From: Hysterangium stoloniferum
Lineage: Eukaryota > Basidiomycota > Agaricomycetes > Hysterangiales > Hysterangiaceae
Reading direction: 5' to 3'
DNA: 64,000 bases
NCBI GenBank assembly: GCA_015178975.1
Contig: WHVD01000186.1
Location: 86,717-150,716, forward strand
Shown here: one piece after another, positions 1 to 64,000 of the stretch
Position numbering within the stretch: position 1 is the first letter of the stretch
How the letters are laid out: each line of letters opens with the position of its first letter
Notes under the pieces: generated by a model
What the model was told of the DNA's origin: nothing
Database searches by the model: none
What the model saw: the letters and a program-made list of their open reading frames with translations, nothing else
Program-made: the position numbers and the translations under genes

Positions 1-206
1 GGCGGAGACGTCTGGCCATTTAGACGCTGGCCCCTACATACATCCACATACCCCACATAGCCCACACAATGTTTACTTCTTTCTCGGCAAAAATATTAGG
101 GACTTGGCCAAATAAAATAAAAACCCTTTGGACTCTTTGGACTCTTCTACCAAAAATAGTGGACCCTCCACCTCAGGGGAGAATACCCTATATATATATA
201 TATAGG
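1..206 (+). promoter_or_regulatory. Promoter-like module, paralogous to the ankyrin gene promoter
   Basis: No gene is visible. On the plus strand, positions 170-187 are identical over 18 bp to the sequence upstream of the ankyrin gene (13773-13790, opposite strand), and both are followed in the same relative orientation by a TATATA tract (188-206 here). Just upstream, both also carry a 'TCTTCTAC-AAAAAT' type motif. I infer a promoter copy of a related gene whose body has been displaced by the LTR pair that starts at about 207. The seen part is the shared sequence; promoter function is inference. Confidence 0.4.
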
Positions 207-702
207 GTTTTAGAGCAGAAAATGTATTATATTACTGGGGGGAATCTAAGCCGATTTTCTGACTGGATTGCACGTACAACATCTGCCAGTTTAAATAGAC
301 CGTGGAGTAAATGACATACCGAATCCAGTAATAATGAAACGAAATGAGCAAAACATAAAACAGGAATAGTAAACACCAAATTGGTGTTAGGAATGGGACG
401 GAATGGAGCTGAGTCCAAATAGTGACAAATCATAAACCATAACAGGAAACAGAGCGGGAGTGGAGTCCAAATCATGGCAGGTCATTTAACTAAAATGGGA
501 ACGGCGCTCTGTTAGAGGGATGATGGGTTGTCTGAGCGGGGTCCGGTGACTGACATGCGGGATGAGGTCGGACATAGACATAGACAGAGTCTGGTGGGTT
601 TTCTGGTGACTGAAACACAACGTAATGAAGACAAACGTAGACGAGTCTGATGTACGGAGTCCGGCGGGATGTCTGGTAAACTGATAATGGGTGTGTACAG
701 GG
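207..702 (-). mobile_element. Truncated Gypsy-1 family LTR, inverted left arm
   Basis: This is the reverse-complement partner of the LTR at 703-1496 and a relative of the LTR at 36463-37231. It lacks roughly the first 55 bp of the LTR (it begins with the internal CCCTGTACACACCC stretch) and stops at an AAAACCCTATA junction beside the TATA tract. The two arms meet head to head at 702/703 and form a large imperfect palindrome. No internal region or protein-coding part of the element is present. Confidence 0.7.
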
Positions 703-1496
703 TGTTACAACCAGAAATCCCGCCAGACTCCGGGCACTAACTTATACGCACCCGCACCCTACACACACCCATGATCAGTTTACTGGAATTCCTGCCGGAC
801 TCCGTACATCATACTCGTCTACGTTCATCTTCATTACATTGTGTTTCAGTCACTGGAAAACCCACTGGACTCTGTCTCTGTCTATGTCCAACCTCATCCC
901 GCACATCAGTCACCGGACCCCACTCAGACAACCTGTCTTCCCTCTAACCGAGCCCCGTTCCCATTTTAGTTAAATGACCTGTCACGATTCGGAGTCCGCT
1001 CCCACTCCGTTTCTTGTTATGGTTTATAATTTGTCACTATTCGGACTCCGCTCCATTCTGTCCCATTCCTAACACCAATTTGGTGTTTACTATTCCCATT
1101 TTATGTTTTGCTCATTCGTTTCATTATTACTGGATTCGGTATGTCATTTACTTCACGGTCTATTTAAACTGGCAGATGTTGTACATACAATCCAGTCAGA
1201 AAATCGGCTTAGATTCCCCCCAGTAATCTAATACATTTTCCGCTTTAAAACCCTACTTGAATTATACCACGGGCTCCAGTGCATCTATCTCTTTCACCAC
1301 TCATGACATCTCGATCCACGACCTCTGATCTACGACCTCTCGACCACGACCCCCACCTGGATTCCCCGGGATTCCCATCTGCCTGTCTGAAATTGGATGA
1401 CACGATCTAGCGAGGGCACAGCCTATAAGCTGAAGCCAAGTCCTATCGGATATTCCACGGGTTTCTCCGGAGACCCGCCCTGTACGTATCCTAACA
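703..1496 (+). mobile_element. Solo LTR of Gypsy-1 family, inverted right arm
   Basis: It starts TGTTACAACC and ends in a CCTAACA terminus like that of the LTR at 36463-37231, with which it is homologous along its length. It contains the conserved motif TAAGCTGAAGCCAAGTCC near its 3' end, also present in other LTR families of the window. No target-site duplication is found, because its left flank is the inverted partial copy. The 3' boundary is set by comparison with the other two family members and could be off by some tens of bases. Confidence 0.65.
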
Positions 1497-2950
1497 GCCA
1501 GAACCAGTGTACACCTAAACTAGCACCCTACCTATCATGTCAGAAGGTGATTCACTAACTGACACATTGATTGACAAACAAGTACTATTATTAGAAGTCT
1601 ATTACCCACTTGTAGATTGTGTATTACAATAAGCCAACTCATACTATTTTTAATATATAGTTGAAGTCTTTATGTAATTGCAAGCCTAACATTCTCACCA
1701 AACCTCATTCTCCCTCTCAACTCTTTTCTGGTCACACCTACAACTATGAATCCTTTGTACTTACCATTGTCTAATCACCATGTAATTCTAACTGTCACTA
1801 TTGGAGTTGAACCTTTAAGTTCAATCCCATACAATTGAGCAATCATCTTTAGTTATTCTTGTTGTACTTATCTGTTGACACTAAAACACTGTACTCATTT
1901 AAGTTAATATTATTTGCACATGGAATGGTAAAATACATGACTCTTCACAAAAGGAGTAGATTAGACCAAGTTGAGACTAATTTGAGATACAAACTGGAGA
2001 GTAAGGACATGACTATGGAAGACTATATAGTTGTTCCAATAATTGTGCTACAAATCTGTTACTAGGCACTTCAAGAGAGACTTATTGATATAACCCAAAA
2101 ACCAAGTCAATTATGAGACTGAGATATTACAACCACCAGTCCCCTACTTATATATCTGCACGTGTACTACCCAATAGCCTAATGTAGTAGTAGGTGTCAC
2201 ACACAGACCAACTAGAAGAAGGTCTGTGCATGATGGCACAATCATTGGAATTCTAACTAATATAGAGAAAGAATAAAAGAAACTCTAATTACAGAAGCAT
2301 AATCTCTTAGAGTACTAGGGGTCACACATATGCTAGTAGGAATATTAACACAGGGGTGGCAATAAGATAAGCCCTGACAAAATCTGAGAATATAATAAAA
2401 CATGTTTTGGAAATGTTTCCAAAATACACACACAATAACAAGTAAGGTAAATGAGGAACAAGGACCAGGACATATCAGGGAATAAGTGCAGAAACAATAA
2501 GCAAGTGAATGTATTCAAGGGGTCCTGGTCATGGATACTAATTATCTAAAAGAATGTGCAGTAGTCTGACTGGATTCCAGATCATGAAATAACCAGGGAC
2601 ACTTGGAGAAGATAACTGTTAAGGGGAGTCCAGTAATTCTTGGTCATATGATGAGGTATCTAGTTGAGGGCAGATGTTATAGTCTAGATGTCTAAAGGAG
2701 GGTATGCCAGGGGTCTGTAGGGTTAGAACATACTTAACCGGGAGGTCCAGTTCTACAAGACAAGTGTGTTAACTTTTTGGTGAAAATATGACCAGACCTA
2801 TAGAGGATGAGTGCAATACTGTCTGAGTGATATTGTTGGTTATAAACACATAGGGGGGTCTCATGCATAACTACAGGATTATATACTCAAAACAAGAGCG
2901 GTAATGAATGTGGGCAATAATGACCCCAGTCACTATATGACTCCAACTGC
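1497..2950. other. AT-rich stretch with no recognised gene
   Basis: Only short open frames are present, and none gives a recognisable protein. The longest plus frame, at 1859-2065, has no match I recognise. Composition and surroundings suggest old, degraded transposon sequence, but no termini or domains can be assigned. Confidence 0.4.
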
Positions 2951-2974
2951 TCACTTTACCTGAAAAGCTAACAA

Positions 2975-3350
2975 AGTGGAGCTTGGCTTCAGCTTATGTG
3001 CTGCACTGCACTCCTATGCAAATGCTTGTGTGTCCTTAATTTAAAAGGGCTGATATGTGCTGGAGAACTTATGGATATTTGGAGTTTTGAACAGTTCCAA
3101 ATATTGAGTGTACAGAAAGAGAAGAAGAATAAGCTTACTAAGTCAATATCAGATCTGAGGTGTAAGTACAAATGCATGGAAACTAATATAGGCTTTCTGG
3201 TAATTGTAATACAAACTGAGATCACAATAGGATGGATTAGGATAGGGGTTTCCAATTTGGAACATAATAAGCAAATGAATGAATACTTGTCAACAGAAAA
3301 GTTACCAAATACAGAACAAGGACAAAGCTTTGAATGGTTGGTATGAGGAC
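2975..3350. repeat. Dispersed repeat V, copy 1
   Basis: This stretch is clearly homologous, in the same orientation, to about 16345-16680: both contain the GGCTTCAGCT-ATGTGCTG motif, then 'TATGCAAA', 'GATATCAGATCT'-like and 'AAGCAAATGA-TGAATACTTGTCAA' segments. The first motif is the reverse complement of one found in the LTR families at 703, 17702 and 44412, so this may be a third LTR family on the minus strand. Ends were not resolved. The small open frame at 2996-3346 is probably incidental. Confidence 0.55.
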
Positions 3351-4019
3351 ATAAAGATATTTGTTTTCCAGGAATTCCTTAACCAAAGACTACATTCCCA
3401 CTCCTGGTCATACATACTTATATGAGATAGTACAGTGACCAAGGAAATGCCTGGTCACCAGCATCCACCAGAGTGCTGCTGGGCCAACCACCACCTTATC
3501 ACTCACCACAATCAGTGTCTGTGAATATCAAACTTTGTCAGCTAAGGTAGAGGGTCACTAGGGAAATGGGATAGTAATGGTTTCAAACTGATAAAAGTTC
3601 TTATCAGGGGGATACTGCTACCCATACCATTTTGCCCATCCAGAATTACTGATTAGGAGTCTACTACAAAGTCTGAGAGCCAAAGGGAGTGAAAAGATAC
3701 TGGATTCATGGTGACCAATGTGTGCATCAAACTCTGAGAATATTGAGACCTATTGGTGGGTAGTATACAGTTGGGTGGTACACCTGTCAGGGGAGGGAGG
3801 CTTCAACCTGAGATCAATGATCACCAAAGCTAACAAGTTGTGGACTGAGTCCAGCAGGGAAACCTGCTGGATCAGGATTTGTTGATGTCCATACAGAAAG
3901 ACAATGGTGGACTCTATCACTTGTAGTTTACATATATGTATCATGCACACCAAATAACTCTCTGCATGTTTAAGCCAAACTTTGGCTCTCCATGAATGCT
4001 TTTGATTACACTGGTCCCT

Positions 4020-4390
4020 ATGATGTATTAGCCTTATTTTAATATTATCTTCTGAAAAAGGAGTCCAATGCTCTATCAAAATGTGCAAATACTCAATTCA
4101 CTGCAAAGTAAAATAATTTAAGTATTTGATATTAATCAGTGGCAGCCTGAATAGACTTAGAACCCCTGAAGTCAAGAGTTTACTTGAATATATGCACCCT
4201 ACTTCACAAAGAAGGTTTTGAGAGCTGCTTTTGCAAGCTGTTCTTTTTCTGTGAAAACAACTACTAAAATATGAATAACAATTCAGTGATTCCAAAACTA
4301 GATTCGACTTCGATTCTAGCTAGTTTATATATATTTTATACTACTGTATTTATCAAACAGTTAGAATAACTGGAAAGAGACAATCCTCAA
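4020..4390 (-). repeat. Dispersed repeat R, uninterrupted copy
   Basis: On the minus strand this matches the sequence that flands the solo LTR at 42596-43978, left flank and right flank joined, with only one copy of the 5-bp target site between them (here in slightly diverged form, near 4205-4212). It therefore acts as an internal empty-site control for that insertion. A minus open frame at 3750-4088 overlaps one end; its 112-residue product is not recognised and may be a remnant of the repeat's own coding part. Confidence 0.65.
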
Positions 4391-7380
4391 TAACACTGGA
4401 TGAATAGAGAAGCTGTCAGAGTGTCACCAAAAAAAATAGTATGATTTGGCTCAGGAATTGCAGAGGTTGACTATCAAGGATTGAACAATTTTCAAACTCC
4501 GACATTGAATCTCACTCTGTGGGTGCCACGCACTGCTGTGAGGTGCCGCGAAAAGTGGACAATTGCCGCGAATATACATTTTGGCTTCAAACTAAAACAT
4601 AGCTATATTTTGAATGGTAATACTCAAAATACCACTTTAAATAATATATTCTCTTACAAAAGGGGCTAATTCACAATTTTAAACATTAAAAACAGTCTTA
4701 AAGTAAATCAGCAGAGCCCCAGTAGGCAGATTGATATGTTATGAAGAATATATACAAACTATATCTATTTTATACTAGTTAAGTACATATTTAAGGGTAT
4801 CTTGAGGTGTTCGCGGCAGTCGCGACACCCTGCGCGGCACTTTCCCATAGCCCCCTCGCAGACCCAGTGGTCTTCATCCTCACAATCTGCTAACCAATCG
4901 TCAACTAAGAACCTACTGAGTACGACCACCAGACGCACATCTGTTGAAGAAGAAAGCTTCGTTTTTCACCACCTGACTTATTTCTCTTAAAGACACAACA
5001 CTACTTTGGCACTCATCGACACCCACATTATTGAACCAATTCCTCGTATCAACGACCGGGAACTGGTTATCTATACTCAGCCTTCCTCAGCGATCCATTT
5101 TTTTATGATGAGACAATAGATGGTCTAGGACGCATTGCGGGCCTTCTGGACGCCAGTCCTTTAGGGCGAGCATTGTCAGCAGTACTACAGCGATAGGCCC
5201 CGAATCCCTACTCGATAAATGGGCAACGTTGTGCCATAAAGCATTCGCAGAATATATGAATCCACAATCTATAGAAAGTAAATGTATTGTGAAAAGAGGT
5301 GTTATAGTGAGGATCCCGCTAACATTTGGACCCATAATGCAATCGAAACCTATAGCATGACCAAATGGTTACAAAAAGCGACTCCTGAGGCCCAAGAGCG
5401 TGACAAGGCGATGTTCCGCTTAATGGCAGACAATCAACTCGCTTGAGAGCATTGCTGAGCACCTAAGATGCTGTGGATTGGATGGTTGAATATGAATCGG
5501 AGGAACTGCGAGACGCGCGATGAGACCCCAATTGGAGTGTGAAGTTTGATACTTCCAAAATCATGATATGCGTATGCGTAGCAAAGGAATAGGTTACAAT
5601 TGAATGCGTGACTTTATAACACAAGGACTAAACGAATGGTGCGTCCTTTTTAAGCAGCAGAGGACTAGCAGCTATTGGGCAATGTCGACGTTGACTTTGA
5701 CCAGCTTCATAGCTCTTTCAATAAACTGATATCGTAATTACATGCAGCTGAAATCAAGAATTAGCTTTCAGTAGGTTAGATGTAGGTTAACTTCAAGTGT
5801 TCTTTTTGTTACAATATACACAAGCTATTCAGTACCAGATAAAGACAGCGGGCAAGAGACAAAAAGAACAGAGAGGTACGAGGGGCTCCTTGTGCTACAA
5901 AAAATAGTACTTTCCATCAGTAGTACATCTTCAGTTCTTCGAGGTATAAATTGCAAGGGTAATGAAGTCAGTTGCGTCCAGATAGTCTGTAGAACGATCA
6001 GTAACGGATAGAATAAAGCACGATGACTTCTCACAAAATAATTCTAGGAATGAGACTGAATGACAAATATGTTGGTTGGACACATTGGTTAACGGCTAAG
6101 TACAAACGAGAGTTCGTGACAGTGAGTTAAGTGACCAACAACTGATACTTTTATCGCTGCAAGGAATTGATATCCGTTCTGACTGGTATTGAAGGATGCG
6201 CCAATACGTGTTTTCCTGATGCTCTTGCTGACTGGAAGTTTGTTGAGAGCAATAAACTAGCTTTTGACGCAATTCTTCACTCTTGAGCAGCTCAGCCGCA
6301 CGTTCGTTCATTGTCCCTATTGTTCCCATTACAATGAAAAAGGCGCTGCCCCCTGTGAGGTGAATTAAGATATCTACTTGTCGTGCCAAATTCTCCCCCA
6401 TCATGATTAGGAAGTGTAATTCCAACCCGCTGGCTCATTCGGCATAATAGCCAGCCCAACCACTTCATCTAACAATCTTAGATTAACTAGTTCACTAGTG
6501 CAGTTCGACTCTCGTAGACTATATGGTCTAGGCTCTTGAATGGACTCCGTCGGGCGCCTCACCAGTGTTACCAGTTCCTATAGAACCTAATAGAGCCCTG
6601 TAAGCCTGGTGCCCCAGTCTTATGCAGGGAGTTTTCTTCTCTTTCCTTACCGTACGCTACTCGTTCTGAATCTAGTCTTGCTCCAGACAATACACCGTGG
6701 TCCTGTCAACGCCTGTGAGCCCATTTGACAGCGGGCTTCCAAGCCCCATCTTTTAGACATTTACATGGAAATTAGAGTTCGAGTTTAATGCTACTGCCGC
6801 GCCGGAATTTGGGACAGGAATCCACATTCAGAATTTTATTGCGAAAATATATGCTCAGTCAACGTTAGTTTACAAGGAAGAGAAACGGGAGCACAGATGC
6901 AAGGACAATTAAAATGATGAGGGAGGAAAGGTACGGATAGTAAATAGTCACAATCGACGGAACCTGCATCAAAAAGATGTGAACCGACCGGAAAGAATAT
7001 CATGCCTTCGGCTTACCTGAAAAGCTCTACCAGCGATCGGGCAGTGTCCCTTTACAGATATCACTGCATCCGCAAACGGCGACATGCATGCGAAAATAGC
7101 GTCCATGGATAACTCAGCTGATACTCAAATGAGATTTCAAAAGAGGAATTATCCTTTCGTGAAAATATAAATAAAATACTGCCGACGATGCAATGCAACT
7201 GATTGAGCTCACCGTAACAAACACTCAGTGATCGGGCAGCGATATCCACAATATCGCTGCCGCATGCAATCACGCAACCATTCGAGGGCATGAACTGGTC
7301 CCATTATCTTTCTCAGTCAATAAAATCCCTCTGAATGATGAACTAGTCATGTCGACTAATCTAACATCTAAACCTGACAA
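4391..7380. other. Unassigned region with small open frames
   Basis: From about 4800 the sequence is less AT-rich than its surroundings, but no frame longer than about 110 codons is open. The minus frames at 5087-5335, 5825-6034, 6096-6425 and 7061-7291 lie in one direction and could be pieces of one decayed or intron-rich gene; none shows a motif I recognise. A repeat shared with 16960-17215 sits at about 6590-6765. Confidence 0.3.
6590..6765. repeat. Dispersed repeat VI, copy 1
   Basis: It shares with 16960-17215, in the same order, 'AGCCTGGTG-CCAGTCTTATGCA', 'CTTACCGTACGCT'-like, 'CAATACACC-TGGTCCT-TCAAC' and 'GAGCC-ATTTGAC-GC-GGCTTCCA' blocks. In the second copy the repeat interrupts the Helitron helicase reading frame, which suggests it is mobile. 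Its class (MITE, LTR fragment or other) is unknown. Confidence 0.5.
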
Positions 7381-7384
7381 GGGC

Positions 7385-7765
7385 ATGTGCACTGAAAGAG
7401 TCGCAAGAGCCTTGGAGGACTATATGATAGAACCCAAATCCGTTAGGTTAATATATACCTATCTTCACCAGGGATCTAGAGGATGAAGAATGGATAATGG
7501 AGGGTATAATCTTACAGAACGAAGATAGGACCATTCTCACTGTGCCCATCACAGCTATCTCTAAGGAGAGGGAACCTTGCCACTAGCTAATCTGACTCCA
7601 ATTTCCCACATCATAAGGAAAGGAGAAATTATCAGCTTAATTCATAATGCTAAAATGTGGGCTCAGAAACCTCAGTCCCCAGTGGAAAGGGATTTGATGT
7701 GGGTTGTGAGTACTAAAATCGCTCATTTCATAGAAAGCATCTCCAAATTAGAGATGGACTGAAGC
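7385..7765 (+). pseudogene. Retroelement gag-pol remnant (linker between protease and RT)
   Basis: The plus strand encodes, with interruptions, a stretch resembling the segment after the aspartic protease in the Gypsy-2 polyprotein of this window (an 'EPKSVRLIYT' start, a 'EWIMEGIILQNED' middle, then 'LTPISHIIRKGEII'). Its counterpart in Gypsy-2 reads 'ISPESISAIPV' and ends 'VHIHEGQILGY'. The open part is 7577-7762. No protease, RT or integrase motif remains. The assignment rests on this distant resemblance only. Confidence 0.4.
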
Positions 7766-8290
7766 TTTAACCCTGAGCCACCAGTGACACCTCCAGAGGT
7801 TGAGACAGCAGACGATTTCAACCCTTGTGCACAAACACCTCAATATATATAAATAGATGGCCTCTACCATCCATCTCCTCTCATTCTGACTTTCCCAATC
7901 ATCCACTCATCCAAACTATCAAGCATCTATACTTGCCAGTATCTTCTGACTCTGCTCTATCTCATCTTGTTCTCTGTTTGCATTGATTGCTTGGACTGTG
8001 AGCATGAGTCATGATTCTTGTTTTTTTTGTTACAACTTTGATTCTGATAATGTTTTTATTTGTCTCTCTTGATCTGAAACAATTCACTTATTAACCTCCT
8101 GGTTGCTTTCCCCTTTCATCCAAGCCTCTGTGCTCTAGATACACTTCTCCTCTAGACAGCTACCTTATATTGCTTGCATCCTGCTGCAAAGGTGAGTGCA
8201 CTATAGTATTTATTTAGCTAGACATCCATTATTTTATTTGTTGCCTCCTTTTTCATACGTGACCTGGCTTCGATGCTTTTATTTATGCTC
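7766..8290 (+). other. Non-coding stretch with a TATA-like core, possible LTR piece
   Basis: There is no gene here. A CAATATATATAAATAG core near 7841-7856 is followed by pyrimidine-rich, AUG-poor sequence, as in many LTR promoters. It follows the retroelement remnant, so it may be part of that element. It also lies immediately beyond the 3' end of the ankyrin gene on the other strand. Confidence 0.3.
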
Positions 8291-8300
8291 TATTGAGCTG

Positions 8301-11300
8301 CTATGCCTCTCTTTTGGGACTAGTATTAGAACACACCTTCGAGATCAAGAATCCTTTATCACCAAGGTATTTCACAATCTTGATGTGCCCCCTCTTTGAT
8401 GCTGCAACCAGCGCTCGATCTCCGTCTGATCCTACATGAGAATATTCAGATTTAAGGACAAGAAGGCTAGCCTGAACGTCAACACACCTTCGAGATCGAG
8501 ACTCGCTCCTTTATCACCAAGGTATTCCACAACCTTGATGTGCCCCGCCCGTGATGCTGCAACCAGCGCTGGATCTCCGTTTGATCCTACATGAGAATAT
8601 CCAGATTTAAGGACAAGAAGGCTAGCCTAAATATCGACACACCTTTGAGATCGAGACTCGCTCCTTTATCACCAAGGTATTGAACAATCCTGATGTGCCC
8701 CCTCTTTGATGCTGCAACCAGCGCTCGATCTCCGTCTGATCCTACATGAGAATATCCAGATTTAAGGACAAGAAGGCTAGCCTGAATATCGACACACCTT
8801 CGAGATCGAGACTCGCTCCGTTCTCACCAAGGTATTTAACAACCGCGATGCGCCCCTCCCGTGATGCTGCAACCAGCGCTGGATCTCCGTTTGATCCTAC
8901 ATGAGAATATCCAGATTTAAGGACAAGAAGGCTAGCCTGAATATCGACACACCTTTGAGATCGAGACTCGCTCCGTTATCACCAAGGTATTTCACAATCT
9001 TGATGTGCCCCCTCTTTGATGCTGCAACCAGCGCTCGATCTCTCTGTGATCCTACATGAGAATATCCAGATTTAAGGACAAGAAGGCTAGCCTGAATATC
9101 GACACACCTTGGAGATCGAGACTCGCTCCATTATCACCAAGGTATTTAACAACCTCGATGTGCCCCTCCCGTGATGCTGCAACCAGCGCTCGTTCTCCGT
9201 ATGATCCTACATGAAAATATCGAGATTTAAGGACAAGACTACCCTGAAAATGAACACACCTTGGAGATCAAGACTCGCTCCTTTATCACCAAGGTATTTC
9301 ACAACCTCGATGTGCCCCTCCCGTGATGCTGCAACCAACGCTCGTTCTCCCCAAAGTCCTGCATGAGAATATCCAGATTTAAGGACAAGAAGGTTAGCCT
9401 GAATATGAACACACCTTCGAGATCAAGACTCGCTCCTTTATCACCAAGGTATTTCACAACCTCAATATGCCCCGCCTGTGATGCTACAACCAGCGCTCGA
9501 TCTCCGTTTGATCCTACATGAGAATATCCAGATTTAAGTACAAGAAGGCTAGCCTGAACGTGAACACACCTTGGAGATCAAGACTCGCTCCGTTATCACC
9601 AAGGTATTTAACAACCTCGATGTGCCCCGCCCGTGATGCTGCAACCAGCGCTCGATCTTCGTTGTATCCTACATGAGAATATCCAGATTTAAGGACAAGA
9701 AGGTTAGTCTGAATATCGACACACCTTTGAGATCGAGACTCGCTCCGTTATCACCAAGGTATTTTACAACCTCGATGTGCCCATTCTTTGATGCTACAAC
9801 CAGCGCTCGTTCTCCGTATGATCCTACATGAGAATATCCAGATTTAAGGACAAGACTACCCTGAAAATGAACACACCTTGGAGATCAAGACCCACTCCTT
9901 TATCACCAAGGTATTTCACAACCTCGATGCGCCCATTCTGTGATGCTACAAGCAGCGCTGGTTGTCCGTCTGATCCTACATGAGAATATCCAGATTTAAG
10001 GATAAGAAGGCTAGCCTGAACGTGAACACACCTTTGAGATCGAGACTCGCTCCTTTATCACCTAGGTATTTCACAACCTCGATGTGCCCATTCTGTGATG
10101 CTACAACCAGCGCTCGGTCGCTGTATGATCCTACATGAGAATATCCAGATTTAAGTACAAGAAGGCTATCCTGAACGTGAACACACCTTGGAGATCAAGA
10201 CTCGCTCCGTTATCACCAAGGTATTTAACAACCTCGATGTGCCCCGCCCGTGATGCTGCAACCAGCGCTCGATCTTCGTTGTATCCTACATGAGATTATC
10301 CAGATTTAAGGACAAGAAGGCTAGTCTGAATATCGACACACCTTTGAGATCGAGACTCGCTCCTTTATCACCAAGGTATTTAACAACCTCGATGTGCCCC
10401 TTCCGTGATGCTGCAACCAGCGCTCGTTCTCCGTATGATCCTACATGAGAATATCCAAATTTAAGGACAAGAAGGCTAGCCTGAATATTGACACACCTTT
10501 GAGATCGAGACTCGCTCCGTTATCACCAAGGTATTTCACAACCTCGATGTGCCCATTCTTTGATGCTACAAGCAGCGCCGGATCTCCGTCTGATCCTACA
10601 TGAGAATATCCAGATTTAAGGACAAGAAGGCTAGCCTGAATATCGACACACCTTCGAGATCGAGATTTGCTCCTTTATCACCAAGGTATCTCACAACCTC
10701 GATGTGCCTCGCCCGTGATGCTACAACCAGCGCTCGATCTCCGTTTGATCCTACATGAGAATATCCGGATTTAAGGACAAGAAGGCTAGCCTGAACGTGA
10801 ACACACCTTGGAGATCAAGACTCGCTCCGTTATCACCAAGGTATTTAACAACCTCGATGTGCCCCCTCTTTGATGCTGCAACGAGCGCTCGATCTCCGTT
10901 TGATCCTACATGAGAATATCCAGATTTAAGGACAAGAAGGCTAGCCTGAATATCGACACACCTTCGAGATCGAGACATGCTCCTTTATCACCAAGGTATT
11001 CAACAACCTCGATGTGCCCCGCCCGTGATGCTGCAACCAACGCTCGTTCTCCCCATGATCCTGCATGAGAATATCCAGATTTAAGGACAAGACTATGCTG
11101 AAAATGAACACACCTCGGAGATCAAGACTCACTCCTTTATCACCAAGGTATTTCACAACCTCAATGTGCCCATTCTCTGATGCTACAAGCAGTGCTGGGT
11201 GTCCGTCTGATCCTACATGAGAATATCCAGATTTAAGGATAAGAAGGCTAGCCTGAACGTGAACACACCTTCGAGATCGAAACTCGCTCCTTTATCACCT

Positions 11301-13647
11301 AGGTATTTCACAACCTCGATGTGCCCATTCTGTGATGCTACAACCAGCGCTCCGTCGCTGTATGATCCTACATGAGAATATTCAGGTTTAAGGACAAGAA
11401 GGCTAGCCTGAATATCGACACACCTTCGAGATAAAGCCTCGCTCCTTTATCACCAAGGTATTTCACAACCTCGAAGTGCCCCGCCCGTGATGCTGCAACC
11501 AGCGCTCGATCTCCGTTTGATCCTACATGAGAATATCCAGATTTAAGGACAAGAAGGCTAGCCTGAACGTGAACACACCTTCGAGATCGAGACTCGCTCC
11601 TTTATCACCAAGGTATTGAACAATCCTGATGTGCCCCCTCTTTGATGCTGCAACCAGCGCTCGATCTCCGTCTGATCCTACATGAGAATATCCAGATTTA
11701 AGGACAAGAAAGCTAGGCTGAATATGAAGATACCTTTGAGATCGAGACTCGCTCCTTTATCACCAAGGTATTTAACGACCTCGATGTGCCCCGCCCGTGA
11801 TGCTGCAACCAGTGCCCGATCTCCGTCTGATCCTAAATCAAAATATCCAGATTTAAGCACAAGACGGATAGGCTGAATATGAACATCCCTTCGAGATCGA
11901 GACACGCTCCCTCATCGCCCAGGTATTTCACCATTTCAAGGTCTCCCTTCTTTGAGCATACAAGCAGTGCTGAGCTAAGATATGCTCCTGTGTAATTCCA
12001 GTTAATGTTGAGTCACTCTTAGAAGCACTGCATACCTTGATCCCTGCCAGGTTCATTTCGTCTAACCAATACCTTTACCATTTCACCCTTCCCCTGTTCT
12101 GCCAGAAACTCGAGAGCTGTCGTTTCAAAACCATTTATACCTTCATAAGAATTACTCTTTTTAAAGTCATTGTTCTGGCAATACCTCACTTACGCAGTGC
12201 TATATCGGTAGCATCGGTAGCATTATTGTTCACCAAGAATTCCACGACCTCCAGGTCCCCCTGCTTCACAGCTGCTGCAACTGCAGTCACGCCCCTCTGA
12301 TCTAACCCAGTCTCTCCAGATTGATGAAAACATGGGAAGGAAGAAAGTCATACCTTTTGTATTGACAGGCGCACCTCCCTCAATCAGATTCTTGAACCCC
12401 TTGACTCTGCCGTTGAGTATGGCATCTCGGAACATCTCTTCCAACTTCCGTCCATCTTCTATACGCTCTTGAATCATTCTTTCTCGCCGTCGCCCAAAAT
12501 CTTCCAAAACGTCACGCAGAGGGACAAGGAGGAGTAACATTGCAAGTATTTGCCCAAATGTCCAGGTTAATTCTCCCGGCTCCTGCATTGGTCGGTTCCT
12601 TCGAATAGTGGCCTCTGTATCAATGATAAATATGACATTGATCGCTGCAAGAGATAGCAGGCAAAGAGAAATCGGAAAAATGCGACATATTTTCAGTTTC
12701 ATGCGATTGGGATACTGAAGGGAGAAAAAGGAAACAAGAATGGAGAAACTGGTGTTGGTAGGTGGGGCTGAGTCGTATTTGCGATTGAATCTAATGTAGA
12801 AAAGAAGCACGAGACTAATTGGAATGATAATGTTGAGTATTGGAACGAGAACGAGAGTGTAAATGCAGATGGAGAAGCTGCGTAGGCCGTTTGATGTAAG
12901 TGGAACCGCGTGACCTAGAACGACAATGGCTGGAGATGTTAAACAGGGAGTATTCGGAGCCACGCCAAAAGCAGTAGGATCACTCCAGAGCCAGATCCCG
13001 ACCCCGGCCATAAGTGACAGGTGGATGATGCCAAGAAAGATCACGAATTTATCGGGAAGCGCTTGCTGCGTCTTGTCATTGCCATCGCTGTTTTGAGGTG
13101 TCAATCCCTTTTGAAGAGATAGGAACTTGTGAATCCGTCCCGTCCAACTTTGCGATTCCTCCTCGAGGAGTGGATGGTGCCCTTCGACATCGGCGGAATG
13201 CATAACCCTACTACGACTCCCTTTGAACACTCGGAGAAAATCACAAAATACGCCGCACCAGAATCGCCCTCTCAAGGCGCGTTCGGGGGAGAGATTGGTT
13301 CTGTGGTGAATATAGAGCAAAAGGTAGATGAATAGATTGGTGTTGTTCATCCAACTCAAGTTGAGGATGATAGCGGCGTGGAAAGAGGTGATCCGTTGAG
13401 TCACAGCCTCGAAGATTGCTGAGACTAGGATGGCGAGAGCGGTGATGAGAATTGTCGACGCCTGGATTTCGACGGAAAAAAGTTCATCGATTGTGACTTC
13501 ACCGTCGGAGATGGCGTAGAAGGCAGGTAGAAAGCTCATGAGATTCTGAGCGTAGATGGCGATCCGTACTCCTATACCGGAGACGTCTGGATTTGCTGGA
13601 AGGCAGATTTGGGACCCGTTAGACGACATGAACACTGGGTATGGCAA
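8301..13647 (-). CDS. Seven-segment membrane protein with long C-terminal ankyrin array
   Basis: Exon 1 (13647-12354) encodes 431 residues with seven hydrophobic segments at about 25-45, 62-82, 90-113, 200-221, 257-285, 322-343 and 362-378, then a charged 'RRRERMIQERIEDGRK' linker and the start of an ankyrin repeat. Exons 12301-12194, 12140-12036 and 11987-11889 carry diverged ankyrin repeats. Next come 22 exons of exactly 99 nt, one ankyrin repeat each ('GDRALVAAS..GHIEVV', 'YLGDKGASLDL'), and a last exon ending at a TAG at 8301-8303 after a 4-nt deletion that gives a new short tail. The full model is about 1300 residues. The N-terminal family ('GIGVRIAIY', 'ILITALAILVSAI') is known from many agaricomycetes, function unknown. 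Caveat: the donor at 11887-11888 reads GG instead of GT; if unspliced, the protein stops at the TAG in that intron. Confidence 0.75.
8337..11987 (-). repeat. Tandem 155-bp exon-intron modules encoding ankyrin repeats
   Basis: Acceptor sites recur at 155-bp spacing (152 where the intron is 53 nt): introns start, on the plus strand, at 8432, 8587, 8742, 8897, 9052, 9207, 9359, 9514, 9669, 9824, 9976, 10131, 10286, 10441, 10596, 10751, 10906, 11061, 11213, 11368, 11523, 11678 and 11833. Each module is a 99-nt exon plus a 53-56 nt intron. On the coding strand, introns begin GTGTGTTC (GTATCTTC once, GGATGTTC once) and end ATGTAG, ATGCAG or TTTAG. Every intron splits a glycine codon after its first base, so all exons are symmetric phase 1-1. 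Introns are as similar to one another as exons, which indicates recent duplication or conversion of the whole module. Confidence 0.9.
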
Positions 13648-13756
13648 GCTGGAGTGATCAGCCTCAATTTTGAACTACCAATGTTGGTGTGGTCGACGAG
13701 TGGGTACGTTCACCAAAGCTTCTTTGCCATCTATTATCCCCTAGTCTCTAGTCTCC

Positions 13757-13880
13757 ATATATATACCAGTCTGGTATTCTCCCCTGAGGTTAGCGGTTTA
13801 CATTTTCGTAGAAGACCTCGACATTTTCATAGAAGACTCCAAGAATTTCGTAGAAGACTGCAGTTTTTGTAGAAAACTCT
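13757..13880 (-). promoter_or_regulatory. Promoter of the ankyrin gene (TATA plus repeated motif)
   Basis: On the gene strand, an ATATATATA tract (13757-13765) lies about 110 bp upstream of the ATG at 13647. Just upstream is the 18-bp block shared with 170-187, and between about 13800 and 13880 there are three to four tandem copies of a roughly 24-bp motif built on TCTTCTAYGAAA. These repeats are candidate activator sites; no binding factor can be named. Confidence 0.45.
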
Positions 13881-15297
13881 ACCAGTTTCCATTCAAAAGT
13901 CATTTAGCCGGACGAGGCTTGCAGTTTAGCGGGGCGCAATGTCAGGCAGTTTAGGCGCCAGTCATACAAAGTGTCTTTTTTGCCACAAATTATCATTCAT
14001 CCACAAAAAAACGCTTTGGAGTCCACCTATGTACCTTCCATTTGTAACCTAATTAGCTTGCCGCATAGCTCCTTGAACTCCGACCTAACTAGAATGCATA
14101 AGTTATTGAGCCGCACCCTGCTGGATGATCTTGCACTTCCCAGCAACTAGACTAGCCAGACTCTTCACTTGCAGTGCTCCATGTGTGATCCCAAATCTCA
14201 CATATACAACTGTCATAGCCGACATACTGTGTCGCCCTGCCGCCATTTTATTCCTGGGCTTTACTTTCATGGGCAAGAAGTGCAAATTAGGGCTCTCTTC
14301 AACGGTCTCTGTATCTAGTGTTGGTGTGAATTGACAGCTTGTAACTTCTAGGATTAAGACTGTGCACATACATCAGAATGCTCCCAATTTATTCAAGAAT
14401 GTCAGGAAAGGTTGGAATGTGAGTAAATTACACTTTATTACCTATAATAACACAATAACTTTATAATGTATCTATACTAACATGCCTTGGTCCTTTAGCA
14501 ATAACAGTGGCCAATCTCAAGTTGTTTAGAGAAATCTCAGTGATTTTGTATGCTGGTGTATCATATCCCTACAGTTTTCCTGTCAATGTCAAAATTTGAT
14601 GCCCATGCCCTTTGACTGTTTCCCCAAATTTTCACACACCATTGCCCACATTTTGGACCATTTTATCACTATTTCCATGCCAATTCACTTACTGTTGTCA
14701 CCACTGCATTTTTCCACCACTAAAGAACCTTGCTACTGTCAAGGAGAAGGAGAAGAACAATTATAAGTTCATGCTAACAGTGAGATATTGGGCTTGTCAT
14801 GGACAAGGAGAGAGATCACTTTCTGAAGAGTCAAGTTATCCTGAGGTATATCATACTCATGTAATGTTTTTGAGCCCATCTTCCCTGCAGGACTGACAGG
14901 ACTCTACAACTCAGAAGCAGCTACTACATGGTATCCTTCAATTGATATTCACACTTCCAGCCTTCCATACATACTGGCCTCTATTTTTTTCTTCCCTCAC
15001 ACCTGTTCTTGCACAGGGGTGCTCTATTGTGTAATGATTTGAGTGTTGTTATTCCATCCCAGCTTTGGCAAGGAGGTGTTGTATGGGTGGGTGTGATGTA
15101 TCCAGTCTATTTTCACAAATTTTCCCTTAATTTTCCAGAGTTTATTTGCTATTTTATTGATTTTATTGATTTTATTTATTATTTAGACATTTAGGCTAAT
15201 TCCTTTTGACTTGGCATACTTAAGGCTTTGAATGATGTCACATTACATAATCAAAGCCTAGAGTGGTTGAAATATATTCTTAACAAGGCTGTGACCT
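13881..15297. other. AT-rich intergenic stretch without recognised gene
   Basis: Open frames at 14103-14369 (minus) and 14612-14896 (plus) are short and unrecognised. The part next to 15300 has TTTATTGATT direct repeats (about 15155-15180). The region lies between the ankyrin gene promoter and the Helitron 3' end. Confidence 0.35.
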
Positions 15298-15316
15298 GTG
15301 GGAGGCAAGCCCCCAC
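15298..15316 (-). other. Helitron 3' terminal hairpin
   Basis: A 19-bp near-palindrome (minus strand GTGGGGGCTTGCCTCCCAC) forms a 7-bp stem with a 5-nt loop. It lies about 230 bp beyond the helicase stop codon, where a Helitron 3' end is expected. An equivalent hairpin with the same GGCTTTGCCTCCC core stands at 45206-45230 near a second helicase C-terminal fragment. The exact terminal CTRR-type base could not be fixed. Confidence 0.5.
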
Positions 15317-15542
15317 CATGCTACCACCTCATAACTTTACTCAGTCACTTTGCAACCTGGTGGATCAATAATAATGTCTTTAAACATACATCAACAGTCA
15401 GATCTTATTCTGGTTCAGAAACTTATTTTAAAGTGATTAAAGTTTACATTATTCAGAATTACATATATACATTATATAGATTTGTAAATTCACTGAACCT
15501 AAAAAACATAAGTTAGTCTCCTTTTGGAACCTTGCTAAATAC

Positions 15543-16270
15543 TTATGGATTAATAATAAGATCCTTAAATACTACATTTGCAGTCATATCAGTGTCATGG
15601 AGTTGGATTTTCACACTTCCCCAATTTGTCCCTCTTGAAACACCAACATAAAACTTTCCATGTGAGAACACAGGACTATGTAGATCCAATCCAACTAATT
15701 TTAAAGATTGACCATGTGACTTATTTATAGTCATGGAAACTGCTAGCCTGACTGGAAACTGCCAATGATACAGTTCAAATAGCATTTGTTTTGTAGTTGG
15801 AATAATTGTTATTTGAGGAATGAATGCTAGCTCTCCTGCTGAAGGTCCTGTAATGATCTTTACTTGAAGTACTCTGTGAGTCATTTGTATTAACTGCAGT
15901 CTTGTTCCATTACAGAGTCCTTGTCCTGGATCCAAGTTTCGGAGAAGCATCAATGGTACTCCAGGTTTCAAATGCAATTTACTTGGTAACAATCCTCCAA
16001 AGTTGATTGAGTTTCAGTACTCAGGAGGATATATGTAATGTCTCATTGGCTCCATCTTTGACATTGTCTGCACTGTGGTAGGTCTGCCCAATCTTTGGAG
16101 AATTTTCAAAGAGCCTATAATTGATATGACCTACATCTGTATTTTGAGGACAGAGAATGGCCTACTCTAAAAAAAACTCATCAGTAAGAACCTCAGGATC
16201 ATGTATATTTGGATAAATAGTTGAGACTAAATTATCCACTATTGGTCCACATAGCATGTGTTCAGGGACT
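15543..16270 (-). pseudogene. Helitron PIF1-like helicase, C-terminal part
   Basis: The open part (15992-15543, 149 residues) has the family's late motifs: 'GVPLMLLRNLDPGQGLCNGT', then 'QFPVRLAVSMTINKSHGQS' with the helicase motif VI-like region, and 'GKFYVGVSRGTNWGSVKI'. Upstream on the same strand, 16270-15993 still reads as helicase in broken frames ('IVDNLVSTIYPNIHDPEVL', 'AILCPQNTDVGHINY', 'YHSADNV') with at least two stops. Such helicases unwind DNA during rolling-circle transposition. This copy is dead. Confidence 0.8.
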
Positions 16271-17203
16271 GTTAAGTACTGTGTCAGGAACTTATTCCAG
16301 AACTATCAGAAAGTGACCAGGAACTCAGAAACTTCCTAATAGAGTCAGGATGTCAGCTTCAGCTAATGTGCTGTGCCTCTATGCAAACACTCAGAAGTCC
16401 TTAATTTCAGAGACAGGGTTTTATGCTGGAGGATATGGATATTCAGAGTTCCAAAGAGTTCTGAATATTGAGCATGCAGAGAGAAGGAAGGAATAAGAAA
16501 CTAAGTTGATATCAGATCTAACGTAAAGTACAAATTTGTGGAAACTAATATAAGTTCTCTCATTATTGTACTACAAACTAAGATCACAATAAGACAGAAT
16601 TGGTAGTATTCTGATATGGGAATACAATAAGCAAATGAGTGAATACTTGTCAATCAACAAGTTACCAAATGTGGAAGAAGGATGAGATCCAGAAGTACAG
16701 GAACTATAAATGTTCCATAGTCAGAAATTGGGATCTGATATTGAGACAGGAAGTCAGATCAGAGACTTGGGGTGGAGGTCAGATGCTTCAGATAATATTG
16801 GATATTGAAGTATCCAGGAATGGGTCATAACAGGGACTTCAAACATACTGTATAATTGAAAGGCATGTCCTTTCCATGTCCAATATCCAAATGCCACTGA
16901 GAACCAACAGCACTCTCTTGATCAGTAGGATCAAAGAATCTTGACATTGTGCCAAAGGTGAGACTGTGTGAGCCTGGTGCTCCAGTCTTATGCATTTTCC
17001 TTTTGTTTCACTCTTTTTATTCCACCCTTTTGTTCTATTAGCATATGATCACAGCATATCTAGCCTAGGTAGTTTCCCTTCTCTTACCTTACTGTATGCT
17101 GCCTGCCATGTAGACTGTTTGCCAGTTCATCAAGCAATACACCATGGTCCTATCAACTGTGTGATCTGGACCCAGTGAGCCTATTTGACGACAGGCTTCC
17201 AGA
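16271..17203. repeat. Repeats V and VI inserted in the Helitron helicase
   Basis: The helicase reading ends at about 17204 and resumes at about 16270. The DNA between contains repeat V copy 2 (about 16345-16680, matching 2975-3350) and repeat VI copy 2 (about 16960-17215, matching 6590-6765). No coding sequence of its own is recognisable. About 120 residues of the helicase central region are missing across this gap, so a deletion may accompany the insertion. Confidence 0.5.
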
Positions 17204-17701
17204 CTACGAGATACATGCACAAATAATATCTTCTTTTGAACCTTTAGGAATGACAGGCAATGTATGTTGAAAGTCACTACCCCATGCTACTGTAATGCCT
17301 CCAAAAGGAATATCCTTGTTAAGGATATCTCTAAGGCTCCAATCTACTGCTTCACAGGCAAAGTGATTCTGCATTGGAACCTCATCCCAAATAATAAGGC
17401 TGACCTCTTCCATTATATTGGCCTTATCTGAGCCTTTCTTCATTGTACAGATGGTTTCTCATCAATCTCAAGGGGAATTTGAAACATACTGTGAGATATC
17501 TGCTCACCACTCAGAATAAGTGAAGTGATGCCAGAGGAGGGAACACAGAGTACAATGAGTCCTTTGCCTCTGCAGGCATGTGCCAAAGTATTCCAAACAA
17601 ATGATTTTCCAGTACCCAGGTCCATTCAAAAAGAAAAGCTTTCATCTACTCCAGTTTCATGCCTTGTAATGACAACATCCATAATTTGATTGTATGCAAC
17701 C
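17204..17701 (-). pseudogene. Helitron PIF1-like helicase, Walker A/B part
   Basis: The minus strand reads 'TGKSFVWNTLAHACRGKGL' (Walker A remnant) and later 'SLIIWDEVPMQNHFACEAVD' (Walker B, DE box) and 'PFGGITVAWGSDFQHTLPVI', all PIF1/Helitron helicase hallmarks. Against the fragment at 54530-54760, which keeps 'NGPGGTGKS', a small deletion removes a Walker A glycine and shifts the frame near 17620. The upstream part of the same gene is at 33925-34443; the CAACC target duplication marks where they were separated. Confidence 0.8.
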
Positions 17702-18423
17702 TGTTACAATCATGTCACAACTGTGTCGCAACCCAACGGTCCCCAAGGATATTACTGTCTACTGATGTTCTTATTTATTGATCAAGTCATCATATCAGAA
17801 ACCGTCGGTCACCCAACGCTGATGTATACCTTCACGGTGATAAAACCCCATTTACACCCCTGTCAAGTTATACTCGTACTCTCTGGTTATGCTTTGATAC
17901 ATCCCCTTTTATGATGATGATCTGTTCTACTCTATGTTTCACATATGCCCATATATACTTGTAACCCTTGGACTATTTCCTTTTCTTGTAATCCCGCTCA
18001 CAGCTAATCATGGCTTCCAATAATATCATAACCTACTGGTTCCTAGTCAAGTTTATTTGTCAATAGTATTTTCCGCTCTTCCCTTAGTTAGTAGTCTCTA
18101 GACGCTGATAACTCATATATAGACCCACTGTAACGTAGCTACTAGGCAATCAGAATATCAACTCAGAACACCCACATACATCTCTCATAAGTCTCACTCT
18201 AAGTATCCCACTCCCCACCTCTGCATGCACTCGCCTACCCTCGGTCTCTGACTCCTCGGCCTGACACTTGACTTATCCTTCAGTTTCCGATCAGTAACTC
18301 ACCGTGAGGAATTCAATAGGACTAGTTTTTGCCTGCCCAAAATTTAAGGACACCTGACAGTAACTTGTGAGGGCACAGCACATAAACTGAAGCCAAATCC
18401 TTCCAATCAGTCCCCATTGGCCT
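17702..18423 (+). mobile_element. LTR A (family II), left part; solo LTR with TSD CAACC
   Basis: It begins TGTTACAATC at 17702 and matches the LTRs at 44412-45158 and 45326-46084 (which lie on the opposite strand). Its remaining 31 bp, ending CTTAACA, are at 33894-33924, so the whole is about 753 bp, the family length. The target duplication CAACC occurs at 17697-17701 and 33925-33929. The LTR itself is split by an insertion that duplicated GGCCT (18419-18423 and 33889-33893). Inverted TGTTA/TAACA ends are those of an LTR. Confidence 0.85.
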
Positions 18424-19062
18424 TGTGAAGAGTGGTGGATTCTGACCGCTCAATATACGAAGAATAGTGTTTATTCAACTACTATTAGAGAGTATTGACC
18501 GTCAGTACAATACTATAGATTACTAGACTGTTAGTACTAGTATAAGAACACACTGTACGCCTCAAGAGCAACTGTATAGTTGCTCGTGACGGCTTAGAAC
18601 AGTAAGATAATGAGTTGACCTTTTACAGTACAACTAGTAGCTAGAATAAGTAAGACACTCAGCTAAAGACTGAGTATCTAGGATAGAGTAATAGTAGCGC
18701 GAGTCGACTACAGTATCGACGAGCGCAAAGTCTTGAAAGCGGAACTCGACCTTAGCGGTTCGAGTCCAAAAGGCTATTAGTAGACTAGAGAATGCTACCC
18801 TTATGGTAGCTGAGATACTATCCTTGACACCTCTCGCTATTCGACGTCTGAGTCGTTACGAGGTGGTGTCTGCTGGGTAAAAGTTGTCTGTCATTTGGCG
18901 CCGAGGGCGCCCATACGTATACACAAAGCTTCGAACTACAAATCAAGGTGTGCTCGAAATATAGAAAGAATATAAAGAAAGAGAATAAAAGGTAAATAAT
19001 AAAGTACTATAATCCGGTTATTATTCCTTAGTCCAGGTATGCATATATGCATACCCTTTACA
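18424..19062 (+). mobile_element. LTR D, solo LTR inside LTR A (TSD GGCCT)
   Basis: This 639-bp unit starts TGTGAAGAG and ends CCCTTTACA, with 5-bp duplications GGCCT on each side once the later Gypsy array is set aside. It has no coding capacity and no other copy in the window. It contains GGTTCGAGTCC (near 18757), a match to the RNA polymerase III B-box consensus, in a tRNA-like setting. It may be an LTR of a family otherwise absent here; orientation is not established. Confidence 0.65.
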
Positions 19063-19064
19063 GG

Positions 19065-20387
19065 TGTAATGTATTCAGGGGATTCTCTTAGATAGCTCAA
19101 TATATGCTATAGTGTCACAGAGCTTCAACAATAAAACAAGCAAAGGTCCAGTAATTTAAATACTGATAGATTAATGAGCTGCGCTATGAAGCTTAAACAA
19201 CTCAAATCAATGCTTATTTTGATTATTGAAAGGTTCAATAGAACTGTGTATGACTCTTTTAGCAAATACAAGAACTATTCCTTGAGAATAGGGGCTGGAA
19301 GCTGAATATATGCGCAGTAACTTGGCAGAGACTTGATATAAGAGCTTCGGATTCTTGTATGCTTATTTGTAACTATTAATAGTTATTTAACAAGGTGTTA
19401 AATAATTTATTAATAGAGAAAATAAATTGTATTGGATTATCTGAGTGCTTGTACTTGATTAATTCAATAAACTTAGGGCTGGGCCTTGAGTAATCTAGTA
19501 TTGGCAGGGATTTCAGTAAAGATACTTAGATACTTATTAGGTTTATTATCTAATTAATAAGCCTAAAGGGTAGCTGTGAGGCTGGGGAACTTAGATGATT
19601 AGCTAAGTCCAAGAGTTGCTGACAAAGATTCAAGATGCTGCAAGTGTAGGTGCTTGCAGTGAGTGTATCAGACTAAGGCTATTATTGTCCTTAGGATGAT
19701 TAGATAAGCTGGTGCTGTGCTGCAAATATGTGTGTGATAGATTGTTTTATTGGAAACTTGGCCCTCCTTATATACATTTTGATAACTCAATGATTAGCTA
19801 ACTATTTAGTTTATGAGGTCATTAGTGAGATCATAATGACCTCATATTCTACTCATTATTTACCCTTTGTTTAACATGTGATTCCCTTCTCTGAGACAAG
19901 GGTTCTAAGCTTTGGCTTGAACATGAAGGTTCAAGGCCGCGGTCCCGGGGACGGAAGCAAACGATGAGTCGGCGGAACCTAATAATGACTCGGGTAGTCA
20001 CGTTCGTGACTTGTGTGACTCGGGTAGTCACATTCGTGACTTGTGTGACTCGGGTGGTCACATTCGTGACCTTTGTGACATCCCGACACTGGAGGCTTAT
20101 GTAATAAGTCACATGACTCCAAAAATGCGCAAACTAGGCTGCACAAGGTGCCGAAAGGTAATAACTAAGTAAATAAAATATAAATAATTAGTTAAAAATT
20201 ATAATAAATTAACTAAGATATAATAGCATAATATGAGTTCATATATGCTATTATTTATGCGAAGTTAAAAGGAATAAGGCCTATTTTTCACAATAAACAT
20301 AATAAAAATACAATAGAAATTAAAGAAAATATTAAATAATTCAAAGAAAATTAAGAGAATATTATGAGATAATGTTGATACATCACA
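19065..20387 (-). repeat. Gypsy-2 LTR 1
   Basis: On the minus strand it starts TGTGATGTATC and ends ATACATTACA. It contains three tandem copies of a 30-bp unit built on GACTCGGGTAGTCAC (about 19987-20075). As the lowest-coordinate copy in a minus-strand element, it is the outer 3' LTR. Confidence 0.85.
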
Positions 20388-20405
20388 AAATCCCCTCTTC
20401 CTTTT
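20388..20405 (-). other. Polypurine tract of Gypsy-2
   Basis: On the minus strand AAAAGGAAGAGGGGATTT directly precedes the LTR start TGTGATG, the expected place for the plus-strand primer. The same tract precedes LTR 2 (about 27137-27154). Confidence 0.7.
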
Positions 20406-20593
20406 GACTGAGTCATAATACTCAATCGCTTTCTGAGAATTAAATAATACTTTGTTTTTAGATGAAACATAAATAATACTTTTGTTTTGAATGATAAAAG
20501 AATTAAGATGCTAATCTAATCAATTATCATAGTTGGGAGAAATAGGAATAACGTTGACTATTTCTTCCTGTTGATTAATTATTGACGATGAAG

Positions 20594-20779
20594 TCATTGC
20601 TTGATCACTTGGTGGGGAAAAGTTGAAAATACTATCGGTTTTAGAGCTGGATAAAGCATATGAGAAGCTGGAACTTCATTTTGAAAAGGTTTCCCTTCGA
20701 TGATTTTGATAGAGTAGTCCAATTCGGTGACTGGGGAGAGTTCCATATGAAATTTTAAACTTTTTTGATGTGGAAACAT
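20594..20779 (-). other. Small open frame downstream of the Gypsy-2 polyprotein
   Basis: This 61-codon frame, repeated identically at 27343-27528, lies between the polyprotein stop and the polypurine tract. It could be the tail of the deleted pol region or untranslated sequence. No RNase H or integrase motif (such as the HHCC finger or DDE residues) is present in it. Confidence 0.25.
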
Positions 20780-20854
20780 TTTCTTTTACTTGAATATATA
20801 AGAATGAAAGAAATAATGGCGCATATAGGGTGCATATATTGATGTTTTGGTTAT

Positions 20855-23800
20855 TTAGAGGCCGAGTTGGCCAGTGAGAGCTCTGTGAGTCTCGGATGGC
20901 AGCTGTGCACTCTTTCTTTTGTTTTTCCAGTCACAAAGAATTGCAGGAGCATTCTTCAGATCCTTTTTGAGTAATGAGAATAACAGGTTGACAACCCAAG
21001 CATAAAATGGAATATATGCTGAGAAATAGACCATCATTCCCAAGAATGTTTGAAGCTCATGAACATTTCGGGGTTCTTCTAATTGCAAAATAGCATCGAT
21101 CTTCTCCTTATTAGTAGATAATCCAAGTCGGGAGACTTTCTGCCTTAATAACTGAAGTGATTGGTAGGGAAAATGGCATTTTGAGGAAGATAAGGTCATT
21201 TTAGAAGCAATGATTGCTTTGAGGACTGATTCTGTATGCATTAAATGATCTTCAAAGGTCTTAGAAAAGATGACAATATCATCAATGTAGACCAAAGCAA
21301 ATATCCAGAGGAATGGGGCAAGGATATTCTGCATCACTCTCTGGAAGACTGCTGGTCCATTTCTGAATCCAAAGGGCATTCTCAAGAATTGATAAAGCCC
21401 TCTGTGTGTTCTGAAAGCTGTCTTCTCTTTATCTTTTGATGCCATTTCCAATTGAGTAAAACCGGCTAATGCATCTAGTGTAGATAACCACTGAGATCCA
21501 GTTAATGCTTGTAATATATCATCTTGCCGAGACAGTGGAAATTCATCTGGAATTACTTGAGCATTAAGTTGCCTAAAGTCAATTACCATCCTGGGCTTTC
21601 CTTGCCGATAAATGATAAATGCAGGAGCACCCCAAGGGCTTTTGGAAGGCTCAATGACTTGTAATTTGACCCATTTATCCATCTGCTCATCAATAATCTC
21701 TCTATTCTTAGGTGAGGCAAAGAATGGAGGTTGGGAAATTTCTCTTGTTCCTTCTCTAAGATTTATCTCCACCTTGGCAGGATAGTGGCCTAATCTTCCA
21801 TCTAATCCAAAGGCTAATCGATTCTTCCATAAGATAGCCTTTAGTTGATTCTTCTGCTCCAATGATAAATCCTTATTGATATCAATCTCTTCAAAGAATT
21901 TATCAGAGCTAATATCATCAGGAGGAGTTTCTGCTGTCTTTGGGCCACCTTCTGATTCTCCTTGAGTATTAGGCTGATCAATAGAATTGTATTTCGGATT
22001 GAGAAGTTGGCTAGCAATGCTCTTGATCAAATAGGAATGAGCACTTAGATGGGATAGTTGCTCATTGTCTAAATGTTCCAAGCTATCTAACCATGTTTCC
22101 GGATTATGGGAGTAGCCTAGTATTTGACCTTCATGTATATGCACTGGGAAACTTGAGAAATTGGAGATATATAACTGAGGATTTTTCCGAGTAATGATAG
22201 AATCAGGAGTAGCATAAAAATCTTGGTCTCCTCTGTTAGATAAGAATATCTTCTCTATATATGCTATATCAGATCCCTTTGGGAAGGACAGGGTCACTGG
22301 TATAGCACTTATAGACTCTGGAGAAATGGTTATATCAATGCTAGACCTAACTGAATTCTCAGTTTCCTTAGATTGAATTGATTTCTTTATTTTTTTGTTC
22401 TTCCTATGAGCCTTAATTTTTCTGGCAAGATCCGAGAGCTTTGGAGTGACATTAACTTGGAAAGCTTCACCCCTTTCATCCTTTAATAAAGGTCCAATAG
22501 AATTTTGAACTTTGATAGACTTTCCACTAGAGCCAAAGCTCAAGATTGAACCTTCTTCTCCTCGGATCACTGAGATTGCATATTGGTCTGCAAAATCATT
22601 GCCAATAATGAATGGAGTAGTCATTCCTTTGACTACATAAGCTTCAATGATTAATTCGACTGGCCCTTCACTTGTATCAAAGTAAATAGGCAAGGAAATA
22701 AATCCGGATATTGTAGAGGCTCCAGTTACTTGAATTAAATTGATTCTCTGTCCATTTTTAATCTTTGGAGGATTTTCGAGTTGAGATAAAGTAGAGTGAG
22801 ATATCAATGAAATGTCTGCTCCAGAATCCACTATAATATTTGTAGGATTTTTGCCATAACTTCCAAGCCATCCTTGAGTGGAAGTGGCTTGTGCTCCAAG
22901 GAAAGCACAACTGGGAGGCCTGGCCATCAGTCTTGGCAAAGAAAATATTTCCCTCTTGGTGGAATTAGCTAGTTTGATAATATAGTTCTTGACATTGAAG
23001 ATTCCATTCAACATTTTCCGCTGTAATTTCTGCTCAGAGGCCCTTTTCTGCACAGTAGTTCCCATGTTATCTGAATATATGCTGGTTTTCCTTTCAGATT
23101 CAATCTCTGATCCCCTCTGACTCGACTCAGGGTCTGAAGACTGGTTATTGGAAGTGGAAACCATGTTAACTGATGTGCATATATTCAGTGCTTGAGATGA
23201 TTCTGTGTTGGAATGCTCTTCTGAATTCAATTCAATCAAATCAGATGATTCCTCTATAGTTTCTTGAGAGCTCTCTTCTTCTGAGCTACAATTGTAATAG
23301 AGGTCATCATATTCTGTTTGAGCTTGAATATATTCTTCAGTTTGACTAATAAAATTTGTCCGAGCATTTCTTATTCCTTTCTTGGAGTACTTGCAGTCAT
23401 AGTCCCAATGCTTTGGGCTGCCACAATGCCTACAAGGCCTAGCCTTCTTGGATTCCGGAGTATTCCCTTTAGAGACAATTGAGTCATCTCTTGGGAACTG
23501 AGGTTTCCCAATATTAGGACTCCAACCAATTAAAGTGGATCTTGCAAACTTGAAACGGTTAGGTCTTGAGGCAAAGCCTTTAGGCTCTCTAAGTGACTGC
23601 TCCAGTTGCTTCAATCTTCTGTCTATGGAAGAGGTAGAAGAAGTGAAGAAGGATGTTTGAAGGGCTTCCTCATGATGCTTAATGGCAGTTGCAAATTCTC
23701 TCAAACTCCTATACCGGTGAGTGTCTAGAATGGCTGCCCAGAACTCAGGAGCTCCATTCATCACTTCCATGATTGTTTCAGAGTCTGAAAGCCTGTATAC

Positions 23801-25555
23801 CATGCTGAGAAGCTCTGTTTTCCGAATGAAATAGCTTGTAGGAGATTCAGTGGAGTGACCTGCTTCCCGGTAGTTTGCTTTATTAGCTCTACTTTTCTGC
23901 CGGTCAAGCCAAGACCTATTCATGTAATAAACACAAATAGCCCTTCTCAAGGTACTCCAAGAGACTGTAATCTCACGGCGGTAATCTGTTGGTAATGACC
24001 AAAACCATAAGTCGGCTTCCTTCTCAAGCCTGAGAGGGATTAATTGTCCCAACTGTTGGAATATATAGTTGCTTCGTTCAGATAGATTATTGATCTTGAA
24101 TATCCATTTGGACAAAGTGTCTGGATCACCATCCCACTTGGGAATAATTTCCGGCTTCAGTTTCAGATCAAAATGAGCTTCTTGTATGCTCTTAGCACTT
24201 GTAGTATCAGGTAGCTTGGGTGGCCCCTTCATAGAATTAAATCTTCTAGGGCCACTAGGACCATTATCTCCATCATCTCCATCACCAGGAGGACCTCCTC
24301 CTCCTTGAGAGATGTTTGATTCTCCAAATAAACCTGACCTATGAGGTCTTCTATATGATGTTCTCCTATCCCTCTCAGGATCATAAGGTATATGCAACCC
24401 AAGAGGTTCTCTGACAGGCTCTTTCCGAGGAATTGTAGTTCCTAAACCTGTAGTAGTATAAGGCAATGAAGTCTGCCTTTCAGGAGGTCTTCTAGTTTGA
24501 GGCTCTTGTAATAACTCTGACAATCTTCGAGATTCTGACATATATGCAGGCAGATTATCATAAGGGGAGTGATCACTTGAATGAGGACTGATTGTATCTT
24601 CAGAAATATGCTTCCTAGCCTCTTGGAAGCCTCGTTCTTCATGTAGAGGCACTCCCTTTTTAGTTTCATGCTTCAAAATGCTATAATCGATTTCTTCTCC
24701 TTCAGAAGGTAATTCAAATTTTACTTCACTTGTCATTTCTTTAGGAGTTGAATGGATTATGCCTATAGGTTCATGACTAGGTGGTTTGGAAGGTGATTCT
24801 ATTTCTGGAGGAAGCTGAATCTGGCTGATCCCCTCAGACTCGACCTGGGCTGGAGAAGCCTCTTGCTCAGGTACTTCAGTTTCACCCATAGGAATTAGAG
24901 CCTTGTGGAAATATAAATATGCCAGAGTATTCTCAATCTCTTCACGATAGAGGACTGAGATCACTTCAAAGTCTTCTTGATTCCATGCTTCTCTAGGATT
25001 ATCATTTGGTCCCCATTTGGGTAGTTTAGGTACTTGTATGCACCTTGAAGTGAGTATAGGTGTTGCCTTATCAATATGCTCTTGAAGTATCTCCTGTAAT
25101 AGTTCATAACATCCAGGATCTAAATGATAGCCAGCATCTTCTAATGGCAATTCTCTATTTTCCTCACTAGGGATTCCTCCCAATAGGTCTTCTAACAAAT
25201 AGAGAGCATGAGCCGCTACCTTTTCAGCCTGCTTGGGTAAAGGCATATAGGGTAGACTCTCTGTGTTTGGAATATATCTCTTCCCAAGTTTCAAAATGAG
25301 TTCTCTCCTAGACTTGTGTGGAAAGGTTGTCTCATACAGTCTCCTCAATCTCACTGTACTTGGATAGAGGTAAGTAAGATCTCCTGGTCTGGCTCTATCA
25401 TTCCTTAATAGATGCTTTTGTGGAGTAGCAGAGAAACTGTGGACTGGAGTATTGGGAATAGTAACATTAAGATGGCGGAAATGTTCAGGAGTTGTGGTAG
25501 GTGCTGGAGAGACTAATCTCTCTGGGTGTAGTTGTATGCTAGGTGTTTTGGACAT
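20855..25555 (-). CDS. Gypsy-2 Gag-protease-RT polyprotein, copy 1 (no RNase H or integrase)
   Basis: An intact 1566-codon frame. The N-terminal half is Gag-like and proline/serine-rich, with a nucleic-acid binding zinc knuckle 'CRHCGSPKHWDYDC' (CX2CX4HX4C). Next are an aspartic protease site 'NIIVDSGADISLIS', a reverse transcriptase with 'KPRMVIDFRQLNAQ', 'FLRMPFGFRNGPAVFQRVM' and the catalytic 'VYIDDIVIFS' about 144 residues from the end, and the RT connection 'LQTFLGMMVYFSAYIPFYAW'. It stops just after 'LLKKDLKNAPAIL', where RNase H should start, and only about 470 bp remain before the LTR. RNase H and integrase are therefore deleted, and movement would need enzymes supplied in trans. Start: first ATG of the frame ('MSKTPSIQ'), about 260 bp inside the 5' LTR. 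Confidence 0.85.
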   Translation of the reverse strand: MSKTPSIQLHPERLVSPAPTTTPEHFRHLNVTIPNTPVHSFSATPQKHLLRNDRARPGDLTYLYPSTVRLRRLYETTFPHKSRRELILKLGKRYIPNTESLPYMPLPKQAEKVAAHALYLLEDLLGGIPSEENRELPLEDAGYHLDPGCYELLQEILQEHIDKATPILTSRCIQVPKLPKWGPNDNPREAWNQEDFEVISVLYREEIENTLAYLYFHKALIPMGETEVPEQEASPAQVESEGISQIQLPPEIESPSKPPSHEPIGIIHSTPKEMTSEVKFELPSEGEEIDYSILKHETKKGVPLHEERGFQEARKHISEDTISPHSSDHSPYDNLPAYMSESRRLSELLQEPQTRRPPERQTSLPYTTTGLGTTIPRKEPVREPLGLHIPYDPERDRRTSYRRPHRSGLFGESNISQGGGGPPGDGDDGDNGPSGPRRFNSMKGPPKLPDTTSAKSIQEAHFDLKLKPEIIPKWDGDPDTLSKWIFKINNLSERSNYIFQQLGQLIPLRLEKEADLWFWSLPTDYRREITVSWSTLRRAICVYYMNRSWLDRQKSRANKANYREAGHSTESPTSYFIRKTELLSMVYRLSDSETIMEVMNGAPEFWAAILDTHRYRSLREFATAIKHHEEALQTSFFTSSTSSIDRRLKQLEQSLREPKGFASRPNRFKFARSTLIGWSPNIGKPQFPRDDSIVSKGNTPESKKARPCRHCGSPKHWDYDCKYSKKGIRNARTNFISQTEEYIQAQTEYDDLYYNCSSEEESSQETIEESSDLIELNSEEHSNTESSQALNICTSVNMVSTSNNQSSDPESSQRGSEIESERKTSIYSDNMGTTVQKRASEQKLQRKMLNGIFNVKNYIIKLANSTKREIFSLPRLMARPPSCAFLGAQATSTQGWLGSYGKNPTNIIVDSGADISLISHSTLSQLENPPKIKNGQRINLIQVTGASTISGFISLPIYFDTSEGPVELIIEAYVVKGMTTPFIIGNDFADQYAISVIRGEEGSILSFGSSGKSIKVQNSIGPLLKDERGEAFQVNVTPKLSDLARKIKAHRKNKKIKKSIQSKETENSVRSSIDITISPESISAIPVTLSFPKGSDIAYIEKIFLSNRGDQDFYATPDSIITRKNPQLYISNFSSFPVHIHEGQILGYSHNPETWLDSLEHLDNEQLSHLSAHSYLIKSIASQLLNPKYNSIDQPNTQGESEGGPKTAETPPDDISSDKFFEEIDINKDLSLEQKNQLKAILWKNRLAFGLDGRLGHYPAKVEINLREGTREISQPPFFASPKNREIIDEQMDKWVKLQVIEPSKSPWGAPAFIIYRQGKPRMVIDFRQLNAQVIPDEFPLSRQDDILQALTGSQWLSTLDALAGFTQLEMASKDKEKTAFRTHRGLYQFLRMPFGFRNGPAVFQRVMQNILAPFLWIFALVYIDDIVIFSKTFEDHLMHTESVLKAIIASKMTLSSSKCHFPYQSLQLLRQKVSRLGLSTNKEKIDAILQLEEPRNVHELQTFLGMMVYFSAYIPFYAWVVNLLFSLLKKDLKNAPAILCDWKNKRKSAQLPSETHRALTGQLGL

Positions 25556-25795
25556 AGTAGAATTATTTCTAGTCCTACTAAGGGTAAATCGAATACTGTT
25601 AGGTGGTAAGAGAGTAGGAGTATTCGATGGAGGAATAGGTGTATTGATTTGATTCGAAGAAAGCTTTTGTAGCTTGGATGTAACTTGATTTAGTCTTGAT
25701 TTGATTTCAAAATGTTCTGGATGAAAGCCTTGGGCCAGAATATATGTGGGTTACTGAAAGATTGCTGCAACAATAGATTGAAACAAGATTTTCCC

Positions 25796-25813
25796 AGAGC
25801 GTCCACCAATTTT
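25796..25813 (-). other. Candidate primer-binding region of Gypsy-2
   Basis: Immediately inside the LTR end (ATACATTACA on the minus strand) comes AAAA then TTGGTGGACGCTCTGGG. A TGG a few bases after the LTR is where tRNA primers pair. I could not match it to a particular tRNA; a self-primed mechanism is also possible. Confidence 0.35.
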
Positions 25814-27136
25814 TGTAATGTATTCAGGGGATTCTCTTAGATAGCTCAATATATGCTATAGTGTCACAGAGCTTCAACAATAAAACAAGCAAAGGTCCAG
25901 TAATTTAAATACTGATAGATTAATGAGCTGCGCTATGAAGCTTAAACAACTCAAATCAATGCTTATTTTGATTATTGAAAGGTTCAATAGAACTGTGTAT
26001 GACTCTTTTAGCAAATACAAGAACTATTCCTTGAGAATAGGGGCTGGAAGCTGAATATATGCGCAGTAACTTGGCAGAGACTTGATATAAGAGCTTCGGA
26101 TTCTTGTATGCTTATTTGTAACTATTAATAGTTATTTAACAAGGTGTTAAATAATTTATTAATAGAGAAAATAAATTGTATTGGATTATCTGAGTGCTTG
26201 TACTTGATTAATTCAATAAACTTAGGGCTGGGCCTTGAGTAATCTAGTATTGGCAGGGATTTCAGTAAAGATACTTAGATACTTATTAGGTTTATTATCT
26301 AATTAATAAGCCTAAAGGGTAGCTGTGAGGCTGGGGAACTTAGATGATTAGCTAAGTCCAAGAGTTGCTGACAAAGATTCAAGATGCTGCAAGTGTAGGT
26401 GCTTGCAGTGAGTGTATCAGACTAAGGCTATTATTGTCCTTAGGATGATTAGATAAGCTGGTGCTGTGCTGCAAATATGTGTGTGATAGATTGTTTTATT
26501 GGAAACTTGGCCCTCCTTATATACATTTTGATAACTCAATGATTAGCTAACTATTTAGTTTATGAGGTCATTAGTGAGATCATAATGACCTCATATTCTA
26601 CTCATTATTTACCCTTTGTTTAACATGTGATTCCCTTCTCTGAGACAAGGGTTCTAAGCTTTGGCTTGAACATGAAGGTTCAAGGCCGCGGTCCCGGGGA
26701 CGGAAGCAAACGATGAGTCGGCGGAACCTAATAATGACTCGGGTAGTCACGTTCGTGACTTGTGTGACTCGGGTAGTCACATTCGTGACTTGTGTGACTC
26801 GGGTGGTCACATTCGTGACCTTTGTGACATCCCGACACTGGAGGCTTATGTAATAAGTCACATGACTCCAAAAATGCGCAAACTAGGCTGCACAAGGTGC
26901 CGAAAGGTAATAACTAAGTAAATAAAATATAAATAATTAGTTAAAAATTATAATAAATTAACTAAGATATAATAGCATAATATGAGTTCATATATGCTAT
27001 TATTTATGCGAAGTTAAAAGGAATAAGGCCTATTTTTCACAATAAACATAATAAAAATACAATAGAAATTAAAGAAAATATTAAATAATTCAAAGAAAAT
27101 TAAGAGAATATTATGAGATAATGTTGATACATCACA
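25814..27136 (-). repeat. Gypsy-2 LTR 2, shared between the two internal regions
   Basis: This 1323-bp copy has the same ends and three 30-bp subrepeats as LTR 1. It serves as the 5' LTR of internal copy 1 and the 3' LTR of internal copy 2, as expected for a tandem array. No target duplication flanks it. Confidence 0.85.
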
Positions 27137-27603
27137 AAATCCCCTCTTCCTTTTGACTGAGTCATAATACTCAATCGCTTTCTGAGAATTAAATAATACT
27201 TTGTTTTTAGATGAAACATAAATAATACTTTTGTTTTGAATGATAAAAGAATTAAGATGCTAATCTAATCAATTATCATAGTTGGGAGAAATAGGAATAA
27301 CGTTGACTATTTCTTCCTGTTGATTAATTATTGACGATGAAGTCATTGCTTGATCACTTGGTGGGGAAAAGTTGAAAATACTATCGGTTTTAGAGCTGGA
27401 TAAAGCATATGAGAAGCTGGAACTTCATTTTGAAAAGGTTTCCCTTCGATGATTTTGATAGAGTAGTCCAATTCGGTGACTGGGGAGAGTTCCATATGAA
27501 ATTTTAAACTTTTTTGATGTGGAAACATTTTCTTTTACTTGAATATATAAGAATGAAAGAAATAATGGCGCATATAGGGTGCATATATTGATGTTTTGGT
27601 TAT

Positions 27604-30600
27604 TTAGAGGCCGAGTTGGCCAGTGAGAGCTCTGTGAGTCTCGGATGGCAGCTGTGCACTCTTTCTTTTGTTTTTCCAGTCACAAAGAATTGCAGGAGCA
27701 TTCTTCAGATCCTTTTTGAGTAATGAGAATAACAGGTTGACAACCCAAGCATAAAATGGAATATATGCTGAGAAATAGACCATCATTCCCAAGAATGTTT
27801 GAAGCTCATGAACATTTCGGGGTTCTTCTAATTGCAAAATAGCATCGATCTTCTCCTTATTAGTAGATAATCCAAGTCGGGAGACTTTCTGCCTTAATAA
27901 CTGAAGTGATTGGTAGGGAAAATGGCATTTTGAGGAAGATAAGGTCATTTTAGAAGCAATGATTGCTTTGAGGACTGATTCTGTATGCATTAAATGATCT
28001 TCAAAGGTCTTAGAAAAGATGACAATATCATCAATGTAGACCAAAGCAAATATCCAGAGGAATGGGGCAAGGATATTCTGCATCACTCTCTGGAAGACTG
28101 CTGGTCCATTTCTGAATCCAAAGGGCATTCTCAAGAATTGATAAAGCCCTCTGTGTGTTCTGAAAGCTGTCTTCTCTTTATCTTTTGATGCCATTTCCAA
28201 TTGAGTAAAACCGGCTAATGCATCTAGTGTAGATAACCACTGAGATCCAGTTAATGCTTGTAATATATCATCTTGCCGAGACAGTGGAAATTCATCTGGA
28301 ATTACTTGAGCATTAAGTTGCCTAAAGTCAATTACCATCCTGGGCTTTCCTTGCCGATAAATGATAAATGCAGGAGCACCCCAAGGGCTTTTGGAAGGCT
28401 CAATGACTTGTAATTTGACCCATTTATCCATCTGCTCATCAATAATCTCTCTATTCTTAGGTGAGGCAAAGAATGGAGGTTGGGAAATTTCTCTTGTTCC
28501 TTCTCTAAGATTTATCTCCACCTTGGCAGGATAGTGGCCTAATCTTCCATCTAATCCAAAGGCTAATCGATTCTTCCATAAGATAGCCTTTAGTTGATTC
28601 TTCTGCTCCAATGATAAATCCTTATTGATATCAATCTCTTCAAAGAATTTATCAGAGCTAATATCATCAGGAGGAGTTTCTGCTGTCTTTGGGCCACCTT
28701 CTGATTCTCCTTGAGTATTAGGCTGATCAATAGAATTGTATTTCGGATTGAGAAGTTGGCTAGCAATGCTCTTGATCAAATAGGAATGAGCACTTAGATG
28801 GGATAGTTGCTCATTGTCTAAATGTTCCAAGCTATCTAACCATGTTTCCGGATTATGGGAGTAGCCTAGTATTTGACCTTCATGTATATGCACTGGGAAA
28901 CTTGAGAAATTGGAGATATATAACTGAGGATTTTTCCGAGTAATGATAGAATCAGGAGTAGCATAAAAATCTTGGTCTCCTCTGTTAGATAAGAATATCT
29001 TCTCTATATATGCTATATCAGATCCCTTTGGGAAGGACAGGGTCACTGGTATAGCACTTATAGACTCTGGAGAAATGGTTATATCAATGCTAGACCTAAC
29101 TGAATTCTCAGTTTCCTTAGATTGAATTGATTTCTTTATTTTTTTGTTCTTCCTATGAGCCTTAATTTTTCTGGCAAGATCCGAGAGCTTTGGAGTGACA
29201 TTAACTTGGAAAGCTTCACCCCTTTCATCCTTTAATAAAGGTCCAATAGAATTTTGAACTTTGATAGACTTTCCACTAGAGCCAAAGCTCAAGATTGAAC
29301 CTTCTTCTCCTCGGATCACTGAGATTGCATATTGGTCTGCAAAATCATTGCCAATAATGAATGGAGTAGTCATTCCTTTGACTACATAAGCTTCAATGAT
29401 TAATTCGACTGGCCCTTCACTTGTATCAAAGTAAATAGGCAAGGAAATAAATCCGGATATTGTAGAGGCTCCAGTTACTTGAATTAAATTGATTCTCTGT
29501 CCATTTTTAATCTTTGGAGGATTTTCGAGTTGAGATAAAGTAGAGTGAGATATCAATGAAATGTCTGCTCCAGAATCCACTATAATATTTGTAGGATTTT
29601 TGCCATAACTTCCAAGCCATCCTTGAGTGGAAGTGGCTTGTGCTCCAAGGAAAGCACAACTGGGAGGCCTGGCCATCAGTCTTGGCAAAGAAAATATTTC
29701 CCTCTTGGTGGAATTAGCTAGTTTGATAATATAGTTCTTGACATTGAAGATTCCATTCAACATTTTCCGCTGTAATTTCTGCTCAGAGGCCCTTTTCTGC
29801 ACAGTAGTTCCCATGTTATCTGAATATATGCTGGTTTTCCTTTCAGATTCAATCTCTGATCCCCTCTGACTCGACTCAGGGTCTGAAGACTGGTTATTGG
29901 AAGTGGAAACCATGTTAACTGATGTGCATATATTCAGTGCTTGAGATGATTCTGTGTTGGAATGCTCTTCTGAATTCAATTCAATCAAATCAGATGATTC
30001 CTCTATAGTTTCTTGAGAGCTCTCTTCTTCTGAGCTACAATTGTAATAGAGGTCATCATATTCTGTTTGAGCTTGAATATATTCTTCAGTTTGACTAATA
30101 AAATTTGTCCGAGCATTTCTTATTCCTTTCTTGGAGTACTTGCAGTCATAGTCCCAATGCTTTGGGCTGCCACAATGCCTACAAGGCCTAGCCTTCTTGG
30201 ATTCCGGAGTATTCCCTTTAGAGACAATTGAGTCATCTCTTGGGAACTGAGGTTTCCCAATATTAGGACTCCAACCAATTAAAGTGGATCTTGCAAACTT
30301 GAAACGGTTAGGTCTTGAGGCAAAGCCTTTAGGCTCTCTAAGTGACTGCTCCAGTTGCTTCAATCTTCTGTCTATGGAAGAGGTAGAAGAAGTGAAGAAG
30401 GATGTTTGAAGGGCTTCCTCATGATGCTTAATGGCAGTTGCAAATTCTCTCAAACTCCTATACCGGTGAGTGTCTAGAATGGCTGCCCAGAACTCAGGAG
30501 CTCCATTCATCACTTCCATGATTGTTTCAGAGTCTGAAAGCCTGTATACCATGCTGAGAAGCTCTGTTTTCCGAATGAAATAGCTTGTAGGAGATTCAGT

Positions 30601-32304
30601 GGAGTGACCTGCTTCCCGGTAGTTTGCTTTATTAGCTCTACTTTTCTGCCGGTCAAGCCAAGACCTATTCATGTAATAAACACAAATAGCCCTTCTCAAG
30701 GTACTCCAAGAGACTGTAATCTCACGGCGGTAATCTGTTGGTAATGACCAAAACCATAAGTCGGCTTCCTTCTCAAGCCTGAGAGGGATTAATTGTCCCA
30801 ACTGTTGGAATATATAGTTGCTTCGTTCAGATAGATTATTGATCTTGAATATCCATTTGGACAAAGTGTCTGGATCACCATCCCACTTGGGAATAATTTC
30901 CGGCTTCAGTTTCAGATCAAAATGAGCTTCTTGTATGCTCTTAGCACTTGTAGTATCAGGTAGCTTGGGTGGCCCCTTCATAGAATTAAATCTTCTAGGG
31001 CCACTAGGACCATTATCTCCATCATCTCCATCACCAGGAGGACCTCCTCCTCCTTGAGAGATGTTTGATTCTCCAAATAAACCTGACCTATGAGGTCTTC
31101 TATATGATGTTCTCCTATCCCTCTCAGGATCATAAGGTATATGCAACCCAAGAGGTTCTCTGACAGGCTCTTTCCGAGGAATTGTAGTTCCTAAACCTGT
31201 AGTAGTATAAGGCAATGAAGTCTGCCTTTCAGGAGGTCTTCTAGTTTGAGGCTCTTGTAATAACTCTGACAATCTTCGAGATTCTGACATATATGCAGGC
31301 AGATTATCATAAGGGGAGTGATCACTTGAATGAGGACTGATTGTATCTTCAGAAATATGCTTCCTAGCCTCTTGGAAGCCTCGTTCTTCATGTAGAGGCA
31401 CTCCCTTTTTAGTTTCATGCTTCAAAATGCTATAATCGATTTCTTCTCCTTCAGAAGGTAATTCAAATTTTACTTCACTTGTCATTTCTTTAGGAGTTGA
31501 ATGGATTATGCCTATAGGTTCATGACTAGGTGGTTTGGAAGGTGATTCTATTTCTGGAGGAAGCTGAATCTGGCTGATCCCCTCAGACTCGACCTGGGCT
31601 GGAGAAGCCTCTTGCTCAGGTACTTCAGTTTCACCCATAGGAATTAGAGCCTTGTGGAAATATAAATATGCCAGAGTATTCTCAATCTCTTCACGATAGA
31701 GGACTGAGATCACTTCAAAGTCTTCTTGATTCCATGCTTCTCTAGGATTATCATTTGGTCCCCATTTGGGTAGTTTAGGTACTTGTATGCACCTTGAAGT
31801 GAGTATAGGTGTTGCCTTATCAATATGCTCTTGAAGTATCTCCTGTAATAGTTCATAACATCCAGGATCTAAATGATAGCCAGCATCTTCTAATGGCAAT
31901 TCTCTATTTTCCTCACTAGGGATTCCTCCCAATAGGTCTTCTAACAAATAGAGAGCATGAGCCGCTACCTTTTCAGCCTGCTTGGGTAAAGGCATATAGG
32001 GTAGACTCTCTGTGTTTGGAATATATCTCTTCCCAAGTTTCAAAATGAGTTCTCTCCTAGACTTGTGTGGAAAGGTTGTCTCATACAGTCTCCTCAATCT
32101 CACTGTACTTGGATAGAGGTAAGTAAGATCTCCTGGTCTGGCTCTATCATTCCTTAATAGATGCTTTTGTGGAGTAGCAGAGAAACTGTGGACTGGAGTA
32201 TTGGGAATAGTAACATTAAGATGGCGGAAATGTTCAGGAGTTGTGGTAGGTGCTGGAGAGACTAATCTCTCTGGGTGTAGTTGTATGCTAGGTGTTTTGG
32301 ACAT
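27604..32304 (-). CDS. Gypsy-2 Gag-protease-RT polyprotein, copy 2
   Basis: Its translation is identical to the polyprotein at 20855-25555 over all 1566 residues, with the same zinc knuckle, protease DSG and RT YIDD motifs and the same end before RNase H. Because both copies share the deletion, it pre-dates the tandem arrangement. Complete identity over 4.7 kb means the duplication is very recent or that the copies are homogenised. Confidence 0.85.
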   Translation of the reverse strand: MSKTPSIQLHPERLVSPAPTTTPEHFRHLNVTIPNTPVHSFSATPQKHLLRNDRARPGDLTYLYPSTVRLRRLYETTFPHKSRRELILKLGKRYIPNTESLPYMPLPKQAEKVAAHALYLLEDLLGGIPSEENRELPLEDAGYHLDPGCYELLQEILQEHIDKATPILTSRCIQVPKLPKWGPNDNPREAWNQEDFEVISVLYREEIENTLAYLYFHKALIPMGETEVPEQEASPAQVESEGISQIQLPPEIESPSKPPSHEPIGIIHSTPKEMTSEVKFELPSEGEEIDYSILKHETKKGVPLHEERGFQEARKHISEDTISPHSSDHSPYDNLPAYMSESRRLSELLQEPQTRRPPERQTSLPYTTTGLGTTIPRKEPVREPLGLHIPYDPERDRRTSYRRPHRSGLFGESNISQGGGGPPGDGDDGDNGPSGPRRFNSMKGPPKLPDTTSAKSIQEAHFDLKLKPEIIPKWDGDPDTLSKWIFKINNLSERSNYIFQQLGQLIPLRLEKEADLWFWSLPTDYRREITVSWSTLRRAICVYYMNRSWLDRQKSRANKANYREAGHSTESPTSYFIRKTELLSMVYRLSDSETIMEVMNGAPEFWAAILDTHRYRSLREFATAIKHHEEALQTSFFTSSTSSIDRRLKQLEQSLREPKGFASRPNRFKFARSTLIGWSPNIGKPQFPRDDSIVSKGNTPESKKARPCRHCGSPKHWDYDCKYSKKGIRNARTNFISQTEEYIQAQTEYDDLYYNCSSEEESSQETIEESSDLIELNSEEHSNTESSQALNICTSVNMVSTSNNQSSDPESSQRGSEIESERKTSIYSDNMGTTVQKRASEQKLQRKMLNGIFNVKNYIIKLANSTKREIFSLPRLMARPPSCAFLGAQATSTQGWLGSYGKNPTNIIVDSGADISLISHSTLSQLENPPKIKNGQRINLIQVTGASTISGFISLPIYFDTSEGPVELIIEAYVVKGMTTPFIIGNDFADQYAISVIRGEEGSILSFGSSGKSIKVQNSIGPLLKDERGEAFQVNVTPKLSDLARKIKAHRKNKKIKKSIQSKETENSVRSSIDITISPESISAIPVTLSFPKGSDIAYIEKIFLSNRGDQDFYATPDSIITRKNPQLYISNFSSFPVHIHEGQILGYSHNPETWLDSLEHLDNEQLSHLSAHSYLIKSIASQLLNPKYNSIDQPNTQGESEGGPKTAETPPDDISSDKFFEEIDINKDLSLEQKNQLKAILWKNRLAFGLDGRLGHYPAKVEINLREGTREISQPPFFASPKNREIIDEQMDKWVKLQVIEPSKSPWGAPAFIIYRQGKPRMVIDFRQLNAQVIPDEFPLSRQDDILQALTGSQWLSTLDALAGFTQLEMASKDKEKTAFRTHRGLYQFLRMPFGFRNGPAVFQRVMQNILAPFLWIFALVYIDDIVIFSKTFEDHLMHTESVLKAIIASKMTLSSSKCHFPYQSLQLLRQKVSRLGLSTNKEKIDAILQLEEPRNVHELQTFLGMMVYFSAYIPFYAWVVNLLFSLLKKDLKNAPAILCDWKNKRKSAQLPSETHRALTGQLGL

Positions 32305-32562
32305 AGTAGAATTATTTCTAGTCCTACTAAGGGTAAATCGAATACTGTTAGGTGGTAAGAGAGTAGGAGTATTCGATGGAGGAATAGGTGTATTGATTTG
32401 ATTCGAAGAAAGCTTTTGTAGCTTGGATGTAACTTGATTTAGTCTTGATTTGATTTCAAAATGTTCTGGATGAAAGCCTTGGGCCAGAATATATGTGGGT
32501 TACTGAAAGATTGCTGCAACAATAGATTGAAACAAGATTTTCCCAGAGCGTCCACCAATTTT

Positions 32563-33885
32563 TGTAATGTATTCAGGGGATTCTCTTAGATAGCTCAATA
32601 TATGCTATAGTGTCACAGAGCTTCAACAATAAAACAAGCAAAGGTCCAGTAATTTAAATACTGATAGATTAATGAGCTGCGCTATGAAGCTTAAACAACT
32701 CAAATCAATGCTTATTTTGATTATTGAAAGGTTCAATAGAACTGTGTATGACTCTTTTAGCAAATACAAGAACTATTCCTTGAGAATAGGGGCTGGAAGC
32801 TGAATATATGCGCAGTAACTTGGCAGAGACTTGATATAAGAGCTTCGGATTCTTGTATGCTTATTTGTAACTATTAATAGTTATTTAACAAGGTGTTAAA
32901 TAATTTATTAATAGAGAAAATAAATTGTATTGGATTATCTGAGTGCTTGTACTTGATTAATTCAATAAACTTAGGGCTGGGCCTTGAGTAATCTAGTATT
33001 GGCAGGGATTTCAGTAAAGATACTTAGATACTTATTAGGTTTATTATCTAATTAATAAGCCTAAAGGGTAGCTGTGAGGCTGGGGAACTTAGATGATTAG
33101 CTAAGTCCAAGAGTTGCTGACAAAGATTCAAGATGCTGCAAGTGTAGGTGCTTGCAGTGAGTGTATCAGACTAAGGCTATTATTGTCCTTAGGATGATTA
33201 GATAAGCTGGTGCTGTGCTGCAAATATGTGTGTGATAGATTGTTTTATTGGAAACTTGGCCCTCCTTATATACATTTTGATAACTCAATGATTAGCTAAC
33301 TATTTAGTTTATGAGGTCATTAGTGAGATCATAATGACCTCATATTCTACTCATTATTTACCCTTTGTTTAACATGTGATTCCCTTCTCTGAGACAAGGG
33401 TTCTAAGCTTTGGCTTGAACATGAAGGTTCAAGGCCGCGGTCCCGGGGACGGAAGCAAACGATGAGTCGGCGGAACCTAATAATGACTCGGGTAGTCACG
33501 TTCGTGACTTGTGTGACTCGGGTAGTCACATTCGTGACTTGTGTGACTCGGGTGGTCACATTCGTGATCTTTGTGACATCCCGACACTGGAGGCTTATGT
33601 AATAAGTCACATGACTCCAAAAATGCGCAAACTAGGCTGCACAAGGTGCCGAAAGGTAATAACTAAGTAAATAAAATATAAATAATTAGTTAAAAATTAT
33701 AATAAATTAACTAAGATATAATAGCATAATATGAGTTCATATATGCTATTATTTATGCGAAGTTAAAAGGAATAAGGCCTATTTTTCACAATAAACATAA
33801 TAAAAATACAATAGAAATTAAAGAAAATATTAAATAATTCAAAGAAAATTAAGAGAATATTATGAGATAATGTTGATACATCACA
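32563..33885 (-). repeat. Gypsy-2 LTR 3 (outer 5' LTR)
   Basis: Length 1323 bp. It differs from LTRs 1 and 2 by at least one base (about 33568, in the third 30-bp subrepeat). Its outer end abuts the ACAGG duplication at 33886-33890 and then the remaining 31 bp of LTR A. Confidence 0.85.
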
Positions 33886-33893
33886 ACAGGCCT

Positions 33894-33924
33894 ACTGACA
33901 TCAGTCAGTTTTCTGTTCTTAACA
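33894..33924 (+). mobile_element. LTR A, right-hand 31 bp
   Basis: This piece (ACTGACATCAGTCAGTTTTC and the terminal CTTAACA) completes LTR A after the nested insertions. The following CAACC (33925-33929) is the second copy of its target duplication, after which the helicase frame resumes on the minus strand. Confidence 0.85.
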
Positions 33925-34443
33925 CAACCTTCTGGCCCTCATTCAACTTTTCAATATTTATATCTGCTTTTATTTGCTCAGTTGGCTGGTGATAACCCCT
34001 CTGTTCATTGATGAACCAATTTCCTACTCTCTCTTCCCATGGCTCTGTATATTGAGGCATATGAGGGTACTCTGAGAGTGGTTTCCCACTTGTTTGAAGA
34101 ATTTCATCCAGCTTAAAGAGGCCAAAGTCATGGACTGTCTCATCAGATGGCTCTGGTTGATTTGGTTGATGAAGATGTGTCTGAAGAAAGTATTTCAAGT
34201 AATCACAAATGTATATTTTGAATTCATGCCAGAGTGCAAGTCTCCTTAATTGAGATCCAGTCTGCATAGCCTTTGCCTCTCAAAGACACAACTTCCATTC
34301 TTTATCATCTTCAAGTAGACCATGTGCCATGCAGGCTGCTTGGAATGAAGGATAGACCTGTCCTTCATAGGTCCTGAGATCTTCAAAAGAAGTTGCCCCC
34401 TTGACAACTGTGAGTAAAGTACGTAGGAAGAACCTTGGGCCAC
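33925..34443 (-). pseudogene. Helitron helicase, region before Walker A
   Basis: In broken frames the minus strand encodes 'FGLFKLDEILQTSGKPLSEY', 'HMPQYTEPWEERVGNWFINE' and 'KADINIEKLNEGQKVV', which align with the second fragment at 54530-55110 ('FGPFKLDEIL', 'HMPQYTEPQEDRVG', 'KADINIEKLNEGQRIVYNEI'). Such sequence lies just before Walker A in PIF1-like Helitron helicases. The frame ends exactly at the LTR A insertion. Confidence 0.75.
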
Positions 34444-34566
34444 TTGAGGGTCCTACAAAATGAATACATCCAATGGCAAATTTGCTTTTCCTTGTATTCC
34501 ATTTTCTGTTTTTGAATTTGAATTTGAATTTGATGTGAAAATTTCAGGAAATTCAACATAGTGAAG

Positions 34567-35556
34567 TTAATTGGCTGCTCTACCATTAAGGCCTATTGTA
34601 TTTTTAGAATTGGCCGCAAAGTATGCTATCAACTTAGTCTTGGAACAATGGGCAACATCCAAAGCCTCTTCTGGACCCTCCATGCCATCAAAGATAACTG
34701 ACTGTTGATTCTCTAAATTCACAGGGAGGGCTATAACAGCAGGAATTTGAGTATGTATCTCATTTTCCAAAATTCTCCAAAATGCTTCATATGCACTGAC
34801 ATAGCTGACATCAATATATTGTTGAATTTCATCCTTGTTCTTTCCAAACTCCATTGTTGTACGATCATGTCCTTTGTATATATACATACTTGAAAAATAT
34901 TTAATGGAGTGAACATTAAAAGTCATCTCAACATTGATATGACATTCCAGAATGAGAAGAAGGGCCACACAGTAAGGGACAACATTTTGATTGTCTAGCT
35001 CATGACCTCTGACTTCATGTTTTCTGCCATCATTTCTACAGCAGTACTTTGAATACCCATCTTCATTTATACTTGTAGATTCAAGAAAGGGCTTGGGAAA
35101 ATGCTTTGTACATTTGTTACCTTTGATACATTTTTCACCACATACATGAGTCATGAGCTCAGAGATCAACTTGTAAAGCTTTGGTTGCTCATCTTGATCT
35201 GTAAACTCTGCAAATATCATAGAATCAACTTCTGCAGGAGTCCAGATTTTTGCCCCCTCTTCAAACCATATGAGCAAATGTATATAAGGGAGTCCATGCT
35301 TTGGAAATTCAATAGTATGGACATGGGCAACTGCTTTGCCAAGGAAATATTTCTTCGTAATGAGGTGAAGTAAGTGTGCCTTTTTAAATGCAAAAACACA
35401 TAACACTATCTCTGGGTGATCAGCTGCAGTTAGGCCTGGAAGAAGTGCTTCAGTTATTTCCCTCCATTTGGGGTTGGCTGTCATAGTAATAAACATGCAT
35501 TGCCATATTTGAATGATATAGCCAATGAATTTTGCAAATTTTCCATCATATCCCAA
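34567..35556 (-). pseudogene. Helitron Rep (Helitron_like_N) domain
   Basis: This 329-residue frame has 'QIWQCMFITMTANPKWREI', 'HTIEFPKHGLPYIHLLIWF' and 'IKYFSSMYIYKGHDRTTMEF', typical of the Helitron replication initiator, which nicks and joins DNA during rolling-circle transposition. The active-site histidine pair, normally GLPHxH, reads GLPYIH, so one metal-binding His is replaced by Tyr; the two-tyrosine region (KYF...MYIYKG) is kept. A CHC-rich segment ('CGEKCIKGNKCTKHFPK') follows the family pattern. Upstream and downstream frames are broken. Confidence 0.85.
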
Positions 35557-36462
35557 CTGCTACCTTGAAAGGGTGCAGGCAGGATAAATCTACTTCCAAT
35601 TTCATTTGGCTCAGGTTGTTGGTTATTATCCTGTACTGTGAAGGCATCAACCACCTGATGGTACACTTCAGCTTGTAAAGTGCCTTGATTGTTCCTTATC
35701 CATGGTAGCCTGCTTTGCTCTGCTGCTGCTCATGTATCTACAATGTATTGCTGAAGCAGTTTTCCACCCCTCAGAATTGTAGTTGCTTCACCAATACTTC
35801 AGGTTGAGGAATCACTACCTCTGGCAAGTCAGGTACTATCTCCTCAGGAGCTGGTTCAAGGACTTCTGGCTCTGGAGCAATCTCTTCAATAGTTGCTAGG
35901 GCTGGGGTATCTCAGCAGGGAGTGGTTCATTTGCATAGGGAATATCCCAGCTCCAGCCTCACTCTCCTCTTGGAAAGAATAGCACATAATGGAGTGGGGC
36001 ATATAAAGGATTAGTTTCAAAGATTCTTCTAAATCCTCCACCCTGATAATTAAGCACAATGTCCCTTCTATCAGTAGAAGTACCATTCCCTGGGAGGATG
36101 ACTGCCAATTCATCCCTTGTTGGAATGTTGTATTGCCTTGGATCTGTATAAGCCTTATATATCAGCCTGACCTGGAGCTAAGGAGTGATTGGTTGGTCTC
36201 TCAGACATGTCATGGCCTGTTTATAGATGTGAACACAAGGATTAAATTCTAACATCATATCCTGTAATCCAGAAAGAGTTGTAGCATTAATTCTTTTGTC
36301 CTGGTTACATGCATATCTATGCTCTAATGCAGCATGTGCTTCATAAAAGTAGAGCTGAGCATAGGAAGGCATCTGAACCCCATTAGGACTCAGAGCACCA
36401 TTATTATGTCTACGTTCCCCATGGAGCTTAAAGACATAAGGACCACATTCTCCATCAAGCGA
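35557..36462 (-). pseudogene. Helitron Rep upstream region, frame-shifted
   Basis: Pieces in different frames match the N-terminal side of Helitron proteins: 'CGPYVFKLHGERRHNNGAL' and 'PSYAQLYFYEA' at 36480-36178, a 'GRDIVLN-GGGFRR' type segment around 36113-35886, and 'FTVQDNNQQPEPNEIGSRFI' at about 35640. At least three frame changes separate them. The series is cut by the Gypsy-1 LTR end at 36463. Confidence 0.65.
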
Positions 36463-37231
36463 TGTTAAGGGTGCATACATGGAGGGTTTCTGGAGAAACC
36501 CATGGGAAATATGGTAGGACTTGGCTTGAGCTATAGGCTGTGCCCTTGTGAGATCGTGTTGTCCAATTTCAAACAGGTGGACAGGAATCCCAGGGAGTCC
36601 AGGTGGAGTTCGTGGGTCGAGGGGTCATGGGTCGGGAGGTTGGGGAGTTGCGATAAATAAGTCGGAGGTTGAGAGATAGATGTGTTAGAGCCCATGGGCT
36701 CTGACTAACAAGAGCAGTGTAATTCAAAGAGGAGTTTAGAGTGGAAAATGTACTAGATTACTGGGGAGAATCTAAGCTGATTTTCTGACTGGATTGTATG
36801 TACAACATCTGCCAGACTATATAGACTGTGGAATGAATAACATACCAAATCCAGTAATAATGAAAACAAAACCAGCAAACATAAAACAAGATAAGTAAAC
36901 ACCAAATTTGGTGTTAGGAACAGAACGGAACAGAGTGGAGTCCAAATTGTGACAGGTCATTGACTAAAATGGGAATGGGGCTTAGTTAGAGGGATGATGG
37001 GTTTTCTGAGTGGGGTCTGGTGACTGATGCATGGGACGAGGTTGGACATAGACAGGGACAGAGTCTGGCAGGTATTCCAGTGACTGATACACAATGTAAC
37101 GAAGTCGACTGTGGACAAGTCTGAACATACGGAGTCCGGCGGGAATTCCAGTAAACTGACAACTGGTGTGTATAGGGCACGGATGTGTATAAGTTAGTGC
37201 CCGGAGTCCGGCGGGAATTCTGGTCGTAACA
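36463..37231 (-). mobile_element. Gypsy-1 3' LTR
   Basis: On the minus strand it begins TGTTACGACC at 37231, directly after the purine tract AAAGGGAGGGTAC, and ends CCCTTAACA at 36463. It is homologous to the LTRs at 207-1496 and 46315-47555 and carries a form of the shared AGC-(C)TATAGCTCAAGCCAAG motif. The 5' LTR of the element is missing, so no target duplication can be scored. Confidence 0.75.
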
Positions 37232-37250
37232 GTACCCTCCCTTTATGCTG
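37232..37250 (-). other. Polypurine tract of Gypsy-1
   Basis: On the minus strand, AAAGGGAGGGTAC abuts the TGTTACG start of the LTR, fixing the LTR boundary and the minus orientation of the element. Confidence 0.6.
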
Positions 37251-37432
37251 AAGTCCCAAAGAGGCTCTAGAACTTGATAAGGTTTTTGTTGGCTACGCAC
37301 ATGTGTCAAAAGTCATGTCAGTTACATGTATGTGTCAAAGAGTCACGTGATCTGGAAGGTAAGGTTCAGATATGATGAGCCTATATAAAAAATTGAAAAA
37401 ATGAAATTTCTTCTTCTTTATTACCCCCATCA

Positions 37433-39528
37433 TCAAATATGGGTCCAAAGGCAACACCAAAAAAACCAATGCCGACCGCTAGGCCCTCCATTGGCACTCC
37501 TGGCATAGTCGCTACTCCCCTCTTTAGGGTAGACATCCCATCGTCTAGTCATAGTGTCAGGTAACCCACCAAGGTAGCTGGGATGGAAGCAGATTACCAT
37601 ATGAAAGGTGGAGAGGTATTTGGACCATTGGGCTTGCCAATGGGTGAGTAGTTTTGTGGTTGAAATCTTGTGGTCAGTTATAACATCTATCAGATGAGCT
37701 GATCCTTCCAGATAATGTTGCCATGTCTTGAAAGCTTCAAATATTGTGAGTAGTTCCTGATTGTGAACATCATAGTTGAGTTCAGGTGCCGAAAAGGTGT
37801 GAGACAAGAAGGCTACTGGGTGGACTTCACCGTCAGTGTCCAGAATGGACAATATCACAGCAAGTGCATAATCCAAGGCATCAGTTTCCACAATGAGTTG
37901 AACATCAGGCTTCCAGTGCAACAAAATAGGGGCAGATGTAAATGCACTTTTCAATTCTCGGAATGCCAGGAGAAATTCCATGGGATGTCTTTATGACTAA
38001 GATGAGTGAGTGGAACAGTAATTTTTGAGTAGTTGTGAATAAAACAATGAAAAAAATTGGCAAAGCCTAAAAAGGATTGAATGTCCTTAACCTTTCAGGG
38101 TTCCAGCCAATCTTGAATGACTTGAATTTTAGAGTCATCTATGTGGAGACCATTGGGTCCCATCATTAAACCTAAATATTCAACTGTGTCAACATCAAAT
38201 GAACATTTTTTACCATTTGCAAAAAGACCATGTTTTCAGAGTCTTCAGAGAACTTCACAGACGTGTTTGTTGTGAAGTGTAGGGTCTTTGGAAAATATGA
38301 GGATGTTGTCTAAGTACACAATGACATAGACATCGAGGAGGTTGGAAAAGAAGTCGTTGATAAAATGTTGAAAGACCAACGGAGCATTGGTGAGGCCGAA
38401 AGGCATCACTAACCATTTGAAGGAGCCATAGTGAGTGCAAAAAGCCATTTTCCACTTGTCACCTTCAGCGATCCAAACCAAATGATAGGCATGTTTGAGA
38501 TCTATCTTTGTATAGATTTGGGCCTTCCGAGGGGCATTGAGTAAATCGGAGATTAATGGTAATGGGTACTTATCTTTCCAAGTGATCGCATTTAGTCCTC
38601 AAAAGGCAATGCAAAGGCATAGGGAACCATCTTTTTTCCAAACAAATAGGACAGGGGCTCCATAAGGAGACTTTGAGGGTTGGATAAATCCTATAGCCAA
38701 GTGTTCATTCAGGAAATCTCAGATAGCTGATAATTCAGACTGCGAGAGAGGATAAACTGGGCCTAAGGGTGGATGTGAACCTTCTTCAATATCAATTTTC
38801 AAATTGTAGGGCCTGTGAGGGGCAACTTGATTAGAACTCATGGTATTTTTTTGGAACACCTTCCAAATCTGCAATTGGTTTGGCCACTGGGGTTGCGAAA
38901 TGACCAGTGGCTTTGTCAACTTTAATATTGACTGTAAATGCTCGGGAGCCTTCCAACTTGATGGCTCTCATAAAAGCTGCGGTGTTTATTAGAGAGACGG
39001 GAGGCAGAGAGCTTTGATTTGCCATTGGGGGCTGGAGGTGCCATAGAGGCCATATTTGCTGAAACGGGTGGAGATGGACCAGTCGTGTCGGGTGCCAATG
39101 GGGTTCAGAAATGGATACTGCCCAATACCCAATCAATTAATGGATTGTAGTGGGTAAGCCAGTTATGTCCTGGAACCACGGAGCAGCTCGAGTCCAACTG
39201 TGTTACAAAAAATGTAACTGTCTGAAAGGTTCCACATGGGAACCAAAGTTGGAGTTCACAGGCTTGCGAGATTACAGTTTGAGGTACCATTGAAAAGTTG
39301 GAGCAGAATCAGATCTATTGCATAGGTTTTTAACTGATGTTTTTGGGAAAAACTTATATCTATAAAACAATGGGTTGAACCTGAATCTACGAGAGCTTGA
39401 AAAGTAAGACTCCTGAAGGGTTTTAAAGTGAGATTTATAAACAATGAATTTGGATCATACAGGGCAGATGTGTTAAGATGACAAGTTTCCAGTGTGCAGG
39501 GAGATTCAATGCAACTCTCCAACTGCAT
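37433..39528 (-). pseudogene. Gypsy-1 pol: protease, RT and RNase H, no integrase
   Basis: The minus strand carries the pol domains in order, in several frames: aspartic protease 'FQALVDSGSTHCFID' (39528-39256), a 'VVPGHNWLTHYNPLIDW' segment, RT fingers 'PHRPYNLKIDIEEG' (38919-38719), RT palm '[20 protein letters not shown]' and '[12 protein letters not shown]' (38481-38245), and RNase H 'QLIVETDALDYALAVIL' (37981-37433). The RT box reads YLDN where active enzymes have YxDD. After RNase H the sequence runs straight into the LTR, so integrase and any chromodomain are deleted. The element is inactive. Confidence 0.85.
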
Positions 39529-39545
39529 GGAATCCAGAGAGTTGC

Positions 39546-40610
39546 TTAATCTTTTTTTGAGTTGGCAGCCGGCTTAGCCGGTTGTGAAGTCGTAGCTGTA
39601 TTGGCTGATCGGACTTTTGTGGCCTTTGGGCATGCGGCGACTCGGTGTCTGGGATCTGCACACAACAAACAAAGGTTGTTGTCCATTCGGTGTTGCTTTT
39701 CTTGTGGTAGGAGCTTGCCGTCGGAGCCGAGTTTGCCAGTAAGGTCAGGTTTGTCCTTGTCTTGAGACTTAGATATTTGACTGTTTGCCCTTGCCTTTTT
39801 TGTCATTAGAACCCTTATTGTCAGACTTCTTATCGGAGTTCGAGTTGCCGCTATTGTTGGTGTTTTGATTACCAGACTTGTTGGCATTCTTGTTGTCCAA
39901 TGATTTTTTGTCCGATATGTTTTTGTGACTGATTTCTGAGTGTCGTTCCAGTATTGGGCATCCACATTTTGGGCCTTTAGATGCATGAGGGGGAGAGTCT
40001 TTGGTTTGCCAGTCTCTCCTTTGGAAACTTTGTCTTTGAGGCAAGATGGGAGGCTGGAGTAAAACTGGTAATGGAGGGCTGAATCGCCCCAGTCACAACG
40101 TGCAGTGAGGTTGTTGAACTGGACGATGCAGTCGGTGATGCATTGGGTGTCTTTCATTTTGAGATTAGAAAGCAAGGTCTCGGCATCACTGGTTTGGTCA
40201 TTGGGGCCCAAGTTTGTTTCGAGTTCCTCAACAAAGGCATCCCAATCATGAAGCCAATCGGGATCTTCAGAAGTGAGGCTGGAAAATGTGGGTTTGAACC
40301 AGGGTGCTGTGGAATCCTTGAGGTAAGAGAGTGCGGAGTTTACCTTTCAGTCACCTGTTGCAAAAGCAGCTGGTCGGTCCTGAAAATTGAATCGACATTG
40401 CATAAGTAATTTCTTTGGGTTTGAGCCAGTGAATAGTTCAGGTTTATTGACTCGGGTTTGCCCAGGTTCTTTTTCCTTGGTGTTGTTCTTAAGGAAATTG
40501 TAAGCGATCCTAAGGTACCTGAGAACAATTCCCATGTTTTGTTGGGAGAAAATCTGGTTTTTGTTTCGCAGACTTTGTAGGACCACTAGCCTAAGGTAAG
40601 GACTGGTCAC
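39546..40610 (-). pseudogene. Gypsy-1 gag with one in-frame stop
   Basis: One frame covers the whole stretch, broken only by a TGA at 40347-40349 within '...AAFATGD' / 'KVNSALSYLKDSTAPWF'. The second part, from about 40211, contains 'LKMKDTQCITDCIVQFNNLT' and 'WGDSALHYQFYSSLPSCLKD', typical of basidiomycete Gypsy capsid proteins, and a zinc knuckle 'CLLCADPRHRVAAC' (CX2CX4HX4C) near the C-terminus. The true start and the 5' LTR are missing upstream of 40610. Confidence 0.8.
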
Positions 40611-40624
40611 TATCCTCAGGTTTG

Positions 40625-41057
40625 GGTCCTGGAGTGTTATGTATTTCTAAGTTTTTTCCATTTTTTAACCAATCTCCCCTAACAAATTGCAAAAAAGAAA
40701 TTTAATTGTAATTATATCACGACAATAAAACGTACAATATTTACTTGATTATCTTGAAATTATACAATTTATTTTGTATTTTTATCTAATAAATTGAGAG
40801 AGTTATGAAATTTCTATCTTTTATTCTTTTTTGATTAACATGTCATACACCCGCAACTCAGCGCTTATTCACAATGTGCGAGAAGTCACATGATATTCAT
40901 ATGACATTAATAACAACAAAATGTAATGTGAAATAATCACGCATAATCAAGGCAAAATATATATTTATATATTTATAATTGACTAAAAGTAAATATAATA
41001 ATTATATAATAATATAAAATCAGCCACCTGGCACTTATTACACGGCGCATGGGAAAA
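40625..41057. other. Strongly AT-rich stretch without genes
   Basis: No gene and no repeat of known class. The transition from Gypsy-1 sequence at about 40620 to this AT-rich DNA marks the truncated 5' side of that element. Confidence 0.4.
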
Positions 41058-41059
41058 TT

Positions 41060-41375
41060 GTCACAACAAGTGACAGTTGTCACAAAGGTGCACAATGGTC
41101 ACAAAGGTGTGTGATGGTCACAAAGGCGTGCAATGGTCACAAAGGCGTGTGATGGTCACAAAGGCACACAATGGTCACAAAGGCGCGCAATGGTCACAAA
41201 GGCGTGCAACGGTCACAAAGGCACATGATGGTCACAAAGGCACATGATGGTCACAAAGGCACATGATGGTCACAAAGGCACATGATGGTCACAAAGGCAC
41301 ATGATGGTCACAAAGGCACGCAACAGTAACAAGAGCCCATGACAGTCACAAAGGCGTGCAACAGTCACAAGATGT
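41060..41375. repeat. 19-bp minisatellite
   Basis: About 15-16 copies of a 19-bp unit (GGTCACAAAGGCACATGAT and variants); spacing of the GGTCACAAAG core is exactly 19 bp (for example 41173, 41192, 41211). Variants alternate CACATGAT, CGTGCAAT and CGTGTGAT. Not a CRISPR: there are no unique spacers. Confidence 0.85.
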
Positions 41376-41439
41376 GAAGGGTATCATAAGCGCACAGGCA
41401 TGAGAGCATTATGTCATCATGTATGCTACTACAGCAAAA

Positions 41440-42350
41440 ACCAGAAACTCCCTGGAATATTCCCGTGGCATCCAAAGGAACAGTAGATAATAGGTACTAA
41501 TAGTAGATAGAATATTGTAGAATATTCTATAAGATTCTAGAATGTTCTATTATGCCAAGAACATTCTATAGTGTCTTAGAAGTAGTTAGAACCTTCCACA
41601 ATGCTCTAGAAAATTCTAGAAAATTCTAAATGACATCATTCAATCTTCTAGAATCTTCTAAATATCTCAGACTAAAATGTATATAAGGAACTCAGCTCCA
41701 GCCTTGAACATCATATCATCTTATTGTCTCATCAACCCACCACATCCATGTGTCACTGTAGCAAGGAGCCTACTCCACCCCAATCTAGGCAGTTGGACAT
41801 CTAATTCCACCTCTATCAGAGCTGTTGGAAACCCTTGCCACCTCTATCAGAGTTGTTGGCCCAATCATATCCCTTGTCACCTCAATCTGAGTTGTTGACT
41901 TTTGTTCCCCCTTGCCACTTCTTAGTTGAATAGTTGGCTTTTATATATCTGTTGCCATCTCAGTTAGAGTTGTTGGCTATCAACATATAATATATAAATA
42001 ATCTTATACTATAGTCACCTGTTAATTGAGTACTGATTATTAGTTTTCTTTACATTGTTATTTGTAGTCTGAAACTTCAGTCACCTCTAGTTGAGTAATT
42101 TGACTGTTTATTACATTACAAATAATCCCTCTACATTGTTATTTGTAGTCTGGAACTTCAGTCACCTCTAGTTGAGTAATTTGACTGTTTATTACATTGC
42201 AAATAATCCCTGTTCCATTGCTCATTTATTGTGAATCAGTAAAGCATATTCACAAAACATCTTAAGTGTTTGAGCATAAATAAATACTGGGAATATCCTT
42301 GCAAGATCCTTAAGACTACATTAAGATCCTGATAAGTTAGTATCACAGTG
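41440..42350 (+). other. LTR-like promoter region with heat-shock-element-like palindromes
   Basis: Between 41505 and 41665 there are many TTCTAGAA-type inverted motifs, including ATTCTAGAATGTTCTA (41534-41549), which fits the nTTCnnGAAnnTTCn heat-shock element pattern. A GTATATAAG TATA box lies at 41679-41687, followed by pyrimidine-rich sequence and internal duplications (an 81-bp unit repeated at 42065 and 42146). The layout resembles an LTR U3-R region on the plus strand. No termini, duplication or protein were found to prove it. Confidence 0.4.
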
Positions 42351-42399
42351 AACCCTGTAGGTTAGTGTAAATAAAGCATATATTAGCCAAATAGTGCTT

Positions 42400-42590
42400 T
42401 ATTCTATATCTAATCTTTTGACCTGTTTATAAATATTTTTACTGTTTGATAAATAGTATAATATATATATAAACTAGCTATAATTGAAGTCGAATCTAGT
42501 TTTGGAATCAGTGAATTGTTATTCATATTTTAGTAGTTGTTTTCATAGAAAAAGAACAGCTTGCAAAAGCAGCTCTCAAAACCTTCTTTG
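42400..42590 (+). repeat. Repeat R, left part (interrupted copy)
   Basis: Homologous to the minus strand of about 4212-4390. It continues after the solo LTR at 43984-44165. Together the two parts equal the uninterrupted copy at 4020-4390. Confidence 0.65.
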
Positions 42591-42595
42591 CAAAG

Positions 42596-43978
42596 TGTAA
42601 TGTATTCAGGGGATTCTCTTAGATAGCTCAATATATGCTATAGTGTCACAGTGCTTCAACAATAAAACAAGCAAAGGTCCAGTAATTTAAATACTGATAG
42701 ATTAATGAGCTGGGCTATGAAGCTTAAACAACTCAAATCAATGCTTATTTTGATTATTGAAAGGTTCAATAGAACTGTGTATGACTCTTTTAGCAAATAC
42801 AAGAACTATTCCTTGAGAATAGGGGCTGGAAGCTGAATATATGCGCAGTAACTTGGCAGAGACTTGATATAAGAGCTTCGGATTCTTGTATGCTTATTTG
42901 TAACTATTAATAGTTATTTAACAAGGTGTTAAATAATTTATTAATAGAGAAAATAAATTGTATTGGATTATCTGAGTGCTTGTACTTGATTAATTCAATA
43001 AACTTAGGGCTGGGCCTTGAGTAATCTAGTATTGGCAGGGATTTCAGTAAGGATACTTAGATACTTATTAGGTTTATTATCTAATTAATAAGCCTAAAGG
43101 GTAGCTGTGAGGCTGGGGGAACTTAGATGATTAGCTAAGTCCAAGAGTTGCTGACAAAGATTCAAGATGCTGCAAGTGTAGATGCTTGCAGTGAGTGTAT
43201 CAGACTAAGGCTATTATTGTCCTTAGGATGATGAGGTAAGCTTCTGTGCTGTACTGTAAAATATGTGTGTGATAGATTTGTTTTATTGGAAACTTGGCCC
43301 TCCTTATATACATTTTGATAACTCAATGATTAGCTAACTATTTAGTTTATGATGAGATCATAATGACCTCATATTCTACTCATTATTTACCCTTTGTTTA
43401 ACATGTGATTCCCTTCTCTGAGACAAGGGTTCTAACCTCTTGCTTGAACATGAAGGTTCAAGGCCGCGGTCCCGGGACGGAAGCAAACGATGAGTCGGCG
43501 GAACCTAATAATGACTCGGGTAGTCACGTTCGTGACTTGTGTGACTCGGTTAGTCACGTTTGTGACTTGTGTGACTCGGGTAGTCACAATCGTGACTTGT
43601 GTGACTTGGGTAGTCACATTCGTGACTTATGTGACTCGGGGGTAGTCACATCCGTGACTTTTGTGACATCCCGACACCGGAGGCTTATCTAATAAGTCAC
43701 ATGACTCCAAAAATGCGCAAACTAGGCTGCAGCAAGGTGCCGAAAGGTAATAACTAAGTAAATAAAATATAAATAATTAGTTAAAAATTATAATAAATTA
43801 ACTAAGATATAATAGAATAATATGAGTCCATATATGCTATTATTTATGCGAAGTTAAAAGGAATAAGGCCTATATTTTTCACAATAAAAATATAATAAAA
43901 ATACAATAAATTCGAAAGAATATTAAATAATCCACAGAAAATTAAGAGAATATTATGAGATAATGTTGATACATCACA
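42596..43978 (-). mobile_element. Solo LTR of Gypsy-2 (TSD CAAAG)
   Basis: Same ends as the array LTRs, flanked by perfect CAAAG duplications at 42591-42595 and 43979-43983. It is 1383 bp, 60 bp longer than the array LTRs, which fits two additional 30-bp GACTCGGGTAGTCAC subrepeats (five instead of three, about 43515-43660). It has more point differences than the array LTRs have among themselves, so it is older. The uninterrupted homologous site at 4020-4390 confirms the insertion. Confidence 0.9.
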
Positions 43979-43983
43979 CAAAG

Positions 43984-44165
43984 TAGGGTGCATATATTCA
44001 AGTAAACTCTCGACTTCAGGGGTTCTAAGTCTATTCAGGCTGCCACTGATTAATATCAAATACTTAAAATTATTTTCCCTTGCAGTGAATTGAGTATTTG
44101 CACACTTTGATAGAGCACTGGACTCCTTTTTCAGAAAATAGTATTAAAATAAGGCTAATACATCA
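43984..44165 (+). repeat. Repeat R, right part (interrupted copy)
   Basis: Matches the minus strand of about 4020-4205: 'TAGGGTGCATATATTCAAGT', then 'CAGGCTGCCACTGATTAATA', then 'GATAGAGCACTGGACTCCTT'. It ends at a run reading AATAAGGCTAATACATCACA. Confidence 0.65.
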
Positions 44166-44411
44166 CATGGAGCTAACTTATTATTAGCCTCTTCAGGTGC
44201 TTTGGGTTCGGTGGCTTTGGTGACTTCTTCAGCATCACTGATAATTTCCACAAAGTGGGATTCTTCAGAGGGTTCTGGATGTGGGGTTTTCAGAGTAGCT
44301 TAGGCTGTATACAGGAATGGAGACTGGAGGGTGGAAGATTCTGCTTCATTAGCATCCTTCTTCCTTGGAGGTATGATTGACAGAAAATGTGAGTGTGAAA
44401 TCAGAATATAC
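44166..44411 (-). other. Unassigned short stretch, acidic reading frame on minus strand
   Basis: The minus strand reads 'EESHFVEIISDAEEVTKATE' without a proper start. This may be a piece of a transposon protein; I do not recognise it. Confidence 0.2.
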
Positions 44412-45158
44412 TGTTAAGAACAGAAAACTGACTGATGTCAGTAGGCTGATGGGGACCAAATGGAAGGACTTGGCTTCAGCTTATGTGCTGTGCCCTCGCA
44501 AGTTACCATCAGGTGTCCTTAAATTTCAGGTGGGCAAAAACTAGTCCTATTGAATTCCTCATGGTGATATACTGATCGGAACCAAAGAATAAGTAGAGCG
44601 TCAGGCTGAGGGGTCAGAGACTGAGGGTGGGCGAGCACATGCAGAGGTGGGGAGCAGGATACTTAGAGTGAGGCTTATGAGAGATATATGTGGGTGTTCT
44701 GAGTCGATATTCTGATTGCCTAGTAGTTACATTACAGTGGGTCTATGTATATATGAGTTAATGGCATCTAGAAAACTACGAACTAAGGAAAGAGCGGATA
44801 ATACTATTGACAAATAAACTTGACTAGGAACTGGTAGGTTACGATATTATTGGAAGCCATGATTAGCTGAGAGTGGGATTATGAGAAAAGGAAATAGTCC
44901 ACAGGTTACAAGTATATACGGGCATATGTGAAACATAGTGTAGAATGGATCATCATAATAAAAAAGGGACGTATCAAAGCATAACCAGATAGTACGAGTA
45001 TAACTTGACAGGGGCATAAATGGGGTTTGATTGCCATGAAGGTATATGTCAGTGTTGGGTGACCGACAGTTTCCGATACGATGACTTGATCAATAACTTG
45101 CAACATCAGTAGATGGTAATATCCTTGGAGACCATTGGGTTGTGACATGGTTGTAACA
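44412..45158 (-). mobile_element. LTR B (family II), solo
   Basis: 747 bp from TGTTAAGAACAG to GTAACA (plus strand), with inverted TGTTA/TAACA ends, homologous to LTR A and LTR C. The 5-bp flanks (TATAC and TGGTC) do not match, so it has either recombined with another copy or its duplication has decayed. Confidence 0.8.
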
Positions 45159-45205
45159 TGGTCACTTCATGACTGGCCCCACAACTTCACTGCAGGATCC
45201 AGCTT

Positions 45206-45230
45206 GTTGGGAGGCAAAGCCCCCCCCAAC
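45206..45230 (-). other. Second Helitron-type terminal hairpin
   Basis: A 25-bp palindrome with GTTGGG/CCCAAC arms and the GGCTTTGCCTCCC core seen at 15298-15316. The helicase C-terminal fragment at 46085-46300 lies upstream on the same strand once LTR C is removed, so this is probably the 3' end of a second Helitron copy. Confidence 0.45.
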
Positions 45231-45325
45231 CCCCCCGTGTTGACAACTTTAAGTATTTATCACAATCAAAATGACCTACCCTACCACTTTGCTATGCGAT
45301 CCCCCCTCCCCCCACATCCACAAGT

Positions 45326-46084
45326 TGTTAAGAACAGAAAACTGACTGATGTCAGTAGCCTGACAGGGACCAATCAGAAGGACTTGGCTTCAGCTTATGT
45401 GCTGCACCCTCACAAGTTACCGTCGGGTGTCCTTAAATTTCAGGTGGGTGAAGACTAGTCCTAATGAATTCCTCAAAGTGAGTTACTGATTGGAGACCAA
45501 AGGATAAGTCAAGTGTTGGGCCAAGGGGTCAGAGGCCAAGGGTGGGTGAGTGCGCACAGAGGTGGGGAGTGGGATACTTAGTGTAAGGCTTATAAGAGAT
45601 GTATGTGGGTGTTCTGAGTCGATATTCTGATTGCCTAGTAGCTACAGTTACAGCAGATCTATATACGAGTTATCGGCATCTAGAAAATACTAACTAAGGG
45701 AAGAGTGGAAACATTATTGACAAATAAACTTGACTAAGAACCAGAAGGTTATGATGAGGTCAGAAGCCATGATTAGCTGAGAGTGGGATTATGAGAAAAG
45801 GAAATAGTTCAAGGGTTACAAGTATATACGGGCATATGTGAAACATAGAGTAGGACAGATCATCATGATAAAAGGGGACATACTGTATCAAAGCATAACC
45901 AGATAGTATGAGTATAACTTCACAGGGGCGTAAACAGGGTTTGATCACCATGAAGGTACACATCAGTGTTGGGTGGCCAATGGTTTCCGATATGATGACT
46001 TGATTGTATAACTAGAGACATCATATCCTCAGGGACCGTCAGTTTGTGACACGGTTGTGACACGGTTGTGACACAGTTGTAACA
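45326..46084 (-). mobile_element. LTR C (family II), solo, TSD CAAGT
   Basis: 759 bp with TGTTAAG...GTAACA ends and perfect CAAGT duplications at 45321-45325 and 46085-46089. Homologous along its length to LTR A and B. The right end has a short TGTGACACGGT triplication absent from LTR B. It sits between the terminal hairpin and the helicase fragment of the second Helitron. Confidence 0.9.
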
Positions 46085-46089
46085 CAAGT

Positions 46090-46300
46090 CTTAACTATCA
46101 AATTCTCAATCTAATAATACATCTTTGTACACTATATTTGCAGTTCTCTTTGACTCCTTCCCCTGTGACTTGTTAATTGTCATTGCAAATGCCAGTCATA
46201 CTGGAAACTGATCCTGATGAAGTTTAAAAGAGTTCATTATCATTTGTAATGATTTTAATCCTTGAAATAAATGTCTCTTCCCCAGCGCATGGCCTAGTTA
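46090..46300 (-). pseudogene. Helitron helicase C-terminal fragment, copy 2
   Basis: The minus strand encodes 'FAMTINKSQGKESKRT' preceded by 'HQDQFPV', the same late helicase motif as 'AVSMTINKSHGQS' in the first Helitron, with a stop between them. It is cut by the solo LTR at 46315. Confidence 0.65.
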
Positions 46301-46314
46301 AAATCCACACTAAA

Positions 46315-47555
46315 TGTCAGGAACCGGAAAACCTGCCAGCCTCCAGGCTCCCAGACCCCATCCTACATGTGCGTGAGGTGTGACTCTCTATATTGTATAG
46401 TTACAACTGGAGTTCCCACCAGAGCCCACATGTCAACTTGTTTATGCCTGACTCTCTGTATGCACCCCACCCTATCTGCCCCCAACTAGACACTTTCTGT
46501 TATGAGGAATCCATCGGACTCCACCCTTTGACAATTAACTTCATTACATGTTCTTGGTCATCTCCCAAACCAGACTCCTACTGGACTCCCGGGACCTGCA
46601 TGTCAACCCCATATGCACCAGTTGTCGGACTCCACTGGACTTGCACCTCAACCTGTCTATATCTGACACTGTGTCATATACACCAGCCCTTGGACTTTGC
46701 CAGACATAGACATCAACCTGCTTATACCCGACTCTCTGTGTCTCATGTACTCATCACCAGACTCCAACCAGACTCCCGGAACCCCTCTAACAGAGCATAG
46801 AACCCTGCTCCTGTTATGGTCAAATGGTCTGTCATGTGTCTCATGTACCAGTCATCAGACTCCACTGGACTCCAAACTCCACCCAATATACACCCAACAC
46901 TCCATATCTCACAGACCAGTTACCAGACCCCGACCAGACTCCCCAGAACCCCTCTAACAGAGCCTCATTCCCATTATGGTCTAATGACCTGTCATGATTT
47001 GTTCTCCACTCCCATTCCATTCCATCCCTAATTCCCAGTTTAGAATTTACTTGTTTCATTTTATGCTTAATAGTTCTGCCCCTCATTAATACTGGATTTG
47101 GTATTATTACATTTAACAGTCTATATACATAAGTCTCCTATATTCATGTACTTAGAATCCAGTTTCGATCTCAAACAAGTTACTCCCTCATCCTGATCCA
47201 GTCTCTAGTCCTCTTGTCTGTCTGCATACTCAATTCCCGGAACTCCCACGGGAACTCCAGAATCTACATACATCTTCCTGTATGCATTCTGTCAGTTTGA
47301 AATACATATGGACACCCAAATGAGTGTATGAGGGCACAGCCCATAAGCTGAAGCCAAGTCCATCTCAGCTGTACCACACCTTTCTGGTAATTATTCTGAT
47401 ACCACAATCCCTTGAACTAAGATCCCCGGAAACTCCTCTGGACTTATGTATTACCCGGGGACTCTGTGGGACATTTCCTGGAAGAAAAGAGGTGTTCAGA
47501 ATGATTACTGGAAACCTCCATGGGACTTTCATGGGCCTTTGTTCCGAACTTAACA
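46315..47555 (+). mobile_element. Solo LTR F, long relative of Gypsy-1 LTR (TSD CTAAA)
   Basis: 1241 bp, starts TGTCAGGAACC and ends GAACTTAACA, with CTAAA at 46310-46314 and 47556-47560. It shares with the Gypsy-1 LTR the blocks 'CTCTAACAGAGCC-CATTCCCATTA', 'ATTACTGGAT--GGTAT' and 'GGGCACAGCC-ATAAGCTGAAG'. Its extra length comes from internal duplications of a CAGACTCC-rich segment (about 46540-46960). Frames at 46393-46957 are by-products of these repeats. Confidence 0.8.
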
Positions 47556-47589
47556 CTAAAAGCAAATGATTTTCCATTTTTAGTAGTTG

Positions 47590-48033
47590 TGTTAAGAACT
47601 GAAAACTGACTAATGTTGGTTGACTGACAGGGACCAATCAGAAGGACTTGGCTTCAGCTTATGTGCTGCACCTTTGCAAGTTACTGTCGGGTGTCCTTAA
47701 ATTTTGGGTGGGCAAAAACTAGTCCTATCGAATTCCTCACAGCAAATCACAGATTGGAACTGAAGGATAAATTGAGTGTCGGGCCAAGGGGTCGGAGGCT
47801 GAGGATGGGGGAGCGCATGCAGAAGCAGGGAGTGGGATACTTAGAGTAAGACTTATAGAGATATATGTGGGTGTTCTGAGTCAATATTCTGATTGCCTAG
47901 TAACTACAACTACAGTGGATTTATATATGAGTTATTGGGGTCTAGAAAATACTAACTAAGGGAAGAGCGGAAAACACTATTGACAAATAAGCTTGACTAG
48001 GAACTGGAAGGTTACAATAAGTTCAGAGGCCTT
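47590..48033 (-). mobile_element. LTR G (family II), truncated
   Basis: It starts TGTTAAGAACTG and follows LTR B/C for about 440 bp, then ends at a TTCAGAGGCC junction. The other LTR end is missing, so this is a partial copy. Confidence 0.75.
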
Positions 48034-50066
48034 CTTAAAGTAGGGCATTTAAACATTTTTTGTTATTATTATATGGTCATAGTGTTACATTTTCTTTCAA
48101 TTACTTTATGTTTTCAGGTGGGCTACGTTACCCTAGGTGTTGTACAGTCCCCACTGCCCTTGTTAAGGTTGGTGTTATACAGTCCTCACTGTCCTAGGGT
48201 AAGGTGTCTTTCAACTCCTGTTATCCCTGATAGGCCATCCCTCTTGTCCCTGAGGGTAGTTTAAGAGGTCAGTTTTCAGGCTAACTGAGTGTGTACTAAT
48301 CCCTCTTGTATAGAAACTTATAATGTTCTATACATTAGGGTGACAATTGGTTTCTTTGAGGCTAGATTTCTCTACCTGCACTCAAGTTTGGCCACCCCTT
48401 AAGATGTTACACCCTTTGACCACGATGAGGTACTCGAATGTGACTTCAAAGGGTCTATGGAAGTTATCACATGACTGATTCATATTAACAAGTGAGAGGA
48501 ACATTAATGGAGTTATGTGTATGGTCCATAACTGGTATGTAGTACAGTTGAGGGTAAAACATACAACTGGTACAGCAGTTAGAGATATTGTTAAAATTGT
48601 AAATCATCTATTCTGTCATTCTTTTCCATCTCTGTCCTGACACTCTCCCTTTATCCATCCTACATATAAATGTGATTTTGCTATCTCAGACCCTTTAGTA
48701 TGCTTGTATCTCATCACATTTAGTCTTAGTTTGATCCTTGTTCCTTTCCATGCTTCTATTAAATGTGCTACTGTGACCATGTCAAACACTGCAAAGCAAC
48801 TCCCACCCACTCCTCAGAGCAAGGTGTTCATCAGTGACTGTGATGACAGTACCGATGAGGATTAGATAGTTGGTTAAGGCCTTGTCCTTGCCTCATTTGC
48901 ACCCCTCCACTGTACCTATTTTGTCCTGTATACCACAGAGAAATGCATTATGATGCTGATGACATGCCATATCCTTGATGACAACTAGCATTGTTGAAGC
49001 TCATTATACCACATACAATGAGGGGTTACGACGCAGGAGAAATGAAAGGAGGGGTAGAGGGATGTCACAGGAAGATGAGTGCGACATATGGTGGGGATCA
49101 GAGAACAACTGGGCAATCGCGGTTGTGCCTAAACCCGGAGAAAACGCGCAGCCATCAGGGACATCAATGGTGGCATTGCCAAGCAGTGTCTTTGATGTCC
49201 GGCACATGCCGTGGATAGCTGAGGGAAAGTCTAAGCTTATGCAGTATTTAAAAAAGGTTTATTGACAGGGCCCTGTGCAAGCCTAATTTATTCATTTAGA
49301 GGAGGAGAACAAGTCCCTCTCTACCTCTGATAAGAGGTGTTTGGTGGTATTATCAGGTGGAGATGGCACCGCGTCAATCCTGTCAGAGTGTATTTGCATT
49401 ATCAGGTGGAGATAGCGCAGCGCGTCAATCTGTCAGAGTGTATTTGCAATTACACGCCATGCATAAATTATACTGGACTCTACAGCCACTGGCTGTTAAT
49501 TGCCGTCACTATAAAGGTTATGGAAGGTAAAAGCGCTCGCCAAAAGCATCCTCCTCGAAGTTGCCTTCGAAGTGCTCACATCGTGCGCATAGCGTGGTAT
49601 TTTCAAGAAGGATAGAGTCCGTCTTACCCCTTTCTTGACTTCCCTGAAGAGGGAATATGTCAATAAGGGAACCTCAGGATATATACGCAGAGTAAAATAA
49701 CTATCCCATTAACTTTAATGAGATGGTGAGCTTACCTATGGACAGACAGCTTCGCCTCCTAGGTTACGGGTTACCTCTATGGTAAGTGCGTATAATACTG
49801 CCGAGGACCGTATATGGTAACATTCAACGACCCCTAGGCAACCCACACCATTAGCTGATTACGAAAGAATAAATATTGGTGATGTTGGCTATATATACCA
49901 GGGGTCTTTCCACCGTCTATTTAACCCCACATTGCCTTTGAGGGATCCCAGAAATATCCACTTACCGCGCAACTTCGTTCGGCTCGACCTGGGTCGAGCC
50001 GGCATAACAAACGCACTACCCCGTTTCCCCAGTATCCTTCACACAGGAAATATTAATAGTCAAAAT
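48034..50066. other. Region with remnants but no clear gene
   Basis: The minus frame 48810-48616 ('EAWKGTRIKLRLNVMRY') resembles, at protein level, an interrupted minus reading at about 59040-58890 ('EVWKEMENKLKLNTM'), so both are probably remnants of one mobile-element protein. The plus frame 48975-49265 (96 residues, arginine-rich start) is unrecognised. A 49-bp tandem duplication lies at about 49351-49450. Further right, the sequence becomes promoter-like upstream of the gene at 50067. Confidence 0.35.
49888..49900 (+). promoter_or_regulatory. TATA box of the 50-kb gene
   Basis: CTATATATACCA stands about 175 bp upstream of the ATG at 50067. It is followed by an AUG-free leader. This is the only TATA-like core in the immediate upstream region. 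Confidence 0.5.
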
Positions 50067-52419
50067 ATGGGGGTAGCTGCTTCTGCTTCAGGGCCGTAAG
50101 TGTTGGGTGGTGTTTCCTCGTGTCCATCGTTTGAAAATGGTTGCTAGACTAAATAGTATTGGTGCTGGGGGCGGTTTCAAGTTTCACACCACTGAAACAA
50201 GTGGTGCCATTCTCATAACTCGTGAGAACACCGAAAGTTTAGCTGCGATACCAATACGTTGGATGGAGGAGTACGCTATTAACCACGTTGACTCTTGGTT
50301 TGAACTGGCCTGTGATATCGGGCGTCCAGTGCGAAGTCTCCAGGATTTAATATTTGTAACCGAATTTGTCGTGACTACCGGATACGCTATGGCCGCTTTC
50401 TCTCAAACAAATACAGCTGTTGAACTCAAATTTGATGCCAGTGTGCCAGTAGTATCTGGCTCAGCATCTGTTTGGGGATCATGGAGAACGGAATCGACCG
50501 TCTTTGTACATCGGAACTGTGGGCCCCATATCGAACAGCCAAGTCCACTCTCTTTTCAAGAAGAGGTACAGTTAACCACCCAGCAACAAGAGCAACATTC
50601 CGTTTCTCAGGGAACATTTCCTAGCACTGAAGAGCCTAAAAAGAATCAGTGTGTAATGTTGAAGGGTATCAGAATTGAGAAGCGTTTGTTGCTTCCAAAA
50701 AAAATCAGAGCTGCGGCGGGACCACACGATTTAGGACCTGGCGATCGCAAAGATAAACTATCTCCAGTTGTTCCTGACGCATCATATATGGACTCTGGAG
50801 AAGAGGGCTTCGTTATTGTGGAAACTACATCCGCGGTAAGTCGATATCGCGACTCTTGACGGAGTGAGGGCATTGACTGAAATGCGATTAGTTTCGTGAT
50901 CCCTTAACGCATATTTTCAAATATTTGTTTCATGCGAGTTACATTGTTATGATTATAATTTTGTTAGCTTATCTGCGAATAGAGATCGGACGCTCAAATT
51001 GCCATTGTTCACGACGATGATTTGCGGTTGTTGATGAGCGCCGTTAATCAGAAAAGCGACTTAAATGACCAAGTTCCACCTTTGAGTGATATTCAGACGC
51101 TCATTGATACTATTTCTCCACCGGTTATCTTAGGATTCGATGGTGGTAGGTGAATATTTCTTGTTACAAAAGGGCTCCACCTCAAGGCGGTTGTCTCTAC
51201 AGTCGCTCGGCTCAAAACGTCAGACAGCGCGCCTAGCCTCGCGCCTGGTCCGAAAATACCTTCGCACTCCAGAGACATTAATGATAGGATTGTCCGTTGG
51301 CTCTCAGACATGAGTACGGCACAAAACGCGGTCTCGGACGACGAATCTCCATCATCGATCAGTCGTTTCGGCGGCTCCCCCCCTCCCCTAACAGATTCTG
51401 GTTCTGTTACTCGTCCATCGACGCGCCTTGTTACCCCTGAAGAAACCAGTAGGTATGTGCATCTGCTAACAAAACATGCTACTTTAGGAGAGAAGACGCC
51501 AGTGGTGTCAATCAGACATGGTCCACCACTAAAACAGCCCAATCTAAGGCTTCCGTCCCCCCCACAAGACACTCAGATCTCCGTGCCAGTTAGACCTGAG
51601 GCATACACACGTCATCCCCTTTCTCAGCTAGTGCAATCATTCCACGCCAAAACGCCAAGGATTCTTCAGGGAAGACACATTGACGTACCGGCACTCACCC
51701 AACGTCGACGCACGCTATCTTGTAAGATCCCTCTATATTGACATGTTCAAACTTATTTATACACATTTCAAGTACCGTCTGATGCGAAACGTCCGTTTAT
51801 GTCCAAGGCTTTAGTGGTTCCGCCTTGTTTTTCTGCAAATGCTCTCTTACGCTACCATCCGTCGCGCCAGCCGCTCTTCTACGACCTCATGATGCCGCCT
51901 TTCAATATTTCTCAACTCCAGCCTGAATCGTCATTTCCTACTATTTCTCTCGCGAAGACAAAGACCATATTCGTTCCCCTCTCATCGTCTCAGCTTTCTG
52001 AACCTGCGACTATACCCCCCACACGGCATATGAGGCTGATATCAGAACAATTACAAATTCCATGGGGGATTGATATACATTGTAGACAATCTAAAAATGG
52101 TGTCGTGACGGTTCAGGATTTTATCGATGAATTGCATTCCTTCCTCCAGATCCCAGTTAGTTGTGAAGAATTAAATACTCCCCCAAGGGATTTCTGTACA
52201 GAAGTCAAACGGGCACGCGAAAGGCGGTGTGCTGCATTCGTCGCACATGGAATTGAACCCAACAACTTTCAGGAAACGGAACTTTTGAGACGTATCGACT
52301 TCTTCCTCGATATGACGATTTTTACTGGGTTGCAACGAAGGAATGAGGAGGAAAAGGGAGACAGAGAAAGAGATGACGGTACCACTACCTGGCTCATGAT
52401 GCTTGAACCTCGACCATAG
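50067..52419 (+). CDS. Agaricomycete protein of unknown function fused to DUF6699
   Basis: Five exons fit one 678-residue frame: 50067-50095, 50157-50835, 50983-51145, 51203-51721 and 51773-52419, with GT-AG introns of 61, 147, 57 and 51 bp. I chose the ATG at 50067 because the spliced start 'MGVAASASGP' joined to 'IGAGGGFKFH' matches an agaricomycete family whose other marks follow: 'WMEEYAINHVDSWFE', 'VSGSASV', 'KNQCVMLKGIRI', 'AIVHDDDL'. After a Ser/Pro-rich linker, the C-terminus is DUF6699-like: 'LLRYHPSRQPLFYDLMMPP', 'LSEPATIPPTRHMRLISEQL', 'WGIDIHCR', 'RRIDFFLDMTIFTGL'. Neither part has a known function. Alternative: two genes, the first ending at the TGA 51151-51153 and the second starting at the ATG 51310. 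Base composition is higher in GC than the flanks, and no frame damage is seen. Confidence 0.65.
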
Positions 52420-53680
52420 TAGTCGATTCTCCTAATATTCATTTTTTCCTTCTCTCTCCCTCCTTTGTTTCACTTTCATCCCACTAGTGGGAACACACAA
52501 TGTCGCTATACTCTCATCACGAACACTCATTTGTTTTCCCTACCACTCCACTCCTCACCCTATGCATTGTTACCGGCTATCCGCAGTCTGATCGTGAATT
52601 GTTTTTTATTACACCACCCCTCATTATCCTGGCTGCGTCTTCTATCCACGGAGGAGACACCCATCGCCGCCACCTCTTTCAACACTGGTAGGTAATAGGA
52701 GTTCTGAGATATCCGTATAAGATATGGTTACATTTAGGCAGTAAGCGAGTGACATGGAAGACACTCGACATCCAGACGGCACCCGAGGCACACACGGAAG
52801 CGCTGTCTGATTCATTTTAATAGGTGGAGTCAATGGCAGAGTCTACCGCAAGCTCAGCTAGATCACAAGAGTGTCGACGACGTCTCTTCCTTGAAGTCCT
52901 TCTGTGATTTATAAAGATGGTGCCCATGTGATTTGCTTTCTATCAGACTACACGGGGATAAGCCACCTCTCAAAAAGAAATGCCAACGACAGGTATAATA
53001 ATGCATATTGTGGCATGTGATCTTCTGCCTTGCACAGAACTGCAGTCAGGCTCCCAAACCGGAATAAGAAATCGATGTTGTCGGTAGACAGTTGTGGGTA
53101 GGATGTAGAATGTATTGTCTATTTATCCACTAACTCGGCGGACTCCGTGCACTTGTTGGAGTTTCAATGTATAATACAAATAAGAATGTTAGCAAATACA
53201 TTTCGGATCTGTAACAGCATTCCAAATTACATCACGAGTAATCACCCTGTTGCACATTTAAATTTTCACAAGGCGGTTGTGAAGAGTGAGATTGACTAGT
53301 AGGAGTGTAATCTTTGCATTGACAATTAGAAATGTACTAATTAGCTAGTTATAGTAAGATAGGGGCAATGCAAAGCCAGCACCCTTTTAGATAAGCAACT
53401 GCCATTCAAACTTCTATCCCCTTTCAGTAATAGCAAAAATATATATAAATTAAATATGACTCTAGGAAGTGTTTAAGGATATATTAAGTAATATTGCTAG
53501 GAGCTACATTTCTCCAAAATAATTTAGTTAAAAAGAAACTCTTCAAAAAAATTATTTTTTCTTATCATATCATATCCCATCCTATCATCTAAATGGAAGG
53601 AGGGCTGTGGATGTGAAGAGATGCCAAGTTCCCTTATAAGGGAGGTAAAAGGTACCATCAATCTTAGTCACTTGGTACCA
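52420..53680. other. Downstream region without recognised gene
   Basis: The first several hundred bases are probably the 3' flank of the preceding gene. Short frames at 52500-52691 (plus) and 52642-52833 (minus) overlap each other and are unrecognised. From about 53100 the DNA is AT-rich. Confidence 0.35.
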
Positions 53681-53689
53681 TATTGGTCA

Positions 53690-54050
53690 GTGTGGAAGCT
53701 TTTCCAGCACTAATGGGAGCAATTTTGCATGTGTGGAAGCATTTTATCCTTTTGCAGGAGTATTTTAGTCCACACAGGAGTATTTTAAAAACTCGCAAGA
53801 GTATTGTTACTCACACAGAGGCATTTTATCCTTTTGTAAGAGTATTTTTACTCACACAGAAGTATCAGGATTTTGTCTGATCTTTTTTGAATCATCTGTT
53901 CCTTTTTAAACAATCTTTCTTTTCTCAAGTGTTGTTCCTTTCAACTGTTGTTTCTTTCTGAATTATTGTTCCTGTCTTGATCATTGATCCTCTCTTGACT
54001 GTTAATCCTTTCTTGACCTTTGATCCCTTTTCAACTCTAAAAGGAATCCC
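53690..54050. repeat. Degenerate short tandem repeats
   Basis: 53690-53875 holds imperfect repeats of 'GAGTATTTT-ACTCACACAG' type. 53880-54050 holds imperfect copies of a roughly 20-bp 'TCTTGA-ATTGTTCCTTTC' motif. No coding sequence is recognised. Confidence 0.6.
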
Positions 54051-54059
54051 AATTTTAAA

Positions 54060-54475
54060 TGTATGCTCCCCAATGAGCCATTTCATCCCAGACAAAGATA
54101 CATATGTGCACCTGCATATCTTCATCCTGGATGAATACATGTGCACCAGCATGGCTTTGTCTGGGTGTGTAACCAGCATATTTTGGTCCCAGATGAAGAC
54201 ATATGCAACCAGCATATTTGTATCCCAGACAAATACATGTGCAACCAGCACATCTTCATCCCAGACAAAGACATGTGCCTTAGGAAATATATCTTTGTCC
54301 CAGATAAAAACATGTGCACCAGCATGGCTTTGTCTGGGTGTGCAACCAGCATATTTTGGTCCCAGATGAAGACATATGCAACCAGTATATCTGTATCCCA
54401 GACAAATACATATGCAACCAGCACATCTTCATCCCAGACAAAGACATGTGCAACCAGCATATCTTCATCCCTGGA
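54060..54475. repeat. 36-bp minisatellite with 173-bp higher-order copy
   Basis: Units built on CCAGACAAAGACATGTGCAA and CCAGCATATCTTCATC give a period of 36 bp. A larger block is duplicated at 173-bp spacing ('GTGCACCAGCATGGCTTTGT' near 54139 and 54312). As 36 is divisible by three, the minus strand stays open ('WLHMSLSGMKMC'), but this is a repeat property, not evidence of a gene. It abuts the helicase fragment directly. Confidence 0.8.
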
Positions 54476-55126
54476 TTTTCATCAGCTTCAAGAGGTATTT
54501 GAAACATGCTATGGAGGTCCATACACCACTCAAAATAAGTGAAGCAATGCCAGAAGATGCAACACAATGAGTCCTCTGCCTTTGCAAGCATGTGCCAGAG
54601 TGTTCCAAACAAATGATTTTCCAGTACCACCAGGTCCATTTAAAAGGAAAAGCTTTCTATCCCCTCCAGTTTCATGTCTTGCAATAACAGCATTCATAAT
54701 TTCATTATACACAATCCTCTGGCCTTCATTTAATTTTTCAATATTTATATCTGCTTTCATTTGCTCAATTTGCTGGTCATAAGCTTTCTGTTCATTGAGA
54801 AATCAATTCCCACTCTGTCTTCCTGTGGCTCTGTATATTGAGGCATATGAGTGTACTCTGAGAGAGGTTTTCTACCTGTACAAAGAATCTCATCAAGTTT
54901 AAAGGGTCCAAAATCATAGACTGTGTCATCAGGTGGATTTGAAATAGCTACACATGTCTGAAGAACATGTTTCAAGTCATTGCAAATGTACTCTTTAAAT
55001 GGATTCCAGAGTGCAGCAGGATCAGAAGGAAAGCATTGGCTGAGAATAGTGGAAAACAGTCTCTGTAATTGAGATTTAGTCTGCATGAGCTTTGCTTCTT
55101 GAAGATACAACTTCCATTTATTATTT
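54476..55126 (-). pseudogene. Helitron helicase fragment, copy 3
   Basis: The minus strand encodes 'FGPFKLDEIL' and 'HMPQYTEPQEDRVG' (55110-54757), 'KADINIEKLNEGQRIVYNEI', an intact Walker A 'LLNGPGGTGKSFVWNTLAHA' (54760-54530) and 'HSMFQIPLEADENPG', where the minisatellite begins. One frameshift separates the first two parts. Because its Walker A is intact, it is a better reference for the helicase than the copy at 17204-17701. Confidence 0.8.
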
Positions 55127-55345
55127 TAAGAACTGAAAACTAACTAAAGTCGGTTGGCTGACGGGGACCGATCAGAAGGACTTGGCTTCAGCTTATGTGC
55201 TGCACCCCTGCAAATATCTGTTAAGTGTCCTTACATTTCAGACGGGAAAAGACTTATCCTAATGAGTTCCTTTTGGTGTAATACTGATCAGGACCGAAGG
55301 TTGCGTCAAGTGTCAGGCCAAGGAGTCAGGGACCGAGAGTGAGTG
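55127..55345 (-). mobile_element. Family II LTR fragment
   Basis: About 215 bp matching the TGTTAAG end of LTR B/C (AAGAACTGAAAACTAACT and 'GGACTTGGCTTCAGCTTATG'), without the terminal TG. It runs without a gap into the 20-bp minisatellite, which seems to have arisen at or in the LTR. Confidence 0.7.
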
Positions 55346-55545
55346 ATGGCGACACAGGTTTTTGAATGGCGACACAGGTTTTTGAATGGCGACACAGGTT
55401 TTTGAATGGCGACACAGGTTTTTGAATGGCGACACAGGTTTTTGAATGGCGACACAGGTTTTTGAATGGCGACACAGGTTTTTGAATGGCGACACAGGTT
55501 TTTGAATGGCGACACAGGTTTTTGAATGGCGACACAGGTTTTTGA
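55346..55545. repeat. 20-bp minisatellite, ten perfect copies
   Basis: Ten consecutive identical units of ATGGCGACACAGGTTTTTGA. All three minus frames are open through it because the 20-bp unit has no minus-strand stop; these overlapping frames are therefore not genes. Confidence 0.95.
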
Positions 55546-57670
55546 ATGGTGAAGACATTTTCTAATGACGATGAAGAGGTTTTTGAACAGCAATGACGTT
55601 TATGAATGGCAACAAAGAGGCTTTGGAATGGCAAAGATGTTTTTGAATAGCAATGAGACATTTTTGAATGGTGACAAAGATGTTTTCAAACAGCAATGAC
55701 GTTCATGAATGGTGAAGAAGAGGTTTTGGAATGGTGAAGAAGTTTTCAAACAGCGATGAGACACTTTTGAGTGGTGACAAAGATGTTTTCAAACAGCAAT
55801 GACATTTATGAACAGCGACCAAGACATTTTGGAATGGCGATCACTGCCAGGGATGTCCACTTTGAAGACTGGGTCCGGCGAAGACATTTTTGAATGGCAA
55901 TGAAGAGATTTTTGAATAGCAATCACATTTGTGAACAGCAATGAAGATGTTTTTGAATGGTGATGGAGAAGTTTTTCAATGGGCAAGGCATTTTTGAATG
56001 GCGACAAAGAAGTTTTTGAACAGTGATTATGTTTAAAAACGGTGATGAAGAGGTTTTTGAACAGCGACAAAGAAGTTTCGAACAGCGATCAAGTTTATGA
56101 ATGGTGATGAAGAGTGTTTTGAATGGCGACAAAGACATTTGATCGGTATTTTGAACGGTGATGACAATAATGTTTGCCAACAGTGAAATGGCAAAGAAGA
56201 CCATTTTGATTAGGGTTTTGAACAGTGACAAAGACGATGAAGATATTTGATCGGTATTGTGAATGGCGATGAAGACATTTGATTGGTATTTTGAATGGCA
56301 ATGACAATAGCGTTTGCCAATGTTGAAATGGTGAAGAAGGCCATTTTGATTAGTGTTTTGAATGGTGATGACAATAACATTTTCCAATGGTGAAATGGCG
56401 AAGAAGATGTTTGATCAGTGTTTTGAACAGCAACGAAGATGTTTGATAGGTATTTTGAACAGTGATGACAATAACATTTGCCAACGGTGAAACGGCAAAG
56501 AAGACCATTTTGATTAGTGTTTTGAACGGCGATGAAGACATTTGATCGGTATTTTGAATGATGATGAAGACATTTGATCGGTATTTTGAACAGTGACAAG
56601 ACATTTTGATTAGTGTTTTGAATGGCAATGAAGATGTTTGATCAGTATTTTGAATGGTGACGACAATAATGTTTGCCAACAGTGAAACAGTGAAGGAGAG
56701 GATTTGAAATGGCAATGAAGACCATTTTGATTAGTGTGTTGAATGGCGACGAAGGTGTTTGATTGGTATTTTGAATGGCGATGACAATAACATTTGCCAA
56801 CAGTGAAACAGTGGAGAAGACGATTTGAAATGGCGATGAAGACATTTTGATTATTGTTTTAAATGGCAATGACAATAACAGTGACAGAGCGAAGGGGAGG
56901 ATTTGACAATGGTGATGAAGACCATTTTGATTAGTATTTTGAATGATGACAAAGACCTTTTCATTGGTATTTTGAACGGTGACGACTATAACGTTTGATA
57001 ACAGTGAAACAGTGAAGAAGACAATTTGAAACAGCGATGAAGACATTTTGATTAGTATTTTGAATGGCGACGACAATAACATTTTGTCAATGGTGAAACA
57101 GTGAAGGGGAGGATTTGACAACGGCGATGAAGACCATTTTGATTAGTGTTTTGAACAACGATGAAGATGTTTTGATTGGTATTTTGAATGGTGACAACAA
57201 TAACATTTGCCAATAGTGAAACAATGAGGTAGACGATTTTAAATGTTGATGAAGATGATTTCGAGGATGTGTCAACAGTGGAGGGGCAACAGTTTGAATG
57301 GTGAAGACAATGTTTGAAACAGCAAAGACGGTATTTTGAATGGCAAAGGAGACAGTTTGGATGGTGAAGACACCCTCTCAACACCATATGCGAACAAGGT
57401 TTCGTTTGCAGGGGGAATACACATAGTGTTTTGAACAGCAATGACAATAACATTTGTCAATGGTGAAACAGTGAAGGGGAGGATTTGACAACAGCAATGA
57501 AGACCATGTTGATTAGTGTTTTGAATGATGACAAAGACATTTTGATCGGTATTTTGAATGGCGATGACAATAATGTTTGCCAACAGTGAAATGATGAAGT
57601 AGACAATGTTAAATGGCAATGAAGATGATTTTGAATAGTGGTTTTGAACAGCGATGAAACACTTTTCACT
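55546..57670. repeat. Degenerate extension of the 20-bp minisatellite with higher-order structure
   Basis: For about 2.1 kb the core TTTTGAATGGCGATGAAGA recurs with substitutions. From about 56140, longer blocks such as 'CAATAACATTTGCCAACAGT' followed by 'GAAACAGTGAAG' and 'CATTTTGATTAGTGTTTTGA' recur at irregular intervals of 100-280 bp. Divergence rises away from the perfect array. A short non-repeat piece is at about 57361-57425. Minus-strand frames here are by-products. Confidence 0.8.
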
Positions 57671-60180
57671 GGTCTGCCTGCATTTATGAGGGTAAGTTGG
57701 GACTGCAGCCACCAATTGTCAAGCTTCGATTTAATGTTTGGAAGACAGAATACATGATAAATGAAGTTTGTAGCCCTGAATTTATGGACCACTTCAGACA
57801 AGGATTGTATGTTTCAATTACTTACACATTACTTATATGCTATGTAACTAGTGAATTTCTAGGTTTTGGATGCACTGGGAAGTAGGGAATGAGAGCATCC
57901 AATATGATCAAATTTGCACAATCTAAGCTTATTTACAATGACAACCATTCTAAAATTTCTGACAAAGCAAAGATCACTATTCTTGCAAGACATTTGCTAT
58001 TAGAATTCAAACTGAAACATGAAGCAGGCATCAGGATGGAGACAGAATTAGTGGCTGCACATGTATGCAGCCTACTTTGTTTGCACTCACCAGGAGTACT
58101 TATACTTGGGTGCACAATCTGACTGTTTTGACTGAGGCTGCTGTGAGGATTATGGTATACAACCAGTTTCCAACTGCAGAAATTGTCTCAGAATATGTAA
58201 CTCTCAAATGGGCTTATTACATATGGGGAATGTGGTGAACTTATTGGATGACTACTATGAATACAAGCATTTAACAGGGCCATTGTGGAAACTTTCTGAG
58301 AAATTTTCCAAGAGAAATGAGTTCTGAGGATTAAATGATTATATTCCTAGGACTTGAAGAAGGTAGTTTATGCAGGTATACATCTATCTAAATGATTAAT
58401 TTATGAAACCTTTCTGGTCCAAGATAGTAACTGGAAGTACTTAGATATATATATAGAAGCAGAAGTCAAGATTGATTGGAGATGGTATTTATAATTTCTA
58501 ATACTATAGTTTGAGTACTGTTTGGAATGGAGGTTGTATGGAATTGACTGTGCTGTATCTAAAAGTGCTATTATGGTGAATATTTCTATGTATTGAAAAA
58601 AAGTTGCAGTGCTGACTATGTCAAAAAGATCTAAATAAGATTTAAGATAATTATTACATAAATTTTCATCAATTTATTCCTATTCTTTTTGTCTGTAAGA
58701 TTCACAATGTGAGAAAAACTATTTGGATTCAGGACATGGAGGGAGGCTGTAAAGGAGTGATTTGAATGAGCTCATGACAGTTGTCCAAGATTGATCTCAT
58801 ACTCTCCTAAATAAAAGTAGGTGGCCTTAAAATATTCCAGATAAGGGTACTCATTGAGTTGGAATCTAAGCAAGTCTATTCAAAAATATATCACAATCTA
58901 ATAATGCTGCCATCTATTTGCTGTGAAATCATCATTTGCCACCTTATACCCTTTAGAATAGCTTTACTACATTGTATTTAGTTTCAGTTTATTTTCCATT
59001 TCTTTCCATACTTCTTTTGATCCATCACTTCCTTTTGCTTCTATTTTCAGATCTCCAATCATCTACTATACACTTTTATAAAGCTTTTTTCATGTATACT
59101 ACAGTCTCCTAGTTCTAAAATCAACTTAGATTACCTCTCTCTAGTTTTAATTTCCTTTACTTTTCTCTTAATCCCTTCAAAGGTATTATTGGCCAGCTCT
59201 GATTCTTATCTCTATGACTCTTAGCTTTTTGGCCCTCCAGTTGATTCAACTATGTAAGTGTTCTCTTTAGTCTATATCATACTATCCACTCTGTTTGAAA
59301 TACCAGATTATCTTAACAGTTTATGTCAACATAAAAGTTGAAGCTAAGCTCTACTGTGTTTTATAGAGTTGGACCTCCTAACTAGAATTATTCCTATTAT
59401 CAGCCCCTTAATTTTTATAATTCTCATCAGTAGCCTCCTGACTAGGTCATCTCCTACTTTCCCCAGCTTTAGATCTTAACAATATACCACTTTCTACTTA
59501 AAAGGTAGCTGTCACAATATGCAAATTTTTGATGTGAAACCAGAATCCTTATCATTTAGATATTATATTTTAGACTCTAATAAGTTTATTTGAGCATTTA
59601 TAACATTAATTTTATTAGACAATCAACAGTAGAAGCTGGAGTAATATACTCAGTTAGATATTAACAGTAAGAATTCAGTAAATGCCATCTGAAAATGTAT
59701 AGAAAGGTTTCTCTGTTAAACCACTCAGAGTATAGTAGAATGTGAAATTATAATGTTTGGAATAGTCCATGTGTATCCATATCCTGGATCAAGGCCCAAA
59801 TACAGTGAAAAGGAATGTCTCCTAGAAAATGTATTATAAAGGATAAAATATGAGTAACTTCAAGGATAATAGGCCTTAAAAAGACTAAAAAGATTAGCAG
59901 TCATTACAATTAGAAGGTAAAATCACTTACAATTGTGTAAGAGAATTTCAAGCTTGTCATAATGTACAAGAGATAGTTCAGATAGATAGAAGTGGCACAT
60001 AACAGGAAGGACTATCTGTAGTTTGAGATTGGTAAAGTCATCTATAAGAGAGTAAAGAGAGATTCAATGATTTAAGAATTAAAGTATACCATATTTGGCA
60101 AAAGCTGAAAACAATTTTATGCCAGCTAAAACAAGTTGTTCACTTTCAGCACTGACAAGGGATACACAGTGTTGTTCTAG
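57671..60180. other. AT-rich stretch with weak open frames
   Basis: Plus frames 57697-57885 and 57889-58122 follow each other and might be parts of one decayed gene; neither is recognised. The minus reading at about 58890-59040 resembles the remnant at 48616-48810. Nothing else is identifiable. Confidence 0.35.
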
Positions 60181-60255
60181 ATCACATCTGACAATGGCTT
60201 GTCAAAAGCAATCTTGGGAGAGATTTGTCAGAAAAAACTCTACAAGAATTTAAAG

Positions 60256-63200
60256 TCACACACCTTGGGCTGCTAGCTTTGCAGGGAAGTCGACAACAAC
60301 GAGGTGGCTGGGCAAATTGGTATTCTCTAAGAGTTTGATAATGCTGGGAATGGCATCCAAAACGGGGGATCGAAATTGGGCTATGAGCAAAACTCAGCCA
60401 GATTCCAATCAGATTTAGAGATATCAAACCTTGTTCTGAAAGCTTGGCCAGTACCGATGTTCCTTGGGATGGTACACCTTCATCAGGCTCTTTCAAAAGT
60501 GTCACAATGTCGGGAATGGCATCCGAAATAGCAGCTTGAAATTCGGCTGTAGTCAAATATCAGCTGCATTCTCATCATGCTAGGGGGTACCGGGCTCGCA
60601 CCTTGCTCTGAAAACTTAGCAAGTGCCGATGCACCTTGGGATCGAACTTCTTCATCAGGGTCCTTCAAAAGTGCCACAATAATGTCGGGAATGGCACCCG
60701 AAATGGCCTGTCGAAATTCCGCTGTGGTCAAATATCAGCTGCATTGCAATGATTTGTGGAGGCACTGCACCTTGCTCTGAAAAGTTGACCAATGCCGATG
60801 CTCCTTTGGATCGAACATACGACATTGTGTCCTTCAATAGTACCACAATCTCAGGGATGGCACCAAAAATGGCAGCTCGAAATTCGGCTGTGGTGAAATG
60901 TCAGCGGGATTCTCACCGTGTTGGGAGGCACCGCACCTTGTTCTGAAAATTTGACCAGTGTTGATGCTCCTTTGGATCGAACGTCTTCACCAGGGTGCTT
61001 CAAAAGGGCCACAACGTCGAGAATGGAACCCGAAATGGCTGTTCGAAATTCAACTGTAATCACATATCAGTTGCGTTCCCATCATTTTGGAAGGCACCAT
61101 ACCTTGCTCTGAAAGTTTAGCCAGTGCCGATGCTCCTGCGGACCGAACAGAGTACGCGGTGTCCTTCAAAAGTGCCACAATGTCGGGAATGACACCCGAA
61201 ATGGCAGCCCGAAATGTGGCTGTAGTGAATTATCAGCTCTATTCCCATCATGTTGGGAGGTAGCGCACTTTGCTCTGAAAACTGGACCAGTGTCGATACT
61301 CCTATAGACCGAACGTCTTCACCAGGGGCCTGCAAAAGGGCCGCAACGTCGGGAATGGAACCTGAAATGGCAGCTCGAAATTCAGCTGTAGTCAAATATC
61401 AGCTGCATTCCCATCTTTGAGGGAGGCACCACACCTTGCTCTGAAAACTTGGCAAGTGCCGATGCTCCTTGAGATCGAACATCTTCATTGTGGTCCTTCA
61501 AAAGTGCCACAACGTCGGGTATGGAACTCGAAATGGCACCCCGGAACTCGGCTAGAGTCAAATCTCAGCTACATTCCCATCATTGGGGGAGGCACCGCAC
61601 CATGCTCTGAAAGCTTGACCAGTGCCGATGCTCCTTTGTATCTAACAGAAGACATTGGGTCCTTCAAATGTATCACCACGTCGGGAATCGCAGTCGATAT
61701 GGCAGGTCGAAATTCAGCTGTAGTCAAACATCAACTGCATTCTCATCATGTTGGAAGGCACCGCACCTTGCTCTGAAAACTTGGCCAGTGCCGATGCTCC
61801 TTCAGATCGAACATCTTCATCGTGGTCCTTCAAAAGTGCCACAACGTCGGGTATGGAACTCGAAATGGCCGCTCGAAACTCGGCTGTAGTCGAATATCAG
61901 CTGCATTTACATCGTGGTGGCATGCACCTTGCTCTGAAAACTTGGCCAGTGCCGATGCTCCTTCAGATCGAACATCTTTATCGTGGTCCTTCAAAAGTGC
62001 CACAACGTCGGGTATGGAACTCGAAATGGCCGCTCGAAACTCAGCTGTAGTCAAATATCAGCGGCATTCTCATCATGCTGGCAGGCACCGCACTTTGCTC
62101 TGAAAACTTGGCAAGTGCCGATGCACGTTGGGATCGAACTTCTTCATCAGGATCCTTCAAAAGTGCCACAATGTCGGGAATGGCACCCGAAATGGCCTGT
62201 CGAAATTCGGCTGTAGTCAAATATTAGCTGCATTCCAATGATGTGGGGAGGTACCACACCATGCTCTGAAAGGTTGGCAAGTGCCAATGCTCCTTTGGAT
62301 CGAACATAAGACATTGGGTCCTTCAAAAGTACCACAATAAAGGGAATGGCACCCGAAATGGGAGCCTGAAATTCGGCTGTAGTCAAATATCAGCTGCATT
62401 GCAATGATGCGGGGAAGCACCGCACCATGCTCTGAAAGGTTGGCCAGTGCCGATGCTCCATTGGATCGAACATAAGACATTGTGTCCTTCAAAAGTACCA
62501 CGATATCGGGAATGGCATCCGAAATGGCAGCTCGACATTGGGCTGGAATAAAATCTCAGCTGGGTTCCAATCACATTTAGAGGAGTTACACCTTGCTCCG
62601 AAAGCCTGACCAGTGCCGATACTCCTTCGGATCTAACATAGTACGTGGAGTCCTTCAAAAGCCCCACAATGGCAGGAATGGCACCTGAAACGGCAGCTTG
62701 AAATTCGGCTGTGGTCAAATATCAGCTACATTCCCATCACGCTGGCAACCACTGCACCTTGCTCTGAAAACTTGAACAGTGCCGATGCTCCTTCAGATCG
62801 AACATGTTTATAATGATGCTTCAAAAGTGTCAAAAGGTCTGGAATGGCACTCGAAATGGCAGCCCGAAATTCGCCTGTAGTCAAATATCAGCTGCATTCC
62901 CATGATGTTGGGAGGCACCGCACCTTGCTCTGAAAACTTGGCCAGTGCCGATGCTCCATAGCATTGAATATTTTCATCAGGGTCCTTCAAAAGTGATACG
63001 ATGTCGGGAATGGTATGCACAATGGGAGCTCGAAATTCGGCTGTAGTCAAATCTCAACTGCATTCTCATCACGCTGGCAGTGGCCGCACCTTGCTCTGAA
63101 AACTTGAACAGTGCCGATGCTCCTTCAGATCGAACATTTACATCACGGTCCTTCAAAAGTGCCACAATCTCGGGAATGGCACCCGAAATAGCCGCTCGAA

Positions 63201-63807
63201 ATTCAGCTGTAGTCAAATATCAGCTGCATTTACATCGTGGTGGCATGCACCGCACCTTGCTCTGAAAACTTGGCAAGTGCCGATGCACCTTGGGATCGAA
63301 CATCTTCATCGTGGTCCTTCAAAAGTGCCACAACGTCGGGTATGGAACTCGAAATGGCCGCTCGAAACTCAGCTGTAGTCAAATATCAGCTGCATTCTCA
63401 TCATGCTGGCAGGCATCGCACTTTGCTCTGAAAACTTGGCAAGTGCCGATGCACCTTGGGATCGAACTTCTTCATCAGGATCCTTCAAAAGTGCCACAAC
63501 GTCCGGAATGGCACCCAAAATGGCAGCTTGAAATTCAGCTGTAGTCAAATATCAGCTGCACTCCCATCACGTTGAGAGCACCGCACCTTGCTCTGAAAAC
63601 TTGGCCAGTGCCGATGCTCCTTCGGAGCGAACATAGTCCCATGAGTCCTTCAAAAGTGCCACAGTGGCGGGAACCGCACCACAAATGGCACCTCGAAATT
63701 CGGCTAGAGTCACAGGTCAATTGTATTCCTATCGTGGTGGGACACCATACCTTGCCCTGAAAACCTGGCCAGTGCCGATACTCCTTCTGACCGAACAGGG
63801 TACCTGG
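60256..63807 (-). CDS. Armadillo/HEAT-like repeat protein, 5' end lost at the telomere
   Basis: On the minus strand, 20 complete exons each encode one 39-residue armadillo-like repeat ('EFRAAISGAIPDIVALLKD', then 'VRSEGASALAKFSEQ'). They are followed by a diverged last exon (60380 to 60256: 'AIPSIIKLLENTN', 'PAKLAAQ', then a TGA at 60256-60258). Armadillo repeats form a right-handed helical scaffold for protein binding. At the other end an exon begun at 63751 is interrupted after about 57 bp by telomere repeats, so the start, promoter and any N-terminal effector domain are missing. What remains is at least 820 residues. Exons are 117 nt (one is 120) and all phase 1-1. No nonsense mutation is seen in the exons examined, so the loss looks recent. 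Confidence 0.75.
60381..63750 (-). repeat. Tandem 166-bp exon-intron modules encoding armadillo repeats
   Basis: Introns start, on the plus strand, at 60381, 60547, 60722, 60888, 61054, 61220, 61386, 61552, 61718, 61884, 62045, 62211, 62377, 62543, 62709, 62875, 63041, 63207, 63373, 63539 and 63704. Spacing is 166 bp except where the intron is 44, 47 or 55 nt or the exon is 120 nt. On the coding strand, introns read GTGCRGTGCC...TTTGACTACAG; acceptor variants are CTCTAG, TTCCAG, ATTACAG and CTCATAG. Each splits an alanine codon after its first base. Introns are about as conserved as exons. Confidence 0.9.
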
Positions 63808-64000
63808 TTAGGGTTTAGGGTTTAGGGTTTAGGGTTTAGGGTTTAGGGTTTAGGGTTTAGGGTTTAGGGTTTAGGGTTTAGGGTTTAGGGTTTAGGGTTT
63901 AGGGTTTAGGGTTTAGGGTTTAGGGTTTAGGGTTTTAGGTTTAGGGTTTAGGGTTTAGGGTTTAGGGTTTAGGGTTTTAGGGTTTAGGGTTTAGGGTTTA
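63806..64000 (+). repeat. Telomere, (TTTAGGG)n
   Basis: About 27 heptamer repeats run to the window edge, G-rich strand 5' to 3' outward, as at a right chromosome end. Two units read TTTTAGGG or TTTTAGG (near 63930 and 63976). The first unit overlaps the GGT of the armadillo exon (GGTTAGGG), leaving no subtelomeric spacer between gene and telomere. Confidence 0.95.

Follow-up and report, generated by a model that had tools for sequence, protein, structure and literature searches.

Highly conserved ANK, TPR and WD repeat domains of NLR (STAND) proteins have been described in the nwd, ANK and TPR genes of Podospora anserina (PMC4986451), and the word "intron" is absent from the main text of that paper. 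In Tuber melanosporum, the NACHT-ANK family resembles the locus described here, labelled C97, in being a fungal ankyrin array spread over many small exons, where splicing is a possible source of diversity (Iotti 2012, as cited in PMC9815663 and PMC4986451); the truffle exons, however, are 3-bp microexons in a NACHT protein, whereas those of C97 are 99-nt whole-repeat exons in a predicted membrane protein. Human NLR LRR domains, such as that of NLRP3, are like C97 in having solenoid repeats in consecutive short exons (PMC6642158), whereas the modules of C97 are near-identical and tandemly homogenised. Alternative splicing has been reported for the Tuber family and exon skipping demonstrated for NLRP3; the account of C97, in contrast, is read from genomic sequence. 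The plant protein Lr14a, which acts in resistance to a fungus, can be likened to C97 by domain content, both being membrane proteins with an ankyrin array, but in Lr14a the order is ANK then TM and the gene has three exons (PMC7878491). The literature searched, in which subscription journals were thinly covered, held nothing on arrays of this kind in Hysterangium, nor on fungal ankyrin or HEAT arrays of near-identical repeats with one exon to each.

Hysterangium stoloniferum is a truffle-like forest fungus. In the window, that is, the whole stretch of 64,000 nucleotides analysed, C97 lies on the minus strand from 11987 to 8301 and consists of 24 ankyrin exons and 23 phase-1 introns; C24, C201 and C111 denote paralogous loci in the same genome. 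Tandem Repeats Finder reported it as a single array (8329-11931, period 155, 23.3 copies, score 5173), and four of its modules matched PF12796 (E 1.7e-21) and PF00023 (E 9.8e-20), both exceeding the curated cut-off and identifying the repeats as ankyrin. The features of the gene, in the order in which they would be transcribed, are as follows.

12354..13629, minus strand: exon 1, hydrophobic, predicted multi-pass N-terminal region of 425 codons (open frame)
12194..12301, minus strand: exon 2, degenerate ankyrin-like (by eye), 108 nt, phase 1, flanked by GT-AG introns (52 nt and 53 nt)
12036..12140, minus strand: exon 3, degenerate ankyrin-like (by eye), 105 nt, phase 1, flanked by GT-AG introns (53 nt and 48 nt)
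11889..11987, minus strand: first array exon, a divergent ankyrin repeat, 99 nt up to GG (stepwise parse)
11887..11888, minus strand: start of first array intron, GG instead of GT (GT in the C24 and C201 equivalents)
8432..11832, minus strand: 22 modules, each an ankyrin exon of 99 nt followed by an intron of 53 or 56 nt (AG 22/22, GT 22/22, 99 nt 22/22, stop-free)
Exon starts of the 22 modules, minus strand, first half: 11832, 11677, 11522, 11367, 11212, 11060, 10905, 10750, 10595, 10440, 10285
Exon starts of the 22 modules, minus strand, second half: 10130, 9975, 9823, 9668, 9513, 9358, 9206, 9051, 8896, 8741, 8586
8301..8431, minus strand: terminal exon of 131 nt, comprising the final ankyrin module (4-nt deletion) and a short tail that ends in the TAG stop codon at 8301

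A stepwise parse, which by design favours AG acceptors, placed AG before all 24 modules and GT at the start of 22 of the 23 introns. All 22 internal exons with both splice sites were 99 nt long; the same length for the first array exon is the parser's default where no GT is found, as also applies to the last modules of C24 and C201. Introns measured 56 nt in 20 cases and 53 nt in three, giving units of 155 or 152 bp, and GGA, a glycine codon split in phase 1, stood at every one of the 23 joins. The preliminary description had listed these traits (23 introns spaced 152-155 bp, exons of 99 nt, phase 1 in a glycine codon), and we recovered them with two departures, namely the GG at 11888-11887 in place of a donor and the terminal exon, whose 4-nt deletion is also present in the C111 copy. 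It had further stated that any retained intron brings in the in-frame TAG of its acceptor; this is true of 21 introns, the other two ending in CAG. With phase 1 at 23/23 junctions and 99 nt in 22/22 internal exons, the array has the symmetric exons of an NLRP3-like modular repeat domain; 3-bp exons of the Tuber type are absent among the array exons and the two, of 108 and 105 nt, that precede them. The repeats are highly alike, the best lag-33 identity being 0.833 over 132 residues, and the non-adjacent modules at 10285 and 9668 differ at one position in 155.

Upstream of the array, exon 1 contains five hydrophobic segments by the Kyte-Doolittle cut-off and had 256 relatives at E 0.001 or better when 8000 candidates were scored. 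Ankyrin domains were present in 37 of the best 120 of these, and alignment of exon 1 with 29 of the best 120 gave 48 invariant columns. A Pfam scan of exon 1 (exons 2 and 3, 71 residues, lay outside it) yielded no family above cut-off, UPF0697 at E 0.74 being the only listing, and detected neither NACHT nor NB-ARC, which define the fungal NLR or STAND receptors. The gene instead has the build of the Agaricomycete TM-ANK proteins (Moniliophthora, Mycena, Leucocoprinus and others), with a homologous multi-pass N-terminal region at about 33-44% identity, often followed, as here, by ankyrin repeats. Among the matches listed, the best lag-33 identity exceeded 0.5 in six of 59 relatives of at least 480 residues, and none reached the 0.83 of C97.

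A genome search with the 155-nt unit gave 53 matches, confined to the four ankyrin loci, which hold 24 (C97), 18 (C24), 8 (C201, decayed) and 2 (C111, a fragment) modules. When each of the 31 modules (of 37) that have a 56-nt intron, 19 from C97 and 12 from C24, was compared with all others, the nearest neighbour lay in the same array for 29.5/31 exons and 30.7/31 introns; repeats of C97 and C24 thus resemble others of their own array more closely than those of the paralogue, as expected of concerted evolution. Introns had been described as being as similar as exons. In C97 they were more so, differing by 7.5% against 13.1% for exons in modules with 56-nt introns, but C24 showed the reverse (18.6% versus 12.6%). 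Exons were linked to their own downstream introns (Mantel r = 0.29, p = 0.007; at most 0.147 at other lags), and a 4-module pattern was present (p = 0.017, best of five periods).

The exons of C97 are under coding constraint, and their variation is concentrated at contact residues. For the selection statistics we used 22 of the 24 C97 modules, leaving aside the first, divergent one and the terminal one, and 15 of the 18 in C24, without its first, last and 100-nt modules. None of the 22 C97 exons contained a stop, where 7.4 would be expected to do so from the same number of random changes, and none of 2000 simulations gave that outcome; these exons therefore behave as coding sequence and not as open stretches left by chance. 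Repeat positions 2, 3, 5, 13, 14, 26 and 33 we take, from DARPin design, to be the ankyrin contact positions. At these seven positions amino-acid diversity in C97 was 0.57, compared with 0.14 elsewhere (p = 5e-5), and pN (0.334) exceeded pS (0.183), whereas in the framework pN (0.074) was below pS (0.109). C24 showed the same contrast in diversity (0.37 versus 0.12, p = 0.006), with pN at contact positions (0.244) barely above pS (0.221). The set of positions was fixed after the variation had been glimpsed. A cross-array test is independent of that set: variable positions picked in C97 or in C24 held in the other array (p = 0.005 and 0.007). Over the whole C97 exon pN/pS was 1.12 with a bootstrap range of 0.61-2.10, and positive selection at that scale is therefore not significant.

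The HEAT family, which is unrelated to ankyrin, has the same design at about 40 places in the genome, one of them in the window.

60428..63806, minus strand: HEAT repeat array of 117-nt exons and introns of about 49 nt, 19 modules passing the scan, ending at telomere-like repeats

AG, GT and 117 nt were found in 19/19 of its modules, which were stop-free, with one 341-base gap of modules below threshold; the similarity threshold of the HEAT parse may skip decayed modules, and the parse still contains gaps measuring 341, 646 and 657 bases. By eye, HEAT introns are unlike those of C97. The HEAT loci L063 and L064 break off within their arrays, which makes their module totals partial. Loci C545 and C212 have three consecutive identical modules in common, after which two additional whole modules are present in C212; identity of 96.7% extends over 850 bp of one flank, but aligned modules outside the identical block mostly differ by 6-21%, and the two are therefore not a clean allele pair. 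Another pair, C17 and C129, is 99.4% identical over 4.2 kb with stops in common, and the part that they have in common shows no change in module number. Statistics for HEAT arrays used 16/19, 18/20, 22/25 and 18/18 modules; sets of ten variable positions chosen on an array's own data are circular, and when the sets were applied across arrays p was below 0.05 in 10 of 12 tests.

The exon-intron linkage, the same-array likeness of both introns and exons, and the HEAT loci differing by whole units bear out the proposal that duplication proceeds by exon-intron modules. The preliminary description had, on the other hand, overlooked the GG donor, the membrane-type exon 1, the pattern at contact residues, the paralogues and the HEAT array of the window. 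A genomic route to change in repeat number, also proposed earlier, is well supported, in part through the HEAT family and through paralogues rather than strains. We favour the reading, with a probability of about 0.67, that C97 is the C-terminal part of a TM-ANK coding gene whose exon-intron units are copied, recombined and selected at contact residues. The copied unit would be one exon with its intron (155 bp), and recombination between near-identical modules, sometimes several to a block, would make the array grow, shrink and become homogenised. Because each unit is frame-neutral, gain or loss of a whole unit would alter the binding surface while leaving the protein intact, and gain, loss or swapping of units would probably reshape what the protein binds. 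Selection would keep the framework residues and diversify the contact residues, which suggests that the array is probably a quickly reshufflable recognition surface, as in fungal NLR repeat domains. The recombination, the removal of the introns and the role in recognition are all read from the DNA, and we propose them on that footing.

A purely non-coding satellite, a 155-bp tandem repeat with a chance open stretch and no protein function, might be suspected from the other minisatellites at the contig end and from C97 introns repeated as faithfully as the exons. That reading is very unlikely, being strongly contradicted by stop-free, frame-conserving exons, by pN below pS in the framework, by a contact-position pattern that recurs in C24 and by a membrane exon upstream with its many relatives; in C24, moreover, intron lengths vary (53, 56, 57 and 58 nt) while 16 of 17 non-terminal exons keep 99 nt, the other being 100 nt. 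We rejected it on the frame and selection evidence. Near-identical introns within C97 would also be seen if mobile, introner-like elements had inserted independently into each repeat, an idea to which we give even less credence: exons are linked to their own downstream introns, the whole unit used as query was found at the four ankyrin loci only, and the introns of the HEAT arrays look unrelated by eye. The linkage and the confinement of the unit to four loci led us to reject it. A broader version of the preferred reading, which we hold only tentatively and think doubtful, is a general exon-cassette system, in which membrane-anchored ankyrin and HEAT families would independently have taken up a symmetric phase-1 exon-per-repeat layout, each with its own intron, and selection would have diversified the contact residues. 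If this were true, every intronic recombination would be a frame-safe swap of a binding module, and splicing might add further length variants.

More serious, though we consider it the less probable account, is that C97 is a recently broken gene, in which the GG ends the transcript at the in-frame TAG that retention of the first array intron brings in at 11835-11833, the 23 downstream exons being a fresh remnant in a mobile-element-rich region near a chromosome end. The GT at the equivalent sites of C24 and C201, the decay of C201 (two 101-nt exons, a GG acceptor, one lost donor and in-frame stops), the reduction of C111 to two modules adjoining a minisatellite, and the tandem retroelement-like copies in the window with telomere-like repeats at its end all point that way, and no Hysterangium stoloniferum protein was among the best 120 matches listed in either search with the C97 gene. 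On the other side, the splice sites are preserved at the 22 remaining donors and at all 24 acceptors, and the internal frames are intact and stop-free, so that any break must be very recent, and a single-base assembly error would give the same GG. If real, the GG would cut the product of this copy short after a single array repeat, and the gene here may be damaged already. Regulated or stochastic exon skipping, giving many isoforms from one array as for the exon-modular NLRP3 LRRs, is improbable, more so than a broken gene. The internal exons are symmetric and frame-neutral and their splice sites near-identical; exonic modularity is the stated precondition for alternative splicing of human LRR genes (PMC6642158), and splicing of codon-sized microexons is reported as a means of diversification in the truffle NACHT-ANK family (PMC9815663, PMC4986451). 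Introns of 53-56 nt, compared with about 211 nt for a one-exon skip, would nevertheless favour pairing across the nearest intron. In Schizophyllum commune, exon skipping made up 1% of coding-region events in transcript models, while counting of junctions yielded 1,527 skips in coding regions, alongside 7,851 alternative sites (PMC5034255), and the prior for skipping is therefore low but not negligible.

Taken as the C-terminal part of a TM-ANK gene, C97 resembles the Podospora anserina NLRs in its high internal repeat identity, concerted evolution and diversification at residues that in Podospora lie on the concave surface (PMC4986451). It differs from them in that exon 1 is without a detected NACHT or NB-ARC domain and in that every repeat is its own exon; repeat number varies among strains in Podospora, according to the same source, and among paralogues in Hysterangium stoloniferum. 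The genome itself holds both designs, with the HEAT matches and the TM-ANK clan in short open frames and, in contrast, the matches to TPR_10 and those listed for Ank_2 mostly in long frames, although some TPR_10 matches are in short frames; a genome search with TPR_8 found 14 matches, which were scattered and formed no regular array. The coexistence of the two designs makes a natural experiment on whether repeat number changes faster where modules carry introns. Repeat arrays of fungi that evolve both in concert and by diversification were already known; what is new, within the literature searched, is an array with one exon and one intron per repeat, and since the introns allow comparison in sequence that does not code for protein, the effects of recombination can be told apart from those of selection.

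The genome of Hysterangium stoloniferum, described in its genome paper as an ectomycorrhizal member of the Hysterangiales (PMC7550596), comprises 111 Mb in 554 contigs. The window covers 86717-150716 of one of these, C97. Two arrays in the window are built of repeated modules, each an exon with its downstream intron (99 nt plus 56 or 53 nt for ankyrin). The features are as follows:

13629 (ATG) to 8301 (TAG), minus strand: predicted gene, from open frames and splice sites
1276 nt, minus strand: exon 1, first exon of the predicted gene
108 and 105 nt, minus strand: exons 2 and 3, degenerate ankyrin-like, between exon 1 and the array
24 exons after exon 3, minus strand: ankyrin array, from stepwise module parsing
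60428 to 63806: HEAT array, each module a phase-1 exon of 117 nt plus an intron of about 49 nt, the same design as the ankyrin array

The self-complementary stretch at 203-1255 aligned with its own reverse complement over 1061 columns (88%). A retroelement-like tandem has a 6749-bp unit (19065-27137 against 25814-33886, 99.988% over 8073 bp), and 42595-43605 holds a related end (96.7%); the tandem could be genuine copies or an assembly effect.

GT-AG borders were found at the first three introns of the predicted gene, of 52, 53, and 48 nt, and at all but one of the 23 introns in the array. The preliminary description had exons of exactly 99 nt and phase-1 introns within a glycine codon, and both held: all 22 internal modules had 99-nt exons, and all 23 junctions were phase 1 in GGA. 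The first array intron starts with GG (11888-11887), where the equivalent donor in the paralogous C24 and C201 arrays is GT; as every later donor (22) and every acceptor (24) was intact, the GG is either very recent or an assembly error. If it is real, intron retention would stop translation at the acceptor TAG (11835-11833), and the 1298-residue predicted protein exists only with this intron removed. Four nucleotides are missing from the last module, a deletion common to the C111 copy, and the frame then runs on to the stop.

Exons of the window array (C97) differed from the consensus by 5-14 nt per module, yet none of 22 modules contained a stop, versus a mean of 7.4 expected from matched numbers of simulated random changes. 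For C24 the values were 0 of 15 and 4.0, with 0.9% of simulations stop-free, which is weaker than for C97; 16 of its 17 non-terminal modules had 99-nt exons, and its introns were 53, 56, 57, or 58 nt. Intron diversity in C97 was highest at positions 7-20 (0.185 versus 0.026-0.050 in the remaining zones), and in C24 was 0.19-0.22 except at the splice sites, where it fell to 0.073 (donor) and 0.103 (acceptor).

At seven positions that we took to be ankyrin contacts from DARPin design, mean amino-acid diversity in C97 was 0.57 versus 0.14 elsewhere (p = 5e-5), with pN 0.334 versus pS 0.183 at contacts and pN 0.074 versus pS 0.109 in the framework. C24 gave 0.37 versus 0.12 (p = 0.006; contact pN 0.244, pS 0.221), and positions chosen in either array predicted the other (p = 0.005, 0.007). 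Since whole-exon pN/pS in C97 was 1.12 (range 0.61-2.10), the claim of diversification rests on the contact-versus-framework contrast.

The ankyrin unit occurred at four loci, with 24 modules in C97, 18 in C24, 8 in C201, and 2 in C111. Frameshifts, stops, and lost splice sites mark the C201 modules as decayed. The C111 copy matches window 7551-8330 at 97.6% identity, and minisatellite-like sequence adjoins its array, so we regard C111 as a truncated copy and not as proof of contraction. Minisatellites are dense at 54116-57255 of the window (a 20-mer in 10.2 identical copies at 55346-55549), and similar-looking sequence lies beside the C111 fragment, above about position 2196 of its extracted region. 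Of 31 exons and 31 introns compared, 29.5 and 30.7, respectively, had their nearest neighbour in their own array, indicating that whole modules are homogenised. Exons were linked to their own downstream introns (r = 0.29, p = 0.007) and showed no linkage to the upstream ones (r = 0.05, p = 0.30); the linkage and the homogenisation support the proposal that the exon-intron module is the duplication unit. A four-module period stood out (p = 0.017 after choosing the best of five periods); four-domain duplication was dominant among ankyrins in another survey (PMC1553488).

HEAT units fell into at least 40 clusters, separated by more than 20 kb, on at least 29 contigs. The searches scored 40 candidates out of 324 and 150 out of 915, so more clusters may exist. 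A few matches, e.g., on C523, may be other genes. HEAT introns in the window looked, by eye, unlike ankyrin introns. Past the scan, 82 modules of four HEAT arrays had AG in 81, GT in 82, 117 nt in 82, and no stops, and hypervariable positions recurred across arrays (10 of 12 tests with p < 0.05). At many HEAT boundaries of Hysterangium database proteins, which are unplaced on the genome, repeat joins repeat without intron residues; some models keep intron-like sequence. The window HEAT array ends in a truncated module that directly adjoins a telomere-like array at the contig end (63807-64000; 25 TTTAGGG heptamers counted). TTTAGGG is the plant-type telomere unit; fungi usually have the hexamer TTAGGG.

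None of the open frames that hold the 76 HEAT matches exceeded 215 residues, whereas the Ank_2 matches listed, from a 90-position model that favours unbroken arrays, lay in frames of at least 258, and TPR_10 matches mostly in frames of hundreds to thousands. One exon per repeat thus belongs to particular families, not to the whole genome. Long intronless TPR_10 arrays are numerous (e.g., on C157, C2, C464, and C1), with open frames of up to 4247 residues.

Two pairs of HEAT arrays bear on whole-module turnover in opposite ways. C545 and C212 have three consecutive identical modules in common, followed in C212 by two additional whole modules, with single-module differences to either side, in an alignment with a gap cost of our choosing. 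Along one flank, identity is 96.7% across 850 bp and 87% farther out, and aligned modules outside the block mostly differ by 6-21%; the two are therefore paralogues, or alleles that have diverged, and the block came to be shared recently. Against such turnover, C17 (148501-153500) and C129 (105501-110500) match at 99.4% identity across 4,176 bp, and no module-number difference was found in that common part. The match stops in the 18th C129 module, and C17 continues for at least four more. Stops occur in 3 of 22 C17 and 3 of 18 C129 modules; these and some lost splice sites are common to both, and it seems from the sequences that a decayed array was itself duplicated.

The preliminary description also envisaged variation through splicing. 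Exon skipping would be harmless because the exons are frame-neutral, and skipping is reported for an exon of NLRP3, in its exon-modular LRR (PMC6642158). For Schizophyllum commune, one report puts skipping at 1% of coding-region events in transcript models and, by junction count, lists 1,527 coding-region skips alongside 7,851 alternative sites (PMC5034255). We consider a splicing route to array variation improbable, and favour recombination as what reshapes the array.

Exon 1 encodes five hydrophobic segments, and no NLR domain was found in it. Its relatives span the Agaricomycetes, with ankyrin domains in 37 of the best 120 (hand count). Among the matches listed, 6 of 59 relatives of at least 480 residues had a best lag-33 identity above 0.5, so homogenised arrays behind a multi-pass membrane region are not unique to H. 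stoloniferum. We infer that the C97 product would be a membrane-anchored binding protein with an array reshaped by recombination. Its likeliest putative role, from likeness to fungal NLR repeats, would be non-self or partner recognition. The contact-position pattern of C97 and C24 resembles the one published for Podospora NLRs, in their ANK and TPR repeats (PMC4986451).
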